DNA from: a virus
IMG/VR virus record: IMGVR_UViG_3300012920_000112
Coordinates: 1 to 36,182 of that record
Reading direction: 5' to 3' (one strand)
DNA: 36,182 nt
The notes under the pieces were generated by a model that was given only the letters and a program-made list of their open reading frames with translations, was not told the DNA's origin and did no database searches. Below, piece by piece: positions 1 to 36,182 of the stretch. Numbering within the stretch: position 1 is the first letter of the stretch; each line of letters opens with the position of its first letter. The position numbers and the translations under genes were made by a program.

Positions 1-174
1 AACAATGCTTTATACACTGCAAACTTTACACCACCCACACAGCCACTGACTGCAATCACAAATACAGCGCTACTAACCTGTAATGATAGTCATGTAATTA
101 ATGATGAGAGCGCTAACGGCGTCGTTCTAACACGTACCGGTGAAACAATTGCTACTAAGTTTAATCCATTTTGA
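1..174 (+). CDS. C-terminal end of a LamG-like tail structural protein (partial)
   Basis: An open frame runs from base 1 to a TGA at 172-174 and gives the last 57 residues of a protein whose start lies outside the window. The tail has the pattern ANFTPPTQPLTAI...LLTC..., followed by a DGVVL-like stretch; this closing segment is common after concanavalin A/LamG-like domains in marine T4-like phage structural proteins. It ends 18 nt before the next fibre gene, in line with membership of the same late structural block. Function beyond virion or fibre component cannot be read from this fragment. Confidence 0.7.
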   Translation, partial: NNALYTANFTPPTQPLTAITNTALLTCNDSHVINDESANGVVLTRTGETIATKFNPF

Positions 175-192
175 TCATAAGGATATTGAAGT

Positions 193-3100
193 TTGCCAAC
201 TATATCATTAATAAACGATTCTAGTGCTCTACCTGCTGGACTGGCAGCCGAAGTAGGCGATGAAGCTTTTGTAAGAGACAACAGTGTAAGATACAGGTTT
301 GTAGACTTATCACAAGTATCATCTCAATCATTTTCATTTGATAGCAATGTTGGAGTTTTACATGATGCTTCCGTAACAAGTTCATTTGAAAGTGATGGAA
401 AATTTAGTCTTTCTTATTGGACTTATCTCGCTAAACAAACATCCTCACCTATTCTATCTTTTAATCAAGACTCAAGTCAGGTTGAAGTATCATTCACTAA
501 TAGAGGAACTTCAGATGTTGATGGTACGATAGATTCTGGTCATAGAGTGTATCCGACAAGTCCTTTCTTAGCGAGTTCTTTTCCAGTTCGTTCTCCAGAT
601 TCAGCTGAAATTCCTAACGATGGATCTATTTGGAGTGGAGACAGTGGAGTAGTTACTATTAATAAGTTGAGAGGAAACAGTTCTTCTTTTGATAGTGCCG
701 TTAAAGTACCTTTTACTATACAATCTTTTCAAAAAGACGTATCTTCATTCAGCGGAAATGACAGAGGAGTAAATCAAAAAGACAACTGGGGTCTTGTAAG
801 TATAGATGGTGTTATAAGAGTAAGTTCACAAGAAGTTATATGGCAAGGCGTAAAGCATCGTCCTCAAAACGATTCCAATTCAGACTTACAAACTCAGATT
901 GTGAGTGAAAGATCTGCACAGGATTGGGCTCACAACGGTGTTATTCACGACAGTAATAGTAACTTAAAACTGTATAGATCTGAAGTAGCGTACGATTTAG
1001 TTCACGATGAAAGGTATAGTCATGATGCCGGTGAGCTTTCTATAGATGATTTTCGCACAGACAGAGACGCAGCTTTTAAAGTTCAAGCTTACTTTCCTGG
1101 AGCAACTGGTGGTGCAGACGCAGTACTATTTACATTAGGATCAAATCCTGGTGACAAGACTGAGATTCGTCACGATGCTAGTAGTGGACAAATAGAAGTA
1201 GTTTGCCGACAGTTATCAGGATCATTTAACGCCTCATCATTGTTTACTGGTCAATTCAGAGATGTAGCTTGGGAAATACAAATCAATCCTGCTAGATTCT
1301 CTCTATATGTTGACGGCATAAAGAAATTAGAACTAACAAATATAAATCCTCTTACAAACTATAGGTGGGCTGAAGGCGCTGGAACAGGAATTGCAAACAT
1401 AGGAGTTACTAACTCTGCAGATGTTACTTATCAACCGAATCACTACAACAGTGTAAAAGCCGCATACAATAACTTAATAGATGCTACTCGAGTAGAGAAC
1501 GGTAACGTATTCGTGAACACGTCACTGAATGACGCTCGAACTTACTTCAAAGTTAACACTGTTATTCCGGTTGGTTCGAATAAATTTTATTATTGGGAAA
1601 ATAGATGGACAGGTAATAACCTTTATTCGGACGGAAAGTATTGGACTTATGGTTATAACTACATAGTTGACGCGAGGTGGAACGGTCAAGCACAAGGCAC
1701 CAATCAAGTTGGACCCCGTGTTATTTCAAATGACGATTTAAGAGGTGAGTATTTAAATCCTAATACTACAGTAAGTAATCCTTCTGATCCTCATGAAGGA
1801 GAGCTTATGAAGAGACTAGACGTTTACACTAGTTTTCTTTATGAGAGGTCAGGGTATCACTATTCGTATATATTTGATGTCTCTAATGGAATATGTTATT
1901 CTATTATGAGAGGCTTAATGAGTGGAACAACATACATCAGAACAATGCCTAACTTACACGCTGCTGCTTTAGGATACACTCCTGGTGTGAGTAATGGAGG
2001 AGACCCAGCACTAGACAATCCTGGATATAACATCGCCTTCAACGAGCATAGATGGATATACACTAGTGCAAGTGATGGTAGAGAAACGAATCAAGGAAGA
2101 TGGATAAGAAAAGGAGACGGCGAGGCCGACGTAGGACTAATTCTTAATCCTGACAGTTGGAAGTACAGACCACTCAAGATGTTAAAAAGACTTAAACAAT
2201 TGATTGATGGGAATCCAGCATTAAGTGCATGGAATGGCGCTTTTTCTGGTCAACCTAGTGGTTATACTTACGACATTACAAACGCTGGTATTGAGGGTGC
2301 GTACGCATCTGCAGCTCCTCATATTTCACCTTGGTATACCATAAGTGGTTACCCTAAATTAAAATACTTTCCTCAAAAACTAAAAGGATTAAGCTCAAGT
2401 CCAATGAAAATAGGAACTGGTAGAGTTTCAATTAATCCTCTTTCTGAACACGGCAGTGATTACGCAAATAAATATGTGGCCAAGACTGGAGGGACTATAA
2501 GAACAGTAAGTGAAGGAACTTATCCAGACTTATCTTATTATATTAGAACTGTTGTACAAGACGGTGACTGCTTATTGCTTCAACCTGGAACTTACAGCAT
2601 AGGTATAGATGACGGTCAAGGCTCTAACGATTACTTTGAGCAGATAACTGACTATAACAGATTCTTAAGCACTCCTTTCTTTAAGAAAAAATTTCTGATA
2701 TGTGGAAACACGGATGTTCCAAGTAGTGTACACATCAACTGGTACCCTTATGGATACAACACTTCTACTCCAATAACTTATCACTATGTACGTGCACCTT
2801 TCTTTGGAAAGAACGCCGATGATAGAAACGGTCTAGCATTCTTGTCAATGAAAAGATTTTTTGGTTCATACTACCAAGATGCGGTATCAATATTTTTTGA
2901 CGATAAAGGAGCAAAAGCAGAAAAAGTAATATTCGATCTCGGCAGTAAAGAAACATACCCATACACTACATATTATCACTTAACAATGTCTTATGATGAA
3001 GTAGAGCGTTTCTATAACAACATCTACGCTGGAAAACCTTTCAGAACATTAAGAGACTGTCACTTTAAAAACTATGGTGAGTTTAGAGATAATCGTAATA

Positions 3101-4653
3101 AAGACATCACGGGTAGTTCAAGCTACACAGTAGGTCACACTATATACATAGAAAACTTAGCGTTTGAAAATGAAGATGTTCGAACTCAGTTGCACAACAA
3201 TAATTTTGACTCAAACGGATATCTTATAGATGAAGTTACATTTGATGATTCAAACACTGCGCATGATGTAAACTTTAGAGGATACACTCACAGCTTTAAC
3301 GTAAAACCGAGATCTTATGCTGGTATTTACAGCCGGCCAAATACTTTCCAGTCTGATAAAGCTGAAGTTTTGTCACTAATAGATCAAGATTCTAACGTAG
3401 TTTTACTTGACGCCAGACATCCTCCTTTAGAACTATTAAAAATAGATGACAGAGGTATAATCACTACTTCTACAGATAACGGCATAAGTTCTATTCAAGC
3501 AACTCAACCTAACTTCAATGTTGATCAATGGACATTCAATACTCTAGAATGGGATCCTTCCACAAACATTGCTACTCTAAGTGTGAATGGTGAGAGCGGC
3601 GGAGAGATCTCAAATTTCTTAGACAGTGTCTATATAAACCAAACTAAAATGTTAATAGGAGGTGAGGTTCACTTTAATTCATCAACAAATCCTCATTTTA
3701 CTCATAAATTTTTTGCTGAACCTAACGTCGTAAAAGACTTAAAGTTGCAAACAGACGACAGTTTCTCTTCTATACCGTTTACTGTACCTAATCTAGAACC
3801 AGATGAAAAACCCGAAACGGTTATCATAACTGGTCTATCTTCAATAGATCCCTCTATACAAACAACTATAGGAACTGGTACTCTCACCTTTCAAGAATTT
3901 AGCCCATTCACTGGTGAAGAAAGAGATTGGAAAAAAATCGGAGTTGTTCGACCAACGTATCATGACGTTGCTATTATTAATCCGTTCACTGACGCTGTCT
4001 ATGGCACCGGCACTGATCCAGGGAGAGCTCCAGAAGGAGATGAAGGAGTCGGTAGATTGAGTGATGATCTACATCATGGTGCTGATTCTGTTGGACTTAC
4101 AAAAGAAGTATTTGCTGCTTATGACAGTGACTTCTTAACAGGTGTAAGTGATAGTTCAAACAGTTTGTTTGATGTGGAAGTTGTACTCGCTGAAAGAGAT
4201 GCAAATAATAAACTTCTGCAATGGAGACACGAAATAAATAATGTTGAGCGTACAGCTATAGTAGGAAAAGATAGTAGTGGTTATAGATTCATTATAAGAA
4301 AAATAGATAGAGACTACACTAAAGCAACTCGGCCAACCGCAATGGTGAGATTTATTCCTTCATTTGCAAGTGGAATTGACGATAGTAACTTTCCAGCTGG
4401 TCCACAAACAAGTTATATGCAGAACGTTTCTGGAACAATAGGAATAGAACATATAGATGTTAATTACGACAGGTTTGGTGCAGATATTAATAGAACTGGT
4501 TTGTTTCAAAATGTTTCTAGATTTGTGGAAGTAAGACCACTTCCTATTGATAGAAATCCAAGTATGTATACGTATGATAGTGAACCAGCATCAAGATTCA
4601 ATCCTAAACTTGCTCTCGTTGAATTCGATAGCATAGGAGCATTACCATTATGA
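193..4653 (+). CDS. Large LamG-domain tail fibre/virion protein, 1486 aa
   Basis: This very large, Ser/Asn/Asp-rich, beta-structured protein has no signal peptide or membrane segment, as expected for a phage fibre or adhesin. LamG/concanavalin-like stretches are visible at about residues 35-110, 280-385 (ending in LYVDGIKKLEL) and 1070-1185 (TLSVNGESGG, then IGG). Around residues 766-805 a segment with DGDCLLLQPGTY resembles the opening of right-handed beta-helix (pectate-lyase-like) domains. The start is TTG, preceded by AAGGA at 179-183 with about 9 nt spacing; no better ATG lies nearby. The stop overlaps the next gene by 4 nt (ATGA). The role in host recognition is inferred from domain type and neighbours, not from a recognised receptor-binding family. 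Confidence 0.85.
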   Translation: MPTISLINDSSALPAGLAAEVGDEAFVRDNSVRYRFVDLSQVSSQSFSFDSNVGVLHDASVTSSFESDGKFSLSYWTYLAKQTSSPILSFNQDSSQVEVSFTNRGTSDVDGTIDSGHRVYPTSPFLASSFPVRSPDSAEIPNDGSIWSGDSGVVTINKLRGNSSSFDSAVKVPFTIQSFQKDVSSFSGNDRGVNQKDNWGLVSIDGVIRVSSQEVIWQGVKHRPQNDSNSDLQTQIVSERSAQDWAHNGVIHDSNSNLKLYRSEVAYDLVHDERYSHDAGELSIDDFRTDRDAAFKVQAYFPGATGGADAVLFTLGSNPGDKTEIRHDASSGQIEVVCRQLSGSFNASSLFTGQFRDVAWEIQINPARFSLYVDGIKKLELTNINPLTNYRWAEGAGTGIANIGVTNSADVTYQPNHYNSVKAAYNNLIDATRVENGNVFVNTSLNDARTYFKVNTVIPVGSNKFYYWENRWTGNNLYSDGKYWTYGYNYIVDARWNGQAQGTNQVGPRVISNDDLRGEYLNPNTTVSNPSDPHEGELMKRLDVYTSFLYERSGYHYSYIFDVSNGICYSIMRGLMSGTTYIRTMPNLHAAALGYTPGVSNGGDPALDNPGYNIAFNEHRWIYTSASDGRETNQGRWIRKGDGEADVGLILNPDSWKYRPLKMLKRLKQLIDGNPALSAWNGAFSGQPSGYTYDITNAGIEGAYASAAPHISPWYTISGYPKLKYFPQKLKGLSSSPMKIGTGRVSINPLSEHGSDYANKYVAKTGGTIRTVSEGTYPDLSYYIRTVVQDGDCLLLQPGTYSIGIDDGQGSNDYFEQITDYNRFLSTPFFKKKFLICGNTDVPSSVHINWYPYGYNTSTPITYHYVRAPFFGKNADDRNGLAFLSMKRFFGSYYQDAVSIFFDDKGAKAEKVIFDLGSKETYPYTTYYHLTMSYDEVERFYNNIYAGKPFRTLRDCHFKNYGEFRDNRNKDITGSSSYTVGHTIYIENLAFENEDVRTQLHNNNFDSNGYLIDEVTFDDSNTAHDVNFRGYTHSFNVKPRSYAGIYSRPNTFQSDKAEVLSLIDQDSNVVLLDARHPPLELLKIDDRGIITTSTDNGISSIQATQPNFNVDQWTFNTLEWDPSTNIATLSVNGESGGEISNFLDSVYINQTKMLIGGEVHFNSSTNPHFTHKFFAEPNVVKDLKLQTDDSFSSIPFTVPNLEPDEKPETVIITGLSSIDPSIQTTIGTGTLTFQEFSPFTGEERDWKKIGVVRPTYHDVAIINPFTDAVYGTGTDPGRAPEGDEGVGRLSDDLHHGADSVGLTKEVFAAYDSDFLTGVSDSSNSLFDVEVVLAERDANNKLLQWRHEINNVERTAIVGKDSSGYRFIIRKIDRDYTKATRPTAMVRFIPSFASGIDDSNFPAGPQTSYMQNVSGTIGIEHIDVNYDRFGADINRTGLFQNVSRFVEVRPLPIDRNPSMYTYDSEPASRFNPKLALVEFDSIGALPL

Positions 4654-7124
4654 CGTTTACAGATGATGAAATAAAACAATATGCTACTGCTAAGGTAGGA
4701 ACAGTTTTATACACTTACACTCCTTATGGTTGGAAAAATATTGGAGTTGTTGACAATGTTCCATTTGATAGGGACAGCAATGGAAGGTTAGTGCCAGTTA
4801 CACCCGATGGTTATGATCCAGTTGCAGATGCTGTAACTCCAGTCGTAAATCTTGCTGAAGTAGATGAAAACGGTGATCCTATAACATGGAGACATCTTAC
4901 AAGTACAAAGGTGATGCAGCCTTCCACAAACAGAAGTCGTAAAGACTATGCTACAATATTTACAGATGGTTATCAGAAGACTATTGTTCCTAGAAAAAGG
5001 AATGAGACTGAAACAAAGAGTGATCCCGGACATGATGTTGGTCAAAGGTTTATAGTAAGGTTTGAAACTACAAACCAACCTCACTTTGCATTTGACTCTC
5101 ATTCAGAAAACTTTTTGATTCGAAGAGATAGCGATGGAGTTATTATTGATCCTGTAGATCATTACTTCGACTTAAGTGTTGCTGCAGATGGCGCATCTGT
5201 TATACGTGCTAGCAGTATATTAGCACTCAAATTATTCACTTTAGGTGTGCCTTTAGTTAGTTACAGAAAAACAACACCAGATGGATTTCAGCGAGCGCCT
5301 TCTCCTACTGGAATGGACTTTTCTGCAGACGGTAAAACTTTATTTTTATTAAGTGCTGGTAAACTTACAGGCTACAACTTAACAACACCGTTTGATCTTA
5401 TGAGTGCACAAACAACTCAACCTTCTAGCTTCGATGTATCACCAAACATATCTCCAACATCGGCTGGAGTTGTTGTTAACTCTAATGGAAGATTAGTTTA
5501 TATTCTTGACACCACTATGAAGAAAGTGTATGAATTTGATTTAGACGTAGCGAACGATGTTAGTACAATGATATTCAGATCAAACTTTTATAACAATCCA
5601 GAAGATATAGGTGAAAAGACTATCCTTACAACTGACGGAAAATTCATGTATTCACTGTGTTGCTACAAGTATACTGAGAATTCTCAAATAAAAAGGTATC
5701 CTCTGACTGAACCATATAGTGTTTCAACTGCTACAAACCATGCGGACATAGATACAGACTTTCCAAACGCACGTGATTACAGGATTTTTAGTGGTTATCC
5801 TAGTTGGACTGAAAGAAATATCCAAGGCGCTCAAGCGCAATACTCTGGCGGATGGAGAACAATATATGATCACTATGGAAAATTAAGAGACTTTCACTTA
5901 AAAGAAGATGGAACAGAAATATTTACTATATCAGAGTGTGCATCTGTAAACGGAGAGATTAAGCGCTATGAACTTAATACGGCATATGATCAGAGCTCTT
6001 CAAGCAACGTAACTACAATTGTACACACTATTGGTTCAACAGCACCAGAAGACTTTGAAAGAAATCAAAAAGAAAACGGTGTTCAAGCGATGCACATCAG
6101 TCCTGATGGAACAAAGATGTTTATTCTTGACACATCATCTCGATCTATTGTTCAGTACAATATGCAGACAGCGTTTGACATTGGATCTATTAACACTGGT
6201 AACTTATTGAAAAACGTACCTAAAACTCTTGATGCTTTTGGATATGATGAGATCCTTCAACTTTCAGATATTCCTGCGGTTGCGTCATCTCCACCTGGAA
6301 ACTTAACGCCCAATCACCCTGATGATACAGGTTTCTCTCAATCTACTTATCAAGACTTTTCACTTATAAGAGACATGCAGTTCAATGCAGCTGGAACTAA
6401 ACTCTATGTTTCAAATGATCATAAGATATATGAGTACAATCTAACAACTGCATATTCTATTTCATCTGCATTATTTTCAAGATCACACAGTCAATATCAA
6501 ACTCACCTTGAAAATAAAAATGGAACTGCAAACTTTCATTATGATTCTGGAGGAAGAATTTATATTTCAGATGCCAGTGATGACATCATTCGTGAGTTTG
6601 GTCTTGATTCTCATATAGGAACTGGAACTTCGCAGTTTGTTGAAAAGGTCCTTGATGTAGATATTTCAAATCCAAAAGATATTGATATGAGTTCAGCAGA
6701 CAGCAGTATTTTTATAAGTGGAACCGGAAGTGTATCTAAGTTTCCTTCTGCAGGAACTGCCTTTAGAATAGAAAAATATAATATGTCAACTCCTGGAAAA
6801 TTACATTCGGCTGCACTTGCAGATAGTTACTATAATGATAACTTAGTGGCTACAGGTGATGGGATTGTGTTTAACCAAGATATGACAAAAGCATTCATAG
6901 CTGGAAACGACGGTAGAGCACAAAGAATAAAAACATTGGAAGTTGACTCAGCACTATCGAATGCAATTGTTTCTCCTGATGAGTATGATCTTAGATCGAC
7001 AAATAACAATGATGATATCAAAGGAATAAGGTGGAATTCAACTGGAACTGAATTCACTGTCACCGGTGCAGATTTAGAAGAAACATATAAAACAAGTACT
7101 CCATACAGGATAACTCTTATATAA
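4650..7124 (+). CDS. Beta-propeller-like tail fibre protein, 824 aa
   Basis: From about residue 214 to the C-terminus the protein consists of some eight to ten degenerate repeats of about 45-60 residues. Their form is F-x-x-DGTKLY-V/I-(L)...-I-x-x-Y-x-L-x-T-A-Y-D-I-x-S-A; clear copies begin at GMDFSADGKTLFLL, AMHISPDGTKMFIL and DMQFNAAGTKLYVS. This is the pattern of beta-propeller blades found in marine phage tail proteins. The first 200 residues form a separate N-terminal region that shares a short motif (LAE-D-N...WRH) with the C-terminus of the preceding fibre. The start codon sits inside the previous stop (ATGA), so translation is probably coupled. Likely a distal fibre or baseplate-attached adhesin. 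Confidence 0.82.
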   Translation: MTFTDDEIKQYATAKVGTVLYTYTPYGWKNIGVVDNVPFDRDSNGRLVPVTPDGYDPVADAVTPVVNLAEVDENGDPITWRHLTSTKVMQPSTNRSRKDYATIFTDGYQKTIVPRKRNETETKSDPGHDVGQRFIVRFETTNQPHFAFDSHSENFLIRRDSDGVIIDPVDHYFDLSVAADGASVIRASSILALKLFTLGVPLVSYRKTTPDGFQRAPSPTGMDFSADGKTLFLLSAGKLTGYNLTTPFDLMSAQTTQPSSFDVSPNISPTSAGVVVNSNGRLVYILDTTMKKVYEFDLDVANDVSTMIFRSNFYNNPEDIGEKTILTTDGKFMYSLCCYKYTENSQIKRYPLTEPYSVSTATNHADIDTDFPNARDYRIFSGYPSWTERNIQGAQAQYSGGWRTIYDHYGKLRDFHLKEDGTEIFTISECASVNGEIKRYELNTAYDQSSSSNVTTIVHTIGSTAPEDFERNQKENGVQAMHISPDGTKMFILDTSSRSIVQYNMQTAFDIGSINTGNLLKNVPKTLDAFGYDEILQLSDIPAVASSPPGNLTPNHPDDTGFSQSTYQDFSLIRDMQFNAAGTKLYVSNDHKIYEYNLTTAYSISSALFSRSHSQYQTHLENKNGTANFHYDSGGRIYISDASDDIIREFGLDSHIGTGTSQFVEKVLDVDISNPKDIDMSSADSSIFISGTGSVSKFPSAGTAFRIEKYNMSTPGKLHSAALADSYYNDNLVATGDGIVFNQDMTKAFIAGNDGRAQRIKTLEVDSALSNAIVSPDEYDLRSTNNNDDIKGIRWNSTGTEFTVTGADLEETYKTSTPYRITLI

Positions 7125-7127
7125 ATA
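7120..7127 (+). promoter_or_regulatory. T4-type late promoter TATAAATA
   Basis: An exact TATAAATA lies 21 nt before the ATG at 7149 and overlaps the end of the preceding gene. T4-like phages use TATAAATA as the -10 element for late transcription by the gp55 sigma factor with no -35 element. Its position just before a structural gene supports the call. Confidence 0.7.
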
Positions 7128-7148
7128 GTAGAAAATAGAGGGTAACTA

Positions 7149-8279
7149 ATGTCAAGAACGTCAAAAGTAGCGCAAGCATTTTCAAGTACTGGTGTACTCG
7201 CTAACGCGACTAAAGCTACTGGTGCAGAAGCACTTGGAGATAGAGATGACTTTGCGCCGTACTGGGACAGTAATGGAACTTACTTAGACAGACCAACATT
7301 TTCAACACAACAAACATTCGGACAGAGTGATTCAGCTGGAGGCAGAGTGCTTAATAGAATTACGTTATCTCCAACTGCAGTGGATCCTGAAGGATTTCCA
7401 CTAACTTATAGTGTTGATACGATACCGTCCGATCCGACACAGTTAGACTCTGTTAGTGTTACAGGTAATAGTTTTACATTTACTCCTGCTTTTGGTCTTA
7501 ATGGTGATTCTCAAAATAATGATGGAAGTTTTAAAGCTCGCCTTAGAGCATCTGACGGACCAAGAGACGTTTTAGATGTTGTTACATTTACGTTAAGCTA
7601 TACAGAAAATATGCACGTTCCTGCAGGAACAACCTTACTCTTAGGATTAAGCTTTGATGGTGGTGTACTTGGCAAAACAGGTTCTTGGGCAACTCCAACT
7701 GGAGGACCGGGTACATATAACACTTCAGGTGGAGTTTTAAATGGTGGTTACGGATCAAACATCTCTGGATCAATTACAGTAAATGAATTATCACAGGCAG
7801 GATCAGGCGCCGGAAAAACATATGTAGCGTGGTATAAAGGATCTCAGACTAACGGAACAAACAGTGTGTACTCTCCTGGTGTTCCAATCTTTGGTCATAC
7901 GACTGGATCAGTACATATGGGATTTGGACTTGAAGATGGTGTTCTATGTGTTTGTGGTGGTAGTGCTGCGACTAAAGGAACGACTAATTTAGCTACCGAT
8001 ACTTGGAGAATGATGGCTTTCACCTATTCAAGTTCCGGTGAAATTGTAAACGGTTGGTGTGATAATGGTAGTGGAACTATGGTAAATGAAATCGTAGACA
8101 AAGATTGTAGTAGTAGTTCAGCTTATAACTATATAAATCATTTCCTCAATGGTTACAGTTATGGTGGCTATCAACAACCTACCGCCGCCGACAACATGCA
8201 GGTCTTTGATAATATTTTAACTCAATCACAAATTCAAGCTATCTTTGACAAAGGCGGCGGGACCAATGGAGGCAACTAG
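7149..8279 (+). CDS. Cadherin-like plus LamG tail fibre protein, 376 aa
   Basis: Residues 50-155 (TAVDPEGFPLTYSV, FTFTPAFG, FKARLRASDG) have the shape of a cadherin/Ig-like repeat with Ca-binding-style D-P-E-G and A-S-D-G motifs. Residues 160-376 look like a LamG/concanavalin domain (LLLGLSFDGG..., then TYVAWYKGS and WRMMAFTY) ending in a Gly-rich tail. No signal peptide. A late promoter precedes it. The stop codon TAG directly abuts the ATG of the next gene in the same frame; GGAGG at 8268-8272 would serve that gene. Role: virion or fibre component, inferred from architecture and operon. Confidence 0.8.
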   Translation: MSRTSKVAQAFSSTGVLANATKATGAEALGDRDDFAPYWDSNGTYLDRPTFSTQQTFGQSDSAGGRVLNRITLSPTAVDPEGFPLTYSVDTIPSDPTQLDSVSVTGNSFTFTPAFGLNGDSQNNDGSFKARLRASDGPRDVLDVVTFTLSYTENMHVPAGTTLLLGLSFDGGVLGKTGSWATPTGGPGTYNTSGGVLNGGYGSNISGSITVNELSQAGSGAGKTYVAWYKGSQTNGTNSVYSPGVPIFGHTTGSVHMGFGLEDGVLCVCGGSAATKGTTNLATDTWRMMAFTYSSSGEIVNGWCDNGSGTMVNEIVDKDCSSSSAYNYINHFLNGYSYGGYQQPTAADNMQVFDNILTQSQIQAIFDKGGGTNGGN

Positions 8280-9932
8280 ATGGTTTCACTAACTGATTTA
8301 AGAGGGACGGTAACAGGAGGAGTAGATTCCGCCTCAACGATATCACTCATACAAAACACTGTTGATTCGAGCTACGTATCACTGAGATCAGCAGGTGCAG
8401 AATTAGATTCAAGTTCAGTGATGGGTATTGTTAACACTTCTAGTATTGTTCCCATTGCAGACTCTTCTTTGAGTCTAGGTAGTTCTTCTCATAAATTTAA
8501 AGAACTCTACCTTTCGGCTGGAACCCTTCACTTAGGAGATAAAGAATTTAAGAAGAAAGATATTCTTGACTTTGATATGTCTATTGAACCAGAAACAATG
8601 ACTATTAGTGTTGATGTTGACGCTGCAGGAGCTATGCCTCCTTGGCTCTGGTCTTGGGACGTGACTTCAAACATACCATACGCAAGATCAAGAATTAGAA
8701 ATCAAACTCAGGTTAATGTTCCTTTGTATCATGATGGAACATACACTATTAATAACTTTACTGCGCACTCAACGTACGGCAATGCAACACAACCTCATAA
8801 GATATATTTAAAATGGATTGATGGTGCTGGCACTCAGAACATTCCTTCTTGGTCAACATCTACTCTTAACGTACAAGGTGTATCAATGGACGGAGTAAGA
8901 GGAGGAGCAGCAACAGAAGTGCAGAGACTGAACATCAATGTTCCTGCAGAAGGTGTTGGAACTCCAACACTTACTCCTCCAACATTAACTTACAATATCG
9001 GTGCCGCTGGTGGTCAATATGTTTATAGTGGAATAGCAACTGGAGCAAACACTGATATTGGTCCTCTTTATAAAGGAGGTACATATACCTTTCAATTAGA
9101 TAGTTCAGCGAATGGACATCCGTTCTATCTTTCAACTGATTCTGCTGGTGCACCATACACAAGCGGAGGATACACTAATGAATACTTAGATGGTGTAACT
9201 GGAAGTAGAGTTAATGGTCCTGGTAGTTTAGTATTCACTGTTCCATCAGATGCACCAAGCTCTCTTATATACAGGTGTGGATTACATGCAGGAATGGTTG
9301 GAAATATTACAATTAAAGATTTAAAACTGGATAGTAACGGAGCGGGTAATCCAATTCTTTATTTTCAACACGATCAAGAGCATCATAAAACTCCAGTTGA
9401 GATAAGGCCAATTCCAGACGCATCATCTCAAATGTGTTTAACTTTTGACGGAACAAAGTTTGTTCCTCAAGACATGAATGTTTATTTACAGAAGACACCA
9501 ATAATGAGAGATGCAGTAAAAGAACTAGCATCAGAGCAGACTACCGCTGAAGTCGCTGCGGGTAACATTGCAACACCTAGTAGTTTAAAAGATATTACTA
9601 TTCAAAGTACAAACTTATCTCAGCAAGGTGATTTAAGTATTGTGGAAGGAACAGCAAGATGGTATCCTCCCTTTAATGCTCAAATAACTGAAGTCATCCC
9701 TCGACTTGGAACAGCTGCAGATGCAACAGTTGGAATTGTTATTGAAAAAAATGATTCTGATCATGCATCATTTTCATTCGGTGCGGGTATAACACAAGTA
9801 ACTCTTGATTCGAACAACAACATTCCTTTTACAATGACCGATAGTGATTACATAACAGTTGATGTTACGTCAATCGGAAATACCAATAAAGGTAAAGATC
9901 TATTAATTCAATTTAGATACAAACAAACTTAA
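8280..9932 (+). CDS. Tail fibre protein with embedded cupredoxin-like domain, 550 aa
   Basis: The N-terminus carries the LSLGSSSHKFKELYLSAGT segment widespread in marine myophage fibre and structural proteins. Residues about 240-350 form a plastocyanin-like domain: GHPFYL (His280) and, after a VFTVPSDAPSS turn, the motif YRCGLHAGMVG with Cys333, His336 and Met339. This is the C-x2-H-x2-M spacing of cupredoxin-like proteins, and together with His280 it gives a full type-1 copper-ligand quartet. The remaining C-terminal 200 residues are beta-rich with no family I recognise. GGAGG lies 7 nt before the ATG. The structural role is well supported; actual copper binding is inference. Confidence 0.8.
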   Translation: MVSLTDLRGTVTGGVDSASTISLIQNTVDSSYVSLRSAGAELDSSSVMGIVNTSSIVPIADSSLSLGSSSHKFKELYLSAGTLHLGDKEFKKKDILDFDMSIEPETMTISVDVDAAGAMPPWLWSWDVTSNIPYARSRIRNQTQVNVPLYHDGTYTINNFTAHSTYGNATQPHKIYLKWIDGAGTQNIPSWSTSTLNVQGVSMDGVRGGAATEVQRLNINVPAEGVGTPTLTPPTLTYNIGAAGGQYVYSGIATGANTDIGPLYKGGTYTFQLDSSANGHPFYLSTDSAGAPYTSGGYTNEYLDGVTGSRVNGPGSLVFTVPSDAPSSLIYRCGLHAGMVGNITIKDLKLDSNGAGNPILYFQHDQEHHKTPVEIRPIPDASSQMCLTFDGTKFVPQDMNVYLQKTPIMRDAVKELASEQTTAEVAAGNIATPSSLKDITIQSTNLSQQGDLSIVEGTARWYPPFNAQITEVIPRLGTAADATVGIVIEKNDSDHASFSFGAGITQVTLDSNNNIPFTMTDSDYITVDVTSIGNTNKGKDLLIQFRYKQT

Positions 9933-9938
9933 AAATCG

Positions 9939-9952
9939 TATAAATATAAATA
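9939..9952 (+). promoter_or_regulatory. Two overlapping late promoters (TATAAATA x2)
   Basis: TATAAATA occurs at 9939-9946 and again at 9945-9952, sharing two bases, in the 45-nt gap before the gene at 9978. This is the densest late-promoter match in the window and probably drives 9978-13698. Confidence 0.72.
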
Positions 9953-9977
9953 TATCAAATAACGCGGAGACCAACAA

Positions 9978-10235
9978 ATGAAAGATTTTAATCTCGTCCA
10001 ACAAGATGATTATGATTCGGATGGAACAAAAGTAGAAAGCACCAAGACGATTGTGATGCAGGCAGAACTGACTGAAGATAAAGTCATAAAAATATATGAT
10101 AAAGTTTCAGGAGACTTGGTAGGAGAAGAACCAATGAACTTCTCTCCAACTGAAGGTACTCCAACTGTTGCTTGGAACACAGTAGATGAAGGTATTGCTT
10201 TCTTCCGCGCTCAGAACAATCATTTAGGAGAATAA
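9978..10235 (+). CDS. Small unknown protein in tail fibre operon, 85 aa
   Basis: I do not recognise this acidic protein. The first half is likely beta-stranded (KTIVMQAELTEDKVIKIYD), followed by VSGDLVGEEPMNF. It has no signal peptide, membrane segment or cysteine. It sits directly behind a double late promoter, with GGAG 9 nt before the start, and ends 1 nt before the next fibre gene. Co-transcription suggests a minor virion component, a fibre chaperone or an assembly factor; none of these is shown by the sequence. Confidence 0.7.
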   Translation: MKDFNLVQQDDYDSDGTKVESTKTIVMQAELTEDKVIKIYDKVSGDLVGEEPMNFSPTEGTPTVAWNTVDEGIAFFRAQNNHLGE

Positions 10236-10236
10236 A

Positions 10237-12012
10237 ATGGCAAAAGTTTTTGACTTTAATGGAAATGAACACTACCCACCAGTGATGGAAGATCCGCGAA
10301 CCGGAGTTGATGGGTTATGGTTTTACGGCATTGAACATGACAAACAGACTTTGAGTCCGCAGTTCAACAAGATGATTAATCATCTCTCAGCTGGAACGTC
10401 ATGGGCAGATATGAGTGGTGTTGATTGGCACAAACCCGATAATGAACTATCAACTTATCTTTGTCTGTCTAAACCAACAACACACCAACAATACTATTTA
10501 AATAACAACAGCAACCACACTTATAATAAGTTTGATGATAATCCTTGGTGGACTCTCGATCCGTCAAAAGAAAGAGGTACTGGTCTTTACGCTATGAGTA
10601 GTGGTGGTCAAACAGCTGTTCACTTCGCAGGTACGAGAGACAGTTACATGTACTTCTGGACATGGGGAGCGATGAATTCATCACAATCTTTAAATGATGG
10701 CGGAAACCATCATACCTCAACAAGTGACTCATATACTTATACTTGGAACCCAGTAGGAATTCAAAATAACAGAGTTGTTGGTTTCTGTAGAAAGAATTCT
10801 AGTAACTATGACTATCCATCTACACAATGGTTCTCAATGTATAGCGGTTGGCCAGGAGATTATGACGATAGATCCTACAGCACTTCCAGTATAGGTGACT
10901 ACTACAACTTACAGTTCATTGGTCAAGCTTCAGACGGAAACTGGTTGTTTGTTGCAAATAGAAACTACTACCCACTATACAACACAATTTATAAAGCGAA
11001 CTGGAATAACAGTAACTCACCTACAGTTACAACCATGCTAAATGACACTTCTGGTTACAGTTCACCTGGTGGAACAAACCAAGGTGGAAACTTTTTGAAT
11101 AAGTCATACTTAAACTACTCTTGCTCTAAGTTTATGACAGATCCAAGAGATGCTAACAAAAAGCTATGGTACAGAATGTACATTGATTCATACGGTGACT
11201 ATCACCCAACCATTTACACATGGGACACAACAAGCGACACTTTCGCAGTTGAAAAAGATATTACAATTGTCGGTGATAAGTCAAGTGTTCATGCAGACTG
11301 GTCAACATTAACCAGTAACAGTGATAGTTTTAACGCTGAATGGATGCACAACGAATGGTTTGAATCAGGTGGAAACAAGTATATCACTATGATGTATTTT
11401 GACCAGAGAACAAGACATGAAAATTCAGGTCTTAAAACTTGGGTAACATATCAAATTGATGCATCTGACCCTAAACAGCTTACATATCACAGCCACTTTG
11501 ATAATTCATCTGTTCCAAAACACATGGTATGGCTAAACGATAGTAGAACTCTTCTAGGTCTATTCTTTGCAGGTAAATTTGAAATGTGGTCTTGGTCAAA
11601 TGCTACTGGTTGGGGTAAAGCAACTACAATTACTGATCACGTTTACGGTATGGGAAGAGACAGTCTAGATAGAATGTGGTACGTTACACGATCTACAAAG
11701 TGGGGTGCAAGCTATTTCGAAACACACCTCTTAACTCCGTCTCTACCAGTTACTGTTACAGTTACACCTGCTTCCTCAAATTACACATATGCCGGAACAA
11801 CTATCAGTACTAACTTAAACGTTAGTGCCTTTAACGCCTCTGGCGCAAGAATTGCTACAAGTGTTAAGTTAGTTATTGAAGGAGCATCAATGAAGTTCTC
11901 TGATAACAGTACAGTGAAAACTGTAACGACAACTACAGGCGGAGACTTAGCAGTTGCTGTAAACATAACAGGAGCAGGATTTACTAACGTAACGGCGTCT
12001 GTAGAAATTTAA
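10237..12012 (+). CDS. Tail fibre protein with C-terminal Ig-like domain, 591 aa
   Basis: Residues 1-500 are rich in Tyr, Trp, Asn and Ser, with repeated short beta-hairpin-like stretches (MYFWTWGAMNSS, WLFVANRNYYPLYN), and look like a propeller or all-beta receptor-binding body. From about residue 505 a distinct Ig-like module follows (VTVTVTPASSNYTYAG...STNLNVSAFNASGARI...VTTTTGGDLAVAVNITG). It resembles invasin-type Big-1 domains common on phage tails. The start follows GGAG in the preceding gene end. Part of the late fibre operon; host attachment is the likely role. Confidence 0.78.
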   Translation: MAKVFDFNGNEHYPPVMEDPRTGVDGLWFYGIEHDKQTLSPQFNKMINHLSAGTSWADMSGVDWHKPDNELSTYLCLSKPTTHQQYYLNNNSNHTYNKFDDNPWWTLDPSKERGTGLYAMSSGGQTAVHFAGTRDSYMYFWTWGAMNSSQSLNDGGNHHTSTSDSYTYTWNPVGIQNNRVVGFCRKNSSNYDYPSTQWFSMYSGWPGDYDDRSYSTSSIGDYYNLQFIGQASDGNWLFVANRNYYPLYNTIYKANWNNSNSPTVTTMLNDTSGYSSPGGTNQGGNFLNKSYLNYSCSKFMTDPRDANKKLWYRMYIDSYGDYHPTIYTWDTTSDTFAVEKDITIVGDKSSVHADWSTLTSNSDSFNAEWMHNEWFESGGNKYITMMYFDQRTRHENSGLKTWVTYQIDASDPKQLTYHSHFDNSSVPKHMVWLNDSRTLLGLFFAGKFEMWSWSNATGWGKATTITDHVYGMGRDSLDRMWYVTRSTKWGASYFETHLLTPSLPVTVTVTPASSNYTYAGTTISTNLNVSAFNASGARIATSVKLVIEGASMKFSDNSTVKTVTTTTGGDLAVAVNITGAGFTNVTASVEI

Positions 12013-12027
12013 CCTAGGAGTTGCTAT

Positions 12028-13698
12028 ATGTCAACTTCAGTAGAGCTCTTTATACATGAGCTAGGAATTAACACAAGAAACGCTGAGAAAACAGCTAATT
12101 CTTTTCCTACTGACATTCAAGCTGGCGCCCCGGCTCCTATTCTCGTATACAAAGGTGATTCAACCGGATCCTATGGTATTCTTTCAGAAACCATAGGAAT
12201 TCCTGTAGGTTCCGGTAATTTCCTGTCTGATTTAAATCAAACAGGTGGTGGAGTAACTTTTGCTATTAAAGATTCTTCTGGCTCAGTAGCTGACGCATTT
12301 ATGACTAATGCTAAGATAAGTGTTGCTGCAGATTCAACCTACCTTGATTTCGACTCTACATCAAATCTAGGATTAACTGCGCGTTTAACTCAGACTGATA
12401 ACATCGTTGTTAGTCAGGATTTAGGTGCTGACCCGGGAGTTAACCTACTTGATTCAATAACATTAAACAACGAAATGCTTAAGGTTAATAATATTACTGG
12501 TCAACCTTATCCTCCTCATTATCACCAAAACTTAAATTCTTTACAAAGCGCTATTATTGCTCAACACCCTACTACATCTGGAACTAATGTTCAAGATTCT
12601 TCGGGTGGTCAGTGGAGCTATAGTAACATAGTTAGAGCTACTAAGGACGGACTAGAAGCTTTGGACATGACATCTAGGTCCTACGGTCTTGGAACTTGGA
12701 ACCAGTCTGTGACTTATCCTGAAGAGTACACTATGTATCTTTTATGCCACATGAATAATAATACGAGTGCATGGAAATCATATTATTCTTGGAATAATAG
12801 TTCGTCACTTCTTCTATGGATTGATCCGTCAGGAAATATTGGAACATACACTGGAACTTTGTTTAATCAATACATTGATCAAAATTCTTGGCAGAGAATT
12901 GTTTTACAAGGAAAACGCAATGGCACTAGTGGATCTAGTACAAATTTTAAGTTGTGGATAAATGGTAATGGACCCTACACGAAGCAGACTTATGGGCCAT
13001 CTGCAACCGATAAGATTAACTATTACTACTCGTATTCAAGTTATTATCCACAGTACGTTGCAATGACCGGCATAGTAGAAGGATCATCTGATGAGATTGC
13101 TTTTCATTTGAACCAACAAATGGCACACTATATGGATAATAGTAACCCTACTGGAGTCGCCTTTACAAAAAATATCTCCACTTTTACTGGAACGAGTAGT
13201 CTTGCCTCTCCACCACATGCAAAGTTCGATGTCAATGCACACGGCAGGACAGGTGATTCGGCTATGTCATCAGGACTATCTTTTACCACTTCAAATAATG
13301 ATAGCATAAACCATTTAGATTTAAACACTTCGATAAAGCTAGCTGAAACTGGAAAGGTCTTTTGTGATAAAGACACTTTGTATTTTGGTCATAAACTATA
13401 TGGAAGTTCAGTGTCTAGTGTTGAATTTTTTTCAGATCCCATCGGTGTAGATCTTCGACAGAGCGACATAAAGATATTACACCCCAGAGACGTATCTGCA
13501 TATTCACCATTGTCTTCTCTTGCTCAATCAATAACAATGATAATAAAAGAAGAAGCACCTATAGCTTTCTTTAAAGATTCTGTTGGTCTTGGCACTGGAA
13601 ACAGGTTTGAACTTCTTGATAAATTCAATGATCCTAGACTTGCTGTAGAGCCAGTGCAACAAAATCAAACGTCTGGACCAGTTCAGATCTGGTTCTAA
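12028..13698 (+). CDS. LamG-like tail fibre protein, 556 aa
   Basis: The middle of the protein (about residues 190-365) reads like a LamG domain: YTMYLLCHMNNN, then SSLLLWIDPSGNIG, SWQRIVLQGKRNG and FKLWINGNGPY. The N-terminal 140 residues include an SVTFAIKD-like beta domain. The C-terminal 150 residues (FDVNAHGRTGDSAMSSGL... DPIGVDLRQSDIKIL) are of unknown fold. AGGAG lies 7 nt before the ATG. It is the last gene of the late fibre block; an early-type promoter for a different class of genes starts right after its stop. Confidence 0.8.
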   Translation: MSTSVELFIHELGINTRNAEKTANSFPTDIQAGAPAPILVYKGDSTGSYGILSETIGIPVGSGNFLSDLNQTGGGVTFAIKDSSGSVADAFMTNAKISVAADSTYLDFDSTSNLGLTARLTQTDNIVVSQDLGADPGVNLLDSITLNNEMLKVNNITGQPYPPHYHQNLNSLQSAIIAQHPTTSGTNVQDSSGGQWSYSNIVRATKDGLEALDMTSRSYGLGTWNQSVTYPEEYTMYLLCHMNNNTSAWKSYYSWNNSSSLLLWIDPSGNIGTYTGTLFNQYIDQNSWQRIVLQGKRNGTSGSSTNFKLWINGNGPYTKQTYGPSATDKINYYYSYSSYYPQYVAMTGIVEGSSDEIAFHLNQQMAHYMDNSNPTGVAFTKNISTFTGTSSLASPPHAKFDVNAHGRTGDSAMSSGLSFTTSNNDSINHLDLNTSIKLAETGKVFCDKDTLYFGHKLYGSSVSSVEFFSDPIGVDLRQSDIKILHPRDVSAYSPLSSLAQSITMIIKEEAPIAFFKDSVGLGTGNRFELLDKFNDPRLAVEPVQQNQTSGPVQIWF

Positions 13699-13706
13699 AA
13701 TATCTA

Positions 13707-13735
13707 TTTACTTTTCCTATAAATTATGGTATAAT
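13707..13735 (+). promoter_or_regulatory. Early-type promoter of the glycan island (TTTACT-N17-TATAAT)
   Basis: The -35 TTTACT is at 13707-13712 and the -10 TATAAT at 13730-13735, with an ideal 17-nt spacer ending in TATGG. This matches T4 early promoters (GTTTACTT ... TATGGTATAAT), which use the host sigma-70. It lies 20 nt before the ATG at 13755, with AAGGA at 13743-13747. Confidence 0.82.
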
Positions 13736-13754
13736 GGTATAAAAGGAATTCATA

Positions 13755-14531
13755 ATGAAACGTTTGATATATCAAGTTTATGTTGGTAAAAGATCAAAAC
13801 TTTACGATCACTGTGTTGATTCCGTAAGAGATTATTGTAAAGAACACGATATAGATCACACGGTTCAAAGAATACCACTTCTTTCAATAAAACCAGATGT
13901 TTTTGTGACGAATCGAAGTAAAGAGTCATATGAAAAACATGGTGGTTATCTTCCCATATATGAAAAAGAGAATGCATTTAGCTACTTCAAAACGTTTGAT
14001 CAGATAGCTATAATTGATGCAGACGTCTGGATAAGACCTGGGTCACCTAACATATTTGATGAACTCACCGAAGAATATGACTTTGGTGGTGTAGTGGAAA
14101 GATCTGCACCTATTGAACCTTGGTACCAACAAAAATTAATCCAATATTCTAGAATGCAGTTCATGAATATAGGAGTCGATTGGAAGTGGAACGAACTCGG
14201 TGCTGAGTTTATAAACATGGGTATCATGGTCATGAATAAGAAAATGAGTAGATACTTAAATGGAGAAACTCCTGAACAGTTTATAAGAAGACCTGAGTTT
14301 AAAGATTTTGTAGATGGAATAGGAAACTGGAAGTGGTCAACAGATCAAGTGCTACTTAACACTTGGATAAAACAAGAAAAAATGAATGTAAAGAATATGG
14401 ACTGGAGATGGAATGGTTTATTTACTGCAAACACTAGAATCAAAGAGTGTTACTTTGTACACTTCTTCTTAAAGGACAAGTTACCAAACGGTGGAGAGAA
14501 TGTAGATGAACTAAGGAGACTTGTTGAATGA
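13755..14531 (+). CDS. GT-A glycosyltransferase (GT8-like), 258 aa
   Basis: This predicted cytoplasmic sugar transferase begins with the strand MKRLIYQVYVGKRSKLYDHC and carries the metal/nucleotide-sugar DxD motif at Asp88-Ala-Asp90 (IAIIDADVWI). FINMGIMVMNK follows at the place where GT8 enzymes position the acceptor/donor loop, and WSTDQVLLNTW matches the D-Q element of LgtC-type enzymes. It is first in a 13-gene operon behind a sigma-70-like promoter, with AAGGA 7 nt before ATG, and overlaps the next gene by 4 nt. It resembles the genes at 14528 and 15208, so tandem duplication is likely. Donor and acceptor sugars are unknown. Confidence 0.8.
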   Translation: MKRLIYQVYVGKRSKLYDHCVDSVRDYCKEHDIDHTVQRIPLLSIKPDVFVTNRSKESYEKHGGYLPIYEKENAFSYFKTFDQIAIIDADVWIRPGSPNIFDELTEEYDFGGVVERSAPIEPWYQQKLIQYSRMQFMNIGVDWKWNELGAEFINMGIMVMNKKMSRYLNGETPEQFIRRPEFKDFVDGIGNWKWSTDQVLLNTWIKQEKMNVKNMDWRWNGLFTANTRIKECYFVHFFLKDKLPNGGENVDELRRLVE

Positions 14532-15211
14532 ATATAATACTACAACACTATGATGGAAAGTTAGGCGAGCTTGAGGAACTTTCAAAGTATAACATGGAGT
14601 GTTATGCAAGAGATGTAGGCGCAGAGTATCACTTAATAAAAGGCATGCCGTTTGATAGTAGTATTAAATCACAGTGTCAAAAAGTACACATGATTCATCA
14701 GGACTTTGATTCTTACAATGAAGTTCTTATGGTTGACATCGACATGTTTGTTCCAAAGGAAATATCAGAGAATGTGTTTGACTGGCCTGGGATAGGAATG
14801 TATGAACCTATTCAGCAAGGACTACACAGAGGAATGGTGAGATCAAGACCAGGTGAACTCGACCTAGCCAATATTGATGCACCCTATTGGGGTGGTGCCA
14901 TATACAAGATGGATAGAATTACTAGACAAAGACTAAGATCTGCTTTAGAGGCAGTTAATTTTCAACACCCTGGTTGGAGGAACAATCACCCTCATGTTGA
15001 TGAAGGAATATTTCACACACTTGCATATAAGGCTGGATTCAAAGTAAAAGAACCAAAGATGTTTATTGATCAAAGATGGTGCTGGTGTAGTTACTTACCC
15101 AATCCAGAAAAAGCTCTCATGATGCATATAAGAAATAAGTCGACTCCTCAAGGAGATAGAAAACCTAAGATAGAGAACTACAAGAATCTGGTTGCAAGAG
15201 GAATACTGTGA
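14528..15211 (+). CDS. GT-A glycosyltransferase-like protein, 227 aa
   Basis: The N-terminus MNIILQHYDGKLGELEELSK and the motif VLMVDIDMFVP (Asp70-Ile-Asp72) match the paralogous enzymes on either side. APYWGGAIYKMD corresponds to their conserved N/G-x-G-x-x-x-M/F acceptor segment, and HPHVDEGIFHTLAYKAG replaces the W-D-Q element with a D-E pair. It is a little shorter than the neighbours. Start and stop both overlap neighbouring genes by 4 nt (ATGA; GTGA), pointing to coupled translation. Probable glycosyltransferase; sugar specificity cannot be read. Confidence 0.75.
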   Translation: MNIILQHYDGKLGELEELSKYNMECYARDVGAEYHLIKGMPFDSSIKSQCQKVHMIHQDFDSYNEVLMVDIDMFVPKEISENVFDWPGIGMYEPIQQGLHRGMVRSRPGELDLANIDAPYWGGAIYKMDRITRQRLRSALEAVNFQHPGWRNNHPHVDEGIFHTLAYKAGFKVKEPKMFIDQRWCWCSYLPNPEKALMMHIRNKSTPQGDRKPKIENYKNLVARGIL

Positions 15212-16014
15212 AAAATCTAATATATCAAGTGTATTCCGGAACACTTTCTGAAGAGTGCAGAGTTAGTAGTAGGTTAATGAAACAATACGCTAATCGTATT
15301 GGAGCCGAGTACTGGTTACATATAGATCCAAACATAGCTTCAAAAAAAGTAGATAGCAATGGACCTTATTGGGAATGGCTTAATCCTGTTATAGACGATA
15401 AGTTTCTAGAGTATGACAATGTTCTAGTTGTTGACTTAGATATATTTCCAGTTGAAGGACTAAAAGAAAATATATTTGAACAGGAGATAGGTGATATTGG
15501 AATATGTACAGAACCTTTTCAAGGAAAGTACAGGTCCACCGTAACAGTGGCTGGACATATCAACGGACAGAACGATGAGAAGTGGGCCAGAGTTATAAAA
15601 GAAAAATGGGGTGTTAGTCTACCTAGAGATAGTGATGGATACTTAAAAGTCTTCAATGCCGGAATGGTTGTCTTTTCAAATGAAGGAATGAAGAAAGCTA
15701 GAAAGTGGACATCATTTCAAGAATACATTAACTTAATTCGCAATAAGGGTTTTGGTAGGTTTTATTGGGTTGATCAGAACTACATACACGCAATGATGTG
15801 CGTTAATAAAGATATAAATTATATTGAGATGGATAATGGATGGAACTCACAGATCCACTATGTAAGAGGACCAATGGCACTGACAACTCCAATCAATGAC
15901 GAAAGAACTCTTAACACTAAGTTTGTACATGTACAAATGACAGCGATGCGGTGGAATGAAAAGACGTTACACCAAGTAGTTAATAAACCACAATCTCAGT
16001 GGGAATTTTTATAA
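15208..16014 (+). CDS. GT-A glycosyltransferase (GT8-like), 268 aa
   Basis: Translation starts at GTG inside the previous stop (GTGA). The opening MKNLIYQVYSGTLSEECRVS closely parallels the first gene of the operon. The catalytic DxD is Asp76-Leu-Asp78 (NVLVVDLDIFP). FNAGMVVFSNEG and FYWVDQNYIHAMM give the acceptor loop and D-Q motif expected of GT8-like enzymes. The next gene starts on the base after the stop. A third member of the local paralogue family; its role in adding a sugar to a surface glycan is inferred. Confidence 0.8.
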   Translation: MKNLIYQVYSGTLSEECRVSSRLMKQYANRIGAEYWLHIDPNIASKKVDSNGPYWEWLNPVIDDKFLEYDNVLVVDLDIFPVEGLKENIFEQEIGDIGICTEPFQGKYRSTVTVAGHINGQNDEKWARVIKEKWGVSLPRDSDGYLKVFNAGMVVFSNEGMKKARKWTSFQEYINLIRNKGFGRFYWVDQNYIHAMMCVNKDINYIEMDNGWNSQIHYVRGPMALTTPINDERTLNTKFVHVQMTAMRWNEKTLHQVVNKPQSQWEFL

Positions 16015-16617
16015 ATGCAAAGGTATGAACACGGTATGATAAACTCAGAATTAGGACACTGCAAGAGTATAGAAGAATTCAACAGTGAGATTCGAAGACA
16101 ACAAGAAGGTGCACACGGTAAAGGATACTGCTCTTTACATGATGCAATACGAAAGTACTTGAAAAAAAGTGACACCTACATGGAGTTTGGTGTACATCAA
16201 GGAGGAACAGCATCTGCAGCAATGCTAGCGAAACCTAGGAAAATCATTCTTGTTGATGTAGACTTTACAAAATATAACATGTTTCTTCGACCTCTTGCTC
16301 ACAAATACTGTGAAGAAAATAATATAGAATTAGTTTTAAAACAAGCCAGTTCAATTGAACTAGGATCTCTCAACAACTGTGATATGTTGAATATCGATTC
16401 AGTTCATTCACAACGTCATATGACACAAGAACTTGCTCTTCACGGAAATAATATTAATACGTATCTATTAGCTCATGATACAAAACAACTTTACGGCAAA
16501 GATGATGATAGACTACATAGAACTCTCATGGACTTTGCAAAAACTAACAAGTGGGATCTAATTGAAAGAGGAGAACAGAGTGTTGGATACACTGTTCTGA
16601 AAAAAAGTAATGGCTAA
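16015..16617 (+). CDS. Class I SAM methyltransferase-like protein, 200 aa
   Basis: The glycine-rich SAM motif is MEFGVHQGGTAS (Glu57-Gly64), followed by the acidic strand end IILVDVDF and the post-motif DMLNIDSVHSQ. This order resembles Methyltransf_24/cephalosporin hydroxylase-like enzymes often found in carbohydrate clusters, where they O-methylate sugars. The C-terminus has LLAHDTKQLYG. The gene starts immediately at the previous stop and overlaps the following methyltransferase by 8 nt. Function as a sugar methyltransferase is inference from fold and context. Confidence 0.72.
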   Translation: MQRYEHGMINSELGHCKSIEEFNSEIRRQQEGAHGKGYCSLHDAIRKYLKKSDTYMEFGVHQGGTASAAMLAKPRKIILVDVDFTKYNMFLRPLAHKYCEENNIELVLKQASSIELGSLNNCDMLNIDSVHSQRHMTQELALHGNNINTYLLAHDTKQLYGKDDDRLHRTLMDFAKTNKWDLIERGEQSVGYTVLKKSNG

Positions 16618-17197
16618 TATAACCAACGAAGGATTTGTTATCGACGATGATAAGCCTCACTTAGGAGGTAACTTAAACTTTTCTGATGGATCTTCATGGG
16701 CACCAGAAGCTTGGGACTATCTTATTAAAAAGTATAATTGTAAAACTGCTATTGATATTGGTGGTGGATATGGATTCTGTACAGAGTGGATGGAGGAAAA
16801 AGGTATTGATTGTGTAAATCACGATGGACTTCAACACAACATTGATAATTCAAAAGCAAAGAATAATTTATTGCATGATATAACTAAAGGTCCTATCAAA
16901 CATGACAGGGTGGACTTAGTCAACTGCATTGAAGTTGTTGAGCACATAGAAGAAAAGTACATGTATAACCTTATGAATAGTCTTACACTAGGTAACGTTG
17001 TACTCATAACACACGCTGAGCCTCACCATGCAGATAGAGGTCATCATCACGTAAACTGCAAGGATAGACAATACTGGATTAATCAGTTTAGAATATACGG
17101 ACACGATTTTTGTTCTGAAGAAACAGACAAGATAAAGAGTCTAAGAGTCGGTTGGCACATAAAGAGAAGTGGTTTGGTTTTCAAACGAAGAGCATGA
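16610..17197 (+). CDS. SAM-dependent methyltransferase, 195 aa
   Basis: Motif I is AIDIGGGYG at residues 47-55, and VDLVNCIEVVEHIEEKYM supplies the typical motif IV plus E-V-x-E-H-I signature of Methyltransf_11/23-type enzymes. A His-rich segment (HAEPHHADRGHHHVN, about residues 140-155) sits where the usual P-P or N loop occurs and could bind metal or shape the active site. The length is short but complete for this class. It overlaps the preceding gene by 8 nt and the next start by 4 nt. Likely methylates a sugar or sugar nucleotide in the same pathway. Confidence 0.75.
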   Translation: MANITNEGFVIDDDKPHLGGNLNFSDGSSWAPEAWDYLIKKYNCKTAIDIGGGYGFCTEWMEEKGIDCVNHDGLQHNIDNSKAKNNLLHDITKGPIKHDRVDLVNCIEVVEHIEEKYMYNLMNSLTLGNVVLITHAEPHHADRGHHHVNCKDRQYWINQFRIYGHDFCSEETDKIKSLRVGWHIKRSGLVFKRRA

Positions 17198-17961
17198 AAA
17201 ATCTAGTCTTTACCATCTTTATAAAGTCAGATTCTTTAGATAAAACACATGGTGAATTTAAGTACCATGATCTATATGAGTACGCAATAGAAAAAGCTAA
17301 GAAGTATTCACAAAAGTGTAACGCTGATTTTATTGTGATTGAAGATGACTCAGCCTTTCCTGGGTGGACACCTATATGGCAGAGGTTTGCACCTTTTGTA
17401 AAGTATAAAGATTATGACAATATATTATATCTAGATGCAGATCTTGTTATCACAGACAGCGCTCCTAATATATTTGAAACTATGTCTAAATGGGATGAAG
17501 AGGTTTTTGCTTCAATAGATTATGAAACAATACCTGGGAGAGCCTACTGTAAATATTTTAACGCAGGAATAATTGCATTTAAAAGATCTTTCTTAGATAA
17601 GTTTACTTATGATGAGATTATGGATGAGATGAAGAGATGGAAGTATACAAAGCATTGGGATCAAGAAGCTTTAAACTCTCTCGTTAAAAAGAAAACAAGT
17701 AGATACATAGATCTAGGAAGGTCTTGGAATACAATGAATTCTAATCTTAACGCTGGTAAGTACGCTCACGGAGTACACTATATTCACTACCATAAAAGAA
17801 AGTTTAATAAAGATATAATTGAACAGTACGAAAAGGATGTTGTAGGTACACTAATACTACCGGAAGAAAAAATAAACATATTCCCTAAATTTTGGAGAGA
17901 GTGGCAAGGTGACATTGTAAGTGCGGAGAAACAATATGACAAAAGCAAACACAACCTTTAA
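17194..17961 (+). CDS. GT-A glycosyltransferase (GT8-like), 255 aa
   Basis: The start chosen is the ATG overlapping the previous stop (ATGA); an upstream in-frame start would overlap the methyltransferase needlessly. MKNLVFTIFIK starts the fold and ILYLDADLVI gives the DxD at Asp81-Ala-Asp83. FNAGIIAFKRSF and HWDQEALNSL match the acceptor loop and D-Q motif of GT8-like enzymes. Fourth DxD enzyme of the operon and more diverged from the first three. The small gene downstream begins inside its last 26 nt. Confidence 0.8.
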   Translation: MKNLVFTIFIKSDSLDKTHGEFKYHDLYEYAIEKAKKYSQKCNADFIVIEDDSAFPGWTPIWQRFAPFVKYKDYDNILYLDADLVITDSAPNIFETMSKWDEEVFASIDYETIPGRAYCKYFNAGIIAFKRSFLDKFTYDEIMDEMKRWKYTKHWDQEALNSLVKKKTSRYIDLGRSWNTMNSNLNAGKYAHGVHYIHYHKRKFNKDIIEQYEKDVVGTLILPEEKINIFPKFWREWQGDIVSAEKQYDKSKHNL

Positions 17962-18163
17962 GTTATCAATCAGAGATATAGAAATTATTGAACATGCTTT
18001 AAGAGCCAAAGCAGGACGTAGAGGACTTGCAATTGCACAAGGTGAAACCTCACCTCAACTCAGAGAAGAAATGAATGAGATTCAAGAAGTACTTGGAAGG
18101 ATTCATGAACAGAAAAATTTCTATGCCAAGTTTAAAGATGGCAAAACTTACGTGAGTGGATAA
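17936..18163 (+). CDS. Small helical protein of unknown function, 75 aa
   Basis: The start at 17936 is chosen because GGAG lies about 8 nt before it; an ATG 15 nt upstream lacks such a site. The protein (KLSIRDIEIIEHALRAKAG..., then QLREEMNEIQEVLGRIHEQ) is predicted to be mostly alpha-helical with basic and acidic patches and no cysteines. I do not recognise a family. It sits between two glycosyltransferase genes within the same operon, overlapping the first by 26 nt. Confidence 0.7.
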   Translation: MTKANTTFKLSIRDIEIIEHALRAKAGRRGLAIAQGETSPQLREEMNEIQEVLGRIHEQKNFYAKFKDGKTYVSG

Positions 18164-18164
18164 G

Positions 18165-18857
18165 ATGAAAGCGTACGCTATAGTAATAAAAGGTAATGAA
18201 ATTTCAGAAAAAGGATATGAAAAACTCCTTGAAAGTTATCTTAAGTATTATCATGACTTTGGTTTATACAAGTTTGATGCAACAACTCCGGAAACAGTTA
18301 AAGAAGAAATGGAATATCGTCATATAAAGTGGAACTATCCATGGGAAGGAGAGGTAGTAGACTTTAGAACAGGATTGACGAAGAAAGCTTATCCAACTAA
18401 AAATCATGAAGCCAGAATTGCTTGTGCTATGAGTCACTTGCGGTTATGGTCAGAATGCACAAAACTTGGCGAGCCTATTATTATTCTTGAACATGACGCC
18501 GTGTTTGTAAAGAAAGTCGATTTTCAGCCGGAAGATACTGGATATGATATTGTAGGAATCAATAATCCTATAGGATGTACTCGAAAATCTAAAGTGTATC
18601 GAGATAAGATACTAGAAAAAACTCAGCCGTTTCAGTTAGCACCTTATATTGATGATGATATGAAGTATCCTCAAGGATTAGCCGGTAACTCTGCATATAT
18701 GGTTAAACCATCAGGTGCTTCAAAGCTTATAAGGCTCGTTCATGAACACGGTCTGTGGCCAAATGATGCAATCATGTGTAGACAACTTGTTGACATCGCA
18801 GTCACAAGAAAATTTTACACTACAGTTCAAGGTCTAAAGTCCACAACTACAGTATGA
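18165..18857 (+). CDS. GT25-like LPS glycosyltransferase, 230 aa
   Basis: EARIACAMSHLRLW followed by IIILEHDAVF (Glu109-His-Asp111) is the hallmark of family GT25 (LgtB/Lex2-type) lipooligosaccharide galactosyltransferases. The later GNSAYMVKPSGASKLI element matches too. A GTG nine bases upstream could also serve as start; ATG was preferred although its ribosome site is weak. Length is close to the family. The protein shares its layout with the gene at 19914, so two GT25 copies flank an SDR and a methyltransferase-like gene. Acceptor likely LPS-type glycan; sugar unknown. Confidence 0.82.
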   Translation: MKAYAIVIKGNEISEKGYEKLLESYLKYYHDFGLYKFDATTPETVKEEMEYRHIKWNYPWEGEVVDFRTGLTKKAYPTKNHEARIACAMSHLRLWSECTKLGEPIIILEHDAVFVKKVDFQPEDTGYDIVGINNPIGCTRKSKVYRDKILEKTQPFQLAPYIDDDMKYPQGLAGNSAYMVKPSGASKLIRLVHEHGLWPNDAIMCRQLVDIAVTRKFYTTVQGLKSTTTV

Positions 18858-19312
18858 TATATCAAAGTCAAAAATATAAGTATTATATTACTGGAACTAG
18901 AAGAGGATTAGGACTCGCTTTAGCAAAGAAATATAATACTGTTGATAGTTTTGAGGAGTGCGATGTTTTTATCAATTGCAAGTACGATATGTGGTACCAA
19001 ACTGACATGGCATATCTTGCAGCAGAAGCCGGAGTATCTCGTATAATTAATATAGGATCAATGGCCAATGAATGGTACAAAGGATTTAAGCCTTACTATA
19101 AGTATGGACTAGCAAAGAAAGCATTAAAGGATGTTAATGATCAATTGTTTCATCAAGGAGTTAACACCACTATAATTAACTTTGGATATTTTGAAAGTGA
19201 ATCCACAAAAGATATTGAAGAACCAAAAATGACAATGGGATACTGCATAGAAATGATTGATTTTATACTTAATCAGCAATATAGAATAAAAGAAATTACG
19301 GTGTGCGCATGA
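18854..19312 (+). CDS. Minimal short-chain dehydrogenase/reductase, 152 aa
   Basis: The nucleotide-binding motif TGTRRGLG is at residues 13-20, and the catalytic triad pattern is intact: Ser69 (IINIGSM), Tyr84 and Lys88 (YGLAK). The usual N-N-A-G strand end is replaced by FINCKYD. At 152 residues it is about 100 shorter than typical SDRs, lacking much of the central helices and C-terminal substrate lid. The compactness seems evolved, not broken: the frame is open, starts in an ATGA overlap and ends in another. Probably acts on a sugar nucleotide or surface sugar; substrate unknown. Confidence 0.78.
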   Translation: MIYQSQKYKYYITGTRRGLGLALAKKYNTVDSFEECDVFINCKYDMWYQTDMAYLAAEAGVSRIINIGSMANEWYKGFKPYYKYGLAKKALKDVNDQLFHQGVNTTIINFGYFESESTKDIEEPKMTMGYCIEMIDFILNQQYRIKEITVCA

Positions 19313-19917
19313 TAGAGGAATACATTCCAAAGTTTATGCAATGTCTATACGCCGAACAGTGTAAAGATGTAGTTGAGACGCAAGAACTAATCGACATGTT
19401 TCATGAAAATCAAATAAACAGTAAGAAAGAGATTATAAAAGCGTGTGATCTTTTAAAGATAAGTGATGATAATTATGTGAATGGTTTGTATATAGGTTCT
19501 TGGATGGGATACATGACTCGTATACTTTGTGAACAATATAATTATTATATGAGTGAACTTGAACTAGATGAGAGATGTGGACCAATAAGTTTAAAGTTTA
19601 ATGAAAAGAATAAAAGATACAGAGAACACATAGTTGGAAATGCTTTAGACCAAGATAAAGATTTTTTTGAAAGGTACAATCTCGTAGTCAATACGAGCTG
19701 TGAACACATGGATAGCAGTTGGTACTATAAACTTCCAGATAAGTCTTGGATAATTATTCAATGTAATGATTATGATGCTATTGATGATCATGTTAATTGT
19801 GTATCTAGCATAGATGAGATGAAAGGTAAATATCCTATGCATGTAAAATTTGAAAGTGAATTGCAATGTACAATATACAAAAGATTTACGTTAGCCGGAC
19901 AGATTAGACACTCATGA
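19309..19917 (+). CDS. Methyltransferase-like protein, 202 aa
   Basis: The start is taken at the ATG overlapping the previous TGA. A Rossmann-type glycine-rich turn, GLYIGSWMGYMTRIL, is followed by SELELDERCG and, later, NLVVNTSCEHMDSSWYY, which correspond in order to motif I, the acidic strand 2 end and motif IV of class I methyltransferases. The motif I glycines are reduced compared with canonical G-x-G-x-G, so activity or even substrate could differ. Lies between the SDR and a GT25 gene; a role in sugar modification is inferred from this setting. Confidence 0.62.
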   Translation: MIEEYIPKFMQCLYAEQCKDVVETQELIDMFHENQINSKKEIIKACDLLKISDDNYVNGLYIGSWMGYMTRILCEQYNYYMSELELDERCGPISLKFNEKNKRYREHIVGNALDQDKDFFERYNLVVNTSCEHMDSSWYYKLPDKSWIIIQCNDYDAIDDHVNCVSSIDEMKGKYPMHVKFESELQCTIYKRFTLAGQIRHS

Positions 19918-20573
19918 AAGCTTTCGTATTAACAATCAAGAACCTAGAAGAATCGAATCAAGCTGCAGATCGATGCATAAAGTCTGCTTCTACGTTTGGT
20001 TATAAAGTTGAAAAGCATTATGGATACACACCAGAAGATGATCCTGTAAATATGTTAAAAGAACTCAATATACCTATCAATCAGTTTAAAGAAAAATATT
20101 CATATCTTGAAAAGTGTGTTGCTGCTTTCTTAGGTCACAGATCACTTTGGAAGAAATCAGTTGATCTACAAGAAAACGTGTTGGTACTTGAACATGATGC
20201 GGTGTTTACCGGTCCTCTTCCAGATAATGTCATTGATTCAACACTGTATGATATTGTTTCTTTTGGGACTCCTTCTTATGGAAAATGGAACACACCAAGT
20301 ATATTAGGAGTAGGTCAACTTACTTCAAAGCAATACTTTCCTGGAGCTCACGCTTATATGGTTACACCTTATGGCGCAAGACAAGCTTTAAAAAAGGCAC
20401 AAACAGAAGCAGGACCAACAGATACTTTCTTTAACATTAAAAGGTTTCCGTACTTAAAAGAGTATTATCCATGGCCTGTTATGGCAAGTGATAGTTTCAC
20501 TACAATTCAAAGAAGAGAAGGTTGTTTAGCGAAACATAATTGGAAAGATGGAATAGGCTATGAGATTATCTAA
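19914..20573 (+). CDS. GT25-like glycosyltransferase, 219 aa
   Basis: MKAFVLTIKNLEESNQAADR opens the protein, AAFLGHRSLWKK and VLVLEHDAVF (Glu93-His-Asp95) give the GT25 core, and GAHAYMVTPYGARQAL matches the family's acceptor-side element. It ends in a segment with a DSFTTIQR motif. It overlaps the previous stop by ATGA and the following DxD gene by 14 nt. Similar to 18165 but clearly diverged; together they suggest two sequential transfers on the same glycan. Confidence 0.8.
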   Translation: MKAFVLTIKNLEESNQAADRCIKSASTFGYKVEKHYGYTPEDDPVNMLKELNIPINQFKEKYSYLEKCVAAFLGHRSLWKKSVDLQENVLVLEHDAVFTGPLPDNVIDSTLYDIVSFGTPSYGKWNTPSILGVGQLTSKQYFPGAHAYMVTPYGARQALKKAQTEAGPTDTFFNIKRFPYLKEYYPWPVMASDSFTTIQRREGCLAKHNWKDGIGYEII

Positions 20574-21234
20574 ATCATTCATAACTGGATGTGACAGTAG
20601 TTGCGAATGGATGCTTCCATGGTTTATGAGTAACTACAAGAAGTACAACACTTATCCTATTATATTTGCTGATTTTGGTGTTACTGAAGAATTCAAAGAG
20701 TACGTAAAAGAAAACTTTGATGGTGTCATTGACATGACTGACGTTCCAGATAAAGGTTGGTTTAAGAAACCTAAATCGATGATTAGAGCAGAAAAACTAT
20801 CAAAGGCTACATGTTGGATAGACACTGATATCGAAATCCTTGACAACATTGAATCCATATTCAGTTATGTAGAACCTAATAGACTTGCTATGGTCGAAGA
20901 TAAACCTTGGACAAAAAGAAGACCAGATATGAGAGGTCTACAATACTATAATTCAGGAATAGTTGCATTTGAAGGATCTCCACAAATATTGCATCAGTGG
21001 GCGTATAACGTAGAAAAGAATCCAAGACAAGGAGATCAAGAAACACTACACGCCATGATGGATTCACCACTTACGCAGAGGGTATATATTACTGAACTAC
21101 CAAATGAATACAACTGGCTTAGATTACAGATCGAACACGATAATCAAGATAGTTCTAAAAAGAAAACTATTCATTGGACTGGACCAAAGGGAAAAGATAA
21201 AATTAGGAGTAAGATGAAACAATGGGAGACGTAG
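20560..21234 (+). CDS. GT-A (DxD) glycosyltransferase, 224 aa
   Basis: MRLSKSFITGCDSSCEWMLP precedes a short Rossmann half with ATCWIDTDIEIL (Asp88-Thr-Asp90) as the metal motif. YYNSGIVAFEGSP is the acceptor loop, and RQGDQETLHAMMD is a D-Q equivalent. HWTGPKGK near the C-terminus resembles the H-(x)-G-x-x-K signature that closes the active site in GT8 enzymes, which supports the family call. The fifth DxD enzyme of the island, overlapping both neighbours. Confidence 0.8.
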   Translation: MRLSKSFITGCDSSCEWMLPWFMSNYKKYNTYPIIFADFGVTEEFKEYVKENFDGVIDMTDVPDKGWFKKPKSMIRAEKLSKATCWIDTDIEILDNIESIFSYVEPNRLAMVEDKPWTKRRPDMRGLQYYNSGIVAFEGSPQILHQWAYNVEKNPRQGDQETLHAMMDSPLTQRVYITELPNEYNWLRLQIEHDNQDSSKKKTIHWTGPKGKDKIRSKMKQWET

Positions 21235-21884
21235 CGCACATTATAGGAAACGGAAAGAGCTCAGGCTTTTACGTTCCCGATAAGGGATTAAAGATTACAT
21301 GCAACCTTCCTCCTTTTGAAGTCAACAACGTCTACACTACAGTAATGGTAGACTTTAAGATGATGAATGCAATTCATAAAGGTGAAGTCGTTGTTCCAGG
21401 TGATTGGGTTCTAGGTGCACGTCCGCATAAATGGATGGAAATGAGAAATGACTTCTATATTAAGTATGGTCACCAGATAAAAGAGTTCTACTTAAAACTT
21501 CCAAAGTACGCTGCCAACTATACTGATTTTAACTGCGGCCACATGGCAACTCATTGGGTAGCAAATAAACTTAAAAGGAAAGAGATCCACATGTATGGAT
21601 TTGATTCTATATTTGAGTTTGATACTACAAGCATGTCAGACACTTTTATGATGTCAGTTAGAGACAATATGAATACTGAAAGACTCACCACGAGATGGAG
21701 ACCTATTTGGTTTGGTATCTTTAATGAGTTTAAGGATACACAATTTATATTGTATCACGATAAAGGTAACTCTATGCTTAAACTTCCCGAAAACGTAGAA
21801 GTTCGAACCTCTAACAAAGGGAAGACAGCTACTCGAAGGGAGAAGATTATTGATGAATCTTCCGGACTTCCTCTTCCAGACTAA
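21222..21884 (+). CDS. Unknown GNGxS protein ending the glycan island, 220 aa
   Basis: The N-terminus VAHIIGNGKSSGFY has the G-N-G-x-S/P-S turn seen in phosphate- or nucleotide-sugar-binding proteins of surface glycan clusters (DUF115/MptE-like and sialyltransferase-like groups). ITCNLPPF and HMYGFDSIF follow in the same order as in those groups. The similarity is only motif-level, so I do not name a reaction. The gene overlaps the previous one by 13 nt and is the last before a conserved intergenic cassette, so it closes the operon. A sugar-transfer or sugar-nucleotide role is inferred from context. Confidence 0.65.
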   Translation: MGDVAHIIGNGKSSGFYVPDKGLKITCNLPPFEVNNVYTTVMVDFKMMNAIHKGEVVVPGDWVLGARPHKWMEMRNDFYIKYGHQIKEFYLKLPKYAANYTDFNCGHMATHWVANKLKRKEIHMYGFDSIFEFDTTSMSDTFMMSVRDNMNTERLTTRWRPIWFGIFNEFKDTQFILYHDKGNSMLKLPENVEVRTSNKGKTATRREKIIDESSGLPLPD

Positions 21885-21904
21885 CTGTTACATTTTTATC
21901 ACAG
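21882..21904. repeat. 23-nt block 1 of duplicated intergenic cassette (copy A)
   Basis: The block starts at the stop codon of the preceding gene and reads TAACTGT-T-ACATTTTT-A-TCACAG. A second copy, differing at two positions, sits at 29685-29707, again beginning at a stop codon. It holds an imperfect dyad (CTGT ... ACAG). It could be an operator or a transcript 3' element; no hairpin strong enough for a terminator is seen in this copy. Confidence 0.75.
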
Positions 21905-21949
21905 TAAACCGTTAAAATGCATTTTTTTACAAAAAAGTGAAAATAATGG

Positions 21950-21978
21950 TGTACAATCCTTAAAATTTATGGTAGATT
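21950..21978 (+). promoter_or_regulatory. Early-type promoter (TGTACA-N17-TAGATT)
   Basis: The -35-like TGTACA at 21950-21955 and -10-like TAGATT at 21973-21978 are 17 nt apart, with TATGG immediately before the -10. The same -10 region is found in the copy at 29754-29782 and, with TAGACT, at 33301-33329. It would drive the small genes from 22010. Confidence 0.68.
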
Positions 21979-22009
21979 GGTATCAAGATAAATTAATAAG
22001 GAATGAAAA
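21968..22009 (+). repeat. 42-nt identical promoter/leader block (copy A)
   Basis: A 42-nt stretch running from TATGG through the -10 TAGATT, the transcript leader and the ribosome site AAGGA up to the start codon is identical to 29772-29813. It ends immediately before the ATG at 22010. The downstream genes are not similar to each other, so only the control region is duplicated. Confidence 0.9.
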
Positions 22010-22366
22010 ATGTACAAAGGTTATCAAGAAAAATTATTCTCAAACTCATGGGGAGTAAACATAGGCTTTGAAGGATTAAGAGAAAAGCTTAACGAATTAC
22101 TTCCACTTGAAGGTTCTGTCGAAAATCCAAGATCTACTAACAAGCATCTTGAAAAATTTCGTAGAGCACAGAATGCTGCTTATGATTTATTTAATAATGG
22201 CTTAATCAATAGGCGTGGTCTATTCAAGCAAATCTTTGAATTTGCTCCAACAGTACGAGATACTAACTATGCTTCACGTAGTCAGTGGGCTCATTGGGAA
22301 GATAGAGTTGAAGAGGTTTTCACACCTATCATAGTAGCCGCTGCTAAAGAACAGGGTATAGTATAA
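22010..22366 (+). CDS. Unknown early protein, 118 aa
   Basis: First gene behind the duplicated promoter/leader, with AAGGA 7 nt before ATG. It has an amphipathic helical middle (FEGLREKLNELLPLEG; LEKFRRAQNAAYDLFN) and an aromatic C-terminal third (YASRSQWAHWEDRVEEVF). No signal peptide, membrane segment or cysteines. I do not recognise a family. Promoter class suggests early expression. The stop overlaps the next start. Confidence 0.72.
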   Translation: MYKGYQEKLFSNSWGVNIGFEGLREKLNELLPLEGSVENPRSTNKHLEKFRRAQNAAYDLFNNGLINRRGLFKQIFEFAPTVRDTNYASRSQWAHWEDRVEEVFTPIIVAAAKEQGIV

Positions 22367-22560
22367 TGGGAATGTCAAACTGGATACTCGACATGGAAGA
22401 AAAGTTTTTCGATCATGTTACTGAAACCGATCTTGCTGAAGCTGAAACCTTTGAACAGTTTGTAAAGACAGCAGTTAAAAAAATGAATAGCAAACTACCA
22501 ACACATCACGTAGAAGGTATTGCTAGTCAAGTTTGGAATGATTACTGGAGTAACTATTAA
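22366..22560 (+). CDS. Unknown small acidic protein, 64 aa
   Basis: The ATG overlaps the preceding stop (TAATG); an in-frame ATG two codons later is an alternative. The protein is acidic and helical (ILDMEEKFFDHVTETDLAEAETFEQFVKTAVKKM) and ends in aromatic residues (VWNDYWSNY). No known family recognised. Lies in the small-gene run after the promoter at 21950. Confidence 0.68.
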   Translation: MGMSNWILDMEEKFFDHVTETDLAEAETFEQFVKTAVKKMNSKLPTHHVEGIASQVWNDYWSNY

Positions 22561-22712
22561 TGATTACTCGTGATCTTATAAATGAAATTCTAGGAGCAAT
22601 GGTGTTATTCATATTTGCTTTTGGTTGGTTGGATGTCTTATGGATATTCGGAGTTGAAAACAGTAAGGAATACACTTGGTGGTACCTTATACAGCAATTA
22701 GGAACTATGTAA
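22560..22712 (+). CDS. Small membrane protein, 50 aa
   Basis: An ATG overlaps the previous stop (TAATG) and the frame runs 50 codons to a TAA that overlaps the next ATG, so both junctions match the local operon style. Residues about 10-30 (ILGAMVLFIFAFGWLDVLWIFG) form one hydrophobic membrane segment, flanked by charged residues. Function unknown; small single-pass proteins of this kind are frequent in phage early regions. Confidence 0.62.
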   Translation: MITRDLINEILGAMVLFIFAFGWLDVLWIFGVENSKEYTWWYLIQQLGTM

Positions 22713-22951
22713 TGGTAGAGAAAATGAGTGTTGAAGAAATTGCTACTGCACTTATTCGTAAATATGAACTGAATAATGTTGAAGATATTTTGACGTGGCT
22801 TGATAAAGAGATCGCTTCTCTCAAAGATCCTATTCCACAGGAAACAAATGGATTCGACATTATAGAAACTAAGGATGAGTATCCTGTTGACACTAATTTA
22901 ACCAAAGGCACAAGAATGGATGATGCTTGGTATTACTTTAAGAAGGAATGA
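22712..22951 (+). CDS. Unknown small protein, 79 aa
   Basis: The start at 22712 (TAATG overlap) is preferred to an upstream in-frame ATG that would overlap the membrane-protein gene. The first half is helical (MSVEEIATALIRKYELNNVEDILTWLDKEIASL); the second is acidic and ends WYYFKKE. Family not recognised. Part of the small-gene operon. Confidence 0.68.
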   Translation: MVEKMSVEEIATALIRKYELNNVEDILTWLDKEIASLKDPIPQETNGFDIIETKDEYPVDTNLTKGTRMDDAWYYFKKE

Positions 22952-22953
22952 TA

Positions 22954-23175
22954 ATGGCTAAAAAGTTTAAAGAAAAATTTCTAAAACCTTCATTTGAACC
23001 ATTTGGTCATATCTTTGTTGGGACTGTTTGGCCAGTGACCGGTAGTAAAGGTGATCAGTACTCAGTTGAACTTACCGACTACGGGTTTAAGTGTGATTGT
23101 ATGGGTTTTCCTTGGCATGGAAAATGTAAACATTCTAAAGCTGTTTTAGATAAAGTTGAAAGGGCTATAGCATGA
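22954..23175 (+). CDS. SWIM-type zinc-finger-like protein, 73 aa
   Basis: The C-terminal half reads FKCDCMGFPWHGKCKHSKAV, giving Cys47-x-Cys49 ... Cys58-x-His60. This C-x-C-x(n)-C-x-H spacing is the SWIM zinc-finger pattern found in nucleic-acid or protein-binding factors. The start at 22954 has AAGGA 7 nt upstream; the earlier ATG at 22948 overlaps the previous stop and lacks that spacing. A DNA- or protein-binding regulator is plausible but not shown. Confidence 0.75.
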   Translation: MAKKFKEKFLKPSFEPFGHIFVGTVWPVTGSKGDQYSVELTDYGFKCDCMGFPWHGKCKHSKAVLDKVERAIA

Positions 23176-23288
23176 GTGAAGATGATAACAGACCACCAAC
23201 CGAAGGTGAATCTTTAGCCTTTATGCTTGTGATTGTTTTAGTTGGAACACTTACAATAAATGGTATAGTGTATTTGTTTACACAATGA
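23172..23288 (+). CDS. Small membrane protein, 38 aa
   Basis: An ATGA overlap with the previous gene opens a 38-codon frame that ends in a TGA overlapping the next ATG. Residues about 15-36 (LAFMLVIVLVGTLTINGIVYLF) make a single membrane helix after a charged N-terminus (MSEDDNRPPTEGE). The perfect fit between two overlaps supports it as a real gene. Function unknown. Confidence 0.55.
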   Translation: MSEDDNRPPTEGESLAFMLVIVLVGTLTINGIVYLFTQ

Positions 23289-23668
23289 CGTATTATATTG
23301 TAGAAGGCGGTGGAACCCGTCAGAGAAAACTAGCCGAAGAAGCAGCAGAGTTTGCAATACAAAAACTCTTTCCTCGGTTTAAGAATTATGAGATATTCGT
23401 ACAATTGACAAAAGATAATACAGATGTTTTTGAAGAAGACGAAAGAACTTATCAGGTCAGAGTAAGTACGAAGCAAAGTAGAGAGGATTTTATTACTGGT
23501 ATATTTCACGAGTTTGTGCACATAGATCAGTATCTAAGAGGTAGGATACACAACTATGACTATAAAAACTTTGAGGAATACATCAATCATCCGGCTGAAG
23601 TAGAGGCATATGCTAGACAAGAAGAACTACTTAATGAATGGAATACTGCCCGTAGCTCAGCTGGATAG
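23285..23668 (+). CDS. HExxH zincin-like protein, 127 aa, 3' end inside tRNA-Arg
   Basis: The zinc-binding pair is in HEFVH (His75, Glu76, His79), followed by HPAEVEAYARQEE where Glu105 or Glu107 could be the third ligand, as in small gluzincin/SprT- or ImmA-like proteins. It probably is a metallopeptidase or a metal-dependent hydrolase. The start overlaps the preceding gene (ATGA). The last seven or so codons and the TAG stop are contained in the first 23 nt of tRNA-Arg, so the C-terminal residues are read from the tRNA acceptor and D-arm sequence. Real coding may once have ended further upstream. Confidence 0.68.
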   Translation: MTYYIVEGGGTRQRKLAEEAAEFAIQKLFPRFKNYEIFVQLTKDNTDVFEEDERTYQVRVSTKQSREDFITGIFHEFVHIDQYLRGRIHNYDYKNFEEYINHPAEVEAYARQEELLNEWNTARSSAG

Positions 23669-23722
23669 AGCAAGAGACTTCTAATCTCTAGGTCGGGGGT
23701 TCGAATCCCTCCGGGCAGGCCA
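23646..23722 (+). tRNA. tRNA-Arg (anticodon UCU)
   Basis: A 77-nt cloverleaf folds cleanly: acceptor CTGCCCG/CGGGCAG, D-stem GCTC/GAGC, anticodon stem AGAGA/TCTCT with loop CTTCTAA, and a T-arm with TTCGAAT. The discriminator is G and CCA is encoded. UCU reads AGA, the Arg codon that dominates the surrounding genes. It overlaps the 3' end of the HExxH gene. Confidence 0.93.
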
Positions 23723-23724
23723 AT

Positions 23725-23808
23725 GGGAGACATGTTACAAGGTGTGACAGGGGACTGTAAATCCTCCGGGGAAACCCACGCCAGGTTCGATTCCTGGGTC
23801 TCCCACCA
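23725..23808 (+). tRNA. tRNA-Tyr (anticodon GUA)
   Basis: An 84-nt class II tRNA: acceptor GGGAGAC/GTCTCCC, anticodon stem GGGGA/TCCTC around CTGTAAA, and a long 14-nt variable region with its own GGG/CCC stem, as in bacterial tRNA-Tyr. The T-arm is CCAGG-TTCGATT-CCTGG, with discriminator A and encoded CCA. It follows tRNA-Arg by 2 nt. Confidence 0.92.
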
Positions 23809-23811
23809 AAC

Positions 23812-23885
23812 GCGGGTATAGTATAATGGTATTATCGCAGCCTTCCAAGCTGAGGATACGAGTTCGATTCTCGTTACCCGCTCCA
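23812..23885 (+). tRNA. tRNA-Gly (anticodon UCC)
   Basis: A 74-nt tRNA: acceptor GCGGGTA/TACCCGC, anticodon loop CTTCCAA, T-arm ACGAG-TTCGATT-CTCGT, discriminator T and encoded CCA. The D-stem is weak. UCC reads GGA, frequent in the glycine-rich tail genes here. Third of a tight three-tRNA array. Confidence 0.9.
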
Positions 23886-23890
23886 ATTCT

Positions 23891-23898
23891 TATAAATA
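23891..23898 (+). promoter_or_regulatory. T4-type late promoter TATAAATA
   Basis: An exact TATAAATA starts 5 nt after the tRNA array and 37 nt before the structural gene at 23935. It returns transcription to the late class after the early small-gene block. A GGTGG ribosome site lies between it and the ATG. Confidence 0.72.
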
Positions 23899-23934
23899 GA
23901 TAATATATCAATTAGTAAGAAAACAGGTGGAAAA

Positions 23935-24162
23935 ATGGCACAACAAGAGATTAACATTGGGACTGTAGCGAATGATGGTACAGGTGATACATTAAGATCT
24001 GCTGGTAATAAGATCAATGAAAATTTTTATGAATTGTATCAGAGCAATTATACTGCAGCTACTCCAGGTGATTGGAGCGGATCTGCACCTACAACTGTAG
24101 GAGATGCTATCGATAGATTAGCCGCAGTTGTTAAAACGCTAAACGGCGGAACAGGCGCCTAA
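23935..24162 (+). CDS. Short virion structural protein, 75 aa
   Basis: INIGTVANDGTGDTLRSAGNKINENFYELY is represented by the motif NDGTGDTLRSA followed by N-E-N-F-x-E-L-Y. This module recurs within long fibre and structural proteins of marine T4-like phages; here it stands alone with a short tail (TTVGDAIDRLAAVVKTLNGG). It is preceded by a late promoter and GGTGG. A minor virion or fibre-associated component is likely. Confidence 0.78.
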   Translation: MAQQEINIGTVANDGTGDTLRSAGNKINENFYELYQSNYTAATPGDWSGSAPTTVGDAIDRLAAVVKTLNGGTGA

Positions 24163-24169
24163 ATCTCCT

Positions 24170-25468
24170 ATGATTAATTATTTAGCATTTATTGCGGCAA
24201 TAGCAATTGCTACGGTTGCTGCGTACTACTCGATTATAGGTTTGACGACTATCTTTGCGGCTGCAGTTATGCCGATCGCAATCATGGGAGGTGTACTTGA
24301 AGCAGGTAAACTAATCACTGCTTCTTGGTTGTATAATAATCGTGCAAGAATACCCTTTCTCCTAAAGTCTTATCTTATATTCGCAGTTATAGTTCTTATG
24401 TTTATTACCAGCATGGGAATCTTTGGCTTCTTATCAAAAGCACATATTGAACAGACTGCAGAGTCTGAAGAAAACATCGCTCTTATTGAGCAGATTGATA
24501 AGAAGATAGAAAGACTGAATAGTACAATAAAGGACTCCGAGGTTTCAATTGATAAGATTGAGAACAAGGACAACACAAGAAACGAAGAAATAAACAAACA
24601 GATAGCTACTGAAGAAAAGAGAATAGAAAAAGTTAGGGAGCAGTATCAATCTTTAGTTGATGAACAAAATGAAATCATAAACAACTCTGGATCACAACTA
24701 AAACTACTAGAGCAGTTTATTAAAGATCAAGACATAAAGGCTCTTCAATCTTTAGTTGGTACAAAGGTTGATGGAAACTATGGACCTGGAACTTCCGCAA
24801 AAGTAAATGCATTTAGAGAAAAGGAACAGTCTCGAGCAGATGAGATTATTAAGAGTGCTAGAGATAGAGTTTCAGAACTAAGACAAAAAGAACTCTCTGA
24901 AATTTCAAAAAGTAATGACGTTATTAATCGTCTTAGAGTAAGTATTCAATCAGACGGTATTGACGAAACAGACACTGCAAGAATTAAGAATCTACAAGAA
25001 AGTATTATGGATTCTGAAGAGCAGATCGTTACTCTCAACACAGAAAAATTTGCACTTGAAGCGGAAGAACGAAAACTTGAAGCAGAAGTTGGTCCTGTAA
25101 AATACATCGCAGAATTAGTCTATAGTGGAGAAGCAGACAGAGCAATACTAGAAGATGCGGTTAGATGGGTTATCATCATAATCATATTTGTTTTTGATCC
25201 TCTCGCAGTTCTCTTGTTAATCGCTGCTAACATGGGATGGGAGCATGCTAGAGAAGATAAGATGAAGAAACTTGGTAGATCTCAAAACAGAGTTGCAAAG
25301 GACGGAAAATTAGTAGACGCTGCAGAGATGGATTCTTTAGTAGATAAACCTAAACCTGAGCCTAAAGAACTCAAAAGAAAAATTAGAAGGCGAACTGAAG
25401 CTGGAAGAAAGAAGAAAACTACAAAAACTGAAGTAAGAGCTGGATACGAATATGATGTTAAGATATAA
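24170..25468 (+). CDS. Inner-membrane coiled-coil protein with peptidoglycan-binding-like insert, 432 aa
   Basis: Three membrane segments (about residues 3-25, 28-50 and 67-90) lead into a long coiled coil (about 95-180 and 216-315), and a fourth segment (about 330-357) ends in FDPLAVLLLIAAN. The C-tail is strongly basic (KRKIRRRTEAGRKKK). Within the coiled region, residues 188-216 read IKALQSLVGTKVDGNYGPGT, the core of a PG_binding_1 repeat (L-Q...VDG.YGP.T). The positive-inside rule places the loop in the periplasm and the tail in the cytoplasm, which fits peptidoglycan contact. Late-region location suggests envelope control, for example lysis or exclusion. Function not established. Confidence 0.8.
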   Translation: MINYLAFIAAIAIATVAAYYSIIGLTTIFAAAVMPIAIMGGVLEAGKLITASWLYNNRARIPFLLKSYLIFAVIVLMFITSMGIFGFLSKAHIEQTAESEENIALIEQIDKKIERLNSTIKDSEVSIDKIENKDNTRNEEINKQIATEEKRIEKVREQYQSLVDEQNEIINNSGSQLKLLEQFIKDQDIKALQSLVGTKVDGNYGPGTSAKVNAFREKEQSRADEIIKSARDRVSELRQKELSEISKSNDVINRLRVSIQSDGIDETDTARIKNLQESIMDSEEQIVTLNTEKFALEAEERKLEAEVGPVKYIAELVYSGEADRAILEDAVRWVIIIIIFVFDPLAVLLLIAANMGWEHAREDKMKKLGRSQNRVAKDGKLVDAAEMDSLVDKPKPEPKELKRKIRRRTEAGRKKKTTKTEVRAGYEYDVKI

Positions 25469-25471
25469 ATA
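25464..25471 (+). promoter_or_regulatory. T4-type late promoter TATAAATA overlapping a stop
   Basis: TATAAATA spans the end of the membrane-protein gene and lies 5 nt before the ATG at 25477. At that distance transcripts starting about 7-10 nt downstream could begin at or inside the ATG, so it may chiefly serve the lipase at 25688. Confidence 0.6.
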
Positions 25472-25476
25472 CTTTA

Positions 25477-25698
25477 ATGGAAGATAAAGGCACATACACA
25501 GAATATGGATATAGAGGTATTGAAGAAATAAAAAGACTTCAAGAAGAAAACGCGCGATTGAAAAAGGAGATCGAAGAACTAAAAGATAAACAAATAACTC
25601 TCTCTAATTTATATCCAGACGGGTTTAGTGTAGCTTGGAGAGATTTAAATACTCCACTTACTGGAGAAATAAAGAAGGAAAAAAAGAATGATCGCTGA
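25477..25698 (+). CDS. Small coiled-coil protein, 73 aa
   Basis: Residues about 14-42 form a classic heptad coiled coil (IEEIKRLQEENARLKKEIEE), followed by LYPDGFSVAWRDLNTPLTG and a lysine-rich tail. I do not recognise a family. The gene ends inside the start of the lipase gene (11-nt overlap), so the two are likely translated together. Possible partner or dimerisation adaptor of neighbouring envelope proteins; inference only. Confidence 0.7.
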   Translation: MEDKGTYTEYGYRGIEEIKRLQEENARLKKEIEELKDKQITLSNLYPDGFSVAWRDLNTPLTGEIKKEKKNDR

Positions 25699-26431
25699 TC
25701 TATCATTTAAAGAACGAGCAGTATTATTTGCAGAGCTATCCGATCTTGCATATGTTAATAAGAAAACAGCAAAGACATATGCAAAGAGATTGGGTTTTAC
25801 TACAACAGAATATTATGATAGAGATGGTGCTCAGGCGTACAGGTTTATGAATAAAAATGATTTAGTTATTGCATGCAGAGGAACACAACCGGTAGAATTT
25901 AATGACATAAAAGCTGACTTAAGAGCTATACCTGTTTATGCTGAAACTATAGGTTTAGTTCACAAAGGTTTTAAAAAAGAAGTTGATGATCTTTGGCCTA
26001 TGATACAAGAAGACTTGTTGAGAAAAGCGAACTTGTCAAAAACTATCTGGTTTACTGGTCATTCACTTGGTGCTGCTATGGCTACTATTATGGCGAGTCG
26101 GTGTATGCACGATGAAGAATTAAACGATCCTATAGAACTATACACTTATGGATCGCCAAGAGTTGGATGGGGAAGATACTGTAGAAGTTTAGGTATTACT
26201 CATCATAGATTTGTAAATAATAATGATATAGTTACTCGAGTTCCACTATGGATTATGGGATATAGGCATCACGGTAAGAAAGTATATTTCAATCGTCACG
26301 GAAAAGTATCTAAAGTGTCTATCGTTGACAGACTTCTTGGAATGTGGAATGGAATAAAGAAGTTTCGTTTCGACAATATATCTGATCATGGAATGGGTGA
26401 GTACATAAAGCACTGTAAAAATATGGAGTGA
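25688..26431 (+). CDS. Class 3 lipase (alpha/beta hydrolase), 247 aa
   Basis: The nucleophile elbow is GHSLG (Gly124-Gly128, Ser126), the acid is likely Asp180 in NNNDIVTRVP and the base His194 or His195 in YRHHGKKVY, all in Lipase_3 order. The oxyanion-side motif ACRGTQPVEFNDIKADL and VHKGFKKE also match the family. No signal peptide is visible, so access to membranes from the cytoplasm, perhaps after membrane disruption, is likely. It follows a coiled-coil gene and sits in a late-promoter block. Host membrane phospholipid or glycerolipid breakdown at lysis is a reasonable inference; substrate unknown. Confidence 0.85.
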   Translation: MIADLSFKERAVLFAELSDLAYVNKKTAKTYAKRLGFTTTEYYDRDGAQAYRFMNKNDLVIACRGTQPVEFNDIKADLRAIPVYAETIGLVHKGFKKEVDDLWPMIQEDLLRKANLSKTIWFTGHSLGAAMATIMASRCMHDEELNDPIELYTYGSPRVGWGRYCRSLGITHHRFVNNNDIVTRVPLWIMGYRHHGKKVYFNRHGKVSKVSIVDRLLGMWNGIKKFRFDNISDHGMGEYIKHCKNME

Positions 26432-26436
26432 TAGTC

Positions 26437-26631
26437 ATGGATTATCCAATGGCTGAACATTCCCCTATAACAATGTTGATATTAGTTGTATGTGGTATTG
26501 TTATCATATACTCAATTGGGCTTTGGGCAGGACGTCAACTTGAACGTCATATTGTTGCTGATCATGCCAAATATGTGGCAAAAAGAAAAGAGGAAGAAGC
26601 CAAAGAGAAGAGAAGAAATAGAAGAAGATAA
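26437..26631 (+). CDS. Small single-pass membrane protein, 64 aa
   Basis: The start at 26437 has GGAG 8 nt upstream; a GTG three codons earlier is possible. Residues about 12-34 (ITMLILVVCGIVIIYSIGLWAG) are a membrane helix, followed by a strongly basic, helical tail (KRKEEEAKEKRRNRRR) that would remain in the cytoplasm. Size and form resemble phage holin-like or accessory lysis proteins, but no family is recognised. Confidence 0.65.
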   Translation: MDYPMAEHSPITMLILVVCGIVIIYSIGLWAGRQLERHIVADHAKYVAKRKEEEAKEKRRNRRR

Positions 26632-26662
26632 GAATGAAATTAAAAATAATTGAAAAAAGTGG

Positions 26663-26691
26663 TTTACTTTTCATCAAAACTGTTGTATAAT
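26663..26691 (+). promoter_or_regulatory. Early-type promoter (TTTACT-N17-TATAAT)
   Basis: TTTACT at 26663-26668 and TATAAT at 26686-26691 are separated by 17 nt, preceded by GG and ending in GTTG before the -10. It lies 27 nt before the ATG at 26719, with AAGGAAGG in between. Confidence 0.78.
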
Positions 26692-26718
26692 AGTACTTGA
26701 ATGAAAGGAAGGAAGCAA

Positions 26719-27201
26719 ATGAAGAAATTAATTACAACTTTAGCATTAGTCGCAGGACTATCTACTGCTGCACAAGCAGGACAACTGGCCAATGTTTGGC
26801 ATGTTGAAACCGTGAACAGGACAGTTACTGAATATGGTTCAGAACGAAGATGTACTAACCAGCATGTTCCTATATATGGAAACACTGTAGTTCAAGGATC
26901 GAATAATGGAGATCTACTAGGAGCAATGATCTTAGGTGGAATCTTTGGAAAAGCAATTGGTGACAGCGATAAAGCTGCCGCTGCAGGTGCTGTGCTAGGT
27001 GCACTCACTCAAAATCAAAATGGAACTAGGACTCAAAGAGTTATAACTGGATATGAAAACAGACTAGTCTGTAACAATATTAGTGTTCCTAGACAAGTAA
27101 ATAAAAAGATGTACATTATCCACTGGAAAAGAGGACATCAACGAGGGTCGTTCTATAGCGATCAAGCTTATAGTGTTGGAAGTGGAATATATGTCAACTG
27201 A
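26719..27201 (+). CDS. Secreted glycine-zipper protein, 160 aa
   Basis: A signal peptide MKKLITTLALVAGLSTAAQA ends in an A-x-A site before Gly21. Residues 64-96 (GDLLGAMILGGIFGKAIGD, then AAAAGAVLGA) form a glycine-zipper two-helix unit as in 17-kDa antigen/SlyB/OsmB-type outer-membrane proteins. There is no lipobox cysteine. The start at 26719 is chosen because the upstream ATG at 26701 would put charged residues ahead of the signal and lacks AAGGAAGG. A periplasmic or outer-membrane role early in infection is inferred. Confidence 0.8.
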   Translation: MKKLITTLALVAGLSTAAQAGQLANVWHVETVNRTVTEYGSERRCTNQHVPIYGNTVVQGSNNGDLLGAMILGGIFGKAIGDSDKAAAAGAVLGALTQNQNGTRTQRVITGYENRLVCNNISVPRQVNKKMYIIHWKRGHQRGSFYSDQAYSVGSGIYVN

Positions 27202-27463
27202 GATCGTAAATCAGCCTATGATACAAGGCAACAGTATGAATATGCCTTATGCTGCTGAAGCTAGACTTCGACAGGAACGTATCGAGGCTTTTCACGTTTC
27301 AAAGGATCTTGTTCAAGAAAGATATCGAGAAAAGATAATTCTTGATGAATTAATGCTTGAAGCTTATTGGGCTAAGCTTGATCAGTTACGAACATACAAT
27401 CAAAACGCTCAGATGGAAAAGGTTCAAGCTGAACAAGGTTTGATAATTGATATGAAAGCATAG
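27191..27463 (+). CDS. Unknown helical protein, 90 aa
   Basis: The chosen start at 27191 overlaps the previous gene by 11 nt. The protein is mostly helical with Gln/Glu/Arg-rich stretches (ARLRQERIEAFHVSKDLVQE; LDELMLEAYWAKLDQL). No signal peptide or membrane segment. Family not recognised. It belongs to the early small-gene run behind the promoter at 26663. Confidence 0.65.
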   Translation: MSTEIVNQPMIQGNSMNMPYAAEARLRQERIEAFHVSKDLVQERYREKIILDELMLEAYWAKLDQLRTYNQNAQMEKVQAEQGLIIDMKA

Positions 27464-27471
27464 GAGTTATT

Positions 27472-27591
27472 ATGAAAAAAATTAAGGATATGTGGGAGTC
27501 TTCCTACGGTGAAGGTACAAAGTTTGACTTAGATTATGGGAAACTTATAATTCTAGGTCTATGCGTGTATATCGCGGTTCAAGTATCATGA
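27472..27591 (+). CDS. Small membrane-anchored peptide, 39 aa
   Basis: AGGAG at 27462-27466 precedes this ATG at normal distance and the 39-codon frame ends in a TGA overlapping the next ATG (ATGA). The N-terminal half is polar (MKKIKDMWESSYGEGTKFDL) and residues 24-39 (LIILGLCVYIAVQVS) form a short hydrophobic segment. Function unknown. Confidence 0.55.
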   Translation: MKKIKDMWESSYGEGTKFDLDYGKLIILGLCVYIAVQVS

Positions 27592-27752
27592 CAGAAAAAG
27601 AAGAGACTTTACAAAAACAAGTTCTTCGTCAGTCAGATGAGATCATGCTTTTAAAACAGATGATCAGTATTGAGAATAAAGAAAAGTACGACGCTTATAT
27701 AAGAATAAAAGAGCTTACTGCTGAACTGAATAAACTGAAAAATAAGGATTAG
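27588..27752 (+). CDS. Small coiled-coil protein, 54 aa
   Basis: The ATGA overlap with the preceding gene sets the start. Nearly the whole protein is a predicted coiled coil (LQKQVLRQSDEIMLLKQM; IRIKELTAELNKLKN). No other feature is visible. It ends 4 nt before the next gene, so all are likely one transcript. Confidence 0.65.
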   Translation: MTEKEETLQKQVLRQSDEIMLLKQMISIENKEKYDAYIRIKELTAELNKLKNKD

Positions 27753-27756
27753 TAAA

Positions 27757-28149
27757 ATGTTTAGAAAACTCGCCGTGGTGCTATTGGCGCTTGCACCGTT
27801 AACGGCTCTGTCTCAAGAGAACCAGCCTGAAAATAAAATTACAGGTGAATGGTTAGCTAAAGCTGTCATGTGTAATGAGCAGCACGTAGTAATTGAGACT
27901 ATGGAACGTTTCGGCGAGAAACCCTGGATATATATGGACGGTGGATCTGTTCAGCCACCAAGTTTCGTATTAGCCAGATTTGTTTTTGCTATCAATCCGA
28001 CTACTCAAACTTGGAGTATAATTGAATTTTATGCTGGTGCAGAGGGGGTTCCTATGGCTTGTTTGTTAGGTTTTGGGAAAGGCACTATAAATATGAACAA
28101 GTTAGAACAAATGAAAATTAATAAAAAACCAAAAGGAATAGATCTATGA
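27757..28149 (+). CDS. Secreted unknown protein, 130 aa
   Basis: An N-terminal signal peptide (MFRKLAVVLLALAPLTALSQ) is followed by a small periplasmic-type domain with VMCNEQHVVIETMERFGEK, an aromatic WIYMDGGSVQPP and Gly-rich closing segment. Two cysteines (in VMC and MACL) could pair. Family not recognised. A TATAAATA lies inside its 3' end, about 50 nt before the next gene, and could act as an internal late promoter, though this is weak evidence. Operon neighbours are small envelope proteins. Confidence 0.65.
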   Translation: MFRKLAVVLLALAPLTALSQENQPENKITGEWLAKAVMCNEQHVVIETMERFGEKPWIYMDGGSVQPPSFVLARFVFAINPTTQTWSIIEFYAGAEGVPMACLLGFGKGTINMNKLEQMKINKKPKGIDL

Positions 28150-28571
28150 ATGATAAAGAATTTCGTCCTATCGGATGGGCTAATACACTCATTAGTTTAA
28201 AAGAAGCTTGGTCGATGATTATGACTATTGAAAACTCTCCTCTGCGTAAGTTGGATCCAAGAGTTGGTCATATGATTTTTACCATTTTAGGATTCATGTG
28301 GAGTGGTATCTTTGGTATCGCCATCATGGAAAGTATGACAGCATTTACTGTAAGTGCAATTGCTCATATTTGTATTATTACCGGTATTGCAATTACTTGG
28401 TTTGTTTTTAATGAAGCAGACAAAAGACCTGACAGTTTGAATGAAACTGTTGAAAAAGGATTTAAGTTCATGCCGGGATATCACAGCTCACCAAGAGCAA
28501 GACAAAACATGTATGTTAACGGTGAAAAATTTCAATTAGATAATGGAGACCCAGGTGGAGAACACGAGTGA
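28146..28571 (+). CDS. Two-helix membrane protein, 141 aa
   Basis: Residues about 40-90 contain two hydrophobic segments (MIFTILGFMWSGIFGIAIM and IAHICIITGIAITWFVF) linked by a short polar turn, with soluble ends on both sides. The C-terminal part (GFKFMPGYHSSPRARQNMYV) is polar. The start overlaps the preceding stop by 4 nt. No family recognised; one of several small membrane proteins of this region. Confidence 0.68.
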   Translation: MNDKEFRPIGWANTLISLKEAWSMIMTIENSPLRKLDPRVGHMIFTILGFMWSGIFGIAIMESMTAFTVSAIAHICIITGIAITWFVFNEADKRPDSLNETVEKGFKFMPGYHSSPRARQNMYVNGEKFQLDNGDPGGEHE

Positions 28572-28797
28572 TGATGTTAGAAAAGCAGCTCAGGAAGAAG
28601 CTGAACGTACTTTCGCTGGATTTATAAACTTTAGTAAGTATATAACTTATGCTGCGATTGCGTTTCTCTTGATTGTTGCAAGTTGTAATTTTGGAGTAGA
28701 TGGTACTGGTAGTAAAAGCAATCCTGAACTTTATGAAGAGTATAAGGACAGGATGGAAGAGATGAAAGAAAGAATTAAAAAGGAGAAGTATGGATAA
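28543..28797 (+). CDS. Small membrane protein, possibly COX4-like, 84 aa
   Basis: A charged N-terminus with a KAAQEEAERTFAGFI segment leads into one membrane helix (ITYAAIAFLLIVASC), then a charged helical tail. The layout (E-x-T-F-x-G-F-I-x-F...membrane helix) recalls the tiny bacterial aa3 oxidase subunit IV, but the similarity is short and may be chance. A GTG at 28555, with GGAG upstream, is an alternative start giving 80 residues. Overlaps both neighbours (28571 and 28790). Confidence 0.6.
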   Translation: METQVENTSDDVRKAAQEEAERTFAGFINFSKYITYAAIAFLLIVASCNFGVDGTGSKSNPELYEEYKDRMEEMKERIKKEKYG

Positions 28798-29029
28798 GGC
28801 ATATCACAATAAAGGTTTTGGCTCAGCTTTCTTATGGGTCATATTCTTATTTTTAGTAGTGCCAATTATTATTATGTTTAGCATTGATGATGGATGGGCG
28901 AAGTTTGTAGAAATGAGAGGAATAAACAGCGACTGTTGGGAAAACGCTCAGCACGAAGTTGTTTGCAAAGGGGAGGTAGAATGTAAGTTTTGGAGAAACT
29001 TCTGCACTCCCACTAATGGAGGGAACTAA
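28790..29029 (+). CDS. Small membrane protein with Cys-rich tail, 79 aa
   Basis: Residues 12-32 (AFLWVIFLFLVVPIIIMFS) are a membrane helix, followed by an outer domain with four cysteines (SDCWENAQHEVVCKGEVECK and FCTP) that may form disulphides outside the cytoplasm. The start overlaps the previous stop by 8 nt. No family recognised. Another small envelope protein in this run. Confidence 0.65.
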   Translation: MDKAYHNKGFGSAFLWVIFLFLVVPIIIMFSIDDGWAKFVEMRGINSDCWENAQHEVVCKGEVECKFWRNFCTPTNGGN

Positions 29030-29055
29030 TAGCGCCTTTAATAAAAAACCAAAAG

Positions 29056-29286
29056 ATGTCTGAGTTGGTGACACCTGATGGTCCAATAATGACAGAGATA
29101 CGTAAAGGTCCTCTTAAGTTTGTAAAAGCAGGAGACTCTTCGTGGCGCAGAAAACAAGAGTTGAACAAATACATAGAAGCGAACTGGTTTAAACCAAGAC
29201 CAAAGCGCTATCCAAAACCTCCAAGTTATAATTATGGCAATGTTAATGAACAAGAAGTGAAAAAGAAAAAGAATGAGATTGATTGA
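29056..29286 (+). CDS. Unknown basic protein, 76 aa
   Basis: The protein is basic and proline-rich (FKPRPKRYPKPPSYNYGN) with a lysine tail, and has no membrane segment. The start lacks a clear ribosome site, so the true start may differ. It overlaps the following small gene by 14 nt. Family not recognised; binding to nucleic acid is possible from charge alone. Confidence 0.5.
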   Translation: MSELVTPDGPIMTEIRKGPLKFVKAGDSSWRRKQELNKYIEANWFKPRPKRYPKPPSYNYGNVNEQEVKKKKNEID

Positions 29287-29443
29287 TACTCTAAGAACTG
29301 AGTATATCACACCAAAGAATTGGTTGGCTGATATAAATAATGATAATAATAATGACGAAGATGATCCAGAACCCGAACGATACTATGAATGGATGCTCTG
29401 GAAACTGAGACAGGAAAGAAAAAAAGATGGGACAAATATTTGA
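29273..29443 (+). CDS. Small unknown acidic protein, 56 aa
   Basis: An ATG at 29273 opens a 56-codon frame that overlaps both neighbours (14 and 17 nt). It contains an acidic Asn/Asp stretch (INNDNNNDEDDPEPE) followed by a helical YEWMLWKLRQERKK tail. The uninterrupted frame between two overlaps and the nearby AAAAAGA context support it, but no family is known. A TATAAATA at 29332-29339 inside it could be a late promoter for 29427. Confidence 0.5.
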   Translation: MRLIDTLRTEYITPKNWLADINNDNNNDEDDPEPERYYEWMLWKLRQERKKDGTNI

Positions 29444-29687
29444 TTTTGGATTTACTGCGGTAGATGAAGACGAGCTAGAAGCCGTACAAACTACTCAGGT
29501 GAAGGTAAAGGAGACTGAACAGTCTGCTAAAGCCCTTCAAAATAAGATAGATGAACTATACAATGCAATTACTCCTCTTCTAAATAATTTAAAGAAGAAT
29601 CCAGAAAAAGAGTATATTCTTTGGCCAGATCGTCTCAATAAAGTAGAACAATTCGAAGACTACCTCACAAACATATATCAAAAGTAA
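29427..29687 (+). CDS. Unknown T4-like phage protein, 86 aa
   Basis: A helical region (ALQNKIDELYNAITPLLNNLKK) is followed by KEYILWPDRLNKVEQFEDYL, a W-P-x-R pattern I associate with small conserved proteins of T4-like marine phages, of unknown function. Last gene before a conserved cassette and a strong terminator; its stop codon opens block 1 of that cassette. Confidence 0.7.
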   Translation: MGQIFDFGFTAVDEDELEAVQTTQVKVKETEQSAKALQNKIDELYNAITPLLNNLKKNPEKEYILWPDRLNKVEQFEDYLTNIYQK

Positions 29688-29707
29688 CTGTAACATTTTT
29701 GTCACAG
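29685..29707. repeat. 23-nt block 1 of duplicated intergenic cassette (copy B)
   Basis: TAACTGT-A-ACATTTTT-G-TCACAG beginning at a stop codon; 21 of 23 bases match the copy at 21882-21904. The arms CTGTAAC and GTCACAG nearly form an inverted repeat around ATTTTT. A protein-binding or RNA-processing role is possible. Confidence 0.75.
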
Positions 29708-29713
29708 CGAGCA

Positions 29714-29752
29714 GCCTAAATGAAAAAAAATGCATTTAGGCCGCATTTTTTT
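29714..29752 (+). terminator. Rho-independent terminator
   Basis: A perfect 9-bp stem GCCTAAATG/CATTTAGGC (29714-29722 with 29733-29741) encloses a 10-nt A-rich loop, and is followed by CGCATTTTTTT. It lies between block 1 and the promoter of the next operon and would end transcripts arriving from 29687. Confidence 0.88.
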
Positions 29753-29753
29753 G

Positions 29754-29782
29754 TTTACATTCCTAAAAAACTATGGTAGATT
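29754..29782 (+). promoter_or_regulatory. Early-type promoter (TTTACA-N17-TAGATT)
   Basis: TTTACA at 29754-29759 and TAGATT at 29777-29782 with a 17-nt spacer ending in TATGG. The -10 and leader match copy A at 21968-22009 exactly. It follows the terminator directly and starts the small-gene operon from 29813. Confidence 0.8.
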
Positions 29783-29813
29783 GGTATCAAGATAAATTAA
29801 TAAGGAATGAAAA
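29772..29813 (+). repeat. 42-nt identical promoter/leader block (copy B)
   Basis: Identical to 21968-22009, covering TATGG, the -10 TAGATT, the leader and the AAGGA ribosome site; its last base is the A of the ATG at 29813. Confidence 0.9.
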
Positions 29814-30004
29814 TGAAGGATATTTTTGATTATAACAACGTAAAAGGGATCTTGGCAGGAATGTCAGGTGACCAACTTTCAACTCTAGCTGAAAAGCTAG
29901 TTGAGCAGTTCCCTGAAACTGCTTTCGTACTTTCCTCCTCATTAGAGGCAATGATCCAGGACAAGCATGTCCGTTCAATTGAAGATGCAGAGGAGGCTGC
30001 TTAA
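29813..30004 (+). CDS. Small unknown early protein, 63 aa
   Basis: The start at 29813 has AAGGA 6 nt upstream; an in-frame ATG at 29807 would be swallowed by the ribosome site. The sequence MKDIFDYNNVKGILAGMSG then LSTLAEKLVEQFPETAF is helical. The C-terminal EDAEEAA is written by GAGGAGG, which is also the Shine-Dalgarno for the next gene. Family not recognised. Confidence 0.68.
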   Translation: MKDIFDYNNVKGILAGMSGDQLSTLAEKLVEQFPETAFVLSSSLEAMIQDKHVRSIEDAEEAA

Positions 30005-30309
30005 TGAAAATCACTGTAGTACATAAAGCTTTCGAAGATACACCAAGAAATGTAGCTTTGGTAAATGTTCCATCTGAAATCACAAGTGTTAATTCTGCTT
30101 TAGAATATGCATATCGTTGGACTAATAACGTAATGGGTTCTTGGAGCCGTGACGATATTGAAGATAACGGTGACGAAAATCCTAACGTTACACCACTATT
30201 CTTCCACCCTGATGGAATGGGTGTTCGTTCAACTTCAATGGGCGATGAAATGATTGTTGACGGTAAAACTTATGCCGTAGCAATGATGGGTTTTGAGGAG
30301 GTAGCGTAA
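30004..30309 (+). CDS. Unknown early protein, 101 aa
   Basis: The protein has an N-terminal strand (MKITVVHKAFEDTPRNVALV), a helix with ALEYAYRWTNNVMGSWSR and a compact C-terminus (GDEMIVDGKTYAVAMMGF), which suggests a small globular fold. Starts one base after the previous gene's stop begins (TAATGA). Ends in FEEVA, its codons again supplying GAGGAGG for the next ribosome site. Unknown function. Confidence 0.7.
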   Translation: MKITVVHKAFEDTPRNVALVNVPSEITSVNSALEYAYRWTNNVMGSWSRDDIEDNGDENPNVTPLFFHPDGMGVRSTSMGDEMIVDGKTYAVAMMGFEEVA

Positions 30310-30461
30310 TGAACGAACTACTTCACGATATTGAACTTTTAGAAAAAGTTTGTAACCAAATCGCCGACGGAAACTATGTTGGTGCTCAAATGCAATTAAT
30401 ACAAATTGTTGCTGTAAAAGAAGCACAATTAAAACTTATTGAAAAAGAGGAGGCTGCTTAA
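30309..30461 (+). CDS. Small helical protein, 50 aa
   Basis: The ATG overlaps the previous stop (TAATGA) and the frame closes exactly at the next TAATGA. MNELLHDIELLEKVCNQIAD then QLIQIVAVKEAQLKLIEK is helical. The ending KEEAA duplicates the Shine-Dalgarno-in-codons arrangement of the gene at 29813. Function unknown. Confidence 0.62.
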   Translation: MNELLHDIELLEKVCNQIADGNYVGAQMQLIQIVAVKEAQLKLIEKEEAA

Positions 30462-30694
30462 TGAGACTAATTAATTTAGATGGACCTGATGGGAATGCTT
30501 TTGCCCTTCTTGGTTATGCTAGTCGATGGGCAAAAGATCTTGAACTCGATAAAGACAAGATCTTAAATGAAATGAAGTCAGATGACTATGTAAACCTAGT
30601 TTCTGTCTTTAATAAATATTTTGGAACAGATGGTGCAGACATCGCTGTACTTCAATCTGAACAAGATAACCTACAGGAGATTATTCATGGCTGA
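30461..30694 (+). CDS. Small unknown early protein, 77 aa
   Basis: The protein begins MRLINLDGPDGNAFALLGYA and continues with helices (KDKILNEMKSDDYVNLVSVF). AGGAG in the 3' end (encoding part of NLQEIIHG) lies before the next ATG. No family recognised. Belongs to the operon from the promoter at 29754. Confidence 0.68.
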   Translation: MRLINLDGPDGNAFALLGYASRWAKDLELDKDKILNEMKSDDYVNLVSVFNKYFGTDGADIAVLQSEQDNLQEIIHG

Positions 30695-30959
30695 ACAACT
30701 TGTAACAAAATTATCTTTGACAGTTCATCCAGAACTAAAACCTGAACTCTTTGATGATATAAAAGAATCCGCTCCGCACGGTAGTCCCTTTGATAGAGGA
30801 AGTGCTGACGCGTATTATGGTCGACCATATGATCCTCATTGGTGGCCTCAAGGTACTGGTATGGGTACTCGAATTGAAGAGGAAGCTATGTCTCCAAGAG
30901 AAATAGAACTCTACACGTTTGCTTATAGAAATGAAGATGATAGAAAGGATTGGGGTTAA
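30687..30959 (+). CDS. DRGxADxYY-motif phage protein, 90 aa
   Basis: The start at 30687 follows CAGGAGA and overlaps the previous stop. The motif SPFDRGSADAYYGRPYDPHW is conserved in many small phage and bacterial proteins of unknown function; here it is followed by PQGTGMGTRI and an acidic tail (SPREIELYTFAYRNEDD). Family known by sequence pattern only; no reaction is assigned. Confidence 0.72.
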   Translation: MAEQLVTKLSLTVHPELKPELFDDIKESAPHGSPFDRGSADAYYGRPYDPHWWPQGTGMGTRIEEEAMSPREIELYTFAYRNEDDRKDWG

Positions 30960-30961
30960 TT

Positions 30962-31225
30962 ATGACTGAAGTAGCAACTACTATGGAAGAGCGTTTGGCT
31001 CTTATTAAAAAGATCGCTAAGCGTAAAGGTATGCTTAAAACTGTCAAGGAAAAAACACGTAAGGCAAGGTCTTACGCTTTACAGAATCGAAAAGATGATG
31101 TTCCTGATTGGGCAAGAGATGACGGTAATAACGTCAACGCTTGGACAGATGAGCGTAAATATGCTGATCAGTATTATGGTGATGCATATCGCGACACTAC
31201 AAGGTATGACAACGATTGGGATTAA
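30962..31225 (+). CDS. Unknown basic phage protein, 87 aa
   Basis: GGGG lies about 8 nt before the start. The N-terminal half is strongly basic and helical (LIKKIAKRKGMLKTVKEKTR), the second half acidic and aromatic (DERKYADQYYGDAYRDTTRY). The latter echoes the Y-Y-G motif of the preceding gene, without clear homology. Function unknown; DNA or RNA contact is possible from charge. Confidence 0.65.
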   Translation: MTEVATTMEERLALIKKIAKRKGMLKTVKEKTRKARSYALQNRKDDVPDWARDDGNNVNAWTDERKYADQYYGDAYRDTTRYDNDWD

Positions 31226-31231
31226 TTTCTA

Positions 31232-31447
31232 ATGGATTGGATACTTGTACTTGTAACACTTCTTAGCGACGGTCAGTATAAAGTTACTACAGAAAAAGCT
31301 TTTGACTATTACCCTTCGTGTCAAATCTCCGCGGAGGGTAGACAACTTTTTTTAACGGCTGAAGGCATACACCATAAACAATACGTGTGTATTGCAAAAA
31401 ACCCTATGGAAAATAATAATGAGCGACAAGATAGTATTTCTAACTGA
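31232..31447 (+). CDS. Small unknown protein, 71 aa
   Basis: A hydrophobic N-terminus (MDWILVLVTLLSDGQYKVTT) may be a weak export or anchor signal, followed by two cysteines (YYPSCQISAEG, YVCIAKNP). The 3' end overlaps the next gene by 29 nt. Family not recognised. Confidence 0.55.
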   Translation: MDWILVLVTLLSDGQYKVTTEKAFDYYPSCQISAEGRQLFLTAEGIHHKQYVCIAKNPMENNNERQDSISN

Positions 31448-31634
31448 TCTTATAGAACAAAAACTAAGAAAAGAAAAAGAGATAGATTATTATGAAAGTC
31501 AGTTGAAAGAGATCACTGACAAGCTTTTCTTTTTGCGGAAGGAAAAAGATCTGACTGAACTTATTATAGATATCTTACAAAAAGAAAAGATTATTGATCT
31601 TTCAGAAAATTTAAAGAAGATAGAAGAAAAGTGA
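31419..31634 (+). CDS. Small coiled-coil protein, 71 aa
   Basis: The internal start at 31419 (MSDKIVFLTDLIEQ) is preferred to an upstream in-frame codon. Heptad-like helices cover most of it (KLRKEKEIDYYESQLKEITD, and KEKDLTELIIDILQKEK). The stop overlaps a GTG start of the next gene (GTGA). Function unknown. Confidence 0.62.
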   Translation: MSDKIVFLTDLIEQKLRKEKEIDYYESQLKEITDKLFFLRKEKDLTELIIDILQKEKIIDLSENLKKIEEK

Positions 31635-31801
31635 GAAGAGGACGTAAAAGAAATTCTCGCGAATACGTTGAGATGAGAATAAAACAACTTATAGAAGAGA
31701 GTCATAAGGCAAGTGATAAAATGACTCGCAGGTGGTTGACTAAATGTGCTGATGAATTAAAATGGGTTTTACAGGTAATGGATGATGAGAGAAAAGATTA
31801 A
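31631..31801 (+). CDS. Small basic protein with GTG start, 56 aa
   Basis: A GTG inside the previous stop (GTGA) opens a 56-codon frame whose end overlaps the next gene by 20 nt. The N-terminus is strongly basic (MRRGRKRNSREYVEMRIKQ) and the rest helical (WLTKCADELKWVLQVMDDE). It fits the coupled-overlap style of this operon. Unknown family; nucleic-acid binding is possible. Confidence 0.55.
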   Translation: MRRGRKRNSREYVEMRIKQLIEESHKASDKMTRRWLTKCADELKWVLQVMDDERKD

Positions 31802-32000
31802 AGAAAGAATGGATGTACTTCAAAAGATGATGGAGAGTAATATTCATCTTGACGATGCAGAAAGAGTGTCCAGGCAAATAGCAACTATAAGTAAGTTTTG
31901 GTCAGTCCTGTCAGAAGAAGACAGAGATTATATCCAAGGCTGTCAGTATGCTATTGAAGAACAATATGAATGGAAAATAGCTGAAAAGGGATACGATTAA
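31782..32000 (+). CDS. Small helical protein, 72 aa
   Basis: Two adjacent ATG codons open the gene; the first is used here. A helix-rich protein (REKIKERMDVLQKMMES; AERVSRQIATISKFWSVL) with acidic C-terminus. The stop overlaps the next start by one base. Not recognised. Confidence 0.62.
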   Translation: MMREKIKERMDVLQKMMESNIHLDDAERVSRQIATISKFWSVLSEEDRDYIQGCQYAIEEQYEWKIAEKGYD

Positions 32001-32326
32001 TGAAAGTTAAAATAAACGACATTGGCGGTGAAGTAGTAAAAGACAATGAAACTTATCTATTGAAAGATAATAAGTTGTTAAAAAATTTAGTCTTAAGTAG
32101 CACAGATCTAAAACCAAACATGAGTACCAGAGGACATAAACACGAAGGTCAAGAAGAAGTTTATTTTTTCGTCAAAGGAAGTGCTATGATGGAAATTGAT
32201 GATGATAGATTCTTTGTAGATGAAGGTGATGTTGTCCTTATTGAAGATGGCGTGTTTCATAGAGTCCATGCAGAGGAACACGGCTGTTATTTTGTTTGTG
32301 TCTTTGACGGAAAGAGAAATCACTAA
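32000..32326 (+). CDS. Cupin-fold metal protein, 108 aa
   Basis: Cupin motif 1 is GHKHEGQEEVYFFVKG with His46, His48 and Glu52/53 as metal ligands; motif 2 is GDVVLIEDGVFHRV with His87. The single-domain length (108) is typical of small Cupin_2 enzymes. Such proteins often are sugar isomerases/epimerases or dioxygenases. The next two genes are DUF1289 and KdsA on the same transcript, so a sugar-metabolism role is the best guess; not shown. Confidence 0.8.
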   Translation: MKVKINDIGGEVVKDNETYLLKDNKLLKNLVLSSTDLKPNMSTRGHKHEGQEEVYFFVKGSAMMEIDDDRFFVDEGDVVLIEDGVFHRVHAEEHGCYFVCVFDGKRNH

Positions 32327-32329
32327 CTA

Positions 32330-32509
32330 ATGAGAAGAGGTAAGAGATTAAGTAAGAGGTGGGAAGATATTGAATCACCTTGTGTTAATGTCTGCAAATT
32401 AAAGAATGGTGTATGTATAGCTTGTGGAAGAACACAAGATGAAATAAGAGACTGGCTAATAATGACCGAAGAACAAAGAAGAGAAGTAATGGAAAGAGTA
32501 GATAAATGA
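32330..32509 (+). CDS. DUF1289 protein, 59 aa
   Basis: ESPCVNVCKLKNGVCIACGRTQDEIRDW follows the DUF1289 signature S-P-C-x3-C-x6-C-x2-C-G-R-T-x2-E-I. The four cysteines (Cys18, Cys22, Cys29, Cys32) are placed to hold a metal or Fe-S centre. The family is widespread in proteobacteria and of unknown function. The gene overlaps kdsA by 4 nt (ATGA). Transfer from a proteobacterial host is the simplest explanation. Confidence 0.85.
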   Translation: MRRGKRLSKRWEDIESPCVNVCKLKNGVCIACGRTQDEIRDWLIMTEEQRREVMERVDK

Positions 32510-33288
32510 AAATTATAGCGGGTCCGTGTCAACATGAGTCATACCCTCAATCATTAGAAATAGCAAAACATTGTCATGAGATCTGTTGGGAACTTGGTGG
32601 CGGTGGATATGGAATTGACTACTACTTTAAAGCTTCTTTCGATAAAGCAAACAGAACTAGTTTGGATAGTCCTCGAGGACAAGGAATAGATGTAACTCTA
32701 CCAGCTTTCCAAAACCTAAAGAAAGAAATACCTGAACTAAAGATATGTACAGACGTTCACACTGAAGGACACATTAATAGGTGCAAAGGTGTGGTTGATA
32801 TGATACAGATACCTGCATTCTTATCCAGACAAACAGACTTAATTTTAGCCGCCGCAAAAACGGATTGTGTGATAAATATTAAGAAAGGCCAGTTCATGGC
32901 ACCATGGGATATAAAAGGGATCATAAGTAAACTAGATGCAGCCACAGACTATTGCATTACTGAACGAGGTACCAGTTTTGGTTATAACAGGCTTGTTGTC
33001 GACTTTGCTGGGATTTCTTATATGTTGCGCAGCCTCGGGAATAAGCTTGTCTTCGATGCTACTCATTCCGTACAGACGCCCGGTGGAGAGGGTAGTCATA
33101 GTGGCGGTGATCGTAGCTTGGTTCGTAATATGGTTCGTGCAGCAGCGGCCGTTGGTGTATCCAGTTTCTTTTTAGAAGTACATCCTGATCCTGATAACGC
33201 TCCTTCAGATGGTCCTAACATGATAAAGTTAGAAGACTTTGAAGATATTATTAGAGATATTGTTTTTATCAAAAAAATGATAGGATAG
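32506..33288 (+). CDS. kdsA: 3-deoxy-8-phosphooctulonate synthase (metal-dependent KdsA), 260 aa
   Basis: KdsA joins phosphoenolpyruvate and arabinose 5-phosphate to KDO 8-phosphate, the first committed step to the KDO of LPS inner core and some capsules. Conserved: IAGPC (Cys8), FKASFDKANR, IPAFLSRQTD, NIKKGQFMAPW, ERGTSFGYNRLVVD, FDATHSVQTPGG and HPDPDNAPSDGP. Cys8, His187, Glu224 and Asp235 correspond to the Cys-His-Glu-Asp metal ligands of the Aquifex aeolicus-type enzyme (Cys11, His185, Glu222, Asp233), so this is the metallo class, not the E. coli Asn class. Full family length. Ends before an early-type promoter. Confidence 0.95.
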   Translation: MKIIAGPCQHESYPQSLEIAKHCHEICWELGGGGYGIDYYFKASFDKANRTSLDSPRGQGIDVTLPAFQNLKKEIPELKICTDVHTEGHINRCKGVVDMIQIPAFLSRQTDLILAAAKTDCVINIKKGQFMAPWDIKGIISKLDAATDYCITERGTSFGYNRLVVDFAGISYMLRSLGNKLVFDATHSVQTPGGEGSHSGGDRSLVRNMVRAAAAVGVSSFFLEVHPDPDNAPSDGPNMIKLEDFEDIIRDIVFIKKMIG

Positions 33289-33300
33289 TGCATTTTTTCC

Positions 33301-33329
33301 TTTACATTTGTCTAAAACTGTGGTAGACT
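33301..33329 (+). promoter_or_regulatory. Early-type promoter (TTTACA-N17-TAGACT)
   Basis: TTTACA at 33301-33306, a 17-nt spacer ending in TGTGG, and TAGACT at 33324-33329. GTGCATTTTTT lies just upstream, echoing GCATTTTTTT before the promoter at 29754. AGGAGG (33336-33341) then sits 7 nt before the ATG at 33349. Confidence 0.75.
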
Positions 33330-33348
33330 ATTAGTAGGAGGAATGATA

Positions 33349-33612
33349 ATGAACGGTATAAATCCAGAAATTAGAAATAGAATACGTCTCTCAATAGCAG
33401 CATATGCTTATGAGTACGAAGATGATCCAATCATGTCAGACGCTGAGTTTGATGATTTGGCCAAGTCTATTAATGTAGAAGAAAAGACTGGCAATCGCAA
33501 GCTTGATAACTTTTTTAAGAAACATTTTCAACCTGACACTGGTATGTGGATTCATCAACATCCTGAAAAACAAAAGTTGAAACATATCTATATGGAGTTT
33601 TTTAAAAAATGA
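33349..33612 (+). CDS. LigA-Ia-like small protein, 87 aa
   Basis: IRLSIAAYAYEYEDDPIMSDAEFDDLAKSI matches, in pattern, the start of bacterial NAD-dependent DNA ligase (domain Ia), where Y-x-x-D-x-P-x-I-S-D-A-E-Y-D-x-L contacts the NMN half of NAD. The rest of a ligase (adenylation lysine, OB and BRCT domains) is absent, so this cannot be a ligase by itself. The start at 33349 is chosen for AGGAGG 7 nt upstream. A nucleotide-binding or NAD-related role is conceivable. Confidence 0.7.
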   Translation: MNGINPEIRNRIRLSIAAYAYEYEDDPIMSDAEFDDLAKSINVEEKTGNRKLDNFFKKHFQPDTGMWIHQHPEKQKLKHIYMEFFKK

Positions 33613-33977
33613 CAATGCATCTCGTTCGTGGTATGTCTAGCCTAAATACTAAAAAGCGTAGACAAAAGAAGTCTCCTGGTTGGAAACAAAAGATGGCGGA
33701 GCACGATAAGTTCCTTCGAAAGATGGGTGCTCATCCTGATCAAATAAAAGAAAAGAGGAAAAAGAATGCTGATGTTCCTATTCGGCACATCCCTGATTAT
33801 AGCTCTGATCGTCCTAGTCTGCCTACTAGCGATGTTATATGTGGAGGAGGACTAAGGAAAGATTCGAATAAATATACAGGTACCGAGATTATTGGTATAG
33901 GCACTATGCACAAGTCTAATATGGTACCAGTGTCACGAAAAAAGGACGCTGAGGATATGGCTAAAATGAGGAGATGA
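33609..33977 (+). CDS. Conserved-type basic phage protein, 122 aa
   Basis: A strongly basic N-terminal half (MHLVRGMSSLNTKKRRQKKS, then KQKMAEHDKFLRKMG) is followed by a Gly-containing patch (DVICGGGLRKDSNKYTG) and IGIGTMHKSNMVPVSRK. The opening MHLVRGMSSLNTKKR pattern is one I associate with small T4-like marine phage proteins of unknown function. Starts in an ATGA overlap. Confidence 0.72.
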   Translation: MTMHLVRGMSSLNTKKRRQKKSPGWKQKMAEHDKFLRKMGAHPDQIKEKRKKNADVPIRHIPDYSSDRPSLPTSDVICGGGLRKDSNKYTGTEIIGIGTMHKSNMVPVSRKKDAEDMAKMRR

Positions 33978-33978
33978 T

Positions 33979-34218
33979 ATGTTTTCAATAGAGTTCGAAT
34001 ATGATCATACGTTCACAACACTATTGGATAACGAAGGCAGAAGAGAAGATGTACAATTGATAATTACTGATACTGATGTTTTTATTAGGCAGTTCAATGA
34101 AAAAGCAAATAAGTATGAAGTAATCAACTTTTCGCCAATGATGTTTAAAGAACTCATGACATCAATGGATTATCCAGAAGGACTATACGCTACATCAAAG
34201 GAGTTGGTGAGACAGTAA
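33979..34218 (+). CDS. Small unknown beta protein, 79 aa
   Basis: Alternating strands (MFSIEFEYDHTFTTLLDNEG; DVQLIITDTDVFIRQFNEK) followed by a helix (MMFKELMTSM) suggest a small globular fold. No family recognised. It ends 1 nt before the radical SAM gene. Confidence 0.68.
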   Translation: MFSIEFEYDHTFTTLLDNEGRREDVQLIITDTDVFIRQFNEKANKYEVINFSPMMFKELMTSMDYPEGLYATSKELVRQ

Positions 34219-34219
34219 A

Positions 34220-35137
34220 ATGAGTAAATCTTACGCTGAAGCGTATTACAGCAATAAGCTGTGTATGTGGATGGATATCTCCACGTACTGCAATGCTGGT
34301 TGCCCAGAATGTCATAGGACTGATATAGTCAAAGGTGGTCTAAAAACTATAGACTGGCTTCCTCTCGTTCAATGGAAACTCGAAGAATTTAAAGAAAGAT
34401 TTAAATCTGACTTTATACGTAACGTGAGAAGATGGGAGTTCTGTGGAACTTGGGGAGATCCGGTTATGAATAAAGATCTCTATAACATAGCAAAATACAT
34501 TGTCGAATCAAATGCTTCTTCTTTTATTTCTATTGATACGAATGGAAGTATAAGAGGTGTCAACTGGTGGTCAGACTTAGGTAAACTAGCAGCCGCAACA
34601 AAACACTACGGTGGTGGAATGATTGAGGTTGACTTTGCAGTTGAAGGCGTAACTCAAGAAATGCACTCTCATTATAGAAGAAAAACAAACTTACATAAAG
34701 TGCTTGCAAACATGAAAGCTTTTACCGATGGTGGAGGCGAAGCGACTGCGTTTGTTGTTATCCATAAACACAATCAAGATTACTTACATGAAATAAAAGA
34801 AATGTGTGAAATGCACGGTGCAAAGTCATTTAACTTTGTTGAGTCTAACAGGTTTGAATGGCACTCTACTGGAAATACTGGTAGGTTTGAATTTATAGAC
34901 GAGAATAATAAGAAGCAGGTACTTCTCCAAGCTGATGAATACTCTGTTCCTAAAGAAAATTCACAGTTTCATGCACCAATAGCCGACCATAAAAGAAGAG
35001 TTGATCACAATCCAATATATAATAAAACATCTAAAAATAGTTATATGCAAATCCAAAAAGCTGTTAAGGCCGCGGCGGCAGAGTTTGAAGGTGAAGATGA
35101 TATTGATTCTTTCATAAAGGCCAACGAGGAAGAGTAA
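34220..35137 (+). CDS. Radical SAM enzyme core, 305 aa
   Basis: STYCNAGCPECHR supplies Cys24-x3-Cys28-x2-Cys31, the [4Fe-4S] site of radical SAM enzymes. FCGTWGDPVMNKD resembles the G-G-E motif region and ISIDTNGS the later strand; VDFAVEG corresponds to the substrate-side strand. The barrel ends without an auxiliary-cluster (SPASM) domain; that domain is encoded by the next gene, overlapping by one base. Such pairs modify peptides or metabolites by radical chemistry; the substrate here is unknown. The C-terminal 70 residues are helical and charged. Confidence 0.85.
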   Translation: MSKSYAEAYYSNKLCMWMDISTYCNAGCPECHRTDIVKGGLKTIDWLPLVQWKLEEFKERFKSDFIRNVRRWEFCGTWGDPVMNKDLYNIAKYIVESNASSFISIDTNGSIRGVNWWSDLGKLAAATKHYGGGMIEVDFAVEGVTQEMHSHYRRKTNLHKVLANMKAFTDGGGEATAFVVIHKHNQDYLHEIKEMCEMHGAKSFNFVESNRFEWHSTGNTGRFEFIDENNKKQVLLQADEYSVPKENSQFHAPIADHKRRVDHNPIYNKTSKNSYMQIQKAVKAAAAEFEGEDDIDSFIKANEEE

Positions 35138-35505
35138 TGAAAAAAAGTTACATTAAATGCAGATGGCTTGAGATGAATAAGATCTTAGTAAATCCTGATG
35201 GTCAAGTTTATCCATGCTGCTATCTGGCAAATAAAGCATATAAGTCAGAACAACTCGGTGTGTTTGGTCCGAACAATCAAGTAGAAGATATGAAAGAGAA
35301 AGGTCAGAACTGGTACTGGAAAGAAGGTGATGATCTTATGATTGAATATAAGAAAAACTATGAGGATCTTAACATTAAGAATAAAACTATGGAAGAAATA
35401 GTTAATCATGACTGGTACACAAAAACTCTACCAGAATCATGGGATAAAGAAGAAACTAGATTTGAAGCTTGCAGAACTTTCTGCGAACACTATGAAAATG
35501 AGTAA
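35137..35505 (+). CDS. Stand-alone SPASM-type Fe-S protein, 122 aa
   Basis: KCRWLEMNKILVNPDGQVYPCCYLANK is the opening of SPASM/auxiliary cluster domains (I-x-x-D-G-x-V-x-P-C-C). Cysteines at positions 8, 27/28, 112 and 116 could carry a [4Fe-4S] cluster. MEEIVNHDWYTKTLPESW fits the family's closing segment. This domain is normally fused to the C-terminus of a radical SAM core; here it starts one base after that gene's stop begins (TAATG), so both polypeptides likely assemble as one enzyme. Confidence 0.82.
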   Translation: MKKSYIKCRWLEMNKILVNPDGQVYPCCYLANKAYKSEQLGVFGPNNQVEDMKEKGQNWYWKEGDDLMIEYKKNYEDLNIKNKTMEEIVNHDWYTKTLPESWDKEETRFEACRTFCEHYENE

Positions 35506-36182
35506 TGTTTTTTATATCAGCACCTTTCGGTAACTATCTTAATTTCAAAAATGCTATTAGTGTAACGGGAACTTTTACAGTTCACCCTAGACCGGGTAGA
35601 CTGTTGCAGATAATAAAGACACTAAGATACACTAAAGATGGTTGGAGGAATAAGTTAGGAGTACGCAATCCAGGAATACATAAAGGAATGTGGAACACTA
35701 AGTACAATCAAGTCATGAGTATAGCTGCTCTAGAACCTGATGATTGGAACACACTCATAGGCACTATCAGCGCTGAGAGAAATATAGAACTCAATATTAG
35801 TTGTCCTAATCTCGATGCTTGTCGCGACACTATGAATTGGAAAGGATTTGAAAAGTTTCCAAAACATATGAGAGGTAAATGGTGCATAGTAAAAGTACCA
35901 CCAATCGCTAATAACAGTATGATTGATAAACTCATTGACTTAGGATATAAACAAATTCATGCAAGTAACACTGTTCCTACTGACAAGGGTGGACTGTCAG
36001 GAAAAATAATTACACCATACACTATGAGAATAATAGATTATATAAAGAATAAATATCCTCATGCAGAAATCATTGCGGGAGGTGGTGTGTATTCCAAACA
36101 AGACGCAATAGATTATTTAAACGCTGGAGCAGATCACATTAGTTTAGGTAGTGTATCTTTCACTCCTTGGAAAATAAAATCG
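35505..36182 (+). CDS. Dihydroorotate dehydrogenase-like protein (truncated by window end)
   Basis: The frame runs from an ATG overlapping the SPASM stop to the last base, giving 226 residues without a stop. LNISCPNLDA matches the N-(x)-S-C-P-N active-site segment of dihydroorotate dehydrogenases; ASNTVPTDKGGLSGKIITPY and IIAGGGVYSKQDAIDYLNAGADHISLGS match the later FMN-phosphate-binding G-G-L-S-G and I-x-G-G-G-x segments. The usual N-terminal beta-alpha unit is shortened. Likely binds FMN and oxidises dihydroorotate or a related substrate (pyrimidine supply), but the diverged N-terminus leaves the substrate uncertain. Confidence 0.8.
   Translation, partial: MFFISAPFGNYLNFKNAISVTGTFTVHPRPGRLLQIIKTLRYTKDGWRNKLGVRNPGIHKGMWNTKYNQVMSIAALEPDDWNTLIGTISAERNIELNISCPNLDACRDTMNWKGFEKFPKHMRGKWCIVKVPPIANNSMIDKLIDLGYKQIHASNTVPTDKGGLSGKIITPYTMRIIDYIKNKYPHAEIIAGGGVYSKQDAIDYLNAGADHISLGSVSFTPWKIKS

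Follow-up and report, generated by a model that had tools for sequence, protein, structure and literature searches.

A glycosyltransferase island behind an early-type promoter: one version of a cassette found widely in marine T4-like phages

Introduction

The window analysed here, a 36,182-nt stretch of viral DNA, carries a dense island of glycosyltransferase-like genes directly downstream of fibre-type genes, raising the question of what these enzymes build, when during infection, and on which acceptor. Glycosyltransferases of T4-like phages are known DNA modifiers (PMC6024577, PMC13390438), while for those of pelagimyophages an O-chain modification against coinfection has already been proposed (Zaragoza-Solas et al. 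2020, PMC7029224).

Results

Gene content of the island

The island comprises 13 same-strand ORFs packed into positions 13755–21884 (Table 1). The initial annotation described thirteen overlapping genes; the tight packing is confirmed, with overlap at ten of the 12 junctions, one further junction abutting and one having a 1-nt gap. Its tally of five DxD glycosyltransferases, two GT25 enzymes, three methyltransferase-like proteins, an SDR, a GNGxS protein and a 75-aa protein is right, and the proposed role in glycan assembly is supported. Profile searches gene by gene bore out part of this assignment: GT4, both GT25 proteins and MT2 exceeded the Pfam cut-off, whereas MT1, the SDR and GT5 (E 0.012) fell below it. 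No Pfam match was obtained for GT1, GT2, GT3, MT3 or the GNGxS protein, and the PHROG search of the window proteins returned little. The methyltransferase label of MT3 found no backing in the Pfam, PHROG or PDB searches.

Table 1. Features of the island and its surroundings in the window
Feature	Position	Strand	Basis or remark
T4-type late promoter TATAAATA before gene at 7149	7120..7127	+	
Baseplate wedge/tail fibre connector-like protein, upstream neighbour	8280..9932	+	phrog_677 E 7e-17
Two overlapping late motifs TATAAATA before fibre genes at 9978-13698	9939..9952	+	
Last fibre-type gene before island	12028..13698	+	position and size; no family match
Early-type promoter TTTACT-17-TATAAT, extended -10 TGG-TATAAT	13707..13735	+	strict motif; kept before GT1 in relatives
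GT1, GT-A fold glycosyltransferase with DAD, first cassette gene	13755..14531	+	predicted fold
GT2, DxD glycosyltransferase-like	14528..15211	+	33.6% to GT3, E 5e-9; no Pfam/PHROG match
GT3, DxD glycosyltransferase-like	15208..16014	+	phrog_28746; 20.8% to GT4, E 6e-4
MT1, probable SAM methyltransferase (CmcI/RMNT type)	16015..16617	+	PF04989 E 0.0057, PF13578 E 0.03, both below cut-off
MT2, SAM methyltransferase	16610..17197	+	PF08241 27.7 bits, over cut-off
GT4, GT8-family glycosyltransferase with DAD, ATG at 17194	17194..17961	+	PF01501 26.6 bits vs cut-off 24.3
75-aa basic protein, function unassigned	17936..18163	+	84% relative between GT25a and GT25b in L074
GT25a, glycosyltransferase family 25	18165..18857	+	PF01755 45.4 bits, over cut-off
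Short SDR-like protein, 152 aa	18854..19312	+	PF00106 E 2e-4, below cut-off
MT3, methyltransferase-like per initial annotation only	19309..19917	+	no Pfam, PHROG or PDB match
GT25b, glycosyltransferase family 25	19914..20573	+	PF01755 26.1 bits, over cut-off
GT5, glycogenin/GT8-like transferase with DTD	20560..21234	+	profile to glycogenin E 0.002
GNGxS protein, DUF115-like predicted fold, last cassette gene	21222..21884	+	AlphaFold pLDDT 86; BFVD fold match

Sequence comparison relates GT1 to GT4 and likewise GT2 to GT3. Membership of the GT8 family by PF01501 is confined to GT4, and GT1 is GT8-like by fold only; GT2, GT3 and GT5 could not be placed in the family. The AlphaFold model of GT1 (pLDDT 90.8) matched UGGT (GT24), LgtC (GT8) and the PBCV-1 capsid glycosyltransferase in Foldseek, with E values of about 1e-8 to 1e-7; the PBCV-1 enzyme (2p6w, E 8.6e-8) matched about as well as LgtC. 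D88 and D90 are invariant among 39 relatives of GT1, and the residues of the same numbers among 38 relatives of GT5. In the two GT25 proteins, the family match is joined by a conserved ExD/EHDA region, and the GT25b profile matches the solved GT25 structure 8xc8 (E 1.6e-8) and, far more weakly, a mimivirus GT25 (E 0.036). The predicted fold of the GNGxS protein resembles one viral DUF115 protein in BFVD (E 7.5e-4), with weaker resemblance to MptE-like and GT29 folds; its PDB fold search gave nothing below E 0.001. Its residues G9, N10 and G11 are invariant.

All of the island enzymes are soluble (maximum 19-residue hydropathy 1.02). Among the island proteins there is no flippase, ligase or membrane protein and no membrane-like segment, and their pI values gave no clear signal.

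An early-type promoter shared with replication genes

The early promoter claimed for the island is present as TTTACT-17-TATAAT. Only two sites of the strict form TTTAC[AT]-16..18-TA[TC]AAT lie on either strand of the window, against 0.085 expected per strand. Generic sigma70-like matches are not enriched (60, versus 64 in shuffled sequences), and the early-promoter claim therefore rests on the strict motif and on the relatives. As also claimed, late promoters are carried by fibre genes, here those upstream of the island; TATAAATA occurs seven times on the plus strand and never on the minus strand, with 2.2 expected. Within the early promoter, TATAAATT at 13718 is one mismatch away from TATAAATA. 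No terminator-like site was found between the last fibre gene and the island, and late read-through from the fibre promoters is possible.

A 177.5-kb relative, G070, has the same layout as the window. There, TTTACA-17-TATAAT precedes the genes for RNR, RNase H, gp45 (clamp), gp43 (DNA polymerase) and gp55 as well as GT1; structural genes, among them the fibre-type ORF immediately ahead of GT1, have TATAAATA in front of them. The box lies 57 nt before GT1 in G070 and L358 and 55 nt before it in L370, and L355 has TTGACA-17-TATAAT. A sigma70-like box was found before GT1 in all five distinct fibre-preceded arrangements (the window, L355, L358, L364 and L387), in a weaker form in L364 and L387, and in these five no TATAAATA lies within 260 nt of GT1. 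Across cassette genes, none of 369 starts has TATAAATA within 70 nt. The island has the strong sigma70-type promoter of T4-like early genes (GTTTAC... TATAAT) instead of TATAAATA.

The assignment to a T4-like phage also held. The window is a fragment with a gp9-type connector and TATAAATA, and G070 encodes gp23, TerL, gp43, gp44-47 and gp55 and has late promoters; the gp23 major capsid protein is found in other cassette-bearing relatives too.

A constant frame with an exchangeable middle

Comparison of the loci revealed a constant frame, GT1 followed by GT25a-GT25b-GT5-GNGxS, with a variable middle in between. GT25a was found in 73 of 80 loci, GT25b in 78 and GT5 in 79. The middle takes 29 arrangements and can hold sulfotransferases, methyltransferases, epimerases and a RuBisCO-like protein; cassettes of relatives also carry genes for UDP-glucose dehydrogenase, an epimerase and a nucleotidyltransferase, and metabolic genes of RuBisCO-like, PnrA-like binding protein and class II aaRS-like type. 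The view of the island as the full route to a single defined side chain is not supported: the genes lying between GT1 and GT25a vary in nearly all relatives, and hardly any counterparts of MT2, GT4, the SDR and MT3 turned up in the 80 loci (none for MT2; for the SDR a single one, on the opposite strand of L067). MT1 has relatives in 17 of them.

Hundreds of viral contigs contain the frame (at least 578 for GT1), which is almost absent among 50,697 cultured-phage records; its carriers form a large group of marine T4-like phages, most of them uncultured. Among cultured phages, a GNGxS relative (39%) was seen in C48C1 alone, and this phage added no further support, having one annotated glycosyltransferase nearby and no annotated hydroxymethylase. 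The window's island is one version of this cassette, which is widespread in marine T4-like phages. The usual site of the cassette is after RNase H/PhoH genes, and early DNA-metabolism genes precede it in 85 of 90 distinct loci; adjacency to fibre genes is a feature of the window's clade only (4/90 loci).

A search for a host origin of the enzymes found none. GNGxS was detected in three of 84,980 species genomes, two of these clearly phage contigs, and GT1 in one of 385 genomes of one class, again that phage contig with GNGxS. The cassette is not a bacterial gene set, and in the genomes searched GT1 and GNGxS are phage-only lineages.

Candidate acceptors of the glycan

Within the infected cell, these phages probably make a variable sugar chain of their own. 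A promoter of the host-sigma70 type would drive early transcription of the cassette alongside the replication genes, and the cytosolic enzymes would assemble a short oligosaccharide. Its invariant part would come from GT1 and the constant 3' group GT25a-GT25b-GT5-GNGxS, with decoration or variation supplied by exchangeable methyltransferases, sulfotransferases, extra glycosyltransferases and sugar-nucleotide enzymes. We infer that these enzymes work one after another on a single chain.

GT8, GT25 and DUF115-like proteins are among the enzyme types known in LOS/LPS synthesis. Because these types are present, because GT1 matches LgtC, and because relatives add sugar genes typical of surface polysaccharide loci, we tentatively favour host LPS/LOS as the most likely acceptor; this best explanation has a probability of roughly 0.4. 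The acceptor would be lipooligosaccharide or LPS core produced during infection, and the altered receptor would hinder superinfecting phages, or else progeny would bind less to the cell or its debris. The early timing fits host-surface action, without proving host surface over virion. Several points speak against host LPS: the key enzymes belong to phage-only lineages and not to the LPS genes of the host; LPS already in place at infection would escape alteration; the island has no flippase, ligase or membrane protein; the modelled GT1 fits LgtC hardly better than it fits a viral capsid glycosyltransferase; and no terminator would halt late read-through.

It is possible, if on the unlikely side, that this lytic phage group uses the constant five-enzyme frame and its exchangeable decoration genes to place a multi-sugar, methylated or sulfated phage-only oligosaccharide on its own DNA or virion, as a coat varying like a serotype. 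The chlorella virus PBCV-1 glycosylates its own capsid in the cytosol before assembly. Here, an O-methylated oligosaccharide would be put on capsid or fibre proteins before assembly, early synthesis merely stocking the enzymes. The solubility of all the enzymes, the matches of GT1 to 2p6w and of GT25b to a mimivirus GT25, the abutting fibre genes and the possible late read-through agree with such virion glycosylation. It is a serious rival, but we consider it less likely than host LPS/LOS, given that the cassette shares its early promoter with DNA polymerase and clamp, that fibre adjacency is limited to one clade, and that no acceptor motif was identified. Fibre glycosylation argued from adjacency alone was dropped for the same confinement to the window's clade.

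The sequence does not fix the acceptor, and the RuBisCO-like, PnrA-like and class II aaRS-like genes in relatives' cassettes would suit a glycan on another cytosolic molecule of host or phage (a regulatory protein, a lipid or a small metabolite), its role concerning neither the surface nor DNA. This is improbable; it has no positive evidence, and the variable decorating enzymes seem to resemble surface-exposed, immune-selected chemistry.

Slightly less probable still is a chain built on 5-hydroxymethylated pyrimidines of phage DNA, blocking nucleases. Early timing agrees with it, and glycosylation of hydroxymethylcytosine DNA looked strong once a gp42-type dCMP hydroxymethylase (49% to T2 gp42) appeared, beside an HldE/TagD-like nucleotidyltransferase, in several cassette contigs; it then failed the co-occurrence test. 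Just 6 of the 15 large contigs with the cassette have the hydroxymethylase/thymidylate synthase family, and G070 lacks it despite a complete replication cluster, which instead holds two TAGT DNA-glycosyltransferase genes. TAGT and hydroxymethylase never co-occur (0/15; about 0.04 by chance), and the cassette is constant throughout. A DNA acceptor is less likely because the DNA-modification genes (gp42-type or TAGT) switch between phages while the cassette stays; moreover, known T4-type DNA glycosyltransferases are GT-B, GT1 being GT-A. A search for Tet/JBP dioxygenases was silent everywhere, controls included, and is uninformative.

A promoter match due to chance, with the island a plain late gene group behind fibre genes, is very improbable: generic matches are unenriched, TATAAATT overlaps the promoter and no terminator stands ahead of the island, but the strict motif is kept before GT1 despite different upstream sequence and is shared with replication genes.

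Discussion

The cassette resembles the pelagimyophage host recognition cluster, a hypervariable region of T4-like marine myoviruses with tail fibres and GT8-type glycosyltransferases (PMC7029224), but its frame usually follows RNase H/PhoH genes, not fibres, and excerpts of that account do not describe the GT1...GT25a-GT25b-GT5-GNGxS frame or its early promoter. With T4-type DNA glycosylation (alpha- and beta-GT, TAGT, the RB69 arabinosyltransferase) it shares early, cytosolic, phage-encoded glycosyltransferases; those enzymes are GT-B or TAGT and tied to gp42 or similar, whereas the cassette is GT-A/GT25/DUF115-like and gp42-independent, and a dCMP hydroxymethylase does not always accompany it. 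Like the PBCV-1 capsid machinery (A064R and partners), it combines soluble viral glycosyltransferases with methyltransferases, and the GT1 fold resembles the A064R domain 2p6w; PBCV-1, however, is a eukaryotic virus, and for the cassette a capsid acceptor is a candidate only. GT8- and GT25-type transferases and the LgtC-like fold of GT1 recall LOS outer-core enzymes, from which the GNGxS and GT1 lineages differ in being phage-only in the genomes searched. Should the cassette glycosylate the host surface, the effect would equal gtrABC seroconversion by temperate phages, although it has no membrane flippase, bactoprenol transferase or membrane GtrC-type protein.

If the host surface is altered early, lytic marine phages would control who else infects their cell, which has so far been argued from annotations only. 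If virions or DNA are coated, a serotype-like variable phage glycan would extend across hundreds of uncultured marine viruses. In both cases, the fixed frame with its swapped middle offers a defined, expressible enzyme set that includes a phage-only DUF115-like protein.

Composition of the island

The window is the entire 36,182-base virus record, itself a fragment, and the thirteen island genes lie on one strand and overlap at 10 of 12 junctions. Profile searches gave matches above the Pfam cut-offs for GT4 (GT8), the two GT25 proteins and MT2 (methyltransferase); MT1, SDR and GT5 obtained weak profile support only, and GT1, GT2, GT3, MT3 and the GNGxS protein matched no Pfam family. The predicted structure of GT1 (pLDDT 90.8, input alignment of 39 sequences) is closest in the PDB to UGGT, the PBCV-1 capsid glycosyltransferase and LgtC, and on this model GT1 is a GT-A transferase. 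The GNGxS model (pLDDT 86, 44 sequences) had no PDB match at E < 0.001, but a DUF115 protein of viral origin did match (E 7.5e-4); matches to MptE-like and GT29 sialyltransferase-like proteins were weaker. We infer that it is probably a DUF115-like enzyme using sugar nucleotides. The invariance of the DxD pairs in the alignments of GT1 and GT5, and of EHDA in that of GT25b, indicates that these enzymes have probably been kept active.

Features of the window and its relatives
Feature	Position	Remarks
Genes preceded by late motif TATAAATA	7149, 9978	window
TTTACT-17-TATAAT	13707	window; upstream of GT1
Similar site	26663	window; the only other
Island	13755-21884 (+)	thirteen genes
tRNA genes (Arg, Tyr, Gly)	23646-23885	tRNA-Arg 83% identical to a tRNA of Rhodobacter phage RcXuper
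Esterase/lipase	25688-26431	phrog_21992; in conserved region 3' of cassette; G070 counterpart 64% identical, preceded by TATAAATA
Radical SAM domain protein	34220-35137	phrog_21308, E 3e-18; near right end of window
ORF preceded by TATAAATA	G070:82230-83582	ends just ahead of GT1
RuBisCO-like protein	L063:5057-6136	PF00016 80 bits; TIGR03326 117 bits, far under the TIGR03326 cut-off
PnrA/Bmp-type substrate-binding protein	L005:3338-4396	PF02608 177 bits; apparent signal peptide
Class II aaRS-like protein	L005:5105-5923	PF00152
2OG-Fe(II) oxygenase	L005:6048-6911	adjoins aaRS-like gene

A constant frame around a changing middle

The GNGxS protein retrieved 214 viral contigs and GT1 at least 578 relatives. 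In the 80 loci fetched from the 214, mostly fragments with genes called by a simple script, GT25b (78/80), GT5 (79/80) and GT25a (73/80) recur, and GT1, the opening gene of the cassette, is present in 52, many loci being cut. GT25b, GT5 and GNGxS keep the same order in all 62 loci where all three were called. Between GT1 and GT25a, 29 arrangements occur, bringing in sulfotransferase, TylF/Methyltransf_24, epimerase, UDP-glucose dehydrogenase, nucleotidyltransferase, RuBisCO-like and other genes; the SDR of the window has one relative in the 80 loci, and its MT2, GT4 and MT3 have none. Even G070, the closest full-length relative, bears another DxD protein in the GT5 position, plus aldolase-like and HAD-like genes (all assigned by eye). 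Because the middle varies in this way, the island is not one fixed pathway, and the earlier idea of a complete pathway for one specific side chain is not sustained; comparison across relatives shows a frame that stays constant around a middle that varies.

The RuBisCO-like gene, found in the variable part of L063 and about 10 related loci, adjoins a sugar nucleotidyltransferase. In L005, the PnrA/Bmp-type and aaRS-like genes share a cassette of the kind found in relatives close to the window.

A phage-only lineage

Among 50,697 cultured-phage records, GNGxS has one relative (phage C48C1, 39%), and GT1 and GT25b have none. GNGxS turned up three times among 84,980 genomes of different species. 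Two of these hits, L221 and L222, are plainly contigs of phages; the third, L223, is known from the match alone. GT1 was found in one of 385 genomes of one class, on the same phage contig as GNGxS; for GT25b, the 385 otherwise yielded nothing closer than distant GT25 relatives. By these searches the GNGxS and GT1 lineages are phage-only. The sole hint of a host is a phage contig within a Rhodobacteraceae bin. Another apparent phage contig of that bin (L457) carries a different GT25, sulfotransferase-like and methyltransferase-like group, outside this cassette family.

Early-type promoter and genomic position

The proposed T4-like early promoter on the island and late promoters on the fibre genes are supported by consensus matches and by comparison between relatives. 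The clearest case is G070 (177.5 kb, with T4 replication and head genes; complete as judged from gene content), which has the order fibres, GT1-GT2-GT3-MT1-GT25a-GT25b-GNGxS, then lipase. Its + strand holds 12 copies of TTTACA-17-TATAAT, immediately upstream of RNR, RNase H, gp45, gp43, gp55 and GT1 and also near TagD, primase and uvsX genes, so that GT1 appears to share its box with replication genes; TATAAATA precedes structural genes (background 0.5% per 130 nt).

Of 90 distinct loci, 85 have GT1 downstream of RNase H/PhoH/NT5C/nuclease genes and no more than 8 kb from them. Fibre genes lie near it in just 4 of the 90, all of the window's clade, and loci with intervening fibre genes have a sigma70-like box upstream of GT1. 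In our reading, fibre genes came to separate the cassette from the early operon, and the cassette would there have its own early promoter. As the early-type promoter of the window contains TATAAATT, one mismatch from the late motif, and no terminator-like site blocking read-through from the late fibre promoters was found in the window, additional late transcription of the island is possible.

Acceptor of the glycan

Host LPS/LOS is a candidate acceptor compatible with the enzyme types and the timing, although the island lacks any membrane component, a change would be limited to newly synthesised LPS and the cassette enzymes are not of host origin. A virion protein also fits: the enzymes are soluble, the GT1 model matches the PBCV-1 enzyme and the cassette adjoins fibre genes in a clade-specific manner, but the early timing is its weak point.

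Phage DNA would be suggested by the gp42-type dCMP hydroxymethylase of cassette-bearing contigs, but the thymidylate synthase/hydroxymethylase family occurs in only 6 of the 15 large contigs (G001-G003, G005, G070-G080), and G070 lacks it despite a complete polymerase-primase-uvsX-helicase cluster. That cluster holds instead two genes of TAGT, a DNA glycosyltransferase type of T6-like phages (PMC13390438). TAGT and the hydroxymethylase/thymidylate synthase family co-occur in none of the 15 (chance about 0.04), while the cassette, GNGxS included, is in all 15, which were fetched through GT1 or GNGxS. Since the DNA module changes while the cassette stays, these gene contents argue against DNA as the acceptor and leave it a less likely candidate. 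The family members in G001 and G072 are divergent and low-scoring, that of G001 adjoining TagD and asparagine synthase.

Variable regions rich in glycosyltransferases have already been published for marine T4-like phages, as has the LPS/coinfection idea (PMC7029224). As far as could be checked, the constant frame is new. So are its early promoter class and position, the fact that cultured phages almost entirely lack it, and its independence from the type of DNA modification.
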